Source: Caldicellulosiruptor obsidiansis OB47
Lineage (GTDB): Bacteria; Bacillota; Thermoanaerobacteria; Caldicellulosiruptorales; Caldicellulosiruptoraceae
Length of the DNA: 64,000 bases
Assembly: GCF_000145215.1 (NCBI RefSeq)
Contig: NC_014392.1
Location: forward strand, 1,868,001-1,932,000
Direction: 5' to 3'
The notes beneath the pieces are model-generated. The model was given only the letters and a program-made list of their open reading frames with translations. It was not told where the DNA came from and did no database searches. The position numbers and the translations under genes were made by a program. Of the stretch, positions 1 to 64,000 are shown piece by piece (position 1 is the first letter of the stretch; every line of letters starts with the position of its first letter).

Positions 1-368
1 CGAAAAAGCATCTCCATTGTCCAGTCAGGAGAATTTTTGATGGCAGAGCTCAAAAAAAGACCCTCTATATAGTTTCGCTTATAAAAGTTTATGGTCAGCT
101 CAGCAATTTCCTGAGGCGTAAATGTTGCCCTTTTTATATCATTGCTTCTTCTGTTAATACAGTAAGCACAGTCAAAAATACATTCATTTGTAAATAGAAC
201 TTTCAAAAGGGAGATACAACGCCCATCATCTGTCCAGCTGTGGCAAATACCTGCAGAAAATGTTGAGCCAAATCCAAAATGCTTTTCCCTTTTGCTTCCA
301 CTTGACGCGCACGAAACATCATACTTTGCAGCAGCACCAAGCACCTCAAGTTTTTCAAGTATATCCAT
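1..368 (-). CDS. Radical SAM protein, putative DNA modification/repair type (partial)
   Basis: The gene begins at an ATG at 366-368 and runs off the left edge, so only about 122 N-terminal residues are visible. They contain CIFDCAYC, the CxxxCxxC ligand set for the 4Fe-4S cluster of radical SAM enzymes, about 65 residues in, preceded by an SSGSKREKHFG segment and ICHSWTDDGRC. This N-terminal layout recalls the family annotated as putative DNA modification/repair radical SAM protein, usually encoded beside a uracil-DNA glycosylase-like gene. That partner would lie outside the window. The subfamily call is from memory of the family; the radical SAM call is direct. Confidence 0.75.
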   Translation of the reverse strand, partial: MDILEKLEVLGAAAKYDVSCASSGSKREKHFGFGSTFSAGICHSWTDDGRCISLLKVLFTNECIFDCAYCINRRSNDIKRATFTPQEIAELTINFYKRNYIEGLFLSSAIKNSPDWTMEMLF

Positions 369-455
369 ACAAATCACTTCTTTTTTTAAAGACTATTTGT
401 AGTTAATTTATACCTATATAATAACCGAATATATATTCTATTTCAAGAGAAAATT

Positions 456-497
456 AAGAGACCCCTTTCTACAGGTATGAAGAGAAAAGGGCCTCTT
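456..497 (-). terminator. Terminator hairpin after the GH42 operon
   Basis: The arms AAGAG-A-CCCCTTTCT and AGAAAAGGG-CCTCTT form a stem with small bulges. On the minus strand it is followed by a T-rich stretch. It ends the operon that reads leftward from 4195. The rest of 369-591 shows nothing else recognisable. Confidence 0.55.
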
Positions 498-591
498 ACT
501 ATTCTTTTGTGGATTCAACACCAGAATACTTTGGCGACATTCTGTACTGCCACCTCTATTGTAGTTATCAGGGGGTAGTATCTGCGGTTTT

Positions 592-2631
592 TTAACCTTT
601 TAATCTTCTTAGTATCATAACCTCTTTGGATGCAAGAGTAGCTTTTCCGCCCAAAACCTTCTGTGTTATCAACTCATAATACTCATCTTTAAGCTCAATA
701 TTTACATCATAACCATTGAAATTCAAAAGAAACACATATTCATTCCCATTTTTTTCTCTTTTTGTTACTTCAACACCTTCTGGCACAGGTAATATTGGTT
801 GTACACCAGCCTTTTCAGCGTAGAACTTAACAAGACCTTCTATAAACCTTTGCTCTGGTCTTGTTCCAATATAAATTGCCTTTCCATTTCCATAATCATT
901 TTCAACAACTGCCGGCATTTTGCTGTAATAATCCTGTTCATAGTGAGCAAGCGCCCTTGCACCTTCAAGGTGAATAACGTCGCAGATAAAATCACATTCG
1001 TATTTTCCGTCAAGCATACCTATAGGTTTTTCAAGTATAATAGCATTTTTCATATCAGGGAAAAGCGCATCAATCTCCTCAACCCAGATACCACAGAGTT
1101 TCCTAAACCAACCCGGATAGCCGCCAAGAATTACTCTGTCATTTTCATCAACAAGTCCTGATAGATATGTTGTAATAAATATTCCGCCGTTTTTTACATA
1201 GTTTTCTATGTTCTTTGCACTTTCTTCGTCAAGAAGATACAAAAGTGGTGCAACAACAAGCTTGTACCTTGTTAAATCTTCTTTCGGGTCAACAACATCC
1301 ACATTTGTTTTCAACTTATATAGAGCTCTGTAGTACGCATCTACATGTTCAAGGTAAGATATATCATTTCTAAATCCCATACTCTCTTCAAGCGCCCACC
1401 AGTTTTCCCAGTCAAATAAAAGTGCAACCTCGCTCTTAGTTGTTGACTCCAAAATCTCATCAAGAAGCAAAAGTTCGTCGCCAATCTTTTTAAGCTCCTT
1501 GCTCACCCTCGTCTCAAGATGCCCAACATGCGGAACCATTGCAGAGTGAAACTTTTCACACGAAGCAACCGACTGTCTCCACTGGAAATACAGCACAGAA
1601 TCAGCTCCGTGTGCAATTGCATGATAGCTCAAAAGCCTTATCATACCAGGTCTTTTTGCGGAGTTGTACCACTGCCAGTTTGTCTGGCTTGGTGTTTGTT
1701 CCATTAATATAAAAGACTGGTCTCTTTTGAGCCCCCTCATAAGGTCATGTTTGAATGCAACAGAGCTTGGTGCATCTTTTATCGAAGGGTAATTGTCCCA
1801 TGATACAATGTCCATATGTTTTGCCCATTTGTGATAGTCAAGAGGTTTGAACGGTCCCATCAAGTTTGTTGTAACAGGGACATCTGGCATGTATTTTTTG
1901 ATAATCTCAACTTCCATTTTATAAAGATTTAGAAGGCTGTCTGACATAAACCTCTTGTAATCAAGCGAAAGTCCCTGGAATGAGCTTTTCTGTCTTCCAG
2001 GCAAATATTCATATTCCTCGTTCAGATACGATGGAACTTCTATCTCATCCCAATCATAAAATGTATGTCCCCAGAAAGCTGTGTTCCATCTCTTGTTAAG
2101 CTCATCCAATGTTTTATATCTATCTTTTAGCCACTGTCTAAAGGCTTTCGCACAGTTTTCACAGTAGCAGTAAGGACCATATTCGTTACTGATATGCCAC
2201 ATTATAACTGCAGGATGGTCTTTATACCTTTTTGCCATCTCTTCAACAATTCTTCTCACTGCATTTTTGAAGTTTGGACTGTTGGGACAGTAGTTCTGCC
2301 TTGCTCCATGTTTTCTTTTTCTCCCATGAATGTCAACAGGCAACACGTCAGGATACTTTTTAGAGAGCCATGCTGGCTGAGAAGCTGTAGGTGTTGCCAA
2401 GATGACATGTATCCCATTTGAATAGAGCTTATTGATTATTTTATCAAGCCATTCAAATGTAAATTCATCTTCATTTGGCTGAAGCTGTGCCCATGAAAAT
2501 ATTGGCATAGAAACTGCATTTACGTTATAGTATTTCATAAATTCAATGTCCTTTTCCCACACATCCTCTGTCCACTGGTCAGGATTGTAGTCTCCACCGT
2601 GCAAAAATTTTTTCAGCTTGATTTTGCCCAT
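592..2631 (-). CDS. Beta-galactosidase, glycoside hydrolase family 42
   Basis: 679 residues, a normal GH42 length. The TIM-barrel domain occupies about 1-400. The acid/base glutamate is E150 in HISNEYG and the nucleophile is E311 in ILMEQTPS. C115, C155, C157 and C160 form the zinc site typical of thermophilic GH42 enzymes. A trimerisation domain (about 400-610) and a short beta-sandwich domain follow. There is no signal peptide, so it likely acts on imported beta-galactosides in the cytoplasm. It is the last gene of an operon with the ASRT-family protein and an alpha/beta hydrolase. Exact substrate (lactose, galactan or arabinogalactan fragments) cannot be told from sequence. Confidence 0.93.
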   Translation of the reverse strand: MGKIKLKKFLHGGDYNPDQWTEDVWEKDIEFMKYYNVNAVSMPIFSWAQLQPNEDEFTFEWLDKIINKLYSNGIHVILATPTASQPAWLSKKYPDVLPVDIHGRKRKHGARQNYCPNSPNFKNAVRRIVEEMAKRYKDHPAVIMWHISNEYGPYCYCENCAKAFRQWLKDRYKTLDELNKRWNTAFWGHTFYDWDEIEVPSYLNEEYEYLPGRQKSSFQGLSLDYKRFMSDSLLNLYKMEVEIIKKYMPDVPVTTNLMGPFKPLDYHKWAKHMDIVSWDNYPSIKDAPSSVAFKHDLMRGLKRDQSFILMEQTPSQTNWQWYNSAKRPGMIRLLSYHAIAHGADSVLYFQWRQSVASCEKFHSAMVPHVGHLETRVSKELKKIGDELLLLDEILESTTKSEVALLFDWENWWALEESMGFRNDISYLEHVDAYYRALYKLKTNVDVVDPKEDLTRYKLVVAPLLYLLDEESAKNIENYVKNGGIFITTYLSGLVDENDRVILGGYPGWFRKLCGIWVEEIDALFPDMKNAIILEKPIGMLDGKYECDFICDVIHLEGARALAHYEQDYYSKMPAVVENDYGNGKAIYIGTRPEQRFIEGLVKFYAEKAGVQPILPVPEGVEVTKREKNGNEYVFLLNFNGYDVNIELKDEYYELITQKVLGGKATLASKEVMILRRLKG

Positions 2632-2670
2632 TATAAAAGCCTCCTTTTAAAATATAATGTCTGCTTACCC

Positions 2671-3042
2671 TTACTCAATCGGAAAACCAATAACGCTCAA
2701 AAGCGCCATATTGCCAAGTCTTGTGTCAAGACGTGACATTTGAACAACAATCTCTTTGTCACTCTCAACAACAAGAGAATATGGAACTTCTTTTGGAATA
2801 ATTAGACCTCCTATCAACTCCGGCTTATTTAACCATGCATGAATTGTTCTTCGGGCTTTCACAATAAAATAGTCACTTTCAATTGGTTCTCTGTCTTCAA
2901 AAAACACAGTAAGCTTTACTTTTGCATCGCTATCCCCTGTGTTTACTATACACAAACACTCATGACCAGGAATTGACATTGAACCTTCTGATGGAATGTA
3001 ACCATCTGGTATCACCCAAACTTTTTTCCCCAGATGTTTCAA
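2671..3042 (-). CDS. ASRT-family (sensory rhodopsin transducer-like) protein
   Basis: 123 residues that match the Anabaena sensory rhodopsin transducer family over the whole length. Shared features include the start (KKVWVIPDGYIP), HECLCIVNTGD, a charged FFEDREPI strand, VKARRTIHAWLN, and the end QMSRLDTRLGNMALLS. The family is a small all-beta tetramer. In cyanobacteria it partners a rhodopsin; other members have been linked to carbohydrate or DNA binding. No rhodopsin is present here. It sits 29 bp after the alpha/beta hydrolase and 40 bp before the GH42 gene, so a role in sugar sensing or binding is the natural inference. Confidence 0.8.
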   Translation of the reverse strand: MKHLGKKVWVIPDGYIPSEGSMSIPGHECLCIVNTGDSDAKVKLTVFFEDREPIESDYFIVKARRTIHAWLNKPELIGGLIIPKEVPYSLVVESDKEIVVQMSRLDTRLGNMALLSVIGFPIE

Positions 3043-3070
3043 ATTAATTACCTCCTCGCATTTGAAGATT

Positions 3071-4195
3071 TTACAAATTTTTTGTTATGTACTCCAAAGC
3101 ATCTTTTTGCATATTTAAATTAAATTCATGCCCATTTGGATAAAATTTGTATTCAAATTGGTTACCACAATCAAAATTTACAAAGTAACTTTTTATCCTC
3201 TCTACAGCAGACTGCATTGCATCTTTTGGAAAGAGACTATCATACTCACACTGCATAATAAAAAGTTTTCTTGGAGCAATCAAAGCTGCAACATCAGGCA
3301 GGTCAAGAACCCTTGTAAAACCTGGAATATGAACCATAAAAGTATGTCTTGCAGTTTTGCCAAGCATTTTTCTAAATTCAGACATAAAGGCAATAATGAT
3401 GCTACATTTTATTTCATTTCTGAGGCTGCTCAAAAAAAGTGTCCTAAAGCCCCCTAAGGAAAATCCCATGCAACCAATTCTTTTCTTCTCTACATCCTCT
3501 CTTTGCAAGAGATAGTTAAGCCATGCCAAATCTTCATTTAACAAAATGCTTGGCCAGTTTGTTCCATAAAGATTGATATTCTTAAACATTATAGGTTCAA
3601 GTTGAGAGGATATTTTATTGAAAATTCTTATGTACTCATCTAAACCTTCTTGATAATTCAAAAGCTCATTTATTGAATTGTCATCTGTTAAAAGCTCAAT
3701 TAACTCAGCAGAAAGCCTTCTTTTCCCAAAATAAAATGCATCGGGAGAAAATACAGCAAACCCGTTTTTTACAAACTCTAACGCCCACGGCAATGATGAG
3801 TAAAATTTTTTCTGGTATTCATTGACAAAAGTCTGGGTATTGTCTTGCCTGTATATTCTTTCTTTACCATAGTAGTAAAATCCACCATGGTCATGCAAAA
3901 CAACCACCACAGGATAAGGTGGATTCAAATCCCTTGGTTTTAAAAGCACAGCTTCTGAGTGAATACCATTTAAATTTCCAGCTATAATCTCTTCTTTAAA
4001 TTCACCATGGTCAATCTCAAATTTTTTATCTTCCCTGAATATTAGGCTTAAATTCAGGTAAAGAAGCGACACCAATTTATCTACAATTTTTCTTTGCTCT
4101 TCAAAAGTTTTCTGATTTGAAACTACTTCTCCCCACTTGGTGCTTTCAGAGAAACTGTTGTGTTTTCCAAAGTATTTCTCAAAAATTTCTGACAT
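3071..4195 (-). CDS. Alpha/beta hydrolase (dienelactone hydrolase/acetyl-esterase-like)
   Basis: About 374 residues from the preferred ATG at 4195, which has GAAGGG six bases upstream; the open frame extends to 4324 but that extension looks non-coding. The nucleophile elbow is GFSLGG, with an oxyanion strand VVVVLHDHGG upstream. The acid is likely the D in QCEYDSLFP and the histidine is in PNGHEFN, giving a complete triad. No signal peptide is seen. As first gene of the GH42 operon it may deacetylate sugars or oligosaccharides before glycosidase action; that role is inferred from neighbours only. Confidence 0.75.
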   Translation of the reverse strand: MSEIFEKYFGKHNSFSESTKWGEVVSNQKTFEEQRKIVDKLVSLLYLNLSLIFREDKKFEIDHGEFKEEIIAGNLNGIHSEAVLLKPRDLNPPYPVVVVLHDHGGFYYYGKERIYRQDNTQTFVNEYQKKFYSSLPWALEFVKNGFAVFSPDAFYFGKRRLSAELIELLTDDNSINELLNYQEGLDEYIRIFNKISSQLEPIMFKNINLYGTNWPSILLNEDLAWLNYLLQREDVEKKRIGCMGFSLGGFRTLFLSSLRNEIKCSIIIAFMSEFRKMLGKTARHTFMVHIPGFTRVLDLPDVAALIAPRKLFIMQCEYDSLFPKDAMQSAVERIKSYFVNFDCGNQFEYKFYPNGHEFNLNMQKDALEYITKNL

Positions 4196-4346
4196 CATTA
4201 TCCCTTCAGATATCATTTTTTTATGCCTTGTTAATTGCATTAACGTTGAACTTGTTCTTATTATACTACAACTTTTCTTTGGATTGAATGATTTTGGTGT
4301 TTTGCAAATTAAGATTAATATCAATATTTTAAGATATTTAAAAAGG

Positions 4347-4375
4347 TTGCAAATTCATTGATTTGATTTTATAAT
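4347..4375 (+). promoter_or_regulatory. Sigma-A promoter for tRNA-Arg(TCG)
   Basis: TTGCAA at 4347-4352 and TATAAT at 4370-4375 with a 17-bp spacer, 24 bp upstream of the tRNA. Confidence 0.65.
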
Positions 4376-4399
4376 TTAAATTGGTGTTATAAAAGACAT

Positions 4400-4475
4400 G
4401 CGCCCGTAGCTCAGAGGATAGAGCGTAGGACTTCGAATCCTGTGGTCGGGGGTTCGACTCCCCCCGGGCGTGCCA
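4400..4475 (+). tRNA. tRNA-Arg (anticodon TCG)
   Basis: A full cloverleaf of 76 nt. The acceptor arms are GCGCCCG and CGGGCGT, the D arm is GCTC...GAGC, the anticodon loop CTTCGAA gives TCG, and the T loop is TTCGACT. CCA is encoded. Confidence 0.93.
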
Positions 4476-4639
4476 AGTAGGATTTATCAAGGATTGAAGA
4501 TGGTAGTAAAAGTTGAAAATTGGGATTAAAAAGCAGTAAGTCCTGTGGAGAATGTATACCACTGTAAATGTCAATATCATTAAAATGAACAAAAAATCGA
4601 AAATAAAAATGTACAAAAAATAAACTTAGCTTTGCTGGT

Positions 4640-4990
4640 TTGAGTTGCTAAAATATGCTGTTTTTGACTGCAATCTGTATGAAGGTCCTTTTATAAAAAT
4701 CACGTAAGAATGATGGAACAGCTTATCTAAAATTGCATTTGCTATTGTTGTTCCACCAAATATCTCTCCCCATTCTTAAAATACAACATTGGTTGTTATT
4801 ATTGTGTTGCTTTTTTCATATCTGCTCAATATAAGTTGAAAAAATAAATTCGCTCCATCATTGTTCTTTGGGTAAACAACTTATCTCATCTATTATTAAA
4901 ACTCTATATTTTGAAAAATGTTTAAGCCTGTATTCTAATCTGTTTTCTAACAGTGCCTTTTTTAGCTGGGCTATTAACTCTTAAAGACCA
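4640..4990 (-). pseudogene. Degraded IstB-like ATPase of an IS21-family element
   Basis: Minus-strand translation gives pieces of IstB in order: VLIIDEIS (Walker B), a frame break, then DGANLFFQLILSRYEKSN and TIITTNVVF, an in-frame stop, EWGEIFGGTTIANAILDKL, FHHSYVIFIKGPSYRL. At least one frameshift and one stop are present and the N-terminal Walker A part is missing. No istA is adjacent. This is a dead IS21 remnant. Confidence 0.75.
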
Positions 4991-5349
4991 GTTAAAATAA
5001 AATTTTATTCACTGTAGAAATAATCATCAAACTGAGCTACTTAAAATAAATAAAAACGAAATTGTTGAAACTGCTAAAAACATGGCAAAAGAAGCAAGTA
5101 CTAAATATGTATTGCTTCCTGTGATAATCCTAAGCGCCCAGACCTACAACTACAAAAGTAAAACTTGCTCGATTAAGAAAGGTAAAAAGACATTTTCGCC
5201 ATATACGCTTTCTTCGTTAAAGAAAATAAGGCTTACCCGGATGAAAGTTTTTGATAATTCAATTACAAGATCAATAATTAGAAATAACACGCACCAGATA
5301 AATTTTTATAACTACGAAATTTGAAGAAAACGAAAGGTATTTGAGAAAA
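4991..5349. other. Region with no recognisable gene
   Basis: AT-rich DNA between the istB remnant and the ArsR fragment. A plus-strand open frame at 5082-5324 could encode an 80-residue lysine-rich peptide, but it has no ribosome binding site and matches no family I know. It is probably decayed mobile-element DNA. Confidence 0.4.
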
Positions 5350-5460
5350 TCAAAGGTATGTTGAGAGAGATGGAAATTCATGTAACATTTTTATTATCCT
5401 TAATCTCAAAGGATGTCCAACCGCTCTAAGTAATTTAGCGCTCAGTTCATCTTTATTCAT
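5350..5460 (-). pseudogene. Truncated ArsR-family regulator
   Basis: A good ribosome binding site (AAAGGTGAT) precedes an ATG at 5460. The peptide begins MNKDELSAKLLRAVGHPLRL and continues RIIKMLHEF, the N-terminal helices of an ArsR regulator, but stops after 36 residues. The HTH and effector parts are missing. It lies just downstream of the MFS gene and was probably cut by the rearrangement that left the IS21 debris. Confidence 0.65.
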
Positions 5461-5499
5461 GAAATATCACCTTTTTGTAGATTTTGTCAAAACTCATTT

Positions 5500-6888
5500 T
5501 TAGCTTTCATTTCTTGGTCTTGAATAAGATATTAAAGCTCCAATAAAACTTATCAAAGCAGCAATGTAATAAACTTTACTGCTGCTTGTTAAAAATCTAA
5601 CGGCATAAATGCCCTTTTGTTGGTTCATAAATACACTAAATAAAGCTGTGGAAAAAGAAATACCAATAACCATCCCCAAGTTTTTTATAAGTTGAGTTAT
5701 ACCATTAGCAATACCAAGTTTTTGTTTTGGAACGCTTCCCATAATACAACTATTATTAGGAGATTGAAAAAGTCCCAATGACAACCCCATTAGTGAATGT
5801 GCAAATATTACTAAAACCAAAGGTGTAGTCATTTTCACATTTGCAAGAAGTATTAAAGCAATTCCATTTATAACTAAACCAGATGTTGCCAACAAGTAAG
5901 AGCCAATTTTATCTGATAATTTACCACTAAAAGGCGATATTATAGCCATTGCTATTGGAAAAGCCATCATATATAAACCGGCTTTTTGAACAGGTAAATC
6001 TATAACTCGTTGATAATAAAAAGGAAGAAGTACTGTAGGGGTATACATAGTGAAAAATGAAAGCAGTGAAGCAGTTACCGCTGTTGAAAAACTTTTAATT
6101 TTAAATAATCCTAAATCTACAACTGGATTATCACATTTTCTTTCTCTATAGATAAATAAAACAAGTGCTAAAGCAAACAATAACATGCTTATAGTAAAAT
6201 TATAATCGTTCAGCTTAATTTTGTTAATAGAAGATATAGCATAAATAAAACTTACTATTACTATTACAAGTAAAAAAGAACCAATAAAATCAAATTGAGA
6301 AAACTTAAATTTGTGTTCTTTCTTATCTCTGGGAATAGTAAAATATGATAAAACAAATCCCAAAAATGATACTATAAAAGTTAGTATGAATGCGCTTCGC
6401 CAACCCCACAATGAAGTTATAGCACCACCTACTGGTGGACCGAAAACACTTCCAAGCGCCATTGTACTCGCTAATATTCCTATATTTTTACCTCTTTCAC
6501 TTGCTGGCAGATTTTCGGTCACTATAGCCAATCCGTTCGCCATAACCATTGCACCGCCTATTCCTTGCAATACGCGCATAACAAGTAACATCTCAAAATT
6601 CACTGACAAACCACAAAATAGAGTAAATATTGAAATAACGAAATAACCTAAGTTATAAATTTTTCTTCTCCCTATTGAATCGGCTACTGAACCTAAAATA
6701 GGCAAAAGTGCCGACATTGTAAGAAGATAAATTGATGCCACCCACTGAATTATGTTAATATCCTTACTAAACTCTTTTGCAATTACAGGTAATACAACAT
6801 TGACAATCCCGCTATCAAACATAGAAAAAAATGCTCCAACCATCACTGTAAACAAAATAAGATCATTTCTTCTTTTCTCATTTGGCAT
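5500..6888 (-). CDS. MFS multidrug exporter, DHA2 (14-TMS) type
   Basis: About 462 residues, almost wholly hydrophobic with some 14 membrane segments. The MFS motif A GSVADSIGRRKIY follows the second segment, and GIVNVVLP in segment 1 is typical of EmrB/QacA-type drug:H+ antiporters. The ATG at 6888 is preferred over the TTG at 6897 because GGAGG lies 10 bases upstream of it. The promoter at 6943-6971 carries an ArsR-type palindrome in its spacer, identical in core to those of the arsR and ferredoxin genes near 11.3-11.6 kb. Its substrate may therefore be a metalloid or organoarsenical, by inference. Confidence 0.85.
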   Translation of the reverse strand: MPNEKRRNDLILFTVMVGAFFSMFDSGIVNVVLPVIAKEFSKDINIIQWVASIYLLTMSALLPILGSVADSIGRRKIYNLGYFVISIFTLFCGLSVNFEMLLVMRVLQGIGGAMVMANGLAIVTENLPASERGKNIGILASTMALGSVFGPPVGGAITSLWGWRSAFILTFIVSFLGFVLSYFTIPRDKKEHKFKFSQFDFIGSFLLVIVIVSFIYAISSINKIKLNDYNFTISMLLFALALVLFIYRERKCDNPVVDLGLFKIKSFSTAVTASLLSFFTMYTPTVLLPFYYQRVIDLPVQKAGLYMMAFPIAMAIISPFSGKLSDKIGSYLLATSGLVINGIALILLANVKMTTPLVLVIFAHSLMGLSLGLFQSPNNSCIMGSVPKQKLGIANGITQLIKNLGMVIGISFSTALFSVFMNQQKGIYAVRFLTSSSKVYYIAALISFIGALISYSRPRNES

Positions 6889-6942
6889 TAAACTCAAGCC
6901 TCCTCAATACAGTAATTAGCAAATGCTAAATTTATGCTTATG

Positions 6943-6971
6943 ATTATATTCGATTATTCGAATATTGTCAA
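6943..6971 (-). promoter_or_regulatory. MFS promoter with ArsR-type operator in the spacer
   Basis: On the minus strand TTGACA (6966-6971) and TATAAT (6943-6948) are 17 bp apart. The spacer contains the perfect palindrome TATTCGAATA (6955-6964). About 27 bp here are nearly identical to 11631-11661. Binding in the spacer would block RNA polymerase. Confidence 0.7.
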
Positions 6972-7074
6972 GTTTTTTTAAAATCATTTTTACAAAAAAT
7001 TAGGTAATTATAATTCTTCGTTATGTCCTCTAAAAATATAATCTCATTGCATCAATTCTTCTATACCTTTTATA

Positions 7075-7105
7075 TTGACAAGAAAATATCAATCTTGTAT
7101 GATAT
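7075..7105 (+). promoter_or_regulatory. arsR-arsC-acr3 promoter and operator
   Basis: TTGACA at 7075-7080 and TATGAT at 7098-7103 are 17 bp apart. The inverted repeat ATATCA-N8-TGATAT (7086-7105) covers the spacer and -10. This is a typical ArsR autoregulation layout and differs from the TATTCGAATA operator used elsewhere in the island. Confidence 0.65.
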
Positions 7106-7147
7106 ATGAGTGTAGTTGAATATAATCATAGAATGAAGGGGGTAATT

Positions 7148-7519
7148 ATGAACTTAGCCGAAATTTTAAAAATTCTTGGGGACGAGTGTAGATTGCGAAT
7201 AATAAATCTGCTTTTGCAGCAAAGTCTTTGTGTTTGTGATATAGAAAAAATACTTGGCACAACACAATCCAATACTTCAAGACACCTAAACAAATTAAAA
7301 GTAGCTGGTATTTTATCAGCTTCAAAAAAATCACAATGGATATATTACAGTATAAACAAATTATTTTTACAAGAAAATGAAAAGTTAATTGAATTTTTAA
7401 GAGAAAAGTTTTCTCAGCAAGAGATTTTTAAAAATGATTTAATTCGGCTTAAAGAATTGAAAGAAAAATACAAAGAATGTGAACATACTTTTAAAAAAGT
7501 GCAAAGGAGTGATATTTAA
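7148..7519 (+). CDS. arsR: ArsR/SmtB-family arsenic-responsive repressor
   Basis: 123 residues from the ATG at 7148, which has GAAGGGGG upstream. The winged-helix fold is visible: DECRLRIINLLL, then the C28-V-C30 metalloid-binding pair at the DNA recognition region, and TQSNTSRHLNKL as recognition helix. CxC there is the classical As(III)/Sb(III) sensor of ArsR proteins. It is first in an operon with arsC (2-bp gap) and acr3. Release by arsenite would derepress all three genes. Confidence 0.88.
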   Translation: MNLAEILKILGDECRLRIINLLLQQSLCVCDIEKILGTTQSNTSRHLNKLKVAGILSASKKSQWIYYSINKLFLQENEKLIEFLREKFSQQEIFKNDLIRLKELKEKYKECEHTFKKVQRSDI

Positions 7520-7520
7520 A

Positions 7521-7937
7521 ATGAAACCAAGAGTTGCTTTTGTTTGTGTTGGTAATTCATGTCGAAGCCAGATGGCAGAAGGTTTTGCAAAACACTACGG
7601 CAAAGATTTGATTGAAGTGTACAGTGCAGGAACAGATATTGCAAAGGAGGTAAATCCTCTTGCCATTGAAGTCATGAGAGAGGTTGGAATTGATATATCT
7701 TCACATTTTCCAAAGACAATATTTGATATTCCAAAAGAAGTTGATTTTTTAATCACTATGGGTTGTGGTGTTGAATGTCCATTTATCCCATGTAAGGTAA
7801 AAGAGGATTGGGGACTACCTGACCCTGTAGAAAAACCTATTGAAGAATTTAGAAAAGTAAGAGACGAGATAGAAAAAAAGGTCTTAGAGCTTATTATTGA
7901 AAGAATTAAAAAAGAATACTATAGGGAGGGAAAATAA
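7521..7937 (+). CDS. arsC: Arsenate reductase, thioredoxin-coupled (LMW-phosphatase fold)
   Basis: 138 residues with AAAGGAG before the ATG. The P-loop C9-VGNSC-R15 is the CX5R phosphatase signature. C82 and C91 in [12 protein letters not shown] supply the relay cysteines of the Bacillus-type enzyme; C86 is an extra one. DWGLPDP carries the general acid. The enzyme reduces arsenate to arsenite using thioredoxin, in the cytoplasm, and passes it to Acr3 next door. Confidence 0.9.
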
Positions 7938-7939
7938 AA

Positions 7940-9028
7940 ATGCAACAGAAAAAAGGCTTGTCGTTTTTAGATAGATTTTTGACAGTCTGGATTTTGCTTG
8001 CTATGATTGTAGGTGTTTTGATAGGATATTTTTTCCCAAACTTTGCAAACGTGCTAAATAAGCTTAGCATTGGAACAACATCAATTCCAATTGCTATTGG
8101 ATTAATTTTGATGATGTACCCCCCTCTTGCAAAAGTTAGATATGAAGAAATAGGAAAGACAAAAGCAGGCAAAAAACCTTTTGGAATTGCAATCTTATAT
8201 AACTGGTTTATAGGACCTGTTGTCATGTTTTTGCTTGCCATATTGCTTTTGAGGGATTATCCACATTATATGATAGGAGTAATACTGGTAGGATTGGCTC
8301 GATGCATTGCGATGGTTCTTGTATGGAATGACCTTGCAGATGGTGACAGGGATTTTGTTGCAGGGCTTGTTGCTCTCAATGCAATCTGGCAAGTTCTCAC
8401 CTATTCAGTATTAGCATATATATTTATAAAGTTACTTCCTCCACTTTTTGGAATTAGCACATCTTCAATAGCATTGAATATTTCTATGAAAGAAATAGCT
8501 ATATCGGTATTTATTTACCTCGGCATTCCTTTTATAGCTGGAGTATTGACAAGAATCTTTCTGGTCAGTAAAAAAGGTAGAGAATGGTATGAAAAAAATT
8601 TTGTACCTAAGATAAGCCCAATAACTTTAATAGCATTACTCTTTACAGTCATTGTGATGTTTTCTCTAAAAGGAAAGTACATTGTTACTTTACCACTTCA
8701 TGTATTGAGGATTGCAATACCACTTTCGTTGTATTTTGTTATAATGTTTTTAATAACATTTTTCACAGCATACAAAAGAAAATATGGTTATCCTGAAAGT
8801 GCAACTGTTGGTCTTACAGCTGCAAGTAACGATTTTGAACTTGCAATAGCAGTGGCTGTTGCAACTTTTGGTTTAGCTTCAGGCGAAGCATTTGCAACAG
8901 TTATTGGTCCATTGATTGAAGTTCCTGTCATGCTTCTTTTAGTAAATGTTGCTCTGTATTTAAAGAAGAAGCTTTATAGCTCTCAAGATGAAAAAAGTTA
9001 CAAAGAAAATTCCTTCAAGCAGAATTAG
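7940..9028 (+). CDS. acr3: Arsenite efflux permease, ACR3 family
   Basis: 362 residues with about 10 membrane helices. [15 protein letters not shown] contains the conserved cysteine needed for arsenite transport, and [15 protein letters not shown] is the conserved segment near helix 9. It starts 3 bp after arsC with GGGAGGG as ribosome binding site. It exports As(III) and completes the detoxification operon. Its terminator, just downstream, has been split by an insertion sequence. Confidence 0.92.
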
Positions 9029-9145
9029 ATAAGAAAAGGGCTATCCTCGTCGAGACTATAAGTAATTTTGTGTAAAGTATAAGGACCTCCTTCTTGGTAA
9101 GAATCAGAATATAAACAAAAATATCCAAGAAGGAGGTTTTTTGTT

Positions 9146-10369
9146 ATGGAAAATGTTTTAACAAAAGAGCAGCTCTTAGAGTTTATAAGAAAAAACAATA
9201 TTCAGAGTGTGAGTGATATTTACGAAAGCTTAAAAGACTTGTTTAAGAGTGTACTTCAAAGCTTTTTAGAAGCAGAGATTGAAGAAACTCTGGGTTATGA
9301 AAAGTATGACGTTAAGAACAAACAAACTACTAACTCTCGAAACGGATATACTCAGAAGACTGTAAAAACAAAATTTGGAGAGATGGAAATTGATATACCA
9401 AGAGACAGAGAAGGTGAATTTGAACCCAAGATAATTCCCAAATATAAAAGAGATATCTCTGAAATTGAAGATAAAATAATAGCTTTATATTCCAGAGGAA
9501 TGACAACACGAGACATTCATGAGCAAATAAAAGATATTTATGGTATTGAAGTATCTGCTGAGATGGTAAGCAAAATTACAGAAAAAATAATACCAGAGAT
9601 AAGAGAATGGCAAAACAGACCGTTAGAAAAGATATATCCGTTTATCTTTATGGATGCAATTCATTACAAGATAAAAGATGAAGGCAGGATTGTAAACAAA
9701 GCTGCTTACGTTGTTTTAGGAATTAACATTGAGGGATATAAGGATGTTTTAGGGATATGGATTGGAGAAAGTGAAAGCTCTAAATTCTGGTTGGGTGTTT
9801 TGAATGACCTGAAAACAAGAGGAGTAGAAGAGGTATTACTGTTTTGTGTTGATGGCCTTACTGGTTTAAAAGAGGCAATAGAAGCAGTGTTCCCAAAAAG
9901 CGATATTCAAAGGTGTATTATTCATCAGTCAAGTCAATTCATTCAAATATGTTTCATACAAGCATATAAAAGAATTTTCAAAGGATTTTAAAAAAGTATA
10001 TCAGGCAACTAATGAAGAAGAAGCACTGGAAAATTTTTATCAGGTAAAAGAAAAATGGGGGAAACAGTATCCTTATGCGTTCAGGAGTTGGGAAAGCAAT
10101 TGGGAGCTACTGACTTCGTTTTTAAGTTTCCCCCAGAAATAAGGAAGATAATTTATACAACAAACATCATAGAAGGAGTTCACAGACAATTTAGAAAAGT
10201 GACAAAAGCAAAATCAGTATTTCCAAACGATACAGCGTTAGAGAAGATGCTTTATCTTGCAACAAAAAATGTTGTAAGAAAGTGGACACAGAGGTACAGA
10301 AATTGGGATATAATATTAAATCAGCTTTTGATAATGTATCCAGAACGTTTAAGTGGATATATAAATTAA
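9146..10369 (+). pseudogene. IS256-family (MULE-type DDE) transposase, frameshifted
   Basis: The N-terminal part (9146 to about 9930) and the C-terminal part (from about 10120) are in the same frame, but the middle reads only in another frame, as SFKYVSYKHIKEFSKDFKK and YQATNEEEALENFY. Two compensating indels therefore exist, near 9925-9940 and 10110-10135. Intact length would be about 407 residues. DDE residues are in FIFMDAIHYK, LLFCVDGLTG and TNIIEGVHRQFRK. The protein is probably inactive unless supplied in trans. Confidence 0.85.
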
Positions 10370-10387
10370 TAACAAACTTCAGTTCGC

Positions 10388-10419
10388 TTTTAGATTGCTT
10401 CCATGGAAGCAATCTAAAA
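10388..10419. repeat. Perfect 32-bp palindrome inside the IS256 element
   Basis: The 16-bp arm TTTTAGATTGCTTCCA is followed directly by its exact complement, centred on CCATGG. It lies 18 bp after the transposase stop. It could be the element's own terminator or a cruciform site. Confidence 0.6.
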
Positions 10420-10648
10420 CAAATTAAATTAGAATCAGAAAAATCAGAGCAATATATCCCAGTATCAAATTTTGTCCAGCTTTTAAAAAATTTATGCATA
10501 AAATTTTTTAAAATGGTAATACTAAAAAATAGAAGGTAGACAGGATTATCCTGAATGATTTCTTACCAAGAGGGATGGTTCAATTTAAATACACAAAATT
10601 ATTTACAGACCCTCCTCGTCTCTTTGTGGATAGCCGCTTGAAAATATT

Positions 10649-11005
10649 TTATTTATGCTCTTCAACAGCCTTTTTAATTGCCTCAATAGCTTGTTGCGTA
10701 TCCATATTTCTGATTTCAACACCTATATGCTTTTCTTTCGGAAAGCCTACTGCTTCAAAAGCATCACGGTACATCTTCTTTTGCATTGTTGGATCACAAC
10801 CTGCTACATAAAGCTGATCTATCTCTGCCCCTCTGAGAAGTTCTTTCAAATATTTGTCACCATCATCAGAGCAAAGTTGAGGATGCAATCCAACCCAATC
10901 AAATATTCCTTCTCTTCTTAAACTATTCAGTACTTCAAAAATATCCATTTTGTGAAATGAAGGACATGTCCCTTGGCAAACGCATAACAACAAACCTCTT
11001 TTCAT
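10649..11005 (-). CDS. Stand-alone HdrA N-terminal-like protein
   Basis: 118 residues that resemble only the N-terminal domain of heterodisulfide reductase subunit A: a CVCQGTC start, DWVGLHPQLCSDDG, and IDQLYVAGCDPTMQKKMYRDAFEAVG, equivalent to the VAACSP..HEPTFR stretch of HdrA. FAD and ferredoxin domains of HdrA are absent. It follows the ferredoxin gene by 6 bp, so the two probably act together in electron transfer. The operon promoter has the TATTCGAATA operator, linking it to metalloid or thiol stress. Function is not established. Confidence 0.6.
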   Translation of the reverse strand: MKRGLLLCVCQGTCPSFHKMDIFEVLNSLRREGIFDWVGLHPQLCSDDGDKYLKELLRGAEIDQLYVAGCDPTMQKKMYRDAFEAVGFPKEKHIGVEIRNMDTQQAIEAIKKAVEEHK

Positions 11006-11011
11006 TATTTT

Positions 11012-11221
11012 TCACCTCTCCTCTCCAAAATACTTTATTGCTTCATTAGGACAAATCTTCTGACATCCTCTGCAAAACTCAACACAGTTATCAGGATTTT
11101 TTACATTGGGATATCCATCCTGCCCTACCTCATACACATCGTGAGGACAAAAGTTTACACACTGATAACACTGCATACACTTTTCTTTATCTATTATAGG
11201 ATACCAGTTTTTAGCCAACAT
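11012..11221 (-). CDS. Two-cluster 4Fe-4S ferredoxin-like protein
   Basis: 69 residues from the ATG at 11221 (GGGAGG upstream). CMQCYQCVNFCP and CVEFCRGCQKICP supply ligands for two clusters; the second motif has unusual CxxxCxxC spacing. It is the first gene of a two-gene unit with the HdrA-like protein. It is likely a cytoplasmic electron carrier dedicated to that partner. Confidence 0.78.
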   Translation of the reverse strand: MLAKNWYPIIDKEKCMQCYQCVNFCPHDVYEVGQDGYPNVKNPDNCVEFCRGCQKICPNEAIKYFGEER

Positions 11222-11272
11222 TATCACCTCCCTTCGAAAACTTAAAATTATCTAAAACTTTAAAATATATTA

Positions 11273-11301
11273 ATTATTTATTGATATATTCGAATAATCA
11301 A
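11273..11301 (-). promoter_or_regulatory. Ferredoxin/HdrA-like promoter with ArsR-type operator
   Basis: TTGATT (11296-11301) and AATAAT (11273-11278) on the minus strand are 17 bp apart. The palindrome TATTCGAATA (11287-11296) sits at the -35 side of the spacer. Confidence 0.55.
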
Positions 11302-11334
11302 ATGTTTTTGCTAAAAAAATTATTTAATTTTTAT

Positions 11335-11610
11335 TCAAAACTTTTTCTTAACAACCTGAATTAAATCCAAACTCTCTCTATCTTTTAAATTGTAAAAAAC
11401 TCTATTGCCTTCTCGTCTGTCTTCAACTATTTCCATATTTCTTAAAATAGTTAAGTGACGAGAAATATGAGATTGATCAAGGTTTAATATCTCCATCATT
11501 TCACATACACATCTTTCTTTTTCTGCTACTAACTCTATTATCCTTATTCGCGTTGGGTGAGAAAGTGCTTTGAAATACTCTGCCATTTTTTTATAACTCT
11601 TTTCTAACAT
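11335..11610 (-). CDS. ArsR-family repressor (second, CxC-type)
   Basis: 91 residues. Winged helix with ALSHPTRIRIIEL, the C34-V-C36 metalloid pair in ERCVCEMM, and LDQSHISRHLTILR as recognition helix. AAAGGGG lies upstream of the ATG. Its own promoter (11632-11660) contains the TATTCGAATA palindrome, and the same site precedes the ferredoxin unit and the MFS exporter. It is the best candidate for the repressor of all three, by inference. Confidence 0.88.
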   Translation of the reverse strand: MLEKSYKKMAEYFKALSHPTRIRIIELVAEKERCVCEMMEILNLDQSHISRHLTILRNMEIVEDRREGNRVFYNLKDRESLDLIQVVKKKF

Positions 11611-11631
11611 ACCAAAACCCCTTTCGTATAG

Positions 11632-11660
11632 ATTATATTCGATTATTCGAATAATGTCAA
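11632..11660 (-). promoter_or_regulatory. Promoter of the second ArsR gene with autoregulatory operator
   Basis: TTGACA (11655-11660) and TATAAT (11632-11637) on the minus strand are 17 bp apart with TATTCGAATA (11644-11653) in the spacer. Confidence 0.7.
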
Positions 11661-11735
11661 GAGCTGTTTTTTAAAAGTGGATGTGCTACAATGTAACAAA
11701 ATATAGCAAATGTTTAATGGAGGTGCAATATTTAA

Positions 11736-12182
11736 ATGAACAGAAGCGAACTTGCTAAAGAAAAATTTTTAAATGGATTTACATGCTCTCAAGCAGTCTT
11801 TTCTACTTACAGCACCGATTTTGGCTTGGATGAAAAAAGTGCAGCAAAAATTGCTTGTCCATTTGGTGGAGGTCTAGGAAGCTTAGGTTATGTATGTGGA
11901 GCAGTTACAGGAGCTTTAATGCTGATTGGTTTAAAATATGGAAGTTCAGAACTTCAAGACAAAGAATCAAAAGCAAATGCTTACTCAAAGGTTAGAGAGT
12001 TTGTTAAAAAGTTTGAAGAAAAAAATAAAACTATAATATGTAAGGAACTGTTAAACTGTGATATCAGCACACCCGATGGAAGAAAATACGCCGAGGAAAA
12101 TGGACTGTTTAAAAATGTTTGCCCAAAATTTGTAAAAGATGCTGCTGAGATAATTGAAGAAATGTTATTTTCGAAAGAATGA
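11736..12182 (+). CDS. C_GCAxxG_C_C family redox protein
   Basis: 148 residues with the whole family signature: CSQAVF near residue 17, CPFGGGLGSLGYVCGAVTGA in the middle, and two later cysteines in ICKELLNCD and NVCPKF. These proteins are often encoded near ferredoxins, oxidoreductases and permeases and are thought to have a redox or metal-binding role; their reaction is unknown. It is divergent from the second ArsR gene, so it may share its control. GGAGG lies 12 bases before the ATG. Confidence 0.85.
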   Translation: MNRSELAKEKFLNGFTCSQAVFSTYSTDFGLDEKSAAKIACPFGGGLGSLGYVCGAVTGALMLIGLKYGSSELQDKESKANAYSKVREFVKKFEEKNKTIICKELLNCDISTPDGRKYAEENGLFKNVCPKFVKDAAEIIEEMLFSKE

Positions 12183-12187
12183 TTATA

Positions 12188-12219
12188 GGGGCTATCCAAA
12201 AAGATACCTGGATAGCCCC
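12188..12219 (+). terminator. Terminator after the C_GCAxxG_C_C gene
   Basis: The 10-bp arms GGGGCTATCC and GGATAGCCCC flank a 12-nt loop, followed by TTCCTT. The arm core matches the split terminator around the IS256 element. Confidence 0.75.
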
Positions 12220-12336
12220 TTCCTTGCATTATACAGTTTTTAGCTCATTTGGTTTTACTATAAATCGGCAAAATACAATCTTAAAATCTTGCTTTTAAAT
12301 AACCTCAGTTATTTTCTATATTATTGAATTAATTCT

Positions 12337-14802
12337 TCAGACTTTTAGGTAAAATCCTGTGCGCTCAAAAAATTCCCCAGATATTTTTTTCAAAACATCT
12401 TCGTCTACACCTTCACTTAATTTTATTTTTACCTCTCTTGTAGTTGGATAAATACTGGGGTTTTTTTGAATTTCTATATTGTATTTTGATAAAATTTCAT
12501 TCAATATATTAATCATTTCAACTTGATTTATGGTCTGAGAAACTCTTATATCCCATCCGGTCTTTTCCGAAAGTTGAACAAGCTTGTCTTTATATTTTTC
12601 ACCTACAAAAGGTGTTACAAAGGAAAGTTCAATGTATTTTCCACCTTCCTTAATACTTTTTTTGTAAATCTTATCTTTTTCATTTTCAAAATAAAGGTCA
12701 ATCAAAAGTAGAGCTTTATTTTGTTCCATCTTATTCTTTTGCAAAGTTATATTTTCTTCTTGTTTATTTTCCTCAACATCAAATATCAAATTAACCCCAG
12801 TTTCTTCCAAAAACTTTTCAGATAAATTTTTCATTTGTTCAAACTTTTCCTTTATTCTTATTACTATAGCATTTATCACAGGATTATATGAAAATTTTAA
12901 CAATTTAACATTATAATCTTTAAGAAAATTCTTAACATACTCTGAAGCATACGTCAGGTTAATATTTGGATTTATATCAACTTTCCAGAGTGTCAATTTT
13001 TCAAATTCCTTAAATTGCTCTTCAAGCCTTTTTGCAACCTGTGGGAAATGAAAATAAAATGTAACTACCTTGTTTTCAATGTCCATACCGACCTTGTACA
13101 ATCCATATTCATTAAACATTTCAAATGCTAATTCTCTCATCCTATTCTGCTCCATAGGTTTTGGCTTTAACCTTTCTTCCACCTCTTGGGCAGATAAAAT
13201 CCTAAACAGGTATGGTTTTTTTGGATTTTGTTCAAAATAAACAGATTTTTTTAAAAGTTCAAATACTCTGTTTATCTCATCTTTTTCTATAAACTTCTTG
13301 CCATTCCAAATCAGAATAGCATGTTCAGCTGTTATATGATTGGATTCCTGCTTGTTTTCCACAAGGTACTGCCACAAAAGCTTCAGATTCTCTTCATTTA
13401 AAAGTTCTTGATTGTTCAGCGTTTTGACATTAAAAAATGATAATTGTTTTCTTGGTCTTTCAATTGATATTATATTAACTTCACCATTTTGTGGAACAAC
13501 TATGTTTGCATCAAGCTCTTTTACTGCCATATCCGAAATTTGCGAAATTGCTTCTTCACTGCCATGTGCAAAAATGACAGTTCTTGGCCTTAGTGTTGAT
13601 AAAAATCCAAGAATCTTATCTCTGTCACTGTGTGCCGAAAGCCCGTACTTTTCTACCCTGCACTTCACTTCATATTCCTTGCCATTTAGATCAATCTTTT
13701 TTTCACTTTCTGAAAGTTCAGCAAGCTCTAAAAGTTTTCTTCCAGGTGCTTCTTCATCCTGATACCCTGTTATTGCAATCAGAGCATTTGGACTTTGCAC
13801 AATTTTTTCAGCATAAAACACAGAAGGTCCCCCTGTAAGCATACCGGAACTTGAGATTATTACACATGGGTCTGAAGAAGAAATTATCTCCTCTCTTTGT
13901 TTTTTGTCAGAGACCACATTTATATTATCAGCTAAGAATATCTCCTCACCTTTTAGTACCCTTTTATAGTACCGCGATGACAGATAAGTAGGATTGTTCC
14001 TGTAAACTTTTATAACCTCTCTTACCATTCCGTCTATGAATATATTAAAACTAACCTTTCTTTTTTTCATATAATTTCTCAAAATAAGAATAACCTCTTG
14101 TGCCCTTCCTATTGCAAATGCAGGAATTAAAACTTTACCTCCCTGTGATATAACTTCATAAATAGTATTAAATAGTCTTTCTTCTTCAAAACTTCTGTTT
14201 GTGTGAAGTCTGTCACCATAAGTTGATTCGCATATAACAATATCAGGTCTGATTTTGGGAACTGAAGCCTTGTCAACAGTAAGCTGCTTGTCTGCTGAAA
14301 AATCACCCGTGTAAAGAATGCTACCTTCCTGAGTCTGAATAAATATCATGGAAGCACCAAGGATATGACCCGCCGGGAAAAAGGTCACCCTGATTCCTTC
14401 AACAGGTTCAAATGTGTAGTTAAATCCGTAGGTAAGAGTTCTATCAAGCAAATCTTCTACATTCTTCTCAGCATATATAGGTATTTCATCTTCTGCAATC
14501 TCCATAATCCTCAAACTATCATATAAAAGCACCTTTATTAAATCTTTTGTAGGTTGGTTTGTATAAAAGAAAATATGAGGATATTCTCGTGCAATAAGAG
14601 GAAGGCTTCCTATATGGTCAAGGTGCGCATGTGAAATAAGGCAAACATCAACACCGCCAAGCTCGCGAAGAACCTGTAAGTTAGGAAGTTTATCCTCTTT
14701 CATTCTTATTCCAGAATCAATCAAGATATTCTTGCCACCAGCTTTAATTAAAACACAAGAAGCACCAACCTCTTTTGCACCACCCAAGAAAACTATCTCC
14801 AT
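12337..14802 (-). CDS. Beta-CASP metallo-beta-lactamase RNase with long C-terminal extension
   Basis: 821 residues. The nuclease core is about 1-450: HAHLDH (metal motif 2), PAGHILGAS, YTGDFS, the beta-CASP motifs PAFAIGRAQE and SSSGMLTGGP, and KYGLSAHSDRD. This is the CPSF/RNase J-like layout for RNA cleavage. A further 370 residues follow. They contain a duplicated unit: KVDINPN...FLKDYNV...EKFLEETGVNLIF is echoed by DIRVSQTI...ILSKYNI...GEFFERTGFYL. I do not recognise that extension; it may bind RNA. No signal peptide. Confidence 0.82.
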   Translation of the reverse strand: MEIVFLGGAKEVGASCVLIKAGGKNILIDSGIRMKEDKLPNLQVLRELGGVDVCLISHAHLDHIGSLPLIAREYPHIFFYTNQPTKDLIKVLLYDSLRIMEIAEDEIPIYAEKNVEDLLDRTLTYGFNYTFEPVEGIRVTFFPAGHILGASMIFIQTQEGSILYTGDFSADKQLTVDKASVPKIRPDIVICESTYGDRLHTNRSFEEERLFNTIYEVISQGGKVLIPAFAIGRAQEVILILRNYMKKRKVSFNIFIDGMVREVIKVYRNNPTYLSSRYYKRVLKGEEIFLADNINVVSDKKQREEIISSSDPCVIISSSGMLTGGPSVFYAEKIVQSPNALIAITGYQDEEAPGRKLLELAELSESEKKIDLNGKEYEVKCRVEKYGLSAHSDRDKILGFLSTLRPRTVIFAHGSEEAISQISDMAVKELDANIVVPQNGEVNIISIERPRKQLSFFNVKTLNNQELLNEENLKLLWQYLVENKQESNHITAEHAILIWNGKKFIEKDEINRVFELLKKSVYFEQNPKKPYLFRILSAQEVEERLKPKPMEQNRMRELAFEMFNEYGLYKVGMDIENKVVTFYFHFPQVAKRLEEQFKEFEKLTLWKVDINPNINLTYASEYVKNFLKDYNVKLLKFSYNPVINAIVIRIKEKFEQMKNLSEKFLEETGVNLIFDVEENKQEENITLQKNKMEQNKALLLIDLYFENEKDKIYKKSIKEGGKYIELSFVTPFVGEKYKDKLVQLSEKTGWDIRVSQTINQVEMINILNEILSKYNIEIQKNPSIYPTTREVKIKLSEGVDEDVLKKISGEFFERTGFYLKV

Positions 14803-14821
14803 TTTTCAGCTCAACTCCATA

Positions 14822-15718
14822 TTAAGTTTTTCCACCAAAGTTTAATTCGGCTATAACCATTCCAATTAAAATTAAACCACATCCAGCATAAGAAATCAAA
14901 GACAAAATTTCAGTTGTATTGTTAGGTCCAGATGGTATTATGGCAGAAAAAAATGCACCAAAAACTGGCTCGGCAGAAAAAATGAGTGCTGTATGAGTAG
15001 GGGTTGTATATTTCTGTACAAAAACTTGAGCAGTAAATGCTAATGCTGTCCCTAAAATCCCTGTTACTAAAATAGTAATAATGCTTGTTAGATTAAACTT
15101 AATATTTATGAGATTAATATCAAAAACAATTGAGGTCATAATATATAAAAATGCTGCACTCATTAGCTGAAAAATTGCAATATTTACTGTGTTTATATTA
15201 TCTTTTGCCGTGAATATGTCAATAGAGATAATCTGAAACACAAAACAAAGGTCAGCAAGAAGAGTTAAAAAATCACCAAAATTAAAGTTTGAAAACCTCG
15301 CACCACTCAAAAGCCAAAGCCCAATAAAAGCCAAAACTACACCAACCATTACATTTATTTTGGGTACTTTTCTTTCAATCAGAGCTACAAATACAGGAAC
15401 CAAGATGACAGTAAGACCAGTTATAAAAGCTGATTTTGAAGCATATGTATATTTTAACCCTATAACCTGAAGAAGCATCCCTGCAAATAGAAAAAATCCA
15501 ATGATGCTGCCATAAAGAACTTCCCTTAATTTCAACCCTCTTAGATTTTTCCAGAATATTATTAAAACTATCAGCCAGGCAAGTATAAATCTGACAGCTA
15601 AAAATGCCACTGGGTTCATATCTAAAACTGTATTTTTCATAAGTACAAATGAACTTCCCCATACCATTGTAACAAAAAGCAAAATAACATCTGCTAAAAT
15701 CTTTCGTTTTTCACTCAA
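14822..15718 (-). CDS. EamA/DMT-family permease
   Basis: 298 residues with about 10 membrane helices made of two EamA repeats. VWGSSFVLMK near the start and GTALAFTAQVFVQKYTTPTHTALIFSAEPVF near the end are typical. The start appears to be TTG with AAGGAAG upstream. The substrate is unknown; relatives export amino acids or metabolites. It lies 19 bp before the nuclease gene on the same strand. Confidence 0.85.
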   Translation of the reverse strand: MSEKRKILADVILLFVTMVWGSSFVLMKNTVLDMNPVAFLAVRFILAWLIVLIIFWKNLRGLKLREVLYGSIIGFFLFAGMLLQVIGLKYTYASKSAFITGLTVILVPVFVALIERKVPKINVMVGVVLAFIGLWLLSGARFSNFNFGDFLTLLADLCFVFQIISIDIFTAKDNINTVNIAIFQLMSAAFLYIMTSIVFDINLINIKFNLTSIITILVTGILGTALAFTAQVFVQKYTTPTHTALIFSAEPVFGAFFSAIIPSGPNNTTEILSLISYAGCGLILIGMVIAELNFGGKT

Positions 15719-15763
15719 GTTTTTTCTTCCTTTCTGTGTAAAAATCTTTTCTGGCAGCTAAAA

Positions 15764-15795
15764 AGGGCTGCCATTAAAACCTAAAAGACAGCCCT
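15764..15795 (-). terminator. Terminator of the amino acid ABC operon
   Basis: The arms AGGGCTG and CAGCCCT are followed on the minus strand by TTTTTAG. It separates the ABC operon from the EamA gene. Confidence 0.65.
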
Positions 15796-15838
15796 CTTAT
15801 GCTTTCTCTCAAATATACATTTTTTAATCTTACCACAA

Positions 15839-16624
15839 TCACAATATCTTTTGCAAAAACTGTCTTGTTCTCTCTTGCTTGGGATTTGTGAATATCTCTT
15901 CAGGTAATCCTTCTTCCACAATCTTTCCCTTGTCCATAAAAACAATTCTGTTTGCAACTTCTCTTGCAAATCCCATCTCATGAGTCACAACAAGCATTGT
16001 CATACCTTCCCTTGCCAGCTCTTTCATTACATTTAAAACTTCACCCACAAGTTCAGGGTCAAGTGCAGATGTTGGTTCATCAAACAGCATCACTTTGGGT
16101 TTCATAGCCAAAGCTCTGGCAATTGCAACTCTTTGCTGCTGTCCACCAGAAAGCTGAGAAGGATAAAAGCCTGCCTTGTCTCTGAGCCCCACTTTCTCAA
16201 GAAGTTTCATTCCAAGCTCCACTGCTTCTTCTTTTTTCATCTTATTTACAACAACAGGTCCAACTATAACATTCTCAAGCGCTGTCATGTGAGGAAAGAG
16301 ATTGAATCTTTGAAATACCATACCTATCTGTGAACAAAATCTTGCTATCTCTTTTGAGCTGTGTTTTTTATGCTTTTCATTCAATACTTTATCTTCAATA
16401 ACAAATCCATCAATTTCAATATACCCTGAATTGATTCTCTCTAAATGATTAAGACAGCGTAGGAAAGTGCTTTTGCCAGATCCAGACGGACCTATTATAA
16501 CCACAACTTCTCCCCTGTCTACCTCTAAAGACACCCTGTCCAGTACAAGATTGTGTCCAAAATATTTGACAATGTCCTTTGTAATTATCATTTTTTTGTT
16601 TTTTTCTCCATTAATGCTGCTCAT
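15839..16624 (-). CDS. Polar amino acid ABC transporter, ATPase
   Basis: About 261 residues. Walker [11 protein letters not shown]-loop [14 protein letters not shown], signature LSGGQQQR, Walker [14 protein letters not shown] and the H-loop VVTHEMGFA match GlnQ/HisP-type ATPases. The ATG at 16624 overlaps the permease stop by 14 bp, giving translational coupling; an ATG at 16591 is also possible. It powers uptake together with the next two genes. Confidence 0.92.
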
Positions 16625-17273
16625 ACTTTCCCAGCCTCTTTTCAAGCCAATTAAATATTGTAGTAAAAATCGTAGTAAGCGCTAAATATATTACAAGTGC
16701 GGCCAAATAAATCTCTGCATCTCTTCCAGTTTGAGATGCCTTTAATTGTGCTGCGCGCATAAGTTCAACCATGCCAATTGTAGAAACAAGTGAAGAATCT
16801 TTCAAAAGCGCAATAAACTCATTGCCAATTGGTGGTATCAACCTCTTGTAAGTCTGCGGTATAATTACATATCTCATTGTTTGAATATATGTCATACCAA
16901 GTGCTTTAGCAGCTTCATACTGCCCCCTGTCTATTGATAAAATTGCTGCTCTTATAATCTCTGCGGTATATGCTCCTGAGTTGATAATAAGAGCAATTGC
17001 CCCTGCTAAAAATGCTGGCAGTGTCAGAGCAGGAACAATTTTAGGAAGACCATAGTAGATAAAAAATATCTGCAAAAGCAGCGGTGTTCCTCTAAACAGC
17101 CATACATAAAAGCTGCCAATATAATTTAAAAGTTTTATTTTTGAAATTCTAAAAAGAGCAGCAACAAGCCCAAATATAAGTCCAATCGTAACTGCAATCG
17201 CAGTAAGTTCAATTGTAACAACGCTTGCTTTCAAAAGAACAGGAAAGTATTTTATTATGATACTGTCTGTCAA
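16611..17273 (-). CDS. Polar amino acid ABC transporter, permease (HisM/GlnP type)
   Basis: 220 residues with about five membrane helices. The family EAA loop is visible as [44 protein letters not shown] is the usual segment of the family. Only one permease is encoded, so it likely forms a homodimer. It follows the binding protein gene by 17 bp. Confidence 0.92.
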
Positions 17274-17290
17274 CTTATGCCACCTCTATT

Positions 17291-18091
17291 TTAATCTGTA
17301 ATGTCTTCTCCAAACCATTTTTCAGATATTTTTGCAATAGTCCCGTCCTTCTTTAACTGGTCTAAAATCTTCTGAATTTCATTGTAAAGTTCTTTGTCCT
17401 CTTTTCTTAAAGCTATTCCCACAGGTTCTTTTTCAAGCTCAGCAGGTGCTATGTCAAACTTTTCAGGGTTCTGCTTTTTATAGTAATAAGCAACAACACT
17501 GTCTATCACAACTGCTTTTATTCTTCCAATGTCAAGGTCGTTAAAAGCATCAGTTATCCTTTCATATCGTGTGACATCCTTTTCATAGTTTATAAACTTC
17601 ATCTTTTGAACGGCACTGTCACCTGTCGTGTTTGCCTGAACACCTATCTTAATCCCTTTTAAATCTTCAAAACTTTTGATGGAGCTGTCACCCCTTTTCA
17701 CAGCAATAACCTGACGAATGTAAAGATATGGTCCTGCTAAATTGAAAGCTTTCTTTCTCTCATCTGTTATACTAAAGCATGAAATAATAGCATCAAATTT
17801 TTTAGACTTTAAAGCACTCTGGATTCCGCTCCAGTCAACAGTAACAATCTTTAATTTTGCTCCCAGCTTTTTAGCTATTTCATTTGCTAAATCCACATCA
17901 AAACCAACAGTGTTATTATTATCATCTGCAAACTCCATCGGTGGAAACGTGTTATCCATTCCCACTGCAAATTCTTTTGTCTTTTTTATTTTCTCTAAGG
18001 TTGTCATGTTTTGGTTATTTGATGAACATCCGCTTAATAAAGGAATAAAAAATGCTACTAGTAAAACCAACACAACAAACTTTTTATACAT
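17291..18091 (-). CDS. Polar amino acid ABC transporter, substrate-binding lipoprotein
   Basis: 266 residues from the ATG at 18091 (GGGG nine bases upstream). A hydrophobic signal ends in the lipobox LLSGC, so it is anchored to the outer membrane leaflet. The SBP_bac_3 fold is shown by FAVGMDNTFPPMEF, VGFDVDLANEIAKKLG and IKIGVQANTTGDSAV. It is first in the operon binding protein-permease-ATPase. Acidic, basic or sulfur amino acid preference cannot be decided from sequence. Confidence 0.92.
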   Translation of the reverse strand: MYKKFVVLVLLVAFFIPLLSGCSSNNQNMTTLEKIKKTKEFAVGMDNTFPPMEFADDNNNTVGFDVDLANEIAKKLGAKLKIVTVDWSGIQSALKSKKFDAIISCFSITDERKKAFNLAGPYLYIRQVIAVKRGDSSIKSFEDLKGIKIGVQANTTGDSAVQKMKFINYEKDVTRYERITDAFNDLDIGRIKAVVIDSVVAYYYKKQNPEKFDIAPAELEKEPVGIALRKEDKELYNEIQKILDQLKKDGTIAKISEKWFGEDITD

Positions 18092-18193
18092 ATAAATAGC
18101 CCCTTTCACTGATTTAATCTATAAACACACCTCAATAATTATACACTCATTTTAAAATTTATCAATATCAATTTTAAGCAAAACTCGGTATTC

Positions 18194-19027
18194 CTATTTG
18201 AAAATTGTCTTGCTAAAAATATATGCTATCCACTCTCTTGTTGCAAAACTGTTCAATTTTAAATCTTTTATTTCTTCAGTACTTATAAGTTGATTGTCTA
18301 CAAAAGCATTTATATACTGGTTTGCCCATGACTTATAATCATTTTTTGAGACAGACTTAAGCTTAAGATATCTTGCTAAAATTGCAATTGCCTGTTCATA
18401 AGTAATCCCATCGTTTGGCCTAAAAAGAAGCCTATTTTGTTTATCTTTTATACCTGTGATAATTCCCATCTTATAAAGGGTTTCTATCTCAGATTTTGCC
18501 CAGCAGTTTTGAATATCTGAAAAAGAATATTTTTTGTCATTCTTCTCTACTTTTATATTAAACATATTAACAAAAAACTTCACAAATTCTTGACGTGTAA
18601 CAGTATTCTTTGGTTTGAAAGTACCGTCCTTATATCCATCAACTTTCCCAATACTTGCAAGAAATAAAATGTGATCTTTGTATGGTGAATTTTTAATGTC
18701 TTTAAACAGCAAAGAACCATCTGAGGGCATTAAAATTACTCTTACTGGTAAAAGAAACATGCTCTGAGGAATTAAAACCGAATTTGACTCAGATGAAAAA
18801 GTTTTCTTCTCAGAAAAATAAACAGTAACCTGTCTATCCGAGTCTCTTGTAAATCCTTTTACATAGTAGCTCTTGTTCGTCTTTGAATACAATATAACTC
18901 GCATATTATTCGTACCATTAAAGTAATATTCAATCTTGCAAAACACATCTGCTGCAAAAACCTTTACCTGCCAAAATAAAGCTACTACTAATATCAAGCA
19001 AATAAAAGTTCTTAGAAACCATTTCAT
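18194..19027 (-). CDS. Exported S-layer-homology (SLH) domain protein
   Basis: 277 residues. An N-terminal signal peptide (MKWFLRTFICLILVVALFWQ, cleavage near VFA) is followed by a short beta region and then SLH repeats: FKDIKNSPYKDHILFLASIGKVDG with TVTRQEFVKFFVNMF, then FSDIQNCWAKSEIETLYKMGIITG with TYEQAIAILARYL, and a weaker third. SLH triplets bind pyruvylated secondary cell wall polymer. It lies downstream of two larger FN3 proteins in a likely operon. Confidence 0.85.
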   Translation of the reverse strand: MKWFLRTFICLILVVALFWQVKVFAADVFCKIEYYFNGTNNMRVILYSKTNKSYYVKGFTRDSDRQVTVYFSEKKTFSSESNSVLIPQSMFLLPVRVILMPSDGSLLFKDIKNSPYKDHILFLASIGKVDGYKDGTFKPKNTVTRQEFVKFFVNMFNIKVEKNDKKYSFSDIQNCWAKSEIETLYKMGIITGIKDKQNRLLFRPNDGITYEQAIAILARYLKLKSVSKNDYKSWANQYINAFVDNQLISTEEIKDLKLNSFATREWIAYIFSKTIFK

Positions 19028-19061
19028 CTTGTCTTGTCACCTTCTTGCTTCTTGCATTTTT

Positions 19062-22000
19062 TTACATACTTGAAACAACATGATAGAAAAATGCTAAAAC
19101 ATATTCTCTTGTTGCTGTCTCTTTAGGATTGAACGTAACATGGTCAAACAGCCAACCCATTTTGTACGCCTTTTTCAATGACAAAAGGTATTTGTCGTCG
19201 GCAGAAAGTTTTGTCCATGTAACATTATCTGCTGAAATTTCATTACCAGTGTAAATTTCATAAAACTTTACCATCATATCTACAGCAGCTTCTTTTGTGA
19301 GAATAGAATTGTCCTGGGTATTTTCAATTAGCCCTGCCTTGTATGCTTTTTTAACATAATCGTCAATTATCTCAAACCTGTAGAGTCTTTTCTTCTCTGC
19401 AAAATATACTAAAAAAGATGCTAGTTCCTGTTTTGACACAGCATTTTTTATTCCTATTGTATCACTTGTATCGTCGCTGGGAAAGTTTTTAAAAAGATTG
19501 TAAAGCTTTGTTGCATAACTACTTGAAATTATATCTTTATAAAAGCTTTTTCTTACAATTACAATTGCCTGAGGCGTTTGCAAATTAAACGTCACACTTT
19601 TATTATCACTTGAAAACTCAAAACTATCTGGTTCTTTCCAAGAAAGAGAGGTCAAATCAAAAACATATGGTATTGCGACTGACCATGGTTCTCTGTTTAC
19701 AAGTGAAATTTTAATTGGCATTGGAAAATATGATATTCCAATCTGCTTTGTCGAGCTTGAAGCTGTGTATCTGATATCATAAATTTCTGAAATAGCATCA
19801 CTTACATTATATTTGTCAGATGCTTTTATAAATGTAAGTTCAATATATACATTTGAGGGTGATACACCACTCATTGTCAGTTTATTTATGTCCTCATTAT
19901 CTATGGCAGCAAAATTGAACTGCGAAGATGCACCGTCTAACATGACAATACAGTCTTTATTGAGCTTTACAAGTGCCTTTAAAACATCATACCTTATTTT
20001 TATCACAAACTGGTAAATAGATTGGTTTGTTCTTTTTGTAAAGTCAATCAAAACAGGTTTTGAATCCAAAGATTCGTTTACATACCTGTAAGTAATCTCT
20101 ACTATCATTTTCCCAGCAGAAGGATCTTCTATGGTTATAACAGGCTGAGTTGTGTCTTGAATTGAATCAAATACGCCTGTATATTCACTTACATCCTTTT
20201 TTGTAACAAAAGATATAATTTCTGTTGACTGAGAAAGCTGCCCGTCAGAAGCTAAAGCAAACAGTCTTGCCCAATATCTTGTATTAGGTTTCAAGCCTGA
20301 TACCTTGTATTCAGTAGCATCTGTATCTGTGGTATATTTCTTAGAATTATAAAACGAAATATTATCAGCTATCTCAACAACATATTTTCTACCTGTTTCA
20401 GCAATCTCCCAAACAAAAATGACATATTCCTTTCCATATTCTTTTATACCAAAAGCAATTGGTATTTTGGGAGGTGGTACCTTCTGTGTCCTGCCAAAAA
20501 CAGGACTGCAAAATTCCGAATATATTTTTTGATTATCTTTAATGATATATGCCCTTACTCTGAAATAATAAAGAGTATCAGGTTTCAGGTTCTGAACTGT
20601 GAAATAACAAAGTCCGGTGGTATAATCAACTTCTTTTATGGATGGTTTAAAACTATCTGACACAATCTGCCACGCATTTGCGTTTTTTATATCTTCCGAA
20701 ACTTGAACTTCAAAATATACATTCTCTATATAGCTCCATGAAAGCAAAGCAGAGTTATATGTTGTTGTAACAACACTCAAGTTTTCAACAATCGGAACTG
20801 AAGAAGGTAGCGGTATTTCATACTTTATTAAAGTTGTTGCTATCACTATATTTGATGGTAGTGAATAATAAACGTTATTATCAATTTTTCTGACTGCTCT
20901 TACAAAAAATACATACCTTGTGTTTGAGGAAAGATTACTTACTCTAAATAAAACCTTGCCTGATGAATCCAGCTGATAGTCAGAAAGTATTATCTTCTGA
21001 AAGCTTGCTGTATCAAGATTTTCTGGATTAGTTATATTCATTCCATATTGGTACACTGCAAAGTTTACCTCATAAAAGATGCTTCTGTCCACAGTTGGTG
21101 GCTGAACACCTGCAATAGTTATAGGCTGCCATGATAAAAGCACAGAATCGTAAGTTGTATAAACAACAGATAAAAGGGTTGGACTGGTAGGTGGTGTTAT
21201 ATCTCCTGATAGAGTATAAGATATTGTAAAAGCGGGAGTTGATTCCTTGTAAATATATGTTCCCTGTTCATAATCGAAAAACCTCTTTTTCACAACAATC
21301 TTCAAAACATAAACACTATTTTTTTCAAGTCCTGTAATGTCAAATCTATAGTATCCTGTCGGAAGATTATTCTCATCTTTTTCTTCATCAGAAGGTTTCA
21401 TCTGGTAATTTGATATATAAAGCATGAAGTCTGCATTTGTATCAGAATATTTTTTGTAATAAAAATCATACACAACCTCTTTATCTGTTGGTATTTTGAA
21501 TCGCAGAGAAATAGTATCCTGAGATTTTGGAAAAGCTGTTAAATTTTCTACTGCAGGCGGCGCAAAAGGCAGTGTGTATGGATGAACATAAAGGTCTTTT
21601 GATCTGATAGAAACTTTTCTTCCGAAACTATCAAAAACATCAACCTGTATTCTGAAAAACACATCGTCTGTTATGCTCACAACAGCAAAAAACTCGTTTG
21701 CCGAAACTGTACCAACCAAAGTGGGTATCTGGTCTTTGCTACCTTTGTAAATTTCATATTCATTTTCAGCAATTGATACCTTTGCCCACCTGAGCCACAC
21801 AACATTGTCAGCAATTCTCTGAGCCTCTGCCTGAATGTATGTTGCCGCCTCACCAATTACATTTATATTAGGCGGTGTGTATGTCTGCGGGTCACGCCAG
21901 ATTACCTCTTGCGGCAAATTTCTAGGCAAAACTTTTACATAGTAAAGACTGCTCGGTGAAAGTCCTGCGGCTGTGTATTTGAGTTTCCTGCCAGGCAGAA

Positions 22001-22667
22001 TTTCAACCCTTCCACCCGGTTTTTGGCTTTGAAGAAGGGTTATCCTTTCACCATCAATCTGATACTTTGTTGGCGTTGTAAAGCTTATATCCTTTGACAC
22101 ATATATGTCATAATCTATTCTTTTGCCAGAATAGTAAACATCGTCCCACACTATATCAATGGCATCTTCAGCATTTGTATAACATCCAACAAAGATAGGT
22201 GTTAAAAACACAATAGTGTTTGAATATGAAGAGTAATAAACAACACTTCCTGTTTGCTCCTGCAAAACTCTTACACTTCTTATCTTAGCATAAAAAATAG
22301 TTCCGTTCGGAATCTTTTGTCCATTTGGCAAGCTTTGAACTTTGTAAGTATAATTCCCATTTGAAACTGTAAGGTTTGGGTCGTTTTTGTATATAGTATA
22401 TCCATAGGGAAATCTGGTCGGGTCATCACCAAGATACAGCTCAAAATAGTCAAAGTCAGAGTAAGAATACTGCCACGAAAAATAAAGGGTTATAGTTCCG
22501 TCCTGATCTACTTCCATCCTTGGAAGATTATTTAAAAGGGTTATATTCAACTTTTCAGGTGCAGGAAGAACAATCGTAGGCTGTGCTATTATATTTTGGG
22601 GTACCAAAACAATCAAAAAAGATATTAAAAGGAAAATCGAAATTATTCTGATTGTAATAGATTTCAT
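19062..22667 (-). CDS. Large exported fibronectin type III protein with C-terminal SLH-like region
   Basis: 1201 residues from the ATG at 22667 (a GTG at 22679 is in frame but poorly placed). It has a signal peptide (IRIISIFLLISFLIVLVP) and many FN3 domains, recognisable from repeated segments such as GLKPNTRYWARLFA, NLKPDTLYYFRVRAY and NLSSNTRYVFFVRAV. The last 150 residues contain weak SLH-like repeats (NAVSKQELASFLVYFAEKK, LTKEAAVDMMVKFYE, ETATREYVLAFFYHV). Probably a cell-surface scaffold or adhesin. No catalytic domain is visible. Confidence 0.8.
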   Translation of the reverse strand: MKSITIRIISIFLLISFLIVLVPQNIIAQPTIVLPAPEKLNITLLNNLPRMEVDQDGTITLYFSWQYSYSDFDYFELYLGDDPTRFPYGYTIYKNDPNLTVSNGNYTYKVQSLPNGQKIPNGTIFYAKIRSVRVLQEQTGSVVYYSSYSNTIVFLTPIFVGCYTNAEDAIDIVWDDVYYSGKRIDYDIYVSKDISFTTPTKYQIDGERITLLQSQKPGGRVEILPGRKLKYTAAGLSPSSLYYVKVLPRNLPQEVIWRDPQTYTPPNINVIGEAATYIQAEAQRIADNVVWLRWAKVSIAENEYEIYKGSKDQIPTLVGTVSANEFFAVVSITDDVFFRIQVDVFDSFGRKVSIRSKDLYVHPYTLPFAPPAVENLTAFPKSQDTISLRFKIPTDKEVVYDFYYKKYSDTNADFMLYISNYQMKPSDEEKDENNLPTGYYRFDITGLEKNSVYVLKIVVKKRFFDYEQGTYIYKESTPAFTISYTLSGDITPPTSPTLLSVVYTTYDSVLLSWQPITIAGVQPPTVDRSIFYEVNFAVYQYGMNITNPENLDTASFQKIILSDYQLDSSGKVLFRVSNLSSNTRYVFFVRAVRKIDNNVYYSLPSNIVIATTLIKYEIPLPSSVPIVENLSVVTTTYNSALLSWSYIENVYFEVQVSEDIKNANAWQIVSDSFKPSIKEVDYTTGLCYFTVQNLKPDTLYYFRVRAYIIKDNQKIYSEFCSPVFGRTQKVPPPKIPIAFGIKEYGKEYVIFVWEIAETGRKYVVEIADNISFYNSKKYTTDTDATEYKVSGLKPNTRYWARLFALASDGQLSQSTEIISFVTKKDVSEYTGVFDSIQDTTQPVITIEDPSAGKMIVEITYRYVNESLDSKPVLIDFTKRTNQSIYQFVIKIRYDVLKALVKLNKDCIVMLDGASSQFNFAAIDNEDINKLTMSGVSPSNVYIELTFIKASDKYNVSDAISEIYDIRYTASSSTKQIGISYFPMPIKISLVNREPWSVAIPYVFDLTSLSWKEPDSFEFSSDNKSVTFNLQTPQAIVIVRKSFYKDIISSSYATKLYNLFKNFPSDDTSDTIGIKNAVSKQELASFLVYFAEKKRLYRFEIIDDYVKKAYKAGLIENTQDNSILTKEAAVDMMVKFYEIYTGNEISADNVTWTKLSADDKYLLSLKKAYKMGWLFDHVTFNPKETATREYVLAFFYHVVSSM

Positions 22668-22686
22668 CTTTCTTCTCACCCATTTT

Positions 22687-25600
22687 TTAATATTTTAAAA
22701 TCTTTTCAAGATTGACAATATAGTGAACAAATTCATCAACCTTTATTGCTTCATAAGGGTCCAAATCACTATCAACAACCCCGATTGACATCATACCAAG
22801 GATATACTTTTTATACCTTTCATCGGGTATAAAACTTGTTGACTTTGTAATAACAATATTGTCAATCGAAGATGATATTTTCTGTTCATATACTCTTGCT
22901 AAAATATATATAGCTTCTTGTCTTGTCAGATTACCGTTTTTGACTTTTTCAGCATCAATACCAAACACTTTTGTTATAAGCATGGCTGCATAATCCTGAG
23001 AAAGACCTTTACTAAAGTCACTGTATAGAGCATTTAAGTTAAATTTTTGAGAAATATAAACTATATCATCTTTGTACTTGCTAAGAGTGTAATTTGATAT
23101 AGCCTGAGTTTTCAGCACACCAAATGTGCCAGGCTTTTCAACATTAAAGGTTGCACTGTTTGAAAGACTGTCAAGAGAAAAATTGGTTACAAAGCTGCTG
23201 TTCGAAAAGTCATATACAGCCCTTGTTTGGTTTGCCTGACCAGCCAAGCTTGCAAGCTTCAACGTAATGTTCACAGGTTTTGTAAAGCTTGACACAGCCA
23301 TTTCATCATTTAGATAATACCTGGCAGTTACCTTCATTGTTATCACATCAGAGTCAATATCATAACCATATGAAGGTGGCAAAGCATAAGCTGAGGAAAG
23401 TTCTATTAATATCATCACCAATCCTTTGTCAATTCCATATCTTTTTGAAATATTCTCAACCTCAGAAACATTCAAAGCACCCGGTGGAAGCTTTAATATA
23501 CTATTTTTGTATTTCAAAACAAAACTCTTCTGAAGCTTCTCAAGTGCATCTGCTACCCTGTAAGAAAACAAAACCTGACCTTTGGCAGAAGAATAAAGTG
23601 CTTTTGTAAAGTCTATAACAAACTCATTCGAATTTGTACGTTGGATTTCATCTTGAGCGTTTTGGTCATTGACGTAAATATAATACCTATCAGAGCTATT
23701 TTCAAGAACTATAGTAACCTGTTTCTGATTCTGGATTTCCCTTATTCTGTTTTGCTCTTCCTCTTTGAGCTTTTGCTGCTGATTTTCAAAATCGCTCTGG
23801 TTAAAAATGGTTCGTGCTAAAACCTCTGCAAAAATTGAAACCTTCCCAGTCGGGATATGAATGCTTCTTACTCTGATGTAGTACAAGGTATTTGAACTTA
23901 AATTCCCAATGTAATATTTATATACAGCAACTTTTGACGACACTACAGAAGCAGGTGAAATTGAACCTGAATATACCAAAGTATACACAGTGCTATTTTC
24001 TTGCCTTACAAAAATCTGATAGCCGTAATTTGGATTGCCGTTCCACTGGATTGTAAGTCCATGTCCGCTTGAATCTCTTGAAATTACCATTAAATTTTCA
24101 GGCTTTTCAATTGACGCAGTTGTAACTGCAATGCTTCCCCAAAGCGATTCTCTGTTATTTTCTATTGCTTTTATAGAAAAATAATACAGAGTATTAGGGG
24201 CAAGGTTCTTAAATGTCACAGGAGGTGTGACTCCAATATATATCCGTGCACCAACAGGAGCATTTGGAGAATATATATCATATACAACCTGCTGCACCAC
24301 AAAAGTTGAATCAGATACCTGTCTGTAGATCTCAACTTTTTGTTTAAGTGTCTTTACAAAATAATCTCTTGTTTCTTCAACAGTGAGCTTATTGTCTTCA
24401 AGTGGCCTTAAAGTTTGCAAAATTATATATGACTGAACCGGCTTTGTATCCCATACAAGCTTTACAGATGTTTGTGTTAGTGCATCATCTTCAGGCGCAA
24501 CCATAAAATTCTTGGGTATCTCTGGCTGTGAAATAACCGGTGGTATTTGTTGGGGTTTTGTCACAACAACATATGCCTTGCTAAATTCTGAAAGATAGTC
24601 TTTGTCAAGATAAACTCTTACTTTAAACCTGATATAATAAGGAGTATTGCTTTTGAGGTTTGATATATCAATGTAATTTGAAATACTCTCTGATGGAAGT
24701 TCAAAGCAAATTTTTACATTCTTTTCATCCCAAGATGACTCACAAACATATACCTGATAGTATACCTTTTCAGAAACTGTCAAGTTGCCAGAAAAGTAAA
24801 CTGATTGTGATACATAATCTAATATCGCCTGATGTATCTTTGAAAGCAAATCCTCTTGATAAACATAGATTCTAAAACTTGTCTCAGAAGGTTGAATTTG
24901 CCTTACAAAATTGTCATCTACAGGCGGTATGTTCAAAACAGCAACAGGTTTTGTAGTACCAACAAATACAAGCGAAAAGTCAGATTTTTTCTGGTTTGCC
25001 GTGTTTATAATTCTAATCTTGAAATAATAAACAGTGTTTGGTTCAAGGTTTGATATCTTGTATTTATACCTTGAACCATCTAATGTCAAATCACCTGGTA
25101 AAAAGCCGTCTATGTTAGGATCATAAGTAGAACTACTATAAACAAGTTTGTATACTGTGGGATTTCCCTCTGAATCAAGAACATCTTTGTATTCTTTTGA
25201 AATCCAAATCTGATATACATAACTTGAGTCATTTAAAACAGGTTTATCAAATGACACCTCTATTTCTGTCTGCGAAATAGTTTGGGCTTGGCAGTTTTTA
25301 GGTGTTGGTGGGATATCACCAAGCTCTGTCACAGAAACCTTTATAAGCGCTGAAGGAATCTTGGTACCATCTGCAAAAACGGCTTCTACTCTTATGTAAT
25401 AGTACTTTGTCGTCATAGAAAGGCCGGGAATGTATGCTTCGTTCTGGTTATATGAGGTTGTTGCAAAGATGTTTTGTGGTGGTAGATTATCTCTTGGAAG
25501 TTCATTCGCGCTTGTTGCGTAATAAGCCCTATACTTTATCTCATCCTGCTTATAGTTTCCAGGGTCAACACCACGCCATTGCACTCTCACCAAAGCTAAA

Positions 25601-26484
25601 GTCTTCCCATCTTTTTCAATCTCACCTATTTTTGCAGCACTGACCTGCATAAGCGTGGGACATGCAATGTTTGTAAGAGGCTTATAAATCACTTCTGTAC
25701 TATCCATCTTCGGGTTCATAAGAATGTAATACATTGTACCTGGCACAAGCTCAAATGTGTCAATTCCATCATACTTGTCATACACTGTCACACTTACTGT
25801 TTGGTTGATTTCCTGCGCAAGCTGCTGAACACCGTCTTTATAAAGCTTTATAGGAACTGTGATATTGTTTTCCTTTTGATACTTGTAAATCTCATATGTA
25901 CTACTATCAACATAATACTGATTAGCATCTGAGGCCGTTTGACTTTTTCCTACAAAAATATTATAACCCCTAAAACCAATATCTGTCTGAAAATCATCTG
26001 ATACGTTGATCTTATTAAAAGTAATTAACAACTTTGGATGTTCACCGCCAGTGCCAAGTGGAATATCTTCATCTTTTGCAGGATCAGGTTCCGGCTGGGC
26101 ATAAAGTTTAAACTCTGTTATAACATATATTGATTGCGAAGTCAATATTTGGTCATCTTCGCTCTTAGCATTGACAGTTATTTTGTACGCTGTTGCTCCT
26201 TTGAGCCCTGTTATATCGCAGTATGTATTCTGGGTTACCGTTTGAAAATCTATCTGGGAACTTGAAGATGCTGCATAGACTTCATAAGATACTGCATCTT
26301 CAATGGCATTCCATCTTATAGAAATAGAATTTTTTGTTATTCTGTAAACTCCATTACTATCTCTTTGCACAGCCACATTCAAAGAGGTTGAAAGGGTTTG
26401 TGAAAATGATTGAAGGTTAAAATTGGAAAATAAAAATGAAATCAAAATTACAATGGAAGCTATTCTTTTTAAGTTTTTAAACAT
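22687..26484 (-). CDS. Large exported fibronectin type III protein, paralogue of its neighbour
   Basis: 1265 residues with an N-terminal signal (IASIVILISFLFSNF). FN3 modules recur through residues of about 40-920, with typical ends such as NLEPNTVYYFKIRI, NLKSNTPYYIRFKV and NLSSNTLYYIRVRSI. A Q/E-rich coiled segment (QQQKLKEEEQNRIREIQNQ) follows, then a domain shared with the neighbour, then SLH-like repeats (GNLTRQEAIYILARVYE). Same order of domains as the 1201-residue protein, so the pair arose by duplication. It is first in the three-gene surface operon. Confidence 0.8.
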   Translation of the reverse strand: MFKNLKRIASIVILISFLFSNFNLQSFSQTLSTSLNVAVQRDSNGVYRITKNSISIRWNAIEDAVSYEVYAASSSSQIDFQTVTQNTYCDITGLKGATAYKITVNAKSEDDQILTSQSIYVITEFKLYAQPEPDPAKDEDIPLGTGGEHPKLLITFNKINVSDDFQTDIGFRGYNIFVGKSQTASDANQYYVDSSTYEIYKYQKENNITVPIKLYKDGVQQLAQEINQTVSVTVYDKYDGIDTFELVPGTMYYILMNPKMDSTEVIYKPLTNIACPTLMQVSAAKIGEIEKDGKTLALVRVQWRGVDPGNYKQDEIKYRAYYATSANELPRDNLPPQNIFATTSYNQNEAYIPGLSMTTKYYYIRVEAVFADGTKIPSALIKVSVTELGDIPPTPKNCQAQTISQTEIEVSFDKPVLNDSSYVYQIWISKEYKDVLDSEGNPTVYKLVYSSSTYDPNIDGFLPGDLTLDGSRYKYKISNLEPNTVYYFKIRIINTANQKKSDFSLVFVGTTKPVAVLNIPPVDDNFVRQIQPSETSFRIYVYQEDLLSKIHQAILDYVSQSVYFSGNLTVSEKVYYQVYVCESSWDEKNVKICFELPSESISNYIDISNLKSNTPYYIRFKVRVYLDKDYLSEFSKAYVVVTKPQQIPPVISQPEIPKNFMVAPEDDALTQTSVKLVWDTKPVQSYIILQTLRPLEDNKLTVEETRDYFVKTLKQKVEIYRQVSDSTFVVQQVVYDIYSPNAPVGARIYIGVTPPVTFKNLAPNTLYYFSIKAIENNRESLWGSIAVTTASIEKPENLMVISRDSSGHGLTIQWNGNPNYGYQIFVRQENSTVYTLVYSGSISPASVVSSKVAVYKYYIGNLSSNTLYYIRVRSIHIPTGKVSIFAEVLARTIFNQSDFENQQQKLKEEEQNRIREIQNQKQVTIVLENSSDRYYIYVNDQNAQDEIQRTNSNEFVIDFTKALYSSAKGQVLFSYRVADALEKLQKSFVLKYKNSILKLPPGALNVSEVENISKRYGIDKGLVMILIELSSAYALPPSYGYDIDSDVITMKVTARYYLNDEMAVSSFTKPVNITLKLASLAGQANQTRAVYDFSNSSFVTNFSLDSLSNSATFNVEKPGTFGVLKTQAISNYTLSKYKDDIVYISQKFNLNALYSDFSKGLSQDYAAMLITKVFGIDAEKVKNGNLTRQEAIYILARVYEQKISSSIDNIVITKSTSFIPDERYKKYILGMMSIGVVDSDLDPYEAIKVDEFVHYIVNLEKILKY

Positions 26485-26569
26485 TTAATCTCACCTCAAA
26501 ATGCACTTAAAATTTGGGTTTTTCAAAGTAATAATCGGCAACAACCCGGCATTTTTAAAGCACTTTTTT

Positions 26570-27727
26570 TCACACGTACATATCGCTCCCACGAAACTCA
26601 TCAGGCTCTTTGCTGCTTTCCCCAAAATGATATAGAAGCGCCTCTTTTATTCTCCTTGAAGCCTCTCCATCACCATATGGGTTCACAGCCCTTGCCATCT
26701 TAAAATACTCTTTTTCATCTGTTAAAAGGCTTGTAACAATCTTAACTATGTTTTCTTTTTGAGTTCCTGCAAGAACAACTGTTTTTGCTAAAACAGCTTC
26801 TGGTCTTTCTGTTGTATCGCGCAGAACAACTACGGGTTTTCCCAAAGACGGTGCTTCTTCCTGAAGCCCACCAGAGTCTGTTAAAACCAAATAGCTTCTT
26901 GCGATGAGGTTGTGCATATCATCAACATCAATTGGATTTATCAGTTTTATCCTTGGATGGTCTTTTAAAATCCTGTACGCAACATCCTTGACATTTGGAT
27001 TTAGATGTACAGGGTATACAAAAACTACATCGTCAAACTCATTTGCAATCTTCAGGACAGCCTCAAAAATATTTTCGAGCGGTTTTCCAAAGTTTTCTCT
27101 CCTGTGAGCAGTGAGAAGAATTACTCTCTTTGAAAAATCCACATTGTTTAGATTATCTTCTTTGAAAATATAATTTTTCTTAATAGTAAATTTAAGTGCA
27201 TCAATAACAGTGTTACCTGTTACAAAGATGGTTTCTTCCTTTACACCTTCTGCCATCAAATTCAACTTTGCCCTTTTTGTAGGTGCAAAATGAAGATCAC
27301 AAAGAGCTGCTGTCAGTTTTCTATTCATCTCTTCAGGAAAAGGTGAATATTTGTTGTATGTTCTTAAGCCTGCCTCAACATGTCCAATCTTCGTTTTAAA
27401 ATAAAAACTCGAGAGTGCTGCCGCAAATGTGGTTGTTGTATCGCCATGCACAAGCACAATATCCGGTCTTTCTTTCACCAAAACCTTTTCAAATCTCAAA
27501 AGCACATCAGCAGTTATAGAAAATAAGCTCTGGTTGTATTTCATTATGTCAAGGTCATAATCAGGTTTAATATAAAAAATCTCAAGTACCTGGTCAAGCA
27601 TCTGTCTGTGCTGTGCTGTAACACATATTTTAACATCAAAGCGCAAGTCTTCTTGTAACTCCTTTACAAGCGGTGCCATTTTTATTGCCTCAGGTCTTGT
27701 CCCAAATACAATGAGTGTTTTTATCAT
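26570..27727 (-). CDS. wecB: UDP-N-acetylglucosamine 2-epimerase (non-hydrolysing)
   Basis: 385 residues with the complete family pattern: VFGTRPEAIKMAPL, VTAQHRQMLDQVL, VHGDTTTTFAAAL, GHVEAGLRTYN, PFPEEMNRKL, TAHRRENFG and LTDSGGLQEEAPSLGKPVVVLRDTTERPE. It interconverts UDP-GlcNAc and UDP-ManNAc for cell wall polymer synthesis. Its position behind the SLH proteins fits, because SLH domains bind ManNAc-containing secondary wall polymers; that link is inference. Confidence 0.95.
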   Translation of the reverse strand: MIKTLIVFGTRPEAIKMAPLVKELQEDLRFDVKICVTAQHRQMLDQVLEIFYIKPDYDLDIMKYNQSLFSITADVLLRFEKVLVKERPDIVLVHGDTTTTFAAALSSFYFKTKIGHVEAGLRTYNKYSPFPEEMNRKLTAALCDLHFAPTKRAKLNLMAEGVKEETIFVTGNTVIDALKFTIKKNYIFKEDNLNNVDFSKRVILLTAHRRENFGKPLENIFEAVLKIANEFDDVVFVYPVHLNPNVKDVAYRILKDHPRIKLINPIDVDDMHNLIARSYLVLTDSGGLQEEAPSLGKPVVVLRDTTERPEAVLAKTVVLAGTQKENIVKIVTSLLTDEKEYFKMARAVNPYGDGEASRRIKEALLYHFGESSKEPDEFRGSDMYV

Positions 27728-27755
27728 TATATAAAGCTCATCCTCTCTTGTAATT

Positions 27756-28658
27756 TTAAATACCTTCTAAATCAAAATCAGGCGTATATCTGTCTGTTGC
27801 TGACTCTTTGTCTTGAATGTATCCATAATCAAGACCATTTTCAATAACAAAGTTTACAACCTTCTGATATTCTCTTACTGTAATCTTCCTTGAAATTTCT
27901 TTAAATTCCTTTGCTCTGTACATAGGATAATACTGGCTCATAAGACTCAGCATAACTTTTCCTTTTAAATTATCTCTTATCCAGCTCAAAATCTTTATAG
28001 AATCATTTGTGTGCATTGGAAGTACCAAATGGCGAATTATAACACCTTTTTTCATTATACCATTTTCTATAACAACATCACCAACAAGTTCAACCATCTT
28101 TAATATTGACTTTGAAGCAAATTCGAAATATCGTGGAGCATTAGAATATTTTTTTGCAATTTCATCGTCAAAATATTTAAGATCTGGTAAAAATATGTCC
28201 ACATATCCTCTCAAAAGTTCTAAGGTTTCTGGTTTTTCATATGAAGATGTGTTGTACACAATGGGAATTCTAAGACCCTTTTCCCTTGCAATGTCAATTG
28301 CCTCAATTATATATGGAACATAAATGGTTGGTGTCACAAGGTTTATATTGTGAGCACCTTTTGACTGAAGGTTCAAAAAGATAGTAGCAAGTTTATTTAC
28401 ATCTATGAACACACCAAATCTCATCTGGCTTATTTCATAATTTTGGCAAAACACACAGCCCATATTGCACCCAGAAAAAAATACTGTACCAGAACCGTTT
28501 TTTCCAGAGATACATGGTTCTTCCCAGAAATGCAAAAAGGCTTTTGCAACCTTAACGCCCCCTGCAATTTTGCAAAAACCCATTTCTCCTTCTATTCTAT
28601 TTACTCCACACTCGCGCGGACATATCCTGCAATTTCTCAAAACCTCCTGAGAAAACAA
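27756..28658 (-). CDS. Radical SAM protein, PflA-like
   Basis: About 300 residues. C-RICPRECGVNR at the N-terminus and FFSGCNMGCVFCQNYEIS (CxxxCxxC) identify the family annotated as putative pyruvate formate-lyase activating enzyme. No glycyl radical enzyme is nearby, so the target is unknown. The TTG at 28658 is chosen because GAGGGGGG lies about ten bases upstream; the frame stays open to 28688, where it would overlap hemZ. Translation is probably coupled to hemZ. Confidence 0.82.
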   Translation of the reverse strand: MFSQEVLRNCRICPRECGVNRIEGEMGFCKIAGGVKVAKAFLHFWEEPCISGKNGSGTVFFSGCNMGCVFCQNYEISQMRFGVFIDVNKLATIFLNLQSKGAHNINLVTPTIYVPYIIEAIDIAREKGLRIPIVYNTSSYEKPETLELLRGYVDIFLPDLKYFDDEIAKKYSNAPRYFEFASKSILKMVELVGDVVIENGIMKKGVIIRHLVLPMHTNDSIKILSWIRDNLKGKVMLSLMSQYYPMYRAKEFKEISRKITVREYQKVVNFVIENGLDYGYIQDKESATDRYTPDFDLEGI

Positions 28659-28677
28659 AAATTTAATTCCCCCCTCT

Positions 28678-30093
28678 TCAAATCTCAATATTCATCATTC
28701 TTGAAATATAGAGCTTTATATCAGCAGGATTAAAAACTCTTTCTATTTTATCTCCTTCGTAGACAAATTTTGACACAGCTTTTGCACCACAAGCATAGAT
28801 ATTGTGTTTTTCCTGCATTATCATCACATTGTAAAGCCCTTCAAATCCTCTTTTGCAATATCCAACATTTTCAAAGTTCCCTATCATATTTTTCTGTCTA
28901 TACATGTAGTATGGAACGTAGCCACGTTCCTCTAAGATAGATTGTGTCCAATCAAGAAGTTCATTTACAGTTTCTTCATTCATAAATTTATATTCATCCC
29001 ATCTAAACCTTAAAAGGCTTGCCCTTTTTATGGAAAGTGTGTGAATGGTAATTGAAGCAGGAGAAAGTTTTAAAACATCCTCAATTGTCTTTCTATAATC
29101 ATTCTCATCTTCGCCAGGAAGCCCTAATATTACATCACTGTTTATATTTTTAAAACCATATTCGTAAGCTTGCGCAAATGCCCTTTTTATATCTTCAAAT
29201 GTGTGGTTTCTACCTATTATTTTCAAAGTGTTGTCGTTCGAAGTTTGAGGGTTTATACAAAACCTGACATTCAAATCTTGGTTGATCTCTACTAGATACT
29301 GCAAAAGTTCTTCATCAATTGTATCAGGCCTTCCTGCCTCAAATGTAATCTCTCGAATATGGTCTTTTTCAAGATTCTCAAATAGACTTGTGAAAATCTT
29401 TTTTATATTCTCTATGCCTATTACTGCAGGACAACCACCACCAAAATAGACTGCAACAATTCTGTTTTTGTTTTCCTCTATCTTTTGATATGTCTTTTCA
29501 AGTTCACAAATGAGGCTATCTGTATACATTCCTATTAAACTTTTTACCTGCCTTGTCATCTCGTGGCAGGAAAAAGAACAGTAAAGACACCTGGTCGGGC
29601 ATATTGGAATACCTATGTACAAACAAGCCGAAGAAGGCTCAAGTTTACTTAAAATATTCATTTCATTCTTTGCAACCTTTAAAAGAAGTTTTGATTTTTT
29701 ATCAGAAATATAATATCCTTCTTGTAGGAACTTGTATATCTCTTCGTCTTTCAGACCCTGCTCCAACAAAGGGTATACAATCTTTGTGGGTCTTATTCCT
29801 GTTAAAATCCCCCATGGAAGCTCTCTTTTTGTTTCTTGTTTTAAAAGGTCATAAAGGTTTCTTCCAAATATCCTTTTTGACTCATGTTCATCATCTACAA
29901 GAATAAAATCTTTTTGAATAGTTTTATCCTGCACCTGCAGTTTTAAAAATACCTTCATCCCTTCAAAATGTGCCTCAAAATGAATGTCTCCACCATGACC
30001 AAACTTTACCTCCGCACCAGGATAAAATGCCCTTATTATATGCTGAAAATCATACAAAAACCTTTGGCTGTTAGAAAAATACGTTATTCTCAA
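28678..30093 (-). CDS. hemZ: Coproporphyrinogen dehydrogenase-like radical SAM protein HemZ
   Basis: About 471 residues. IPICPTRCLYCSFSC holds the CxxxCxxC cluster motif; VYFGGGCPAVI, EITFEAGRPDTIDEE, RFCINPQTSND and NSDVILGLPGE are the HemN/HemZ signatures. The TTG at 30093 is preferred: AAAGGGG lies 11 bases upstream, the protein then begins MRITYFSN like known HemZ proteins, and the upstream ATG at 30144 lies only 15 bp past a terminator. Whether it makes heme or acts on another substrate is open, since no other heme genes are seen here. Confidence 0.85.
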   Translation of the reverse strand: MRITYFSNSQRFLYDFQHIIRAFYPGAEVKFGHGGDIHFEAHFEGMKVFLKLQVQDKTIQKDFILVDDEHESKRIFGRNLYDLLKQETKRELPWGILTGIRPTKIVYPLLEQGLKDEEIYKFLQEGYYISDKKSKLLLKVAKNEMNILSKLEPSSACLYIGIPICPTRCLYCSFSCHEMTRQVKSLIGMYTDSLICELEKTYQKIEENKNRIVAVYFGGGCPAVIGIENIKKIFTSLFENLEKDHIREITFEAGRPDTIDEELLQYLVEINQDLNVRFCINPQTSNDNTLKIIGRNHTFEDIKRAFAQAYEYGFKNINSDVILGLPGEDENDYRKTIEDVLKLSPASITIHTLSIKRASLLRFRWDEYKFMNEETVNELLDWTQSILEERGYVPYYMYRQKNMIGNFENVGYCKRGFEGLYNVMIMQEKHNIYACGAKAVSKFVYEGDKIERVFNPADIKLYISRMMNIEI

Positions 30094-30158
30094 ATTGTGT
30101 TCTACCCCTTTTGCAAAAAATGATTTTTCGCACAATATTAGCACAATAAAAATAAAAA

Positions 30159-30186
30159 ACTTATAGCATTATTTTGTGCTATAAGT
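30159..30186 (-). terminator. Terminator of the apt-rel-dtd-MBL transcript
   Basis: The 10-bp arms ACTTATAGCA and TGCTATAAGT surround an 8-nt loop. On the minus strand TTTTTTATTTTT follows. Confidence 0.8.
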
Positions 30187-30200
30187 CAGCAATGTATTTA

Positions 30201-30797
30201 TTAAAAGTTTTTAAGCTCATCACCAATGGTAGTTGGCACACCATGCCCTGGATAAACTTTTGTTGTTTTTGGAAGTACCAAAAGCTTCTCCTTTATAGAC
30301 TTAAAAATCTGACTTTCATCACCAAGTGGTAGGTCACACCTGCCAAAAGAATCCTTAAACAACGTGTCGCCCGAAAACAAGATGTTATCATACAAAAAAC
30401 AGCTCGAACCAGGTGTATGCCCTGGTGTGTGCAATACTTTCAATGAAAAATCAGCAAATTCAAATACATCTCCATCTTCAAAGTAGCCATCACAGTTTAT
30501 CTTTATTTTTGAACCAATTAGATACGACAGGTTGTATGCTGGATTTGATAAGATCTCCTTTTCGGCCCTGTGCGCATAAACTGGCAGTTTAAATCTCTGT
30601 CTTAGATAACAGCAGCCCAAAAAATGGTCAAAATGTCCGTGCGTCAAAAGTATGGCTCTTGGAATAAGATCATTTTCCACAATAATGCTCTCAATTTTTG
30701 TTGCATCATCTCCCGGGTCAATAATGACAACCTCTTTTTTTCCAAACACATAACAGTTTGTCACAACATCCCCAACTTCAATGCATTTAAAAAACAT
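30201..30797 (-). CDS. MBL-fold hydrolase, glyoxalase II-like
   Basis: 198 residues from the ATG at 30797 (GAGGGGG upstream). Metal ligands are in THGHFDH, HTPGHTPGS, FSGDTLF and VYPGHG, the complete glyoxalase II set. The C-terminal substrate domain of true glyoxalase II is missing, as in many short bacterial members. It is last in the rel-dtd operon. Substrate unknown; a thioester or persulfide is likely. Confidence 0.85.
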   Translation of the reverse strand: MFFKCIEVGDVVTNCYVFGKKEVVIIDPGDDATKIESIIVENDLIPRAILLTHGHFDHFLGCCYLRQRFKLPVYAHRAEKEILSNPAYNLSYLIGSKIKINCDGYFEDGDVFEFADFSLKVLHTPGHTPGSSCFLYDNILFSGDTLFKDSFGRCDLPLGDESQIFKSIKEKLLVLPKTTKVYPGHGVPTTIGDELKNF

Positions 30798-30835
30798 CAA
30801 ATTCTTTACCCCCTCTACTTTCTTGAAAAAACAAC

Positions 30836-31285
30836 TCAGAAAACCTTCTTACTATCAAGCAAAACTGTCACAGGTCCGTCATTTAAAATAGCTACCTCCA
30901 TACGCGCCTGAAAAACTCCACATTCAACCTTTTGCACTTTCTGTTTAAGCTTTTCAACAAAGTAGTTATACAGCCTTTCTGCCTTTTCCTTTTCTGCTGC
31001 AAACATGAAGTTTGGTCTTCTTCCTTTTCTTGCATCTCCCATCACTGTAAAATTTGAGATAGCCAAAACTTCACCGCCTACGTTCATCAAAGAAAGGTTG
31101 AACTTTGAGTTCTCATCCTCAAATATTCTAAGGTTTACAACCTTTTCACAAAGATAATCAGCATCCTCTTCTGTATCATCCTGTGCAACCCCAACAAGCA
31201 AACAAAGACCTTTTTGGATTCTTCCAACCTCTTTGCCATCAACCAAAACATAAGCTTCTTTTACTCTTTGAACAACAGCTCTCAA
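30836..31285 (-). CDS. dtd: D-aminoacyl-tRNA deacylase
   Basis: 149 residues from a TTG start with AGGAGG upstream. MRAVVQRVKEAYVLVDGKEVG, GLCLLVGV, VNLRIFED and ISNFTVMGDARKGRRPNF are diagnostic for Dtd, and NDGPVTVLLD is the C-terminal Gly-Pro-type motif. It removes D-amino acids mischarged onto tRNA. It follows rel by 5 bp; the rel-dtd pair is common in Firmicutes. Confidence 0.95.
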   Translation of the reverse strand: MRAVVQRVKEAYVLVDGKEVGRIQKGLCLLVGVAQDDTEEDADYLCEKVVNLRIFEDENSKFNLSLMNVGGEVLAISNFTVMGDARKGRRPNFMFAAEKEKAERLYNYFVEKLKQKVQKVECGVFQARMEVAILNDGPVTVLLDSKKVF

Positions 31286-31290
31286 ATTCT

Positions 31291-33459
31291 TTAGCCTCCT
31301 TTTACACGCTGAACCTCAAATACACTGTCAATTTTTCTAAGTTTTCTTATAATCTTTTCAAGCTGTTCTGTTGAGCTTATTTCAACAGTAAGATTTATAT
31401 TGGCAATTCTGTCTCGCGTAGTCCTACCCTGTATAGCCTTTACCGAAATCTTATTCTCACCAAGCAAGTTTGTTATGTCCATCAGTATTCCTGTCCTGTC
31501 ATTTGCAAGAACGTTGATTGTAGCGTCAAACTTTGCATCTTTTGTCACATTCCATTCAGCCTCAACAATCCTCTCTGGCTCTTTTAAATACTGTTCAACA
31601 TTTGGACAATCACGCCTGTGGATTGAAACACCTCTTCCCCGCGTGATGTATCCTATCACTTCATCACCAGGTACCGGGTTGCAACATTTTGCAAATCTCA
31701 CAAGAACATTTTCAACACCTTTTACAAGTATTCCGTTATTTGAAGAAGCCTTCGCAGGCTTTGGTTTTTCAAGCTGAAGTTCTTTTTCACCGTCTTCTTT
31801 GATGTATTTCTTTATCTCCTCTTTTATCCTCAGAGCCACCTTAGTTGGTGTAATACCACCATACCCAAGTGCAGCAAACATGTCTTCAGGTGTTCTGTAG
31901 CCATATCTTTGCGAAACTGTCTGCAGCACATCCTCTTTTAGAGCAAATTGTAAGGGTAGATTTAGTTTTTTGAGCTCTTTTTCCAATATATCTTTGCCTT
32001 TTTGAATATTCTCTTCTTTTCTCTCTTTTTTAAACCATGCGTTTATCTTGCTCTTTGCTTGAGGACTCTTGACAATCTTAAGCCAGTCCTGGCTTGGACC
32101 ATGGACGTTCGGCGATGTAATAATCTCGACAATATCACCATTTTTGAGCTCATAATCAATGGGGACAAGCTTGCCGTTTACCTTAGCACCTGCCATCTTA
32201 TTACCTATCTCACTGTGAATTGCATATGCAAAATCTATCGGTGTCGAACCCTGTGGCAGGTTTATAACATCGCCTTTTGGAGTAAAAACAAAAACCTCGT
32301 CAGAAAAGAGGTTTATTTTTAATGACTCCATAAACTCTTTTGCGTCTTTCAGCTCTTTCTGCCACTCCAAAAGTTCTCTCAACCATGCAAACTTTTCATC
32401 CTCATCAGTTGACTTTATCCTTCCCTCTTTGTACTTCCAGTGTGCGGCAATACCATACTCGGCTGTCCTGTGCATATCAAATGTTCTTATCTGCACCTCA
32501 AATGGCTCACCTTCAGGTCCTATTACAGTTGTGTGAAGTGATTGGTACATGTTTGGTTTTGGCATTGCAATGTAGTCTTTAAACCTGCCTGGCATAGGCT
32601 TGAACAGAGTATGAATTATTCCCAAAACTCCATAACAATCTTTTACAGAATTTACAATAATTCTGATAGCAAAAAGGTCATAAATCTCTTCCAAAGTTTT
32701 CCCCTGTTCCTTCATCTTACGATAGATACTGTAAAAGTGCTTTGGTCGTCCATCTATCTGACCAACTTCAATGTTTGCCTCTTTTAGTTTCTCTGAAATA
32801 AGAGAAATAATCCTTTTGATATACTCTTCCCTTTCTACCCTCTTTTTTGCAATCTTTTCAACAAGGTCATAATATCCTTCAGGGTCAAGATAGCGCAGTG
32901 ACAAGTCTTCAAGCTCCCATTTTATCTTTGAAATTCCAAGTCTATGGACAAGCGGAGCATATATGTCAATTGTTTCCTGAGCCTTTTGTCTTTGCTTCTC
33001 AGGTGGAAGATATTTTAAAGTTCTCATATTATGGAGCCTATCTGCAAGTTTAATTAAAATGACCCTTATATCTTTTGCCATTGCGATGAGCATTTTGCGA
33101 TAGTTTTCTGCCTGTCTTTCAAGCTTGCTGGTAAATTCAAGCTTGCCAAGTTTTGTGACTCCATCTACAAGCTCAGCTATCTCTTTACCAAATTCCCTTT
33201 CTATATCCTCTAAAGACGCAGAAGTATCCTCTACAACATCATGCAGAAGACCTGCAACAATTGATGCAATATCAAGCTCTAAATCTGCCAAAATCAGCGC
33301 AACCTCAAGAGGATGCACTATGTATGGCTCACCAGAACTCCTTGCCTGTCCTTCGTGATACTTTTGGGCAAATTCAAATGCTTTTTTAATAAGATCTATA
33401 TCTTCCTCTGACGCATACCTTTTTACTCTCTCTATCAGCTCATTTAACCTGTCAATCAA
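31291..33459 (-). CDS. rel: Bifunctional (p)ppGpp synthetase/hydrolase (RSH)
   Basis: About 722 residues. HD hydrolase domain: YIVHPLEVALILAD, LLHDVVEDT, KLADRLHNMRTL. Synthetase domain: GRPKHFYSIYRKM and IMPKPNMYQSLHT-like AMPKPNMYQSLHTTV. Then TGS (VFTPKGDVINLPQGSTPIDF), a zinc-finger region with CCNPVPGD and a C-terminal ACT domain. Both catalytic domains look intact. The TTG at 33459 has GAGGTG nine bases upstream; the GTG at 33471 is the alternative. A TGGACC...GGTCCA hairpin (33477-33497) precedes it. Confidence 0.95.
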   Translation of the reverse strand: MIDRLNELIERVKRYASEEDIDLIKKAFEFAQKYHEGQARSSGEPYIVHPLEVALILADLELDIASIVAGLLHDVVEDTSASLEDIEREFGKEIAELVDGVTKLGKLEFTSKLERQAENYRKMLIAMAKDIRVILIKLADRLHNMRTLKYLPPEKQRQKAQETIDIYAPLVHRLGISKIKWELEDLSLRYLDPEGYYDLVEKIAKKRVEREEYIKRIISLISEKLKEANIEVGQIDGRPKHFYSIYRKMKEQGKTLEEIYDLFAIRIIVNSVKDCYGVLGIIHTLFKPMPGRFKDYIAMPKPNMYQSLHTTVIGPEGEPFEVQIRTFDMHRTAEYGIAAHWKYKEGRIKSTDEDEKFAWLRELLEWQKELKDAKEFMESLKINLFSDEVFVFTPKGDVINLPQGSTPIDFAYAIHSEIGNKMAGAKVNGKLVPIDYELKNGDIVEIITSPNVHGPSQDWLKIVKSPQAKSKINAWFKKERKEENIQKGKDILEKELKKLNLPLQFALKEDVLQTVSQRYGYRTPEDMFAALGYGGITPTKVALRIKEEIKKYIKEDGEKELQLEKPKPAKASSNNGILVKGVENVLVRFAKCCNPVPGDEVIGYITRGRGVSIHRRDCPNVEQYLKEPERIVEAEWNVTKDAKFDATINVLANDRTGILMDITNLLGENKISVKAIQGRTTRDRIANINLTVEISSTEQLEKIIRKLRKIDSVFEVQRVKGG

Positions 33460-33502
33460 ATCTAATTTCACCTCGATGGACCTTTTGCAGGTCCACTTGT
33501 TT

Positions 33503-34030
33503 TTATATCAAAGAAGACTCAAATTGAACAACAGATCTGACATCATATCCTTTTAAATTTTCTCTTCCGTTGAGGTATGTGAGTTCAACAAGGTATGCAA
33601 TCCCTACAACCTCACCGCCAAGCTTTTCAACAAGTTTTATGTTTGAAAGTGTTGTACCCCCTGTTGCTAAAAGGTCGTCGATTATCACAATCTTTTGACC
33701 AGGTTTTATAGCATCAATATGCATCTCAAGCACATCTTTTCCATATTCAAGCTCATATTCAACTGAAACTGTCTTGTAAGGAAGCTTACCTTTTTTTCTG
33801 ACAAGAACAAGCCCTTTGTTCAGTACGTATGCAACAGGTGCACCAAATATAAACCCTCTTGATTCTGGTCCAACAATAAGTTCAAAGTCAAGATCTTTGA
33901 CTAAATCCACAAGAGAATCTATAGCATATTTGAATGCATCCTTGTCCTGCAAAACTGTTGTTATATCAATAAAATCTATACCCTCTTTTGGAAAGTTCAA
34001 AACATGTCTGAATTTCTCTTTTAAGTTCAT
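33503..34030 (-). CDS. apt: Adenine phosphoribosyltransferase
   Basis: 175 residues. FPKEGIDFIDITT, ELIVGPESRGFIFGAPVAYVL and the PRPP-binding loop VVIIDDLLATGGTT (written here KIVIIDDLLATGGTT) identify Apt. It salvages adenine to AMP. AGGAGG lies upstream of the ATG. The order apt-rel-dtd on one strand is conserved in many Firmicutes. Confidence 0.95.
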   Translation of the reverse strand: MNLKEKFRHVLNFPKEGIDFIDITTVLQDKDAFKYAIDSLVDLVKDLDFELIVGPESRGFIFGAPVAYVLNKGLVLVRKKGKLPYKTVSVEYELEYGKDVLEMHIDAIKPGQKIVIIDDLLATGGTTLSNIKLVEKLGGEVVGIAYLVELTYLNGRENLKGYDVRSVVQFESSLI

Positions 34031-34133
34031 TAAATCTTCCTCCTATTACTTAAAATTTTTAATTTATTACGTTATTAAGTATATCAAAAAAAACTATCAT
34101 TTTTAAATACTCTAAATGCTAAAAAAAATAAAA

Positions 34134-34173
34134 GCTCTTTCAGCAAGCTTACAAAAAGCTTTGCTAAAAGAGC
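34134..34173 (-). terminator. Terminator of spoIIR
   Basis: GCTCTTT...AGCAAGCTT pairs with AAGCTTTGCT...AAAGAGC, with a T-rich tail on the minus strand. It separates spoIIR from the apt operon. Confidence 0.65.
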
Positions 34174-34206
34174 ATTTCAACGCCTCATTAATACCTTGTT
34201 TTAACC

Positions 34207-34899
34207 CTATATGCTTCTGAAAATACGTTTAAACCATGCCTCTTTATAAAATTTTGTTTTCAAAATCTCATATATCTTGAGTCTTAACTTTACAGGCATA
34301 CTATCCATGCTACCATAACTTGTTGCAATCAAATATTCTTTCTTTGAAAGTGAACTTTTGAGTTCTTCCCTTGCTTCAGCTGGAAGTTCCAGCTTTGCTT
34401 CATCCACTATACAAAGCGGCGGAAATATAACACACCACCAGTTTTTACCTTTACCATCACCTATTAAAACCTTAACACAGTCATATATACCTGATGGAAA
34501 AAGAAAATTGTTATAAACTCTGTTTGGAAATAAATCTCTTTGAATAGTTATTCTTACCTTGTAATTCTTTCCTTTTTCCAGTAAAGCCTGTTTGATATAA
34601 TTTTCAATTTGATATCTTCTTTTATCGATATCTTTTAAGACTTGATATTTACCCTTAGAAAAATCTATATTATTTGATAAAAACTCTATAATCTTATCTC
34701 TAACAAATAGTTTTAACTCTTGGTCCTCCTTTGAATTACTATTTGCTATAACATGAAGTCTAACAACCGATGCAGATAAGTCTTTTTGCAGAGACTCTAC
34801 CTTTTGGAAATTTAAAAACTCATAAATCAAAATAAAACTCAAAAATGATAAAACTGATGCTAAAATGTATGCTCTTGAAACTCGAATTTTCTGTATCAT
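34207..34899 (-). CDS. spoIIR: Stage II sporulation protein R
   Basis: 230 residues with an N-terminal membrane anchor (AYILASVLSFLSFILIYEF). VVRLHVIANSNSKEDQELK, SGIYDCVKVLIGDGKGKNWWCV and FPPLCIVD are the family's signature stretches. SpoIIR is made in the forespore and triggers processing of pro-sigma-E in the mother cell. Its presence is notable if the genus call is right, since Caldicellulosiruptor species are usually described as not forming spores. Confidence 0.92.
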   Translation of the reverse strand: MIQKIRVSRAYILASVLSFLSFILIYEFLNFQKVESLQKDLSASVVRLHVIANSNSKEDQELKLFVRDKIIEFLSNNIDFSKGKYQVLKDIDKRRYQIENYIKQALLEKGKNYKVRITIQRDLFPNRVYNNFLFPSGIYDCVKVLIGDGKGKNWWCVIFPPLCIVDEAKLELPAEAREELKSSLSKKEYLIATSYGSMDSMPVKLRLKIYEILKTKFYKEAWFKRIFRSI

Positions 34900-34978
34900 C
34901 CCTCTTTTTTCCTCTCAAACAAAAATTATTTCTATTTTTAGCATTCACTCAGAAAACAAAATTTATACATAAAAATCT

Positions 34979-36274
34979 TTAATAAATTGTTCCGCTTCGT
35001 CTTAGCCTTACATCTGGTATAACCTCTATATCTATTTTCTTAAACTCAACATCCCAGTTTTTTTTGAGCTTTTCCCAATCTTTTGCCCTCCTCTTTGAAA
35101 TTAAATCCCCTATTCCCAAAACATCAGCATTATATTTATACTTTAACAGATAGATAAGATCTTCTGCTCTTGTTTTTAAAATTTTGTTTAGCTCATTTTG
35201 AATATACCTCCTCATAGGATCATCTAAAACTTTGTACCCACTTTTGAATACAAACTCAATAACTTCACCTTCTATCCTTAGATTGTAAACAATCTTTAGT
35301 CTTCCTTTTTCATTTTTAATTTTCTTTTTAGTTTGAATCTCTGTAGTAACAAATGGAATATACGTTGATTTGTACTTCAAATCGTCAATAAACGTGTGCT
35401 TTGCCTTGCCCATGAGAAGCTTATAGATTTGTAGCTGCTTTTCATTCATCCAGCCAACAAACCTGAAATTTTTAAATACAGCAGCACCAGCTACTTTTAA
35501 CGTCTCAATTCCAGGTTCAACCCTCGATATAACCGCACAGTTCGAATTTATAAAGCTATTTACAACTTGACTTAAAGGTGTATCAATTACCCTTCCATAA
35601 ATTGATGCATTTTTTGATATCTCAAAGAGATGAATACCAGTTACAGGCTGAACAAGTGGCATTGTGTTCAGAACATCTCTTGCTGTTGTTTCAGAAACAA
35701 GCAAAAATGTGTTTTGAGGAATATCACTCTCTCTACTTAGCCCATCTAAAACTTCTTTCATATACCCTGGCTCTTCTACTAAATCTCTTCCCAGCACAAT
35801 AACTTTTAAATATCCATAATATAGTCTTTTATTTATTTCTCTTTCAAGGTAATTTCTTATACCTATTACATCATTGGCAGGTCTTACAAACAAAAATCTC
35901 ATCTGCTCATCTGGTTTAGAATCTTTTCCAATGGTTCTGAGGTTTGGGAAAAGCACTGTTATCGCAAACTTATATTCATTTTTGCTGTTTGGAAGGGGGG
36001 GTTTTACCTTTCTTTTTGTTTGTGGATCAATTCCTTTCTGGTCTGTTTTAATATCGGGCTTTTTCTGTTCAGGAGAAAATTTCTGAGTTCTTCTGTCAAG
36101 ATCAATATACTCACTGCTTTCATATTTGTTCAAATCGCTCGGGTCATACTTGTCAACACCAAGTGCAAGAACATAACCCCTGTCTTCTATTTCGACTCTA
36201 TCCCAGCAACCTGACAAGAAAAAGGTAAGAAAAATCATCAAAATTGCTAAAGCTGCTTCTTTTTTTATCCTCAC
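34979..36274 (-). CDS. gerC: Spore germination lipoprotein, Ger(x)C family
   Basis: 431 residues. The signal ends in the lipobox FLSGCWDRVEIEDRGYVLALGVDK, with cysteine at about residue 23; GCWDRxE is typical of GerC subunits. The GTG start overlaps the gerB stop by 4 bp. A charged, K/P-rich insert lies at about residues 50-95. The C-terminal domain holds the usual DVLGIGDLISKRRAKDWEKLK stretch in two halves. It works with GerA and GerB as a nutrient receptor of the spore inner membrane. Confidence 0.9.
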   Translation of the reverse strand: MRIKKEAALAILMIFLTFFLSGCWDRVEIEDRGYVLALGVDKYDPSDLNKYESSEYIDLDRRTQKFSPEQKKPDIKTDQKGIDPQTKRKVKPPLPNSKNEYKFAITVLFPNLRTIGKDSKPDEQMRFLFVRPANDVIGIRNYLEREINKRLYYGYLKVIVLGRDLVEEPGYMKEVLDGLSRESDIPQNTFLLVSETTARDVLNTMPLVQPVTGIHLFEISKNASIYGRVIDTPLSQVVNSFINSNCAVISRVEPGIETLKVAGAAVFKNFRFVGWMNEKQLQIYKLLMGKAKHTFIDDLKYKSTYIPFVTTEIQTKKKIKNEKGRLKIVYNLRIEGEVIEFVFKSGYKVLDDPMRRYIQNELNKILKTRAEDLIYLLKYKYNADVLGIGDLISKRRAKDWEKLKKNWDVEFKKIDIEVIPDVRLRRSGTIY

Positions 36275-37371
36275 GTTTTTTTCACCTTCCTTTTGACAAA
36301 AAGGACAGTGTATGTGACAAGTGGCAAAAATAAAACAAGAAAGGTTGCAAAAAAGTAACTAAAATAGTCCATAAACTTCTGTGTTTCAGATATATTTTGA
36401 GGAATTAAAGAAAGAATATAAATAAATGGTAGTTGTAAAAATACAAAAAAGTTGTGTTCCTTGGTATTAAAAATTCTTGCCAAAATCAAACCTGTTGTCA
36501 TTAAGAAAATAATCTCTGTTGTATATGTGGTTATCATCCATAGAGCAACTACTATGCTTTCTGGTCTTTCTATAACAATTTCCAAAACTGTAACATCTCT
36601 AAAAAGATTTAATGTTGGCCATATCATGGTCTGCATCTCTTTTGCTCCAAAATCAGCTGTTGCAAATATAATTATTATTTCATAGAGCAAAACTGTGACC
36701 AAAAAACCGAAAAAAGCACTTTTGATGAGCTTGTCTTTCCTTCTTATATAGGGCATGAAAAACAAAAATACCTCAAATCCCAAAAAACTAAATATTGTTG
36801 TTCCAATCCCCTTGAGAAGTTTTGAAAATGAAATATTTAAAACAGGAAGTAGATTTGAAAAATCCAGTCTTTGATAGACAAAAAAGCTTAATATAACAAT
36901 TATTAGAACAATTCCCGGCATAAGCACTTCGCACATTCGTGCAATTACTTCTATCCCATACCTTGAGAGATAGGCACATGAAAGAAGAAATGTAATTATC
37001 AAAACTTCATTGGGTGTCAGTGTAAACAAAAATTCTTTTGCTGTTTCAGCTATAAGCCTTGTTTCAAAAGATGAAAAAATTATAAAATATATGACATACA
37101 TAATCGAAAAAACAGTTCCAACTATTTTCCCAAATGCATTTGTTAGAAGTTCAATTACAGTTACGTCTGGGTCTAACATAGTAAGTTTAAAAATTAAAAG
37201 AAAAGCCAGAAATGATAGCATTCCGCCAAGTAACACAACGAACCATCCATTTTGTTCAACAGTTTTTGCAACAGATGAAGGCATAAACATTATCCCAATT
37301 CCTATCATTACAGATACAAACAATACAAAACACTGAAAACTGGAAATTTTATCGTTATCATTTATTATCAT
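36271..37371 (-). CDS. gerB: Spore germination permease, GerAB family
   Basis: 366 residues with about 10 membrane helices, related to amino acid permeases. IGIGIMFMPSSVAKTVEQNGWFVVLLGG is the characteristic first helix pair (quoted in parts: IGIGIMFMPS and NGWFVVLLGG). The ATG overlaps the gerA stop (ATGA). It is the ligand-sensing subunit of Ger receptors. Confidence 0.9.
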   Translation of the reverse strand: MIINDNDKISSFQCFVLFVSVMIGIGIMFMPSSVAKTVEQNGWFVVLLGGMLSFLAFLLIFKLTMLDPDVTVIELLTNAFGKIVGTVFSIMYVIYFIIFSSFETRLIAETAKEFLFTLTPNEVLIITFLLSCAYLSRYGIEVIARMCEVLMPGIVLIIVILSFFVYQRLDFSNLLPVLNISFSKLLKGIGTTIFSFLGFEVFLFFMPYIRRKDKLIKSAFFGFLVTVLLYEIIIIFATADFGAKEMQTMIWPTLNLFRDVTVLEIVIERPESIVVALWMITTYTTEIIFLMTTGLILARIFNTKEHNFFVFLQLPFIYILSLIPQNISETQKFMDYFSYFFATFLVLFLPLVTYTVLFVKRKVKKT

Positions 37372-38963
37372 TTTTTATTTTCACCTGCCGATGCGGGTAT
37401 TGAACTTCTTTCATGCAGCATTCTGATTTTCTGATGGGTTGAAGCAAATATAGGTCTTGCCCACAGATATCTTGTTGGAAGTCTTATAATAGAATCTTTG
37501 TAATCCATTATCTCAAATGAAACAAATGGAGACAAATACGGCACACCAAAGCTTTTAGTTTTTACAAGATTCCCAAGTATTATAAGACTGAGAAGGATAA
37601 ATCCGTAAATTCCCAAAGCTGCGCAAACAATAATATATACAAATTTCAATAATCTTAATGAGATAGAAAAATTATATGCAGGTATGGCAAACGAAGCAAT
37701 TGCCGTTGTTGCCACAAGTATAACCATAATAGGTGATATTATACCTGCTTGAACTGCAGCCTGTCCTATTATAAGTCCACCAACAATACCAATTGTCTGC
37801 CCAATTGGACCAGGAAGACGTAACCCCGCCTCTCTTAAAAGCTCAAGCATAAACTCTAAAAACAGTGCTTCAACAAATACTGGAATTGGCACACCTTCTC
37901 TTGTCGCTGCTATAAAAAGTCCAAGATCAGGTGGAATCATGCTTGGTGTAAATGACGATATAGAGATATAAAAACCTTGAAGGGTCATAGCAATGACAGC
38001 TGCTATCACCCTCAAAATTCTTATAACAGTTGCTATATGCCATCTTTCATAGTAATCTTCTGAGTGTTGAATAAATGTTGAAAATGTAGCAGGAACTATC
38101 AAAGCAAGGTTGGTATTATCACATAAAATAGCAACTCTGCCTTCATAAATTGCCGCAACCACTGTGTCAACCCTTTCAGTATGCTGTATTGTTGGAAACA
38201 CACAAAATATATCGTCTTCGATAAACTGTTCTACCATACCAGACTCCATTATTGCATCAATATCTATTTTTGAAAGTCTTTGTTTTACTTCATTTAAAAC
38301 ATCTTTATCAACAATATCATCTATATAAACAATATATATATCTGTTTGAGAACGTCTTCCTAATTTTATATTCTTAACCTTAAGTCTTGTATCTCTTACT
38401 CTTCTTCTAATAAGTGCTGTCGAAAACCTTACAACTTCATTAAAACTGTCGCGCGGACCTCTTACAGCATTTTCTGAGATTGGCTGTTGAATACCTCTGT
38501 TTGGAAAACTTCTTGTAGAAACTCTTATTATCCTGTCAGCCCCGTCCACAAATAGAAGTGTCTCTCCACAGAGAAGGTCTAAAATAGCATCTTTAAAACT
38601 TGTAACCTCTTTTATATCAGATGTTGCAAGGAGAGTATTAAGAATTTTGTTATATGCATCTTTTGGAGAAATCTCTTCTTTAAACAGTTGTACTTCTACC
38701 ATGAGATGTTTTATTACATCTCTGTCAATTATCTCTCTGTTCACAAGCCCGTCAACAAAGATGGTTGCACATCTTATATTACCTGCTAAAAAGTTTCTTA
38801 TTACAATGTCGTCGTTGTCAACAAGCAATTCTGTTATATATTTTATGTTTTCATCAATAGACGAAAAGATTTTCTCTTGAGCTTCAACAAATGCTTTTGT
38901 TTCTCTCTGCTGAAAATTTTTTTTCCTTTCTTTTTTACGTTTTATTATTTCAATAAACCCCAT
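37368..38963 (-). CDS. gerA: Spore germination protein, GerAA family
   Basis: 531 residues from the ATG at 38963 (GGTGGAG four bases upstream). The N-terminal soluble half has DIVIRNFLAGNIRC and VFVDGL-type strands; the C-terminal half has about five membrane helices with REGVPIPVFVEALFLEFMLE and RLPGPIGQTIGIVGGLIIGQ, both strongly conserved. Order A-B-C with stop/start overlaps forms a compact receptor operon. Confidence 0.92.
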   Translation of the reverse strand: MGFIEIIKRKKERKKNFQQRETKAFVEAQEKIFSSIDENIKYITELLVDNDDIVIRNFLAGNIRCATIFVDGLVNREIIDRDVIKHLMVEVQLFKEEISPKDAYNKILNTLLATSDIKEVTSFKDAILDLLCGETLLFVDGADRIIRVSTRSFPNRGIQQPISENAVRGPRDSFNEVVRFSTALIRRRVRDTRLKVKNIKLGRRSQTDIYIVYIDDIVDKDVLNEVKQRLSKIDIDAIMESGMVEQFIEDDIFCVFPTIQHTERVDTVVAAIYEGRVAILCDNTNLALIVPATFSTFIQHSEDYYERWHIATVIRILRVIAAVIAMTLQGFYISISSFTPSMIPPDLGLFIAATREGVPIPVFVEALFLEFMLELLREAGLRLPGPIGQTIGIVGGLIIGQAAVQAGIISPIMVILVATTAIASFAIPAYNFSISLRLLKFVYIIVCAALGIYGFILLSLIILGNLVKTKSFGVPYLSPFVSFEIMDYKDSIIRLPTRYLWARPIFASTHQKIRMLHERSSIPASAGENKK

Positions 38964-39000
38964 TGTTCTCCACCTCATTGAGACTAATACTAGTTGTGTT

Positions 39001-39195
39001 TTATATAAAAAGTTTTACGATACACATTAAGATGCCAACACATACAAGAAAAATACCAGTTATCTTCGCAAGTCTCATTTCTCTTCGCAAATTTTTAGAT
39101 TTCAGTTCTTTTATATCCAACAAAAATATCAAAATACCACTCAAAATAAACATCAGTATACTGTACTTTGTTATGATATCCGAAAGTTTTATCAT
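39001..39195 (-). CDS. Small two-helix membrane protein next to the ger operon
   Basis: 64 residues from the ATG at 39195 (AAGGAG 13 bases upstream). Two hydrophobic helices (YSILMFILSGILIFLL and AKITGIFLVCVGILMCIV) are joined by a basic stretch. Small proteins of this kind accompany ger genes in clostridia and may modulate the receptor; that role is inferred from position. Confidence 0.6.
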   Translation of the reverse strand: MIKLSDIITKYSILMFILSGILIFLLDIKELKSKNLRREMRLAKITGIFLVCVGILMCIVKLFI

Positions 39196-39325
39196 CTGAA
39201 GCCAAATTCTCCTTTCTACCACTTAATATGCAATATAAATATTATTTTTATACTTGAATTTTTTAAAAACATATGCTAAAATCCATTCCATAAAGACATT
39301 TGTCTTTTATAGGTGAACAATAAAT

Positions 39326-39778
39326 ATGCTAAAGAAAGATGCCACATATTATATAGTTGAAGAAAGTGTATTGCCTGAAGTATTTTTGAAAGTTGTCAAA
39401 GCAAAAGAGCTGTTAGAAAAGGGTGAAGTGAAAGCTGTAAATGAAGCTGTAAAGATGGTGGGGATTTCAAGAAGTGCTTTTTACAAATATAAAGATTGTA
39501 TATTCCCTTTTTTTGAAAGTTCTCGTGGCAAGATTATAACTCTTGCTCTTGTTTTAAAAGACATCCCTGGAATTTTGTCAAAGATATTAAACATTATTTC
39601 TGACACAAATGCAAACATTCTTACAATTAATCAAAACATTCCTCTTGGCGGAATTGCAACTGTGTCAATTTCTATCAGAACATCTGGGATGACAAAGTCT
39701 GTTAAAGATTTAATTCTCGAGATTGAAAAGGTTGATGGTGTTAAAAAGATTGAGATTTTGGGAAGAGAAGAGTATTAA
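39326..39778 (+). CDS. ACT-domain protein (PheB/UPF0735 type)
   Basis: 150 residues. An N-terminal helical region with an HTH-like stretch (EAVKMVGISRSAFYKYKDCI) precedes an ACT domain (ITLALVLKDIPGILSKILNII...TINQNIPLGGIATVSISI). This pairing is typical of UPF0735 proteins, which usually precede homoserine dehydrogenase in Firmicutes. It is first in the hom-thrB-lysC cluster and probably senses an amino acid to regulate it; the ligand is unknown. Confidence 0.85.
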   Translation: MLKKDATYYIVEESVLPEVFLKVVKAKELLEKGEVKAVNEAVKMVGISRSAFYKYKDCIFPFFESSRGKIITLALVLKDIPGILSKILNIISDTNANILTINQNIPLGGIATVSISIRTSGMTKSVKDLILEIEKVDGVKKIEILGREEY

Positions 39779-39807
39779 AAAGGTTTTGAAAAAGGAGGGA
39801 AATAGAA

Positions 39808-41064
39808 GTGGCAAAGGTTGCAATAATGGGTTTTGGAGTTGTCGGTTCAGGTGTATGGGAAGTTTTGACAAAAAATGCATCATCAATTGCAAAAAGAGCA
39901 GGGGAAGAAATATCGGTAAAATACATTCTTGACATTCGCGATTTTCCTGACCATCCTGCAAAAGATTTGATGATAAAAGACTTTGATGTGATACTCAACG
40001 ACCCCGAAGTTTCAATTGTTGTTGAGACAATAGGTGGGCTTGAACCTGCATACACTTATACAAAAAAACTTCTTTTAAATCGAAAACATGTCGTAACATC
40101 CAACAAGGAACTTGTTGCAAAACATGGTCCTGAACTTTTAAAGATTGCTAAAGAAAATAACATAAATTACCTCTTTGAAGCAAGTGTTGGTGGAGGAATT
40201 CCTATTATAAGACCTCTTCAAAACTGCCTTGCAGGAAATCAAATTACAGAGATCGCTGGAATTTTAAATGGTACAACAAATTATATTCTAACCCAGATGA
40301 AAAAATATTCTCTTTCGTTTGAAGACGCTCTAAAAGAAGCCCAGGAAAAAGGATACGCAGAAAGAAATCCAAGCAATGACATTGAAGGTCATGACGCATG
40401 CAGAAAAATTGCAATCCTCTCATCTATTGCATATTCTCATTATGTAAACTATGAAAATATTTATACAGAAGGTATATCCAAGATAACAAAAGAGGATATG
40501 GAGTATGCCGAAGAGCTTGGGTGCACAATAAAACTTATTGCAATGAGCAAAAAGTTGGACAATAAAAGAGTATTTGCAAGAGTCTCACCACTTATGATAT
40601 CTTACAAAAGTCCTTTTGCAAATGTGGATGATGTATTCAATGCAATTTTAGTAAAAGGCGATGCAATTGGTGATGTAATGTTTTATGGTCAAGGTGCCGG
40701 GAAGCTTCCAACAGCAAGTGCTGTTGTTGGCGATATAATAGACATTGTTAAACATATTGATAAGTCTTATGTCTACACATGGGCAATATCTGGTGACATT
40801 GAAGTTGTTGACATTGAAAACACATCCTGCAGGTTTTTTGTAAGAGTCAAGTATAAAGACTACACAAAGGCAAAAGATGCTGTGTCTCTCATCTTTAATG
40901 ACTGCATGATAGTAAACACACATAAACCAATAGGTACAAATGAATTTGCTTTTGTCACTCATGAGATGAAAGAAAGTGAGTTTAAAGAAAAAATCTCTCA
41001 GCTTGAAAAGATTCCTGTTGTGGAAAAGGTTTTGTCTATTATAAGATACGATGAAAATATATAA
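39808..41064 (+). CDS. hom: Homoserine dehydrogenase
   Basis: 418 residues from a GTG start with AAGGAGGG upstream. NAD(P)-binding GFGVVGSGVWEVL, VVTSNKELVAKHG, FEASVGGGIPIIRPLQ and GILNGTTNYILTQM are diagnostic, as is ERNPSNDIEGHDACRKIAILS with the catalytic lysine. A C-terminal ACT domain (about 345-418) suggests threonine feedback. It reduces aspartate semialdehyde to homoserine. Confidence 0.96.
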   Translation: MAKVAIMGFGVVGSGVWEVLTKNASSIAKRAGEEISVKYILDIRDFPDHPAKDLMIKDFDVILNDPEVSIVVETIGGLEPAYTYTKKLLLNRKHVVTSNKELVAKHGPELLKIAKENNINYLFEASVGGGIPIIRPLQNCLAGNQITEIAGILNGTTNYILTQMKKYSLSFEDALKEAQEKGYAERNPSNDIEGHDACRKIAILSSIAYSHYVNYENIYTEGISKITKEDMEYAEELGCTIKLIAMSKKLDNKRVFARVSPLMISYKSPFANVDDVFNAILVKGDAIGDVMFYGQGAGKLPTASAVVGDIIDIVKHIDKSYVYTWAISGDIEVVDIENTSCRFFVRVKYKDYTKAKDAVSLIFNDCMIVNTHKPIGTNEFAFVTHEMKESEFKEKISQLEKIPVVEKVLSIIRYDENI

Positions 41065-41093
41065 GTAAAAATGTCTGGAGGTAAGCTGAAAAA

Positions 41094-42017
41094 ATGATTT
41101 CTGTGAAGGTTCCGGCATCATCGGCAAACCTCGGTGCCGGATTTGACTGTATGGGCGTTGCTTTAAAACTTTATAATATTATTGAAGTTGAAGAGATTGA
41201 AAAAGGACTTATAATTACTTCATCCCCGGATGACCCATCAATAGCAAAAGACGAAAATAATCTCGTGTTTAAAGCAATGAAAACTGTATTTGATGAGGTT
41301 GGCTGGTATCCAAGAGGGCTTAGGATAAACCTTATAAACGAAATCCCTCTGACGCGCGGGCTTGGTTCTTCTGCTGCATGTATCTCAGGTGGAATATATG
41401 CTGCAAATCTTCTGTGTGGCGGAAAACTATCTGAAGAAGAGATGATTTACTTAGCTGCAAAAATGGAAGGACATCCAGACAATTCAACACCCGCAATGAT
41501 TGGTGGGCTTGTGTTTGCGGTGCTGGAAGACAAAAAAGTAAATTATATAAAATTTGTTGTACCGTCAAGACTCAAGTTTGCAGTGTTTATTCCTGATTTT
41601 CAGCTATCAACAGAATATGCAAGAAATATTTTGCCAAAATACATTGAGTTTAAAGATGCTGTGTTTAACATTGGCAGAGCGGCGCTTTTTGCAAGCGCAA
41701 TTACAACAGGAAACTATGAGCTTTTGCCCGCAGCAACACAGGATAGGCTTCACCAGCCTTACAGAAAAAAACTTATCCCCGACTTTGATAAAATTGTTAA
41801 TCTGGCTTTAGAAGCTGGAGCAAAAGGAGCATTTTTGTCTGGTGCAGGGCCTTCTATAATTGCTCTTGTTGATGAAAATTATGAAATTTTTGAACAGAAT
41901 GTCAAAAACGTACTTGCAAGTATTGAACTTTCGGCTAATTGGGACTTTATGATTTTAGAAGCCGACAATAGCGGCGCAACAGTTTTTTCTGTTCAGAGCA
42001 CAAGTTTAAAAAGATAA
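41094..42017 (+). CDS. thrB: Homoserine kinase
   Basis: 307 residues. GHMP kinase signatures: VPASSANLGAGFDCMGVAL, the ATP loop PLTRGLGSSAACISGGI, and the C-terminal GAFLSGAGPSIIAL. It phosphorylates homoserine for threonine synthesis. It starts 29 bp after hom with CTGGAGG as ribosome binding site. No threonine synthase is seen in the window. Confidence 0.96.
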   Translation: MISVKVPASSANLGAGFDCMGVALKLYNIIEVEEIEKGLIITSSPDDPSIAKDENNLVFKAMKTVFDEVGWYPRGLRINLINEIPLTRGLGSSAACISGGIYAANLLCGGKLSEEEMIYLAAKMEGHPDNSTPAMIGGLVFAVLEDKKVNYIKFVVPSRLKFAVFIPDFQLSTEYARNILPKYIEFKDAVFNIGRAALFASAITTGNYELLPAATQDRLHQPYRKKLIPDFDKIVNLALEAGAKGAFLSGAGPSIIALVDENYEIFEQNVKNVLASIELSANWDFMILEADNSGATVFSVQSTSLKR

Positions 42018-42109
42018 AGTCAATCATTTAAAAGTGTAATATAATATTATCAAAGTAGTTTTATAAAACTTTTAGCCTATTGATATTACTTACATGGGAG
42101 GGAAAAATC

Positions 42110-43339
42110 TTGGGAATAGTTGTGCAAAAGTATGGTGGAACATCTGTTGCAGACAAAGAAAGAATATTTCGAGCAGCAAGGCGGGCAATTAGCGAGTACG
42201 AGAAAGGAAACAAGGTTGTAGTTGTTGTTTCAGCTCAAGGTGACACAACAGACGAGCTTATTGAAAAGGCAAAAGAGATAAATGAAAATCCTTCAAAAAG
42301 AGAAATGGATATGCTCCTTTCCACAGGTGAGCAAATTTCAATTGCACTTATGGCAATGGCAATTGAAAAGCTGGGGTATCCTGTTATATCGCTCACTGGC
42401 TGGCAAGCAGGAATAAAAACAGACAGCCACTATTCAAATGCGAGAATTGTTGAAATTGATACAGAAAGGCTCCAAAGAGAACTTGATAAGAGAAACATAG
42501 TTGTTGTTGCAGGTTTTCAAGGAATAAACAAGTACGATGATATAACCACGCTGGGGCGTGGCGGTTCTGATACCACAGCTGTAGCTTTGGCTGCCGCATT
42601 GAAAGCTGATAAATGCGAAATATATACAGACGTGGACGGGGTTTATACAGCAGACCCAAGAATTGTCCCAAATGCTTCAAAGCTCAAAGAAATCTCTTAT
42701 GATGAGATGTTGGAGCTTGCTACACTTGGGGCAAAGGTTTTGCATAACAGGTCTGTAGAACTTGCAAAAAAATATAATATTCCTCTTGTTGTAAGATCAT
42801 CTTTTAATGATAATGAAGGAACAATTGTAAAGGAGGTAAATTCGGTGGAAAAGCTTTTAGTATCCGGCGTTGCGTGCGATAAGGATATTGCAAGGGTTGC
42901 AGTGATTGGAGTTGAAAATGTTCCAGGCAAGGCATTTCAGATATTTTCACTTTTGGCAAAAGAAAATATAAATGTTGACATAATTTTGCAGTCAATTGGA
43001 AGAGAAAAGACAAAGGATATATCCTTTACAGTATCAAAGAGCAACTTAAAACAGACACTTGATGTTTTGACAAAGAATTTGCACGTAATTGGTGCAAAGG
43101 ATATAACATATGCTGATAATGTCGCAAAGGTATCTATTGTAGGTGCTGGAATGGTCAACAATCCAGGCGTTGCTGCAATGATGTTTGAAGCACTCTATGA
43201 TGCAGGTATCAACATTGAAATGATTTCAACATCAGAAATCAAGATTTCAGTTTTAATTGATGAAAAGGATGCAGACAAAGCTGTCAGAGCTATACATGAC
43301 AAGTTTAAACTTCACCTTCTGAACAGTAATGGGAAATAA
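42110..43339 (+). CDS. lysC: Aspartate kinase
   Basis: 409 residues from a TTG start at 42110; GGGAGGG lies about seven bases upstream. VVQKYGGTSVAD, VVVVSAQGDTTDELI, TTLGRGGSDTTAVALA and the ACT pair at about 265-409 (VPGKAFQIFSLLAKENINVD and NPGVAAMMFEALYDAGIN) define it. It starts the aspartate pathway and is likely feedback-controlled through the ACT domains. A plus-strand terminator follows immediately. Confidence 0.96.
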   Translation: MGIVVQKYGGTSVADKERIFRAARRAISEYEKGNKVVVVVSAQGDTTDELIEKAKEINENPSKREMDMLLSTGEQISIALMAMAIEKLGYPVISLTGWQAGIKTDSHYSNARIVEIDTERLQRELDKRNIVVVAGFQGINKYDDITTLGRGGSDTTAVALAAALKADKCEIYTDVDGVYTADPRIVPNASKLKEISYDEMLELATLGAKVLHNRSVELAKKYNIPLVVRSSFNDNEGTIVKEVNSVEKLLVSGVACDKDIARVAVIGVENVPGKAFQIFSLLAKENINVDIILQSIGREKTKDISFTVSKSNLKQTLDVLTKNLHVIGAKDITYADNVAKVSIVGAGMVNNPGVAAMMFEALYDAGINIEMISTSEIKISVLIDEKDADKAVRAIHDKFKLHLLNSNGK

Positions 43340-43348
43340 AAATAAGCA

Positions 43349-43386
43349 AGAGGGGCTGAGCAAAGTTGTAAATTATCAGCCCCTCT
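43349..43386 (+). terminator. Bidirectional terminator between lysC and the TIM-barrel gene
   Basis: The 11-bp arms AGAGGGGCTGA and TCAGCCCCTCT are followed by TCTTTTTATTTT. It serves lysC and possibly the convergent gene at 43392. Confidence 0.88.
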
Positions 43387-43391
43387 TCTTT

Positions 43392-44198
43392 TTATTTTAT
43401 TATCTTCTTGATTCTATTAATAAACTCCAAAAACACAATTCCCGGCTCTTCAAGATCAGAAAACCATCTTTTTACCCATTCAAAAGAAATATAACCGCTG
43501 TAGCCTTGCTGCAAAAGAAGATCTATGGCCTTTTCAATAGGCACATCACCCTCGCCTATCATCTTAAATACAAGCTTGCCATTTTCAATCTTTGAGTCTT
43601 TTATATGAACATGCTTTATATATCCTTTCAAATTGCTAAAAGTTTCTTCAATATTCTCCTTAAAAAACCTGAAAGGATGGTGAATATCCCACACAACACC
43701 AACATTCTCATATGGTACATCTTCAAGCAATTCAGCAAGCCTTTTTGACTCTGCCCACACGCCATTTGTTTCAATCAAAATGTCAACATCATACTCTTTT
43801 GCCATGTCGCACAGCTTGCAAAGCATCTCTTTTACAAATTCCTCATCGATATTTTCTCCAGGTGTTATCCACCTATCACCTAAAACCCTTATGTATTTGC
43901 AAGAAAGCTCTTTAGCAAGTTCAATATGCGCTTTTGCAGACTTTAATATGTTTTCTTGGTAAGATTTTTCAAATATATAACATGATGTTGCCAAACATGA
44001 AATCTCCAAATTCAGTTCTTTTAACCTCTTTTTTGTCAGTGGCAAGTTTTCAGGAGCAAAAGGTTCTGCTTTATATACTTCAAGTTCATCTCCAAGTCCT
44101 CTCAGTTCAATACCGTCATATCCAAAGTCTTTGGCAGCAGCTAAGATCTCATCCCAGGTAAAGTTAGGACATCCTACTGTTGAAAAGCCAATCTTCAT
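43392..44198 (-). CDS. Sugar phosphate isomerase/epimerase (AP endonuclease 2-type TIM barrel)
   Basis: 268 residues from the ATG at 44198 (GGAGG 12 bases upstream). GFSTVGCPNFTWDEILAAAKDFGYDGIELR, ILIETNGVW, GVVWDIHHPFRF, IKHVHIKDSK and ISFEWVKRW follow the strand order of xylose isomerase-like barrels and place the metal ligands (E, D/H, H, E). It is a monocistronic gene; the sugar is unknown. Confidence 0.82.
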   Translation of the reverse strand: MKIGFSTVGCPNFTWDEILAAAKDFGYDGIELRGLGDELEVYKAEPFAPENLPLTKKRLKELNLEISCLATSCYIFEKSYQENILKSAKAHIELAKELSCKYIRVLGDRWITPGENIDEEFVKEMLCKLCDMAKEYDVDILIETNGVWAESKRLAELLEDVPYENVGVVWDIHHPFRFFKENIEETFSNLKGYIKHVHIKDSKIENGKLVFKMIGEGDVPIEKAIDLLLQQGYSGYISFEWVKRWFSDLEEPGIVFLEFINRIKKIIK

Positions 44199-44346
44199 TA
44201 AATTGTATTTCCTCCTTCGCAAAAATGCTGTTTTTAATATTTTACTACTTTGTTTTTGTTATGAAAAGCCATTTGTAAAATTCTATTGACATTTGATTTT
44301 GAAGAAATTTATAATTAAACTAAAGTTGTTTTTTTAGGAGTGAAAG

Positions 44347-44745
44347 ATGTTGAAGGATATCTTTATAGACGATTTTCAATATGTTGTCGATGAACTTTTG
44401 ATACGAAACAAAAGTATACTTGATAGCCTTACAAAGTTTTCTGAATCGGCAGCACGTGTCAACAGAAGCATAATAAAATCGGTCACAAACTGTGGATGCA
44501 TAAGAATAAATGCTAAAAAACAGGAGATTCCTATAGATGTGAGCTTGAAAGAAGCAAAAAAGTACCTCAAAACACATGTTGAAGGACAGCTTTGTGAAAA
44601 TTGTAGAGATCTGATTGAAAAAGAGATTGGAAGCACATTATTTTATTTAGCTTCAATCTGCAACACTTTAGATTTGAACCTGTATGATATCATAATCAAA
44701 GAAATTGAGAGAATGAAGACACTGGGAGAATTTAACTTAAGGTAA
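44347..44745 (+). CDS. Conserved helical Firmicutes protein of unknown function
   Basis: 132 residues. DDFQYVVDELLIRNKSILDSLTKF, SIIKSVTNCGCI and GQLCENCRDLIEKEIG give two cysteine pairs (CGC and CxxC) that could bind a metal. The C-terminal NTLDLNLYDIIIKEIERM is faintly MazG-like. I believe relatives are annotated only with a DUF name. AGGAG precedes the ATG. Confidence 0.65.
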   Translation: MLKDIFIDDFQYVVDELLIRNKSILDSLTKFSESAARVNRSIIKSVTNCGCIRINAKKQEIPIDVSLKEAKKYLKTHVEGQLCENCRDLIEKEIGSTLFYLASICNTLDLNLYDIIIKEIERMKTLGEFNLR

Positions 44746-44777
44746 GATGCCAGTTTTTAAAACGGACAAAAATATAC

Positions 44778-44814
44778 AAGCCGCCATATTTACAAACACC
44801 ATATGGCGGCTTTA
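44778..44814 (+). terminator. Hairpin terminator upstream of the DUF4364 gene
   Basis: The 12-bp arms AAGCCGCCATAT and ATATGGCGGCTT flank an 11-nt loop. The tail is only TTTAAAA, so it may be a weak terminator that lets some transcripts continue into the next gene. Confidence 0.6.
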
Positions 44815-44838
44815 AAAGTAAAAAAGGAGTGGAAAAAG

Positions 44839-45396
44839 ATGGCTGATGAGTTCAACGAAATACATACCCTTGCCCAAAACAAGCTCATAATCTTATTTTT
44901 CTTAAGTAAGATAAACATTCCCATTCCTATCCAGCAGCTTGACGAGTTTGTCCTCTCAACAAAGTACATGAACTTTTTTGAATACCAGCAGTATCTCAAA
45001 GAACTGGAAGCTCAAAAGCTAATTCATAAATATGATGATGAGATCAGAACGTATATTGAGATATCACAAACTGGTAGAGATGTCCTAAACATTCTTTTGG
45101 ATTTGCTTCCAAAAGCTATAGTCGAGGAAGTAGAAGAATACATAAAAAAGAATTATAGAAAGATTAAACTCAATACAGAAATCTATTCTGATTATAAAAT
45201 TCTCAGCCCGACCGAATACATAGTTATATGTTCTCTTCGTGAGGGAAACAGTGTCTTATTTGAAATAAAAGTAAATGTACCACATGTTGAGATTGCAAAA
45301 AGGATTTGTAAAAATTGGAATAAAAATGCTGAAACAGTATATAGATTACTTTTTGAAAACCTAGCACGAAATCATGAAGAGCCTGAAAAAGAATAG
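44839..45396 (+). CDS. DUF4364 family protein
   Basis: 185 residues from the ATG at 44839 with AAAGGAG upstream. NKLIILFFLSKINIPIPIQQLDEFVL and YQQYLKELEAQKLI form a winged-helix-like N-terminal half, and ISPTEYIVICSLREG (written LSPTEYIVICSLREG) leads the C-terminal half. This matches DUF4364, thought to be a transcription-related protein. Function is unknown. Confidence 0.75.
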   Translation: MADEFNEIHTLAQNKLIILFFLSKINIPIPIQQLDEFVLSTKYMNFFEYQQYLKELEAQKLIHKYDDEIRTYIEISQTGRDVLNILLDLLPKAIVEEVEEYIKKNYRKIKLNTEIYSDYKILSPTEYIVICSLREGNSVLFEIKVNVPHVEIAKRICKNWNKNAETVYRLLFENLARNHEEPEKE

Positions 45397-45416
45397 TAGA
45401 ATATATAAAAAACAAA

Positions 45417-45449
45417 AAAGCAAGTCTTTTTAAAGACTTGCTTTTATTT
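45417..45449 (+). terminator. Terminator after the DUF4364 gene
   Basis: The arms AAAGCAAGTCTTT and AAAGACTTGCTTT are followed by TATTTTTAA. A strong plus-strand intrinsic terminator; it also sits just past the 3' end of tRNA-Met. Confidence 0.85.
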
Positions 45450-45456
45450 TTAAAAT

Positions 45457-45532
45457 TGGTGGGCCCTTAGGGATTCGAACCCCAGACCAACCGGTTATGA
45501 GCCGGCCGCTCTACCAGCTGAGCTAAAGGCCC
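45457..45532 (-). tRNA. tRNA-Met (anticodon CAT, elongator type)
   Basis: 76 nt. The acceptor arms are GGGCCTT and AGGGCCC, the anticodon stem-loop is CCGGCTCATAACCGG, the T loop is TTCGAAT and CCA is encoded. The acceptor and anticodon arm fit elongator Met; the CAT anticodon would also be read as Ile2 if lysidine-modified, but that is less likely. Confidence 0.88.
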
Positions 45533-45542
45533 TTAATAAAAT

Positions 45543-45617
45543 TGGCTCCCCGGGTAGGATTCGAACCTACGACCCTCCGGTTAACAGCCGGATGCTCCAC
45601 CGCTGAGCTACCGAGGA
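45543..45617 (-). tRNA. tRNA-Asn (anticodon GTT)
   Basis: 75 nt. The acceptor arms are TCCTCGG and CCGGGGA, the anticodon loop CTGTTAA gives GTT, the T loop is TTCGAAT and CCA is encoded. It is upstream of tRNA-Met in the same transcript. Confidence 0.92.
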
Positions 45618-45672
45618 ACCTCTCTTTCTTTTTGTCTTCGGCGTCTTCTGTTTCCCGCCGTCGACATTATTT

Positions 45673-45700
45673 ATTATACTTATAAAAGATTTTTTGTCAA
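45673..45700 (-). promoter_or_regulatory. Promoter of the tRNA-Asn/tRNA-Met unit
   Basis: On the minus strand TTGACA (45695-45700) and TATAAT (45673-45678) are 16 bp apart. Confidence 0.65.
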
Positions 45701-45855
45701 TATCCTTTTTAAAAAATTTTTGTTGTAATATTTTGGAAAGCATTCCCTACAAAACTCTTATTTTTCTTTCTTTCTTCTTCAAAAACGGGTATAATTAAAT
45801 AACAAACGTAACAAAGCATTTAAAAAAGATTTGTTATTTCAGCAAGGTGAGTCGT

Positions 45856-46473
45856 ATGATAAGATGTGCAAAGTTTTCTGACCTTCCCCAGATAGCACAA
45901 ATTTTCAGAGAAGCTTTTTCTGATAGCATTGAGTTCTACTTTGAGAATAGAATCAAAAACTCTGCCATAGAAGACATATTCAAAGTTGTGCTCATTGCAG
46001 AACCTCATGGTTTCTTGGTCTATGAAGATGAAGAAAATAAAAAGATTGCAGGGTATATATGTGTTGTCAGAGACATCAAAAAGGTATGGATAGCTGCAAT
46101 CTTGACCCTTTCGTTTTTAAAGTGGACTATCAAATGGCTTTTGGGCCTGTACGGTTTTGGCATAAGAGCTATATGGAAAATACTTTCTAACAAGCTTGAC
46201 TTTTTCAGATTTCAAACACGATATGCAAGCGAAGTCTCTGCACAAATTCTTTCTATTGGAACGCTAAAAAGCTACAGAGGAAAAAGTATTGGAACAAAAC
46301 TTGTTGAAGCAGGACTTGAATTTTTAAAATCAAAAGGAGTAAAAGAAGTAAAATTAGAGGTGCGACCAGATAATCTACCTGCTATAAAACTATACAAAAA
46401 ATTTGGATTCTATCAAATTGGAATGTCTCAAGACCCTCAAGGTAAATGGATTGTTATGAAAAAAAATTTCTAA
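45856..46473 (+). CDS. GNAT-family N-acetyltransferase
   Basis: 205 residues from the ATG at 45856 (AAGGTG upstream). The acetyl-CoA site appears as LSIGTLKSYRGKSIGTKLVEAGL and the C-terminal VKLEVRPDNLPAIKLYKKFGF strand is typical of RimI-like members. A hydrophobic insert at about residues 75-105 (KVWIAAILTLSFLKWTIKW) is unusual and could bind membrane or substrate. The substrate is unknown. Confidence 0.85.
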   Translation: MIRCAKFSDLPQIAQIFREAFSDSIEFYFENRIKNSAIEDIFKVVLIAEPHGFLVYEDEENKKIAGYICVVRDIKKVWIAAILTLSFLKWTIKWLLGLYGFGIRAIWKILSNKLDFFRFQTRYASEVSAQILSIGTLKSYRGKSIGTKLVEAGLEFLKSKGVKEVKLEVRPDNLPAIKLYKKFGFYQIGMSQDPQGKWIVMKKNF

Positions 46474-46480
46474 AAATCAA

Positions 46481-46516
46481 AAAGGGCAGCCTTTTAAAAC
46501 TGCAGGTCTGCCCTTT
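46481..46516. terminator. Bidirectional terminator between GNAT and CotF-like genes
   Basis: AAAGGGCAG pairs with CTGCCCTTT across a 17-nt loop, between two convergent genes. Confidence 0.65.
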
Positions 46517-46528
46517 AAACAAAGGTTC

Positions 46529-46810
46529 TTACATCGAGACCATCTGGATATTGCTCTGAATTGTTTGAACATCCCTTTGTGCCTTTGTAATATCTTCTTG
46601 TTTTGCCATCTCAACAGGGTACCAGCCCTTTTGCGAGAGGAAATCAAAAATCTGTTTTTGATGGTCAAATACCCTGTTTAAAACTGACATAGCTTCTCTT
46701 CTGAGGGCATTGTTTGTGCTCTCTAAAACTAAGTTTGTCAAAGCTGTTGCCTGAAGCTTTAAAGAGTTCAAAAGTGAAAAAGCAATATCTCTGTCTGAAA
46801 GTGTCTTCAT
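46529..46810 (-). CDS. Spore coat protein, CotF family
   Basis: 93 residues from the ATG at 46810 (AGGGGTGAT upstream). LSDRDIAFSLLNSLKLQATALTNLVLESTNNALRREAMSVL and KQIFDFLSQKGWYPVEMA follow the CotF helical bundle pattern, which resembles a ferritin-like fold. It is the second gene of a two-gene coat-like unit. Confidence 0.8.
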   Translation of the reverse strand: MKTLSDRDIAFSLLNSLKLQATALTNLVLESTNNALRREAMSVLNRVFDHQKQIFDFLSQKGWYPVEMAKQEDITKAQRDVQTIQSNIQMVSM

Positions 46811-46831
46811 GGCTATCACCCCTTTTTTAGG

Positions 46832-47032
46832 TTATTGAATGCTTGGATTTTCAATAAATCTTGACAGGATGTTTATGTCACTTTTGTAGTGGTTTACACA
46901 CTGCTGGCATAGGTTCTTTAAAGATACATCTGTAATCTGATCAGAAACTCCTGCAATAAAGTTGATAGAATTTTGCATCATCTTGATATTGTCTTCTAAA
47001 AACATGAGCTCTTTTGAGGTAATGTTAGCCAC
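46832..47032 (-). CDS. Small helical protein upstream of the CotF-like gene
   Basis: 66 residues from the GTG at 47032 (GGAGG ten bases upstream; the TTG at 47041 is too close to it). ELMFLEDNIKMMQNSINFI and NLCQQCVNHYKSDINIL are amphipathic helices like those of coat-associated proteins. Probably part of the spore coat unit; not otherwise recognised. Confidence 0.65.
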   Translation of the reverse strand: MANITSKELMFLEDNIKMMQNSINFIAGVSDQITDVSLKNLCQQCVNHYKSDINILSRFIENPSIQ

Positions 47033-47115
47033 TTTCTTCAAACCTCCCTTTTTTGAAGTTTTAATCTTGGTGTTTCAAAAGCTACACAAATTATTTTTTT
47101 ATTTTTAAACTGCTT

Positions 47116-47787
47116 TTATTCAAATAAATAAAAACCCATTTTTCTTAGCAAATATGGTGTAATCTTGTTGGTTACAGGAAGCTTATTTTTCTTCTGGTAT
47201 AAATTTACTGCATATTCAAGTGCTGCTCCATACTTGCCATCGATGCTCCCTGAATAAAATCCGAGTTTTTTGAGCCTTCTTTGAACTGCCATAACATCCT
47301 CTCCAGTATCACCCGGGTAGATTGTTCTAAAACCATTTCTAAACTCTCCATATATGCCTTCTGAAATTACTACTGTAGTTCCAACAGAAATATATGAAAA
47401 CAGTTCTTTCACATCCTTGTTGAGCATTCTAACACAGCCTTTGCTCACATGAGCCCCTATATAATTTTCATATATCGTTCCATGAATGCCATATTTGCCA
47501 TATACAACATTTAGCCCCATCCACCTTCCTCCAAACCCTTCACCCCAGTAGTCTTTTGATATTATCTTAAATGTGCCAACTGGAGTAGGAGTTGAAGGCT
47601 TGCCTGGTGAAATTGGATATGACTTGTATAAAATCCCTTCTTTAAATACATATAGCCTACTGTCATCAATTGAGACATATATAAGATACGAATTCTTGTT
47701 GTGGTTTGATATACCCGAGATGGCTATTAAAGGTATTAAAATAACAAAAATTGAGAGTACAACCTTGAGTGGACTTTTTCTTTTCAT
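47116..47787 (-). CDS. L,D-transpeptidase with peptidoglycan-binding domain
   Basis: 223 residues. A signal anchor (VVLSIFVILIPLIAISGI) is followed by the YkuD catalytic domain with YGIHGTIYENYIGAHVSKGCVRM, where H and C form the active site. The last 65 residues are a PG_binding_1 domain (GEDVMAVQRRLKKLGFYSGSIDGKYG). It forms 3-3 cross-links or anchors proteins in the wall, outside the membrane. Confidence 0.9.
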   Translation of the reverse strand: MKRKSPLKVVLSIFVILIPLIAISGISNHNKNSYLIYVSIDDSRLYVFKEGILYKSYPISPGKPSTPTPVGTFKIISKDYWGEGFGGRWMGLNVVYGKYGIHGTIYENYIGAHVSKGCVRMLNKDVKELFSYISVGTTVVISEGIYGEFRNGFRTIYPGDTGEDVMAVQRRLKKLGFYSGSIDGKYGAALEYAVNLYQKKNKLPVTNKITPYLLRKMGFYLFE

Positions 47788-47860
47788 TTTTACAATTTAA
47801 ATCTTAGCACTTCAATAGATATAGTTTATGCAAAAGACAGAAATTTTATTAAAAAATTGA

Positions 47861-47893
47861 AGGCGGGGATTGAAAATCTGCTTTTCCCCACCT
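47861..47893 (-). terminator. Terminator of the pantothenate operon
   Basis: AGGCGGGGA pairs with TCCCCACCT (one mismatch); on the minus strand TCAATTTTTT follows. Confidence 0.75.
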
Positions 47894-47910
47894 CTGAAAT
47901 TCAAAATTAA

Positions 47911-48297
47911 TTAACAAATACATTCAGATTGCTCTTCTTTATCCGAAAGTCTTACAATCCTGTTTTCATCATCCACAAACACAATCTTTGGCTTGTGATT
48001 ATAATACTCTTCCATGGTGAGAAGACAGTATGCCATTATAATTATCTTATCGCCCACCTGCACAAGACGTGCTGCTGCTCCGTTTAGGCAAATAGTTCCG
48101 CTGCCTTTTTCACCCTTTATTACATAAGTTTCAAATCTCTCGCCGTTGTTTATATTCACAACTTGCACCTTTTCATTTTCATATATTCCGGCTGCTTTCA
48201 TCAACTCCTCATCAATCGTGATGCTACCAACATAGTTTAGATTTGCCTCTGTAACGGTTGCTCTGTGAATCTTAGACTTTAAAACCTCAATGAACAT
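47911..48297 (-). CDS. panD: Aspartate 1-decarboxylase
   Basis: 128 residues. [23 protein letters not shown] includes the self-cleavage site between glycine and serine (GS at about residue 25) that makes the pyruvoyl group. [17 protein letters not shown] and the C-terminal [13 protein letters not shown] complete the family pattern. It makes beta-alanine for PanC, encoded 5 bp upstream. Confidence 0.96.
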
Positions 48298-48302
48298 CTT
48301 TG

Positions 48303-49151
48303 CTATTTCGCCTCCACCACAATGTTGTCTATAAGTCTTGCTTTTCCAACAAAAACAGCAAGAGCTATGAGAACCTTTCCTTCAACCTTTGAGATTACTT
48401 CAAAATTATCACTATTTACAAATTCAATGTAATCAATCTTTGTATATTTTTCTCTTAAAATCATCTCTTCCATTGCCTTTTTTATAACTGATACCTCTTT
48501 TTCTCCTTTTTCAATCATCTCTTTTGCCAAATTCAAAGCCCTGTACAAAACGGTTGCAGATTTTCTTTCCTCTTCAGAAAGATATACATTTCTCGAGCTC
48601 ATTGCAAGCCCATCTTGCTCACGGACAATCGGACAGGGAACTATCTCAACGTCAAGATTTAGGTCTTTTACCATCTGCTTTATGACAGCAAGCTGCTGAG
48701 CATCCTTTTGCCCAAAGTAAGCTCTGTCCGGATTTACAATGTTAAACAGCTTTAATACGACTGTTGCAACACCATCAAAATGACCCGGCCTTGATTTGCC
48801 GCACATCATTTCTGTTATCTTCTTCACTGACACAACTGTTTTAAAATCTTCGGGATACATCTCTTCTACCGACGGATAAAATATATAGTCAACACCCTCT
48901 TTTCCGGCAAGGGTTTTGTCCCTCTCAAAGTCGCGCGGGTATCTCTCATAATCCTCATTGGGTCCAAATTGAATAGGATTTACAAATATGCTCATAATGG
49001 TAATATCGTTTTGCTGTTTAGAAAGCCTTACCAAGCTCAAATGTCCTTCATGCAGATACCCCATTGTTGGAACAAAACCAATTGATTTGCCTTCTTTTTT
49101 AAGTCTTTTTACAATATCTTTCATCTCCTGAATCCTCTCCACAACAACCAT
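48303..49151 (-). CDS. panC: Pantoate-beta-alanine ligase
   Basis: 282 residues. [18 protein letters not shown] (ATP HIGH-like site), [36 protein letters not shown] and [11 protein letters not shown] are diagnostic. The ATG overlaps the panB stop (TGATG). It joins pantoate and beta-alanine, using ATP. Confidence 0.97.
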
Positions 49152-49945
49152 CAGTAACTGTGCTCCTTTCCTGGAAATTCTCCTTTTTTAACCTCTTCAA
49201 TGTACCTTGTCACAGCATCTTTGATTATATTCCCTACTTCAGCATATCTTTTTACAAACTTTGGCTTGAAATCTTCATACATGCCAAGCATGTCATAACA
49301 CACAAGCACCTGACCATCACAGTATGGTCCTGCACCTATCCCAATTACAGGTACTTTTACACTCTCTTGAACCTGTTTTGCAACATTAGCTGGCACTTTT
49401 TCAAGCACAATTGCAAATACCCCAGCTTTCTCAAGTTTTTTAGCATCTTCCACAAGTTTTTTTGCTTCAGCTTCCTCCTTTGCGCGAAGGTCATAGCCTC
49501 CAAAGATGTTGACAGACTGGGGTGTAAGCCCCAAATGTCCCATAACAGGTATCTGGGCTTTGATAACAGCCTCTATCTTATCATATACATCGTCGCAGCC
49601 TTCCATCTTGACCGCATAAGCACCTGCACGAATTAACCTTCCTGCGTTTTTCACAGCATCTTCTATTGTAGTGTGGTATGACAAAAACGGCATGTCAGCG
49701 ACAACCATTGAATACTTTGCACCTCGGCTAACAGCTCTGACATGGTGCTCCATATCATCCATTGTGACCGGAATTGTAGAGTCATAGCCAAGGATCACCA
49801 TACCAAGCGAATCGCCAACAAGCAGGATATCTACAGAGCAGCTGTCAAATATCTTTGCAAAGGTGTAGTCGTAAGCAGTAAGCATGGTTATTTTCTCGCC
49901 TTTTTGTTTTTTTTCAAACAGCGTCTTGGTTGTCACCTTGTTCAT
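49151..49945 (-). CDS. panB: 3-methyl-2-oxobutanoate hydroxymethyltransferase
   Basis: 264 residues from the ATG at 49945, with AAGGTGG eight bases upstream (GTG codons at 49957 and 49954 are in frame). [45 protein letters not shown] and [16 protein letters not shown] define it. It makes ketopantoate from ketoisovalerate. Confidence 0.97.
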
Positions 49946-49950
49946 TTTTT

Positions 49951-50790
49951 TCACCACCTTACAGAATTTATAAATTGTTGAAGTTTTTCATAGACATCCT
50001 TATCGCTCTTCTCAAATATTAGATCTGCCGCAAGTTTTAAAAGTTCTAAAAAAGCAGTCTTCTTTTCATCCGGCAAAGCATTGTAGTGTTTTTGAAGTGT
50101 CAAAACATCGCCTCTTGCGGCAGGTCCTGTCAAACAGTTAAGCCTATCCTTTAAAAAATTTTCAAGTGATGCAGAAGAAAGAGGCTTTATTATGGAAAAA
50201 ATAACCTCATCTTCAAGTCCGATTTTTTTATAAAGCAAATACGAAAAGTTCAAAAGAGCTACAAGGTAATTTGAAGCAACTGTTGCTGCAAGATGATAAA
50301 CTACTTTGTCCTCTTTTTTGAGCTCTATATATTTATTCCCTATTTTCTGCAAAATTATCTTGGCAATCTTTTTACCTTCATCATCGCCTTCTAAAGAAAA
50401 CACCGCCTTTTTTAAAATCTGGACATCTTCAGGCTGCCCTCTCAGAGTCTGAATAGGATGAAGAGAAAATTTTCCTCTGCATTCGGTTTTAATAGCATCA
50501 GACGTCAGCGCACCTGACAAGTGTCCGAGCACCTTTTGGGACAAATGTGGCGAATAAAGATTTTTAGAAACTTCTTCTATAAATGTATCAGAAATGGCTA
50601 TAAAAAGCACATCAGAAGCCTCTACGAGTTTTTCAGGACTCTTAAATGCATGCGTTTTTGTCATGGAAGAAGCTTTTATGGCTTTTTCATATGTTCTGTT
50701 ATAAAACCCTGTAATCTCAAGCCCATGCTCTTTAAAATAAAGCGCAAGAGAAATTCCGGCTTTAGATGCCCCATAAAAGCCTATTTTCAC
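49951..50790 (-). CDS. Rossmann-like/DUF2520 oxidoreductase, possible ketopantoate reductase
   Basis: 279 residues from a GTG at 50790 (GGAGG nine bases upstream). [23 protein letters not shown] is an NAD(P)-binding start, [16 protein letters not shown] follows, and the C-terminal half ([20 protein letters not shown]) matches DUF2520. It is first in the pan operon, where panE is otherwise missing, so it likely supplies the ketopantoate reductase step. That assignment is from context. Confidence 0.82.
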
Positions 50791-50792
50791 TT

Positions 50793-50993
50793 CAATATAC
50801 CTCCATATAAAAACTAAAAAAGGCAGAACAGAGTCTGCCTTTTCTTTGCTTGAAAAAATTCTGTTTTCCAAGCTCATATGCAGTCCCTGTTCTTCAAAAA
50901 TCAGGGCAGCGTTTTAATATTTTCAGTTTTAAATTTTTAAATATTAAGAATCTTAAAAGTATGGCTCGACAATCTTGTCGATGCCATCTTTTC
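50793..50993 (-). ncRNA. Structured leader of the pan operon, pan RNA motif candidate
   Basis: About 200 nt from the likely start to the ribosome binding site. It holds a near-perfect 11-bp hairpin (50961-50987, one bulged A), a second hairpin (50880-50910) whose CCCTG/CAGGG core is flanked by one unpaired A on each side, and the terminator at 50815-50840. A hairpin with two bulged adenosines in front of pantothenate genes is the published description of the pan motif. I cannot check the consensus here. Confidence 0.55.
50815..50840 (-). terminator. Intrinsic terminator in the pan operon leader
   Basis: AGGCAGA and TCTGCCT form a 7-bp stem; on the minus strand TTTTTTAG and more Ts follow. 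It lies before the first pan gene, so it would act as an attenuator. Confidence 0.7.
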
Positions 50994-51000
50994 ATAATTA

Positions 51001-51006
51001 ATTATA
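51001..51006 (-). promoter_or_regulatory. -10 element of the pan operon promoter
   Basis: A perfect TATAAT on the minus strand. No clear -35 is seen at the expected distance. Transcription would start near 50993, directly at the first leader hairpin. Confidence 0.45.
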
Positions 51007-51102
51007 CCACAACTTAGCAAAAAATATAGTGTTATTTTTTATATTTGAAAGGGTATTAATATGATTGAAAATCAAAATTTATAAATGAGAGGTGCAGTCC
51101 AA

Positions 51103-51621
51103 ATGAAAAGTGAAAAAATCCTTGAAATGTTAAATGAACAGTTAAACAGAGAACTATTCTCGGCATACTTTTATACAGCAATGGAAGCATATTTTGCTTC
51201 ACAAAATTTAGATGGTTTTGCTCACTTTTTTATGGTCCAAACAAAAGAAGAGCTTGACCATGCAAGATTGATATTTGACTATATAAACAAAATAGGTGGA
51301 AGAGTAATTTTAAAAGAGTTAAAACAGCCAAAAATAGATTATTCTTCGCCTACAGAAGTTTTTGAACTTGCACTTTCACATGAACAGTTTATAACCTCAT
51401 CCATCCATGAGATTGCAAAGGCAGCTTTAGAGGAAAAAGACCTTACTACACACAATTTTTTGCAATGGTTTATAAATGAACAAGCTGAGGAAGAAGAAAC
51501 AATGGACAAAATTTTAAGAAAGCTGAAATTCATAAAAGAAGACCCAAGCGGGCTTCTGTTTTTGGACAAAGAACTTTCAACAAGAGTGTACACACCGCCA
51601 TCTATTCTGCAGGAAAATTAG
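51103..51621 (+). CDS. ftnA: Ferritin
   Basis: 172 residues from the ATG at 51103 (GAGG ten bases upstream). NEQLNRELFSAYFYTAMEAYF, EELDHARLIFDYINKIGG and LQWFINEQAEEEETMDKIL hold the ferroxidase-site glutamates and histidine in a four-helix bundle. It stores iron as a 24-mer. No heme-binding methionine is evident, so it is ferritin rather than bacterioferritin. Confidence 0.93.
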   Translation: MKSEKILEMLNEQLNRELFSAYFYTAMEAYFASQNLDGFAHFFMVQTKEELDHARLIFDYINKIGGRVILKELKQPKIDYSSPTEVFELALSHEQFITSSIHEIAKAALEEKDLTTHNFLQWFINEQAEEEETMDKILRKLKFIKEDPSGLLFLDKELSTRVYTPPSILQEN

Positions 51622-51644
51622 GAGGCATCCAGTTTTTAGCCCTA

Positions 51645-51673
51645 TTGATTTTAAAGTCCTTTTGCACTATACT
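51645..51673 (+). promoter_or_regulatory. Promoter of the FmdB-like gene
   Basis: TTGATT (51645-51650) and TATACT (51668-51673) with a 17-bp spacer. Confidence 0.5.
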
Positions 51674-51714
51674 ATATTAGGCAATAAAAATTTTAGGTGA
51701 AGGTGACCAAAAAG

Positions 51715-51936
51715 ATGTTTTATACATTTATTTGCAACAGCTGTCAAGAAGTTTTTGAAATAAAAGCGTCAATTTCAGAAATCTCAAATGGCCTTAAAGT
51801 CGTCTGTCCAAAATGTGCTTCAAGTGACGTCACAAGAGATTACTCAAAAATAAACATTGGAACATCTGCAGGAAGTGGTGCAAAAAGTAGCAGTTGTAGT
51901 ACATGCTCAGGCTCAAAAGGTTGTTGTGGAAGCTAA
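51715..51936 (+). CDS. FmdB-like zinc ribbon protein
   Basis: 73 residues. YTFICNSCQEVFEI and VVCPKCASSDV form a CxxC/CxxC zinc ribbon like FmdB_1 regulators. A Ser/Gly/Cys-rich tail (SSSCSTCSGSKGCCGS) follows. The ATG at 51715 has GGTGA upstream; a GTG at 51697 is possible. Function unknown. Confidence 0.72.
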   Translation: MFYTFICNSCQEVFEIKASISEISNGLKVVCPKCASSDVTRDYSKINIGTSAGSGAKSSSCSTCSGSKGCCGS

Positions 51937-51987
51937 AAATAATTTTGAGCTTTTTTTAAAAACAGCTGGTATAATAAAAAATGGCAC

Positions 51988-53242
51988 GTGGTGAAGACAT
52001 ATCTACCACCTAATTTATTGCAGAACAAGGAATGAAAAGCCACTTTCTTTAATAAGTTTTAAAGAAGTGAAGTAGAAAATTGAAATATATGGGAGGAGAC
52101 CAGAATTTTTGAATCTATGAATTTTTCAAATGGTGTCCTCCCATTCATTCCCTTGCCACTATGAGGTCTAAAAAAGTTCCACGTATCTTGCCATCTCTGA
52201 GCTCGTTGAATAAAGTCATCTTTGTTTTTACATCTCTCAGCATGAATCATTAAAAAATATTCGTCATCTGCTTCTTTGGTGAATTTTCAATTACTCCCAT
52301 CAAGTGTTTTGCTTTTGGTGGGATAGGATTTAGTTCTACACCCAAAATAGAAAACATCTCATTCCACTCCTTTAGCTTTCTTTCACTTCCTCCGCAAAAT
52401 TCTTCTCCATTGTCCAATCGGATTTTTATTGGGTTTCTTACATTATGTGTTCTTAACCATAAAGCAACCAAGGATATAAACATAAATCCAAAAGCAAATG
52501 AAAGCTCATAGGAAGTAGGCTGTAAATCTTGCTCTTGTTGCAATATCTATCATGTTCCACTCATAGCAAGGTAAATTGTATTTTTTCATATGTTCGTATA
52601 CTTCTTTTGGGAGGCTGTCTTTGTCTAAAAGGTGTTTTGTATCAAGTTGAAACTCAGAAAAAGGAATGAGGGCTTCATAATCATACAAACTTATTTCACC
52701 CTTTTTTGTCTTTCTTGTTTTTCTTGGTATGGCGTTTTTTTTGAGAATAGACTTTATTGTATTTTCGCTTATTTTAATACCATATTTTCTGAGCAGGTAA
52801 AGAGATAAACGTCTGTATTCTAAAGCCAGTTCTTTTAGATTCTTTGATTATGAGATTTTCAAGTTCAGAAGAAAGTTTTCTGGGGCAAGTTTTAGGTTTT
52901 CTTGATTTGTCCTCAAGGGGACCATATATTGCTCTTCTTACAGTATGCCTTGATACACCTAATATTTTAGCAGTTTTTGATACGTTTTTGTTATTTGCTT
53001 CAAAGACTTTTCGGACTAATTCTCTTGCTTTTTCGGGAGATATTTTTCTTATTTCGTGATATGATATAATATTCATAGTAGGCTGCCCTCCCATCCTGGT
53101 AGTTTTTTGATTTTTCTTTTGAATGGAAGATTACACTTTTTAATTATATTCATGTCAGGAGGGAGGCAGCCTCAATTCTTTTTATGAGTTTCTCCTCACT
53201 ATTTTCGCACATTTTTTCGCTGTGGTAAATATCTTTACACCT
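51988..53242 (-). mobile_element. Decayed integrase-core (IS481-like) insertion sequence
   Basis: The broken transposase is bounded by imperfect inverted repeats. The left reads GGTGAAGACATATCTACCAC (51990-52009) and the right, inverted, GGTGTAAAGATATTTACCAC (53222-53241). No target duplication was identified. A second, nearer inverted repeat (AGGCTGCC...CTCC at 53078 and 53157) surrounds the transposase promoter region. Family call and ends are tentative. Confidence 0.5.
52059..53076 (-). pseudogene. DDE integrase-core transposase with several frameshifts
   Basis: From an ATG at 53076 the protein reads an N-terminal HTH (NNKNVSKTAKILGVSRHTVRRA), then in other frames FQLDTKHLLDKDSLP, NMIDIATRARF, IRLDNGEEFCGG and WQDTWNFFRPHSGKGMNGRTP. 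These are the pieces of an integrase-core transposase in order. At least three frameshifts break it, so it is inactive. Confidence 0.8.
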
Positions 53243-53268
53243 ATTCGAGCGCAAATTTGAAAAATGTA

Positions 53269-53297
53269 TTGACAAATTCAAAAGAGCTCTTTATAAT
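53269..53297 (+). promoter_or_regulatory. Strong sigma-A promoter of tRNA-Leu
   Basis: Consensus TTGACA (53269-53274) and TATAAT (53292-53297) with a 17-bp spacer. Confidence 0.85.
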
Positions 53298-53320
53298 ATA
53301 TAATGCAAAGTCAATGAGGT

Positions 53321-53408
53321 GCCGAGATGGTGGAATTGGCAGACACGCTACTTTGAGGGGGTAGTGGGCGTTATGCCCGTGCGAGTTCGAGTCTCGCTCT
53401 CGGCACCA
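53321..53408 (+). tRNA. tRNA-Leu (anticodon GAG)
   Basis: 88 nt with the long variable arm of class II tRNAs. The acceptor arms are GCCGAGA and TCTCGGC, the anticodon loop TTGAGGG gives GAG, the variable arm is GTGGGCGTTATGCCCGT and CCA is encoded. Confidence 0.9.
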
Positions 53409-53423
53409 ATTAAAAAAGCAAAT

Positions 53424-53452
53424 AAGGCCCTATAAAAAGGGCTTTATTTTTT
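53424..53452 (+). terminator. Terminator between tRNA-Leu and tRNA-Arg
   Basis: GCCCT and AGGGC with flanking A/T pairs, followed by TTTATTTTTT. Confidence 0.6.
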
Positions 53453-53481
53453 ATTCAACAATTGAAAAATGTATGGCATGC

Positions 53482-53558
53482 GCGCCCATAGCTCAATTGG
53501 ATAGAGCATCAGACTACGGATCTGAGGGTTGGGGGTTCGAGTCCTCCTGGGCGCGCCA
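53482..53558 (+). tRNA. tRNA-Arg (anticodon ACG), integration target
   Basis: 77 nt. The acceptor arms are GCGCCCA and TGGGCGC, the anticodon loop CTACGGA gives ACG (read as ICG), and CCA is encoded. From the first base of the anticodon loop (53514) onward the sequence is repeated at 61975. The tRNA is thus kept whole at the left end of the inserted element. Confidence 0.93.
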
Positions 53559-54120
53559 TTTATTTTCAAGGGTTTTGAGGTTTGGAATAATATCGGGCAG
53601 GTTGTTATAACACCTCTTTGATTTGAGCAAAGTCTATTATAAGGTCTTCAAAAATACCAACCTTGACCTTGTCATTGAAGGTGTATAGTTCTGGTGGCAG
53701 GTAATCTTCGGTATCTTTGAGTCTGTATACTAAAATTGTTTGATTGTTAGGGTTAACAATCAAATATTCTTTGACTTTATACTGATTATACAGGTTCAGC
53801 TTTCTTACATAGTCGTGAGATGGATTATATTCAGATACAACCTCAATTATCATCTCAGGAGCTCCAACACAGCCTTTATCAGTGAGTTTTTTCTTATCGC
53901 ATATGATTGATATATCAGGCTGGACAACGTTGATTGCCTGTTTTTCATCCTGTCCTTCCTCAACAAGAACAACATCAAATGGAGCTGTATATACTTTGCA
54001 GGGTTTGTTGTTTTGCTTAATATAATTCCCAATGATTAGTGTAAGTTCAAAAATAATTTCTTGGTGCACTCTTGAAGGTGCATGGCTCATATCATAGATG
54101 ACACCATCAATTAGCTCTAC
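53514..54120. repeat. Left attachment repeat (attL), 607 bp
   Basis: Direct repeat of 61975-62581, offset 8461 bp, with one mismatch seen (C at 54088, T at 62549). It starts exactly at the tRNA-Arg anticodon loop and runs through most of the Uma2 gene. The start point is typical of tyrosine integrase sites. The length is far greater than a normal att core. Confidence 0.85.
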
Positions 54121-54186
54121 CCTTGCGTCTTCTGGGAGCTCAAGGTAATCTGCATATGTGTAAAACTTAGGTATCCTTGCTTCCAT
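53605..54186 (-). CDS. Uma2-family (DUF820) putative endonuclease, left copy
   Basis: 193 residues from the ATG at 54186 (GAAGGTG upstream; a GTG at 54195 is in frame). ARVELIDGVIYDM, QPDISIICDKKKL, PEMIIEVVSEYNPSHDYVRKLNLY and KEYLIVNP carry the PD-(D/E)XK-like pattern E-x-D...D...E-V. It overlaps the XRE gene's end by 20 bp, so the two are cotranscribed. Uma2 proteins are common in mobile DNA and of uncertain function. All but the N-terminal 22 or so codons are inside the direct repeat. Confidence 0.8.
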   Translation of the reverse strand: MEARIPKFYTYADYLELPEDARVELIDGVIYDMSHAPSRVHQEIIFELTLIIGNYIKQNNKPCKVYTAPFDVVLVEEGQDEKQAINVVQPDISIICDKKKLTDKGCVGAPEMIIEVVSEYNPSHDYVRKLNLYNQYKVKEYLIVNPNNQTILVYRLKDTEDYLPPELYTFNDKVKVGIFEDLIIDFAQIKEVL

Positions 54187-55024
54187 TGGATTCACCTTCT
54201 TTGTTGTTTCGTTTGGATATTATAGACCTAAAATAATTTATCACAGAATCTTTACCATACTCTTCAAACAAATAATCAAATCTGGGGACTTCTCCAAAGC
54301 GAATTCTAGCATAAAATAATCTTGTTAAATCTGCAAATTTTAGCATAAGACTAGAAATAAGATCATTTAATTCACCTATACGCTCTTCTATTTTTTTTAT
54401 TTCGTTATTATATTTCTCATAGATTGGAGTTAAATTTTCAAGATTGTCAGAGTGTTTTAAAATTTCTTCCATTACACTGTATATAAAATCATCATGATAA
54501 AATAAAATATGCCTAAGAGTATTATTTTGCAATAAATCTTCTACATTACTCCAATAGTTATATAGAAGTAAAAATATTTTCTTTATAATATTTTGCCATA
54601 GTTTAGTATCACTGGACTCCAATAATACATAATAAAAGACAGTGGCAGCACTATTCATTAATGGTTCTAATATTTCTTCGATAAATGTTCCAGTTTCCTT
54701 TTCTATTTTTTCATCCCTTCTAATTTCTTCAAGTTTTTTGTTCATTATAACTTCTTTCAAACTTTCACCAACAGTTCTTTCAAACTTACTTCTTTTGGAT
54801 ATTTGTTCTTCTACTGTTCTATATTCACTTCTGCCGATAAGATAGTCCACTGTCACATTAAAATAATCAGCAATTTTAAGTAATGTGTCAAAATTAGGCT
54901 CCCTGTGTCCATTCTCATAATTCGCTATAGTTTGCGTAGAAACTCCTAAAATTTCTGCCAAATCACTTCTTGAAATATTCTTTTCTTCTCTAAGTTCTTT
55001 AAGTCTAAATCTAAATAAATTCAC
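54167..55024 (-). CDS. XRE-family repressor with long helical C-terminal domain
   Basis: 285 residues. The HTH_3 domain (LKELREEKNISRSDLAEIL, TIANYENGHREP, FNVTVDYLIG) occupies about 8-70. The rest is alpha-helical, leucine-rich and unlike peptidase-type CI repressors. It is divergent from the excisionase-like gene and its promoter overlaps inverted repeats. In layout it corresponds to Stl-type master repressors of PICIs, whose C-terminal domain senses a helper phage protein; that parallel is inference. Confidence 0.8.
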   Translation of the reverse strand: MNLFRFRLKELREEKNISRSDLAEILGVSTQTIANYENGHREPNFDTLLKIADYFNVTVDYLIGRSEYRTVEEQISKRSKFERTVGESLKEVIMNKKLEEIRRDEKIEKETGTFIEEILEPLMNSAATVFYYVLLESSDTKLWQNIIKKIFLLLYNYWSNVEDLLQNNTLRHILFYHDDFIYSVMEEILKHSDNLENLTPIYEKYNNEIKKIEERIGELNDLISSLMLKFADLTRLFYARIRFGEVPRFDYLFEEYGKDSVINYFRSIISKRNNKEGESNGSKDT

Positions 55025-55049
55025 TCAACCACCACCAAAAACTATTCGT

Positions 55050-55159
55050 TTAATTCTCATTATAAAACAAACTTAGAGAATTAACAATATTAAACTGAAT
55101 GAATTTATCTATAAAGACTTAAAACTATATGTTGACAAATACATTTAGTTTGATATAAT
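55050..55159. promoter_or_regulatory. Divergent control region of the element
   Basis: The minus-strand promoter has TTGTTA (55082-55087) and TATAAT (55059-55064), 17-bp spacer. The perfect inverted repeat TTAATTCTC/GAGAATTAA (55050-55058 and 55076-55084) brackets its -10 and abuts the -35. The plus-strand promoter has TTGACA (55132-55137) and TATAAT (55154-55159), 16-bp spacer. The related half-sites TAAACTGAATG and CATTTAGTTTG are inverted around it. This is a repressor-controlled switch. Confidence 0.7.
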
Positions 55160-55227
55160 AATATTAAAAAAACAAAGCGAATAATTTAGGATGATATTAA
55201 AAAACATCAAAAAAAGGAGTGTTATGA

Positions 55228-55446
55228 ATGGAACTATATAATGCAAACCCCCAGCGCGACAAAATAGAAAAACTCACAATCAGCATTAAAGAAGCTGCTC
55301 AAATGCTTGGCATTTCGTACAATGTTATGCTCACTTTGGTACACAGAAAAGACTTCCCCAAAATCTTGGCTGGGCAGCGACGAATCCTCATACCCAAAGA
55401 AGCTTTCATGCGTTGGGTCAATGAACAAGCTTGCCAAAATAAATAA
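55228..55446 (+). CDS. Excisionase-like helix-turn-helix protein
   Basis: 72 residues with AAGGAG before the ATG. LTISIKEAAQMLGISYNVMLTLVHRKDFPKILAGQRRILIPKEAFMRWV (in parts: IKEAAQMLGIS, RKDFPKILAGQRRILIPKEAF) is the HTH_17/AlpA-like fold used by excisionases and activators. It is the first gene rightward, under the repressor-controlled promoter. In PICIs the AlpA gene sits in the same place. Confidence 0.8.
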   Translation: MELYNANPQRDKIEKLTISIKEAAQMLGISYNVMLTLVHRKDFPKILAGQRRILIPKEAFMRWVNEQACQNK

Positions 55447-55542
55447 CAGGTACTTACCATGTAATCGCTGCTCTATTCGGTCATCGGTAGGGTGGCTTGA
55501 TAATTGCTGTTTGTTGGTTGTTATACTGAGGAGTGATTTAAA

Positions 55543-57237
55543 ATGAAAGAAATATCTAATAATATGTCAAATTCAAGCTTGTATTCCTTAGAAGCGGAAG
55601 AAGCAGAAAAAGCAGTTGTCGGTTCGATGATAATTAACCAAGATGTGATACAGGAAGTTGAAAAAGTTTTAAGCAAAGAAGACTTTTATAATGCCAATCT
55701 TAGTATAATTTTTGAAGCAATTATAAGCCTTTACAAAAGCAAAAGCCCTGTAGATATAATCACAGTTACAGAAGAACTGAAAAAGAGAAACCTTTTAGAA
55801 GTTGTTGGTGGGCAGGAGTATTTGACTAATATTATGTTTGATGTACCTACAACAGCTAATGTAATGTATTACGCAAAAGTTGTAAAACAAAAATCAATAT
55901 TAAGGAGAGCAATAAAGAAAAGTGAACTACTTTTGAACACGTTACAAACTGGCGACATAAAGCAAGCTAAGCATCTTTTATTGGATTTGACAAATGAAAC
56001 AAGTTTTATCGAAAACGAACAATATGAAAGTCTCAAGGTTCTGAGTATTTCTGAAGCTGCAGAAAATGATAGACGACAAGGAACAAATCTTTGGCTTGTA
56101 CAAAATTTTATACCAGAAAAAGGTCTTGTGATTTTTTCAGGAAGACCTAAGCATGGTAAAACCACTGTGTTATATAAAATTATCTCTGATATCGTTTCAG
56201 ACAGACCATGTTTTGGTCGAATTACAAAAAGTACAAAGGTCTTGTGGCTAACATTTGAGAACTCTTATTCCTCAGTTGAAGAAGGACTTTTGAACCACAA
56301 TTGTTTAAACATCAATAACATCCTCACAATAGACTTATCAAACCAAAAAGAAATGTTGAACGTCGAAACATTAGTAAAAATAGCAAAGAAAAATGATTGT
56401 AATTTAATAATATTGGAACCAATGACAAGTTTGAGCGAATTAGCTAAACTTGGACAGGCAAATAAACTCTCTTATGAGGCTATATATGCTACTCTAATAC
56501 CGATAATGCAGACCATGAAAAAAGAAGGTCTTTGCTTTATCGGGGTAAGACACAGTAGTAAAGGTAAAGGAACTTTGAACGATATCACCGATGTTATAGA
56601 TGCACCGATGGGTTCCACAGCTTTTTCAGCAGCTGCTGACGCATTAATTGGTTTTGGATTGCCACCAAACGCTGAAAAAAGTACTCAGCGTCGCATTATG
56701 GCAATAGGACGCGATGTTCAGCTTGATTGTTTGTTGGAGTATGATATTGAAAAAGGTTGCTACACTGAGTTAGGCGAAATGATAATTGAAAAGCAATTAT
56801 CAGACCTTGAAAACAAAGTCTATAAATATCTAAAGAACAATACAGCAGCTACTCCAAAGGAGATTGCTAAGAATACAGGCTTAAACCAAGGAAGTATTAG
56901 AAGTGCTTTACATCGATTAGTTGAAAAAGGATTAGTTATAAAAATTTCAAGTTATTATTCATTGCCCGCTAATAACAACCATGAAAATAATAATAATTCT
57001 GCAACAGTTGCAACACTTGCAACAGTTGCAACACTTGCAACACTTGCAACAGATGCAACAGTGGTCAAAAGAGATAAACTGTTGCAAGGTGTTGCAGATG
57101 CTTTGCAACACTCAGAAAATGAGATTTTACAAGGGTTTGAAGAGGATAAAACATATAGCGTTGCAAACGTTGCAGGTGTTGCAAAAACAGAAGACGATAT
57201 GACATATGAAGAAATAAAACAAAAAATTAAAAAATAG
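55543..57237 (+). CDS. Replication protein: DnaB N-terminal domain plus RepA-like ATPase and winged helix
   Basis: 564 residues. Residues of about 12-115 resemble the DnaB helicase N-terminal domain (EAEKAVVGSMIINQDVIQEV, SKSPVDIITVTEEL). An AAA_25/RepA-type ATPase follows: Walker A FSGRPKHGKTTVLYKI, Walker B LIILEPMTSLSELAK, then IGVRHSSKGKG. At about 425-470 a winged helix (TPKEIAKNTGLNQGSIRSALHRL) could bind DNA. The tail encodes Ala-Thr-Val/Leu repeats that arise from a 9-bp DNA repeat. It probably initiates replication of the element. Confidence 0.78.
   Translation: MKEISNNMSNSSLYSLEAEEAEKAVVGSMIINQDVIQEVEKVLSKEDFYNANLSIIFEAIISLYKSKSPVDIITVTEELKKRNLLEVVGGQEYLTNIMFDVPTTANVMYYAKVVKQKSILRRAIKKSELLLNTLQTGDIKQAKHLLLDLTNETSFIENEQYESLKVLSISEAAENDRRQGTNLWLVQNFIPEKGLVIFSGRPKHGKTTVLYKIISDIVSDRPCFGRITKSTKVLWLTFENSYSSVEEGLLNHNCLNINNILTIDLSNQKEMLNVETLVKIAKKNDCNLIILEPMTSLSELAKLGQANKLSYEAIYATLIPIMQTMKKEGLCFIGVRHSSKGKGTLNDITDVIDAPMGSTAFSAAADALIGFGLPPNAEKSTQRRIMAIGRDVQLDCLLEYDIEKGCYTELGEMIIEKQLSDLENKVYKYLKNNTAATPKEIAKNTGLNQGSIRSALHRLVEKGLVIKISSYYSLPANNNHENNNNSATVATLATVATLATLATDATVVKRDKLLQGVADALQHSENEILQGFEEDKTYSVANVAGVAKTEDDMTYEEIKQKIKK
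57000..57183. repeat. Iteron-like 9-bp array inside the replication gene
   Basis: TGCAAC recurs at 57000, 57009, 57018, 57027, 57036, 57045 and 57054, a period of 9 bp (TGCAACA-S-T). Scattered copies of (G/T)TTGCA follow at 57081, 57091, 57103, 57160, 57169 and 57178. Such an array near the end of an initiator gene is a candidate replication origin, as in lambdoid O genes. Confidence 0.65.
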
Positions 57238-57285
57238 AAATTAAAAAAAACAACCAAAAATTTTATTCTATATACAATAGAAAAC

Positions 57286-57450
57286 TTGACTATAAAAGAA
57301 ATTGACAGCTTCTTAGTGCATCAGCAAATTCCTTGCTTAGGATGTGGGCAATCAATAAATTATGTGTCAGCTATTGGTGGTTATTATTGTAGCAACTGTG
57401 GAGAAACAATCACGGTAGAAGTTAAGCAACCAGTGTCAGCTTTTAACTAA
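57286..57450 (+). CDS. Small zinc ribbon peptide, in frame after the replication gene stop
   Basis: Starting from a TTG at 57286 this gives 54 residues with IPCLGCGQSINYV and YYCSNCGETITVEV, a clear CxxC/CxxC zinc ribbon. No ribosome binding site is obvious. The frame is that of the replication gene, separated only by TAG at 57235-57237 and 16 codons. It may be a separate small gene, a readthrough extension, or the lost C-terminus of that protein. Confidence 0.5.
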   Translation: MTIKEIDSFLVHQQIPCLGCGQSINYVSAIGGYYCSNCGETITVEVKQPVSAFN

Positions 57451-57598
57451 TCAACTTAGAATGTGCCTGAGCCTATGTGCCTGTGCCGTAAGAAAATTTG
57501 TAGCTTACCCATTGGGGATTTAAAATAAAATTTCAAAACATGTCAGCAATTTAAATTCAGATAAAAAACAAAATTCTTATTGAAAGGAGATGTTTTCA

Positions 57599-57772
57599 AT
57601 GTCCAAAAAGGTTGTTATTGAACTTGAAGAACTTGAATATTTTTTGGATTATTTGAACGACAAAGTTTTTGATGGTTACAAGAGAGAAACAACAAAAGCA
57701 ATTAAAGAATTTCTTGAAGATCTTAAAAAACGCAACAGACTTTCAACAGACAAACGCAACTCATATTATTAA
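57599..57772 (+). CDS. Small acidic/basic helical protein
   Basis: 57 residues from the ATG at 57599 with GAAAGGAG upstream. VVIELEELEYFLDYLND followed by TTKAIKEFLEDLKKRNRL suggests two helices. Not recognised. It begins a tight run of genes (20-bp gap to the next). Confidence 0.55.
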   Translation: MSKKVVIELEELEYFLDYLNDKVFDGYKRETTKAIKEFLEDLKKRNRLSTDKRNSYY

Positions 57773-57792
57773 ACGAAGGGAGAGGTTTTACA

Positions 57793-58272
57793 ATGCCAAA
57801 GGTAACAGTGAACATACCAAAGCCAGTCTATGACAAGCTTTGCAAGCTTGCAGTTGAAGGCAGGTCTATTGATGAGATTATAATACATGCAAGTGGAGTT
57901 TTGATTGACACCATAAGAAGAGCAACAAAAAGAAAGCTGGAGACAGCACACTGGTTTACAATTGCCTCTGCTATTGATATGGATTACAGAAAGTTTTTGA
58001 TTGCATTTTTGGACGAAGGCACAGAGCTATTCACATCAATTTACGAAAAACACAACAAAACTGGTAACATTCGAGAATGTGCTCAGACTTTGAGAGTTAT
58101 TATCTTGCTTGAATACTTAAAAGAGTGTTTGCTCAATGAAGGAATTGAAAGCTTGGTAGAACTCAGATATACTCCATTGGATGAAGAACTCAAGTTTTGG
58201 CAGGACAAAGGCTTTACAATTCCACAGACCCTTTTTTTAAAATCTAAATCAGAAAGTGAGGCGATTTATTAA
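57793..58272 (+). CDS. Uncharacterised element protein with RHH-like N-terminus
   Basis: 159 residues with GGGAGAGG before the ATG. MPKVTVNIPKPVYDKLCKLAVEG resembles the strand and first helix of ribbon-helix-helix DNA-binding proteins. The remainder is mostly helical (TLRVIILLEYLKECLLNEGIESL). Its stop overlaps the next start (TAATG). A regulatory role is a guess. Confidence 0.6.
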   Translation: MPKVTVNIPKPVYDKLCKLAVEGRSIDEIIIHASGVLIDTIRRATKRKLETAHWFTIASAIDMDYRKFLIAFLDEGTELFTSIYEKHNKTGNIRECAQTLRVIILLEYLKECLLNEGIESLVELRYTPLDEELKFWQDKGFTIPQTLFLKSKSESEAIY

Positions 58273-58574
58273 TGACAACAATTGAAAAAACTCAAATGAA
58301 CGATGTTTTTGAAAAAGTCTTTAGGCAGCTAACAGTTGAACTTGTAAACTACAGGTCTAAAGAGATTCTGAAAGACCAAGAGTATTTAAAGACCACAGGC
58401 GAAATTGATATCCTTAAGGCAAAGCTCAAAGAACTGATAAGCGAGGAAGCAAAGAAGATTTACGAAGAGATTGAAGAGCTCCAGAGTTATTTGTGTGCTA
58501 TCTATGAACTGCACGGTTACAAACAAGGTTTTAAGGATGGCGCAAAGCTGACAGCAAAGCTTTTGTTTGAGTAG
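58272..58574 (+). CDS. Uncharacterised coiled-coil phage-type small protein
   Basis: 100 residues, charged and helical (LKELISEEAKKIYEEIEEL), ending HGYKQGFKDGAKLTAKLLFE. The YKQGFKDG ending is common in small proteins of Firmicutes phages. It is translationally coupled to the gene before it. Function unknown. Confidence 0.6.
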   Translation: MTTIEKTQMNDVFEKVFRQLTVELVNYRSKEILKDQEYLKTTGEIDILKAKLKELISEEAKKIYEEIEELQSYLCAIYELHGYKQGFKDGAKLTAKLLFE

Positions 58575-58742
58575 AAGCCTGCATTTGAACCGATGGGAAG
58601 AAAAACATGTGAATATGGTAAAGCACCCTAACAAACAGGGTGTTTTTTTTATTGCAAACTCATGGCAAGCTTATGACAAAATTCGACATAAAAGCTTTTT
58701 TAGTGGTATAATCAGAATAGAACATAAGTTTGAGGTGGTAAA

Positions 58743-59228
58743 ATGTTTTGTTACGATTGGGATAGTTTGAAACGTGAATTTATACTTGGCAGTTATGGAA
58801 CCCTTAAAGAGTTTGCAGAAGCTAAAAATATAAGCTATGGACTTTTAAGAAACAAAGCAAAAGGCTGGACTCAAGAGAAAAAAGAACTAAGCAAAACCAA
58901 AAACCAGCTTATAGTTGAAAAGACACTCCAAAAGCAGATAGAAAAAGCAAGTGACTATAACACTTTACACGTTGAGTTTTGGAACAGACTGCTTGAATTG
59001 GTGTGGGAAGCTTTACATGATGATAAGACTATCAAGACCAAGGAAGGCAAGATAAACATTTATGCACTTGAAAAGTTGGCTTTGGTGGTTGAAAAGGTGC
59101 AGAAAGGACAGAGACTTGCTCTTGGACTTGATGAGAAAAAAGATGGCCACAGCGAGGAACTTCTCCAGAGAATGAGAGAAATTGTCCAAGCACTCCATCA
59201 ACCAGATGAAACTTCTGTTGTAAACTAA
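58743..59228 (+). CDS. Terminase small subunit-like protein
   Basis: 161 residues with GAGGTGG before the ATG. YDWDSLKREFILGSYGTLKEFAEAKNISYGLLRNKAKGWTQEK (in parts: WDSLKREFILGSYG, LKEFAEAKNISYGLLRNKAKGW) is the HTH start of phage small terminases, which bind packaging sites. A long helical region and an oligomerisation-like C-terminus follow. No large terminase is present; satellites often carry only the small subunit to redirect a helper's packaging. A plain HTH regulator is the alternative. Confidence 0.6.
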   Translation: MFCYDWDSLKREFILGSYGTLKEFAEAKNISYGLLRNKAKGWTQEKKELSKTKNQLIVEKTLQKQIEKASDYNTLHVEFWNRLLELVWEALHDDKTIKTKEGKINIYALEKLALVVEKVQKGQRLALGLDEKKDGHSEELLQRMREIVQALHQPDETSVVN

Positions 59229-59257
59229 GTTTGCAGCCAAAGGAGTGTTAATAACAA

Positions 59258-60190
59258 ATGGAACTTCTAATTGCCAATCAGCTTGACAATCTACATCGAC
59301 AGCTTCTAATTGCCAACAACTTAAAGCTTGTGTATCACGTTGCAAACAAGTTTATGCCATGTCCTAAGGGTTACATGTATGAAGTTGATGATTTGATTTC
59401 TGAAGGTTACTTTGGATTAGTTGTGGCAGCTAATAATTACAAACCAGAACTGGGAACACCATTTTCAAGTTATGCTTGCAAAGTTATTGAAAGCAAGATA
59501 AAAAGAAGTCTGCCAAAGTACAAATTGTCTTCTGCTATCTCTTTGGACAGTCCAGTATCAAAAGAACCAGAAGAAGATTCATCTACACTTGGAGAGATAA
59601 TCTCAGATGGTTATTCAGTTGAAAAGGAAGTTATCAGAAAAGACACTCTTGATAGGCTCCAAAGATTTTTTGATACCTTGACCGATGAGGAAAAAGAGAG
59701 GGTTTTATATTACATCTCCACAGGAAAAAATCCACCTGCCAGCGATATACTGTTTAGAAAGGCAAGAAGGAAGATAATAGCCAGAATGAGGCAAGAGCAG
59801 TTTGAGGCAGACCTTGACGACTTGACAGTATTCATATCCTGTCCAGCTGTGCATGTGGCAGCAGGCAAAGAATATTTTTCATCTCCAGTTGAAGCTGCAG
59901 TTTTGGCAAGAGAAGAGAAAAGAAAACAGCTTGAAGTTTTGTCTTGTATTCCTCAATTGGACAAGCTAAGACAATTAAAACAACAAGGTGAACAGGATAG
60001 AATGAAACTACTTGCTGCCAAGTGGGAAGTGGAAGAGTTCATAGAAAGAAATTGGGATAATCTCACAATCCACAATATTAGACTTCTCAAAGACTACTTT
60101 GTTTTTTGTCTTTCGCATTTGTCCATGGTGCAAAAGTATGGTAGCAACTACAGGGAACAAATAAAGAGAATAATAAAAAAGATGGTGTGA
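59258..60190 (+). CDS. Sigma70-region-2-like protein of the element
   Basis: 310 residues with AAAGGAG upstream. LLIANNLKLVYHVANKFM, EVDDLISEGYFGLVVAANNYKPELGTPFSSYACKVIESKIKR (in parts: VDDLISEGYFGLVVAANNY and GTPFSSYACKVIESKIKR) match sigma regions 2.1-2.4, about residues 18-90. A normal region 4 is not evident; the C-terminal 200 residues are helical and unrecognised. It may direct transcription of the element's late part, including the structured tail downstream. Confidence 0.72.
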   Translation: MELLIANQLDNLHRQLLIANNLKLVYHVANKFMPCPKGYMYEVDDLISEGYFGLVVAANNYKPELGTPFSSYACKVIESKIKRSLPKYKLSSAISLDSPVSKEPEEDSSTLGEIISDGYSVEKEVIRKDTLDRLQRFFDTLTDEEKERVLYYISTGKNPPASDILFRKARRKIIARMRQEQFEADLDDLTVFISCPAVHVAAGKEYFSSPVEAAVLAREEKRKQLEVLSCIPQLDKLRQLKQQGEQDRMKLLAAKWEVEEFIERNWDNLTIHNIRLLKDYFVFCLSHLSMVQKYGSNYREQIKRIIKKMV

Positions 60191-60204
60191 TAAAAAATAT
60201 TCTT

Positions 60205-60363
60205 GCTAAAAAAGCTAAAAAAGCTAAAAAAGTCGTGAAATTAGAGCTATCAAGGGGTTTAATATACCCCTTTTTTAGCAGGCAATGCTAAAAAAGTTAC
60301 AAGAAAAGCCTAAAACCCTTGTGGCGACTTAATTACACGTTTGCTAAAAAAGTGCTAAAAAAG
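60205..60363. repeat. GCTAAAAAA repeats after the sigma-like gene
   Basis: GCTAAAAAA occurs at 60205, 60214 and 60223 (tandem, period 9) and again at 60287, 60343 and 60354; an inverted copy lies at 60272-60280. They could be protein binding sites or iterons. Confidence 0.6.
60252..60276 (+). terminator. Terminator after the sigma-like gene
   Basis: AAGGGGT and ACCCCTT flank a 7-nt loop; TTTTTT follows. Confidence 0.85.
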
Positions 60364-60374
60364 TCTTTATACCA

Positions 60375-60488
60375 ATTGGGGGTATACAAACTTCAACTCA
60401 TCCCCCCACCTTCAAGGTAGAGCTTGCCAGTGGGGACCGGCGGGGTGGCCCTTCGAAAACCTCGGAATGGGCTTCCACACGAGGGGGG
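60375..60488. other. GC-rich hairpin block, candidate cos/pac or transfer site
   Basis: About 110 bp much richer in G and C than its surroundings. It contains GGGGACCGGCGGGGTGGCCC, a CCTCG...CGAGG hairpin and runs of C and G (CCCCCC near 60403, GGGGGG near 60484). It has no open reading frame of note. Its place after the terminase-like gene makes a packaging site plausible. Confidence 0.4.
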
Positions 60489-60719
60489 TTAAAACAAACA
60501 AAAATCGACAAAAGTTTTTATTTTGCGCAAAAAAGAAGGAAAAACATTTTTAATTGTCTAAAAACAGGCAAAATTTAGGTTGTCAAACGTGACAAAAGTA
60601 CAAATCAAGCGTGCAGTTCAAAAGTTGATGGAATAGAAGGGACGAGTTAAGTATTACTGAAGTCATCAGTAAATTTTCAAAAGGACATTTTGTGTCTTTT
60701 TGATTTTTTGGCAGAAATT

Positions 60720-61515
60720 AAAATAGAACCTCATATCACAGGACACAGGCGACGAAATTCGTTTTCTGTAGCCTTGAGAGGTATAGTCTAACTTGAAACC
60801 TCTAAAAGAACAGTTTGAATTGTTCTTTGTAAAAGACAAAAAATCAAAAGCTCAAAACGATCTTTTGAAAATCCTAAAAGCGTAGCTTTGAGTTATGTTG
60901 TTGCAAACTTGGATTTTAACAAGGGGTCGATAAGTTATCGAGGGCTAAAAAGTGTTTGAAGAACACAAAGAACAGAAGATATAAGGCTTTGACCGCAGTG
61001 GTCAAACTTTATTCTAAAGTAAAAAACTTCTCAAAAAGAGGAAATTAAAACTGCTAAGCAGCAGTCAAAATTTATTCTTGAGAAATCCAGAGATTTCGGA
61101 GTCCCTAAAAAGGCTCCAACAAACAAGGACAATAAAAAGACAGATAAGAGTAACAAGACAATGGGAAGAGATAGAAAATCTCTGGAGCTTTTATACTTGG
61201 AACCGACAGACAGGGACTTATATTGCTTTTAGATGACAATAACATGAACATGCTAAGAAATGCTAACCTTTGGAGAACGCTCTACAAGAAAATTTAAAGG
61301 GCATTCTAACTTAGAACATCCTAAAAGCAGGGTGTCGAAATTCACGACATCCTGAAAGCTATCCCGAGATTTCCGAGTCCCTAAAAAAGACGCATCTCTG
61401 ATTTGGGAAGTCATCTCATAGGGATAGGGTATTGCAAATCTCTGCTGCTTTTCAATCAGGACCGACGCGCTGGAGTTTGCATATGTGACCGCAAGTTTTC
61501 AATGTTTTTTGGGGC
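60720..61515 (+). ncRNA. Candidate large structured RNA of the element
   Basis: About 800 bp without a credible gene but dense in hairpins: AAGAACA/TGTTCTT (60807-60828), CTCAAA/TTTGAG (60850-60892), TCGATAA/TTATCGA (60927-60943), TTTGACC/GGTCAAA (60988-61006), CTGCT/AGCAG (61050-61060) and CAGGGTGTCG/CGACATCCTG (61328-61354). A structural unit occurs twice (61087-61218 and 61364-61460). CTAAAA motifs recur throughout. The plus strand is assumed from the gene direction; ends are approximate and no clear promoter or terminator was found. Confidence 0.42.
61087..61460 (+). repeat. Duplicated structural unit within the candidate RNA
   Basis: Copy 1 (61087-61208) and copy 2 (61364-61470) share GAGATTTC-N-GAGTCCCTAAAAA, then GGGAAG, then AAATCTCTG-N2-GCTTTT and GGA(A)CCGAC in the same order. 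In both copies GAGATTT can pair with AAATCTC. In copy 1 the pairing is a perfect 10 bp (CCAGAGATTT at 61087-61096, AAATCTCTGG at 61176-61185). Confidence 0.7.
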
Positions 61516-61752
61516 TTGTCTGTTCTTTGCAGGCTTGAGTTTGAACTCCAGAATTTTGAGCCAAAAAGCTACTTAGTAAAACTTAAGGTTTTGAACTTGA
61601 GTAAACTTGAGGATTACAAAAAGTTGGCAGTTGCAAGTCCAGTATTAAACATTTTTGCTAATCATACCGTTGTTTATGAGGTATGCCCAAGAATCAAGGT
61701 GGTTAATTTATATGTCCAAATCATTTTGAAGCGTTTTAGAGGCTTTTTATGA
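61516..61752 (+). CDS. Possible small protein at the right end of the element
   Basis: 78 residues from a TTG, ending IVLNIFANHTVVYEV-like (SPVLNIFANHTVVYEV), RIKVVNLYVQIILKRF. No good ribosome binding site. It may be a real small gene or chance. The stretch 61753-61974 after it holds only the CTACAGCTA repeats. Confidence 0.3.
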   Translation: MSVLCRLEFELQNFEPKSYLVKLKVLNLSKLEDYKKLAVASPVLNIFANHTVVYEVCPRIKVVNLYVQIILKRFRGFL

Positions 61753-61829
61753 GGCATTGAGACAAAAACTGTATAACACTGTGGACGTTTGCAGTATAAA
61801 GATTTTCGCAAAATATAGATAAGATTTTA

Positions 61830-61858
61830 CTACAGCTACTACAGCTACACTACAGCTA
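61830..61858. repeat. Three CTACAGCTA direct repeats near attR
   Basis: CTACAGCTA begins at 61830, 61839 and 61850, about 120 bp inside the right attachment repeat. Short direct repeats in this position resemble integrase arm or excisionase binding sites. Confidence 0.5.
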
Positions 61859-61974
61859 CCGAAATAAAAAAATGTGCTTTTTATTGAGCTGGAATAAATT
61901 TTCAAAGTTTTGCAAACAAGATATATCAAGCAATTTATGACCTGTTAAAGTTTGTAAAATAGCATTTCCTCAAT

Positions 61975-62581
61975 CTACGGATCTGAGGGTTGGGGGTTCG
62001 AGTCCTCCTGGGCGCGCCATTTATTTTCAAGGGTTTTGAGGTTTGGAATAATATCGGGCAGGTTGTTATAACACCTCTTTGATTTGAGCAAAGTCTATTA
62101 TAAGGTCTTCAAAAATACCAACCTTGACCTTGTCATTGAAGGTGTATAGTTCTGGTGGCAGGTAATCTTCGGTATCTTTGAGTCTGTATACTAAAATTGT
62201 TTGATTGTTAGGGTTAACAATCAAATATTCTTTGACTTTATACTGATTATACAGGTTCAGCTTTCTTACATAGTCGTGAGATGGATTATATTCAGATACA
62301 ACCTCAATTATCATCTCAGGAGCTCCAACACAGCCTTTATCAGTGAGTTTTTTCTTATCGCATATGATTGATATATCAGGCTGGACAACGTTGATTGCCT
62401 GTTTTTCATCCTGTCCTTCCTCAACAAGAACAACATCAAATGGAGCTGTATATACTTTGCAGGGTTTGTTGTTTTGCTTAATATAATTCCCAATGATTAG
62501 TGTAAGTTCAAAAATAATTTCTTGGTGCACTCTTGAAGGTGCATGGCTTATATCATAGATGACACCATCAATTAGCTCTAC
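61975..62581. repeat. Right attachment repeat (attR), 607 bp
   Basis: Starts with CTACGGATCTGAGGG, the 3' part of tRNA-Arg from the anticodon loop through CCA, and continues through the Uma2 gene in near-perfect identity to 53514-54120. It diverges after 62581. Confidence 0.85.
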
Positions 62582-62647
62582 TCTTGCGTTTTGTGGAAAC
62601 CCAAGATAGTCTGCATAAGTGTAAACCTTAGATATTCTTTCTTCTAT
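62066..62647 (-). pseudogene. Uma2-family gene, right copy, start codon ATA
   Basis: The C-terminal 170 or so codons are identical to the left copy at protein level. The N-terminal part (EERISKVYTYADYLGFPQNA) has clearly diverged. The codon aligned with the left start is ATA, with an in-frame TAG just before it. Either it uses ATA or a later GTG, or it is inactive. Confidence 0.7.
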
Positions 62648-62652
62648 CTAAA

Positions 62653-62901
62653 TCACCTTCTTTGTTGTATTCTTTCGAGTTTGCGTAATAAACTGTACTG
62701 GTAAAATAAATCTAATAAACTTACTAAATTTTTTAACAAATCAAATACAAGAGTCTCTAAAGAACCTACCAAATCATCTGAAACTTCAAGTCTTTGTCTA
62801 ATTAATTCAATATATTTCCTAAATTTTTGAATCTCTAATGAGCTTTGTAAATCTAACAAGTTGACAAGGTATTCCAATAATAATGTTTCCTTTTTGTACA
62901 T
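62653..62901 (-). CDS. Small coiled-coil protein upstream of the right Uma2 copy
   Basis: 82 residues, helical and leucine-rich (LLLEYLVNLLDLQSSLEIQ, LVFDLLKNLVSLLDLFYQY). Its position before Uma2 is that of the XRE repressor at the left end, and the joining DNA (AACAAAGAAGGTGA) is shared. It may be the remnant of a related regulator gene or a small gene of its own. The stretch 62902-63038 shows nothing else. Confidence 0.45.
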   Translation of the reverse strand: MYKKETLLLEYLVNLLDLQSSLEIQKFRKYIELIRQRLEVSDDLVGSLETLVFDLLKNLVSLLDLFYQYSLLRKLERIQQRR

Positions 62902-63038
62902 TATACTACTAAATAAATATAAGTGAAACTTTTTTGTCGATTTCTCAAATTTGAAGAGTTATGACAAAGTAAAGCTAATAACGAAACATTAATATCATTA
63001 AATTAAAATTTCAAATTCAAATATAGTACAACAATAAA

Positions 63039-63069
63039 GGGGCTCGTTATGAGACACATAACAAGCCCC
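63039..63069 (-). terminator. Terminator of the GH4 gene
   Basis: GGGGCT-C-GTTATG pairs with CATAAC-A-AGCCCC around a short loop. It lies 30 bp past the GH4 stop. Confidence 0.7.
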
Positions 63070-63099
63070 TGATGGTTATTTTTGAAATTGTTGTAATCC

Positions 63100-64000
63100 T
63101 TACAAGCCTAAATATGCCAAATACTTTTTAGTGTTATTTATCATCTCATCAAAAAGCTGCTCAGCTTTGTTCTGCGGTAGTCTTTCAACTGCAGGGTCAT
63201 TTAAGAATGCTCTTTTTGCAAGGTTCAAGTCCTTTTCTAAAGCAGCTTTAACTATAAGTTCTTGATTGCTGATATGCCTTGTCATTATGCTTGCCAAATC
63301 TGAAGGTAGCTTTCCTGCATAGACAGGTCTGACGTCATCATGGGTAAACACTGCATTTGTCTCAACTATAGCTCCTATTGGAAGATTTGGTATTTGACCC
63401 ATATTTGGTAAATTCACGTTTGTCACCAACGTATCCAAACCTAAAATAGCTTTCATCTGCATAACTCCCTCTTCTCCAGAAGGATTCAATGGAACTTCTT
63501 TTTGGTCAGATGCGTATTCTTTGCTAAGTTTAATCAATTCTTCTCTGTGTTTAATTCGCCATTCGACAGGTGTCAAGTTGAATTTCCATTTATAAACTGT
63601 CTCTTTGTCTCTAAGATAAATGTATGGGACAAATTCAGCCAAGTGTCTATCACCTGCTGCAGCAATAAGTCCAAAGCGTTTAAATAAGTCAAACTTCACT
63701 CTATTTGCAGAAGCAAAATAATCTTTTTCCCACAATCCTTTTGTTTTTTCAAAACCTTCTTCATAATATTTGTGCACAAATTCCTTGTAAAGAGGGAATA
63801 AATCATGAGTTTTATATGATGCTTTATCAAACCACGTAAAATGATTTATACCAAGAACATTTACCTTGATTTCTCTTCTTGAGATTTCTCTTTCTTCTCC
63901 TAAAAATTCTTTTACAACTTCGGTCAAAAGCTTCTGGGTACCAAAAACTTCATGACAGCAGCCAAAAGCTTTTATTTTAGGAAATACTTCATATAGGGCT
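63100..64000 (-). CDS. Glycoside hydrolase family 4 enzyme (5' end outside window)
   Basis: About 300 C-terminal residues; the frame stays open to the right edge, where it reads KIKAFGCCHEVFGTQKLL. The CH pair in GCCHEV and the NH pair in VLGINHFTWF are the GH4 metal and NAD-dependent redox site, and AAGDRHLAEFVPY is also typical. GH4 enzymes use NAD+ and Mn2+. Alpha-galacturonidase, alpha-glucuronidase or alpha-galactosidase activity is possible; I cannot choose. Probably cytoplasmic. Confidence 0.88.
   Translation of the reverse strand, partial: ALYEVFPKIKAFGCCHEVFGTQKLLTEVVKEFLGEEREISRREIKVNVLGINHFTWFDKASYKTHDLFPLYKEFVHKYYEEGFEKTKGLWEKDYFASANRVKFDLFKRFGLIAAAGDRHLAEFVPYIYLRDKETVYKWKFNLTPVEWRIKHREELIKLSKEYASDQKEVPLNPSGEEGVMQMKAILGLDTLVTNVNLPNMGQIPNLPIGAIVETNAVFTHDDVRPVYAGKLPSDLASIMTRHISNQELIVKAALEKDLNLAKRAFLNDPAVERLPQNKAEQLFDEMINNTKKYLAYLGL

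Follow-up and report, generated by a model that had tools for sequence, protein, structure and literature searches.

A probable PICI-like phage satellite in tRNA-Arg(ACG) of Caldicellulosiruptor obsidiansis, with relatives in the genus

The window analyzed here, a 64,000-nucleotide stretch of DNA from Caldicellulosiruptor obsidiansis OB47, contains an element of 8,461 bp inside a tRNA-Arg(ACG) gene that is intact (53482 to 53558, plus strand, found with ARAGORN) and serves as integration site and left end. The direct repeats that a previous sequence-only reading had placed 8.46 kb apart, starting in the anticodon loop, were confirmed (repeat starts at 53514 and 61975), with their extent corrected to 694 nt. 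The att core, 45 nt from the anticodon loop to the CCA, is present twice on the plus strand (attL core, 53514 to 53558; attR core, 61975 to 62019), each time within a 694-nt repeat (53514 to 54207 and 61975 to 62668) that also includes a spacer and a Uma2 gene. The first 574 nt of the two copies are identical and the last 120 nt contain 19 mismatches (84%). A scan of the 10 ORFs between the repeats against Pfam, PHROGs, and NCBIfam found neither a structural gene nor an integrase, as had been noted; the matches of genome G000 to PF00589 and PF00239 are all elsewhere, and its single phrog_2 match (22.7 bits) is not a convincing TerL. With no TerL, portal, capsid, or tail genes between the att sites, the element cannot be classed as a prophage. 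Relaxase, mobilization, and conjugation families were likewise absent from the Pfam matches of these 10 ORFs and of the proteins of the relatives (some flanking chromosomal genes included), which separates the element from conjugative or mobilizable plasmids and IMEs.

The regulatory region bears out the divergent switch of the sequence-only reading. It consists of an HTH_3 (CI/Stl-like) repressor (54167 to 55024, minus strand) facing an HTH_17 excisionase/AlpA-like protein (55228 to 55446, plus strand), with divergent promoter-like sites in between (55059 to 55159), one on the minus strand (55087 to 55059, 10/12) and one on the plus strand (55132 to 55159, 12/12), both recognized by consensus only. 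Since 34 promoter-like sites were found versus 26.5 expected, we give weight only to the top-scoring ones. All the genes that follow are on the plus strand. The replication ATPase with iterons also stood up to scrutiny, being a protein with DnaB_N, AAA_25, and winged HTH domains (55543 to 57237) whose gene includes in its 3' end tandem 9-bp repeats TTGCAACAN (57000 to 57062, plus strand), a possible origin; similar repeats are found in the rep genes of G001a and G011b. Next come a small zinc-ribbon-like ORF (57286 to 57450), a weak assignment below every curated cut-off, proteins of 60 aa (57590 to 57772) and 159 aa (57793 to 58272) that are also present in several relatives, and a DUF6809 protein (58272 to 58574). 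A terminator-like hairpin (58620 to 58646) followed by a promoter-like site (58683 to 58712, 11/12), again by consensus only, precedes terS on the plus strand (58620 to 58712). The HMM searches that had been suggested as a check, with PHROGs and Pfam, support the identities of TerS, repressor, excisionase, Rep, and the sigma-like protein.

The gene for the small terminase subunit (TerS; 58743 to 59228, plus strand) was assigned through PHROGs and homology. Its product matches phrog_23746 (1e-13) and phrog_1206, "terminase small subunit" (4e-6). An IS21 transposase of G011b matches "terminase small subunit" too (21 bits; discounted as a structural match), so the weak phrog_1206 match says little by itself, and the case for TerS comes from its homology to TerS genes adjoining TerL. 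The window protein is 43% identical over 165 aa to the TerS of a prophage in G010, encoded by an ORF that overlaps the TerL start, with 24/33 residues in common in a C-terminal block and 24/60 in the first part. It is also 42 to 52% identical to TerS proteins encoded just 5' of TerL in metagenomic phage contigs (L096 to L098), and 30 to 33% identical to proteins from viral contigs, with TerL and a portal-sized ORF downstream in 2/6, those with gene order read. No credible relative was found in the PDB (best E 0.19, a designed protein), nor was a pac or cos site identified. In a tree of 17 rows, a single origin of satellite TerS was neither supported nor contradicted. The dN/dS of terS against the window copy was 0.06 to 0.19 in 6/7 comparisons (one undefined, some with saturated dS). 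Both homology and the genomic setting of its phage relatives identify the protein as a small terminase, as had been proposed. Among nine measured elements, TerS is intact in five (window, G001b, G002a, G002b, and G008b), decayed in three (G001a, G003b, and G005a), and not found in G011b.

Immediately downstream is a sigma-70-like protein (59258 to 60190, plus strand; Sigma70_r2, 1e-11, in agreement with the sequence-only reading) with a C-terminal domain that is conserved but of no recognized type. PDB sequence matches cover mainly region 2, and an AlphaFold2 model built from 14 rows had a mean pLDDT of 47. The gene is intact in seven of the nine measured elements, 10/12 genomes contain full-length matches (15 in all, one of them with a stop), and dN/dS against the window copy is 0.11 to 0.19 (9/9 comparisons). 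No relative was found in genome_contigs, viral_contigs gave a single match restricted to residues 14 to 127, and the sole sigma match in the phage loci around the TerS/TerL relatives covers 78 residues (29%) in L095. Considering that the gene is kept in two elements that lost TerS (G001a and G005a), it may not serve packaging. A probable role of the protein is to set the timing or raise the level of late transcription; if so, its coupling to terS would be an unusual satellite route to late-transcription control.

The rest of the element is a tail with no ORF of more than 78 aa. It contains seven copies of GCTAAAAAAG directly 3' of the sigma stop codon (60205 to 60363), a conserved C6...G6 block (60402 to 60488), and a well-conserved non-coding block (61245 to 61611) in common with the plasmid pATHE01 (75%). 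Tails of 1.3 to 1.8 kb are common to most members of the family, so neither the sigma-like gene nor the long tail is peculiar to this copy. We discarded the iterons as TerS sites, as the repeat type (GCTAAAAAAG versus GCGAAAAAAG) does not track the TerS helix-turn-helix: the TerS of G002b is of the same type as in G002a, yet its repeats are mostly GCT, and several members have no repeats. For a large structured RNA in the tail, a conserved fold was not supported in the tested block. Single-sequence folds of the tail are stable (z of -4.5 and -5.5, 20 shuffles each), but the plus-strand alignment of one conserved block (nine sequences) folds at -31 kcal/mol (514 columns; covariation term, +0.71), with two-sided changes in 8/66 pairs. 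At gathering level, Rfam matched only tRNAs in nine relatives; the one match in the window tail was far under the cut-off (25.7 versus 83 bits).

The Uma2-family nuclease gene of the element (53605 to 54195, minus strand; best PADLOC match PDC-S03, 176 bits) has a resident chromosomal counterpart outside it (62066 to 62656, minus strand; longest ATG/GTG/TTG ORF, 62066 to 62530), the two being 100% identical over 483 nt and 82.4% over 108 nt. In the nine members in which Uma2 adjoins the repressor, int is intact in four, broken in three, and absent in two. The intact tyrosine integrases (G001a, G002b, G004a, and G008b) are flanked by arm repeats on the tRNA side and by Uma2 on the other. These four relatives have two arm repeats on the left and three on the right, versus none and three in the window copy, where the three TACAGCTAC repeats (61831 to 61859, plus strand) are presumed to be right-hand integrase arm sites. 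Genome comparison thus indicates that the missing integrase, previously put forward as a feature of the family, is a secondary loss in the window copy and G005a.

The window int and left arm sites were likely lost by gene conversion between the two Uma2 copies, which would have copied a tRNA-spacer-Uma2 block over tRNA-int-Uma2. The left and right spacers are nearly identical within each of two genomes. The direction of this conversion is uncertain; over the shared Uma2 tract, identity is 86.3% with the right copy of G005a, 79.3% with its left copy, and 90.1% with the element-borne copy of G001a, the nearest. Counting against conversion, G005a has no int although its own two Uma2 genes are about 20% divergent along their whole length. 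Having lost int and the left arm sites, the window element should not leave without an integrase acting in trans; alternatively, homologous recombination between the 694-nt repeats would delete it. Recombination between Uma2 genes that deletes the integrase while att and the right arm sites stay would represent a route to satellite fixation.

The search for the same gene order in other Caldicellulosiruptor genomes was productive, with nine measured elements of 7.2 to 13.6 kb having paired att repeats at four tRNAs. Replication modules have been swapped between members. A PHROGs scan of one representative for each of 26 clusters (ORFs of at least 100 aa, smaller ones mostly left out) gave no credible match to a structural family in the nine elements. 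The variation at the tRNA site that had been called for was also found, as occupancy of tRNA-Arg(ACG) differs between species and G010 and G009 have an element-free arrangement. The search for a helper prophage succeeded in part: G010 has a prophage with a homologous TerS, but a helper-type TerL is present in only 1/12 genomes. This prophage (TerL, portal, head, and tail genes) and satellite remains occupy one tRNA-Thr(CGT), where family members are also found. We dropped the idea of a helper carrying a satellite integrase, since the 96% match is int1 of G010, beside the prophage, and resembles a satellite remnant because a Uma2 fragment and arm repeats accompany it; int2 is 29 to 32% identical to the satellite integrases of G001a, G002b, G004a, and G008b.

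From these comparisons, the window element is probably a PICI-like phage satellite, the chromosomal copy of a Caldicellulosiruptor family. The satellite inference of the sequence-only reading is favored by TerS homology, by relatives without recognized structural genes, and by site variation, while the decay or absence of terS in 4/9 elements weighs against it. Like Gram-positive PICIs (SaPI type), the family has the order int-accessory gene-repressor facing excisionase-rep-late terS, specific att sites, and no recognized structural genes. This layout is complete in G001a (terS decayed), G002b, G004a, and G008b; the window copy is without int. In PMC6092414, PICI accessory genes are assigned either to the interval from int to stl or to the 3' end, positions taken here by Uma2 and toxin-antitoxin genes. 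A terS homolog (in some PICIs) or a helper pac/cos is another PICI trait, represented here through TerS homology, and neither structural nor lytic genes were found among the window ORFs and the 26 cluster representatives. However, the att sites of classical PICIs are never occupied by prophages, whereas tRNA-Thr(CGT) is common to the G010 prophage and the family; and the usual core of the family includes the sigma-like gene and the non-coding tail and is also plasmid-borne. The nine measured members span 7.2 to 13.6 kb, next to about 15 kb for PICIs. The PICMI of Vibrionaceae, as described in PMC10803314, are also small, with an AlpA-type regulator and a DUF3987-type rep like that of one relative (G002a), but PICMI (int, AlpA, primase) sit at fis and their prototype has no terS homolog, whereas the present family has terS and tRNA sites, and the window copy, at tRNA-Arg, has no int. 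No phage satellite in Caldicellulosiruptor was described in the literature searched, and the family would extend PICI-like satellites to an extremely thermophilic, industrially relevant genus.

In the cycle that we propose, the repressor would hold the divergent promoters until a helper phage relieves repression. The excisionase-like protein and an integrase would then act on the tRNA att sites to free the element as a circle, Rep would replicate it, and the terS-sigma unit, from its own promoter-like site, would make TerS, which may bring satellite DNA to helper TerL and capsids. Induction, helper packaging, and the functions of sigma and tail are all inferred. More tentatively, and on balance doubtfully, TerS, the sigma-like protein, and a cis-acting tail of 1.3 kb might form a mobile packaging cassette that makes unrelated replicons helper-packageable (islands with different integrases and replicases, plus a free plasmid), with sigma directing RNA polymerase to late promoters of the satellite or of the helper, which would make this a satellite equipped with a sigma factor of its own.

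The free plasmid is pATHE01 (pBAL) of C. bescii, an 8,291-bp circle with the TerS-sigma-tail block in a species that also carries G002a, at tRNA-Pro(CGG), and G002b. It shares 2,790 bp with the integrated element G002a at 99.96% identity and is 80% identical to the window DNA over terS-sigma, but differs in being a free circle with another Rep (Prim-Pol/AAA_25), and no integrase or repressor-excisionase switch is annotated. Close relatives on conjugative plasmids had been named as evidence against a satellite; the block is indeed on a plasmid, but one typed non-mobilizable, not conjugative. This circle and the plasmid- or phage-like rep modules suit a family of integrative plasmids, integrated at tRNAs or circular, that spreads by transformation or other means with TerS and sigma as passengers or in other roles, as does the survival of sigma in two of the four elements whose TerS is decayed or absent. 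We nevertheless consider this unlikely, given the lack of mobilization families and a phage packaging protein that is under purifying selection where intact.

That the element is what is left of a temperate phage after the loss of its structural genes seems improbable to us. TerS, sigma, repressor, excisionase, and rep are all known in phages, the window integrase is already gone, and several relatives are decayed, but no structural family was recognized in any of the nine elements (cluster representatives) while their core genes are constrained, and the genus prophage with a related TerS differs in layout and integrase. An original absence of integrase, with the Uma2 nuclease driving a homing-like integration, is hardly credible: Uma2 abuts the tRNA in the window copy and G005a, and does so standing alone in G009 and G010, but four relatives have an intact tyrosine integrase beside it, the window copy keeps right-hand arm repeats, and Uma2 is found at many further chromosomal places. 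The PICI-like satellite that we prefer would supply a testable role for pATHE01 and a possible explanation for the two-part deletion reported in the published resequencing of C. bescii ORCB002, which we read as the loss of element G002a.

The element in the tRNA-Arg(ACG) gene of Caldicellulosiruptor obsidiansis, between 53514 and 61975, resembles in its anatomy a satellite of the phage-inducible chromosomal island (PICI) type. Direct repeats starting in the anticodon loop lie 8,461 bp apart, as the sequence-only reading had placed them, and the divergent repressor/excisionase pair, the replication gene, the small terminase (TerS; 58743-59228, +), the sigma-like gene (59258-60190, +) and a long tail free of long ORFs were all recovered at the positions it assigned. 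The repeats, rightly positioned, proved longer than described: they span 694 nt (574 nt identical, the last 120 nt 84%) and comprise the 3' part of the tRNA, a spacer and a Uma2 gene. The joined flanks of the element align in one piece across the junction to two genomes, G010 (987 columns, 88.8%, 12 gaps) and G009 (931 columns, 78.3%, 54 gaps), where tRNA-Arg(ACG) is followed by the spacer and a solo Uma2 gene with no element (G009, L049:2585-3166; G010, L050:1991-2581), possibly the scars of earlier satellites. Downstream of the same tRNA in other species, the sequence differs. Fragmented transposase-like ORFs (52059-53094, -) lie directly upstream of the neighboring tRNA-Leu(GAG) and have relatives in a 10-member cluster across related loci; the DNA next to them (53100-53280) has matches at many positions across Caldicellulosiruptor.

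A DNA search of 12 Caldicellulosiruptor genomes matched parts of the query in every one, some being matches to tRNA, Uma2 or IS-like sequences only. Full-length matches to the sigma-like gene number 15, of which one has an in-frame stop, and are spread over 10 of the 12 genomes, G006 and G009 having none. Paired att repeats were present at eight of nine tRNA sites tested (G006 being the exception) and, tested separately, in G002a. The nine elements thus measured (the window element, G001a, G001b, G002a, G002b, G003b, G005a, G008b and G011b; members G003a, G004a, G007b, G008a, G010b and G011a stood outside the measurement) span 7,223-13,625 bp and occupy tRNA-Arg(ACG), Arg(TCT), Thr(CGT) and Pro(CGG). 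Beyond the genus, TerS was matched weakly in 3 of 25 other genomes of the class searched, and the genome_contigs scan, a set from which the window's genome and its near relatives may be absent, gave no relative of the sigma-like gene. A second sub-family (G003a, G007b and G010b; L040, L046 and L051) lies near tRNA-Trp or tRNA-Arg(TCG), with tails devoid of A-tract repeats and a Rep of the DnaG-DnaB type (G007b by scan, the other two by clustering). Another element has likely left a remnant at G008:C1:758128-759215, where a piece of a broken integrase lies about 0.8 kb from a fragment matching the C-terminal part of the sigma-like protein (50 bits).

Tail blocks are common to most members, the plasmid pATHE01 included, and replication modules vary from one to the next: DnaB_N/AAA_25 in the window element (with G001a in the same cluster), DUF927 with a CHC2 zinc finger in G008b, Prim-Pol in G001b, DUF3987 in G002a, DnaG-DnaB in G007b and Prim-Pol/AAA_25 in pATHE01. 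In its right part, G004a carries HicAB genes, and G008b a HigB-like toxin paired with a repressor-like protein. The Uma2 gene of the window element matched PADLOC PDC-S03 (176 bits), a label in which PDC stands for 'phage defence candidate'. Seven of the nine measured elements (window, G001a, G001b, G002a, G002b, G005a and G008b) have an intact sigma-like gene; it is broken in G003b, and none was found in G011b. An intact TerS occurs in five (window, G001b, G002a, G002b and G008b) and a decayed one in G001a, G003b and G005a; again none was found in G011b, which bears IS elements. Besides 10 window ORFs, the survey of these elements yielded 147 non-overlapping ORFs of at least 55 aa in 58 clusters, the G002a locus ending before its integrase. 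No phage structural genes were found among the window ORFs or in a PHROGs scan of one representative from each of the 26 clusters reaching 100 aa, some of which matched no PHROGs family or only families of unknown function. The matches were to replication, regulation, integration, transposase and toxin-antitoxin families, plus TerS and an IS21 transposase of G011b that scored 21 bits as 'terminase small subunit'.

The sigma-like protein has a clear sigma-70 region 2 (Pfam and PDB sequence search), followed by a C-terminal part (residues ~185-310) that is highly conserved in 14 copies and matched no Pfam family. Its dN/dS of 0.11-0.19 in all nine comparisons indicates that the gene is under constraint. 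The window tail contains seven GCTAAAAAAG repeats, a C6...G6 block and a 367-bp conserved block. A common RNA fold for the latter was unsupported by alignment folding; a role at the DNA level, hypothetically packaging or regulation, seems more likely.

Over 165 aa, the TerS of the window shares 43% identity with that of a G010 prophage, where it precedes genes for TerL, portal, major head and tape-measure proteins. Directly before TerL, TerS matches with 42-52% identity to that of the window were found in 4 of the 20 viral loci retrieved with the prophage TerL (L095-L098), the TerL of L095 being the same as that of the prophage. More distant relatives occur in six viral loci; in the two with gene order inspected (L059 and L061), a confirmed TerL and a portal-sized ORF follow. 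Identical residues between the window and prophage proteins number 24/33 in the C-terminal block, the best-conserved part, 24/60 at the N terminus and 13/40 in between, a pattern that would fit a retained TerL contact with a differing choice of DNA. The helper-type TerL was found in 1 of the 12 genomes; a phrog_2 search gave strong TerL matches in G010 and G006, and only 19-24 bits elsewhere. The G006 gene (G006:C1:809037-810419, 158 bits) has two stops within the matched stretch; neither satellite TerS nor a full-length sigma-like match was found in that genome. In G010 (L087:1465-3000 and L088:11853-11927), what looks like a satellite remnant, with a Uma2 fragment, integrase and arm repeats, adjoins the ~29-kb prophage, both at tRNA-Thr(CGT). 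PICIs, according to PMC6092414, use att sites never used by prophages, whereas this family shares tRNA-Thr(CGT) with the G010 prophage. The literature searched, largely without subscription journals, included no publication pairing 'Caldicellulosiruptor' with 'phage satellite', and among the matches listed nothing concerned these elements except an observation on ORCB002. Phage satellites and sigma factors are mentioned together in four papers, once or twice in each.

Uma2 stands beside the repressor in nine members, with an integrase that is intact in four (G001a, G002b, G004a and G008b), broken or truncated in three (G003b, G006 and G011b) and absent from two (the window element and G005a). 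Every integrase found sits on the tRNA-proximal side of Uma2, G004a being a case where prediction gave no tRNA gene. The four members with an intact integrase carry two copies of TACAGCTAC between the tRNA side and the integrase and three near the right end, spaced by 9 and 11, which we read as putative integrase arm sites. Left and right copies number 1 + 3 in both G003b and G011b, 2 + 0 in G006 and 0 + 1 in G005a; in the 64-kb window the motif occurs solely at 61831, 61840 and 61851. The left, element-borne Uma2 of the window (53605-54195, -) is a mosaic with respect to the right, resident copy (62066-62656, -), its 5' 108 nt being 82.4% identical and the other 483 nt identical. The spacers after the tRNA are nearly alike on the two sides within G000 (the window's own genome) and within G005, and the version differs between these genomes. 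The simplest account of the missing integrase would be gene conversion, in which a tRNA-spacer-Uma2 block was copied over tRNA-int-Uma2. Its direction is uncertain: the shared 483-nt tract is closer to the right-hand copy of G005a (86.3%) than to its left-hand copy (79.3%), but the element-borne Uma2 of G001a is closer still (90.1%). For G005a the case for conversion is weaker: its Uma2 copies differ by ~20% along their whole length, so that a tract there would be short or old.

TerS, sigma and tail are also borne by pATHE01 (NC_012036.1, L039), a circular plasmid of 8,291 bp; 2,790 bp of it are 99.96% identical to G002a. One contig of G002 (C2) is identical to the pATHE01 record, which identifies this genome as C. 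bescii DSM 6725 or something very close to it; PMC3643907 names pBAL (8.3 kb) and pBAS2 as plasmids of that species. The TerS-sigma-tail block (1764-4553) is sharply delimited in comparison with several relatives, and a second, diverged tail piece (4554-4800) adjoins terS, as though a block had been swapped for another or fused to it. According to PMC7071700, the genes flanking a hypothetical gene and a sigma-70 gene on either side were lost in strain ORCB002; they are annotated as CopG, hypothetical, XRE, primase, DUF3987 and XerD. The flanked pair plus 1,343 bp also occurs on pATHE01 and in one other place. The gene list of G002a, in which Prim-Pol and DUF3987 genes are followed by a tyrosine integrase, fits these losses, and its ends are a 59-nt repeat at tRNA-Pro with copies 9,273 bp apart. 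Our reading, which the authors do not propose, is that ORCB002 may have lost the whole G002a element, with reads from the other copies masking its middle.
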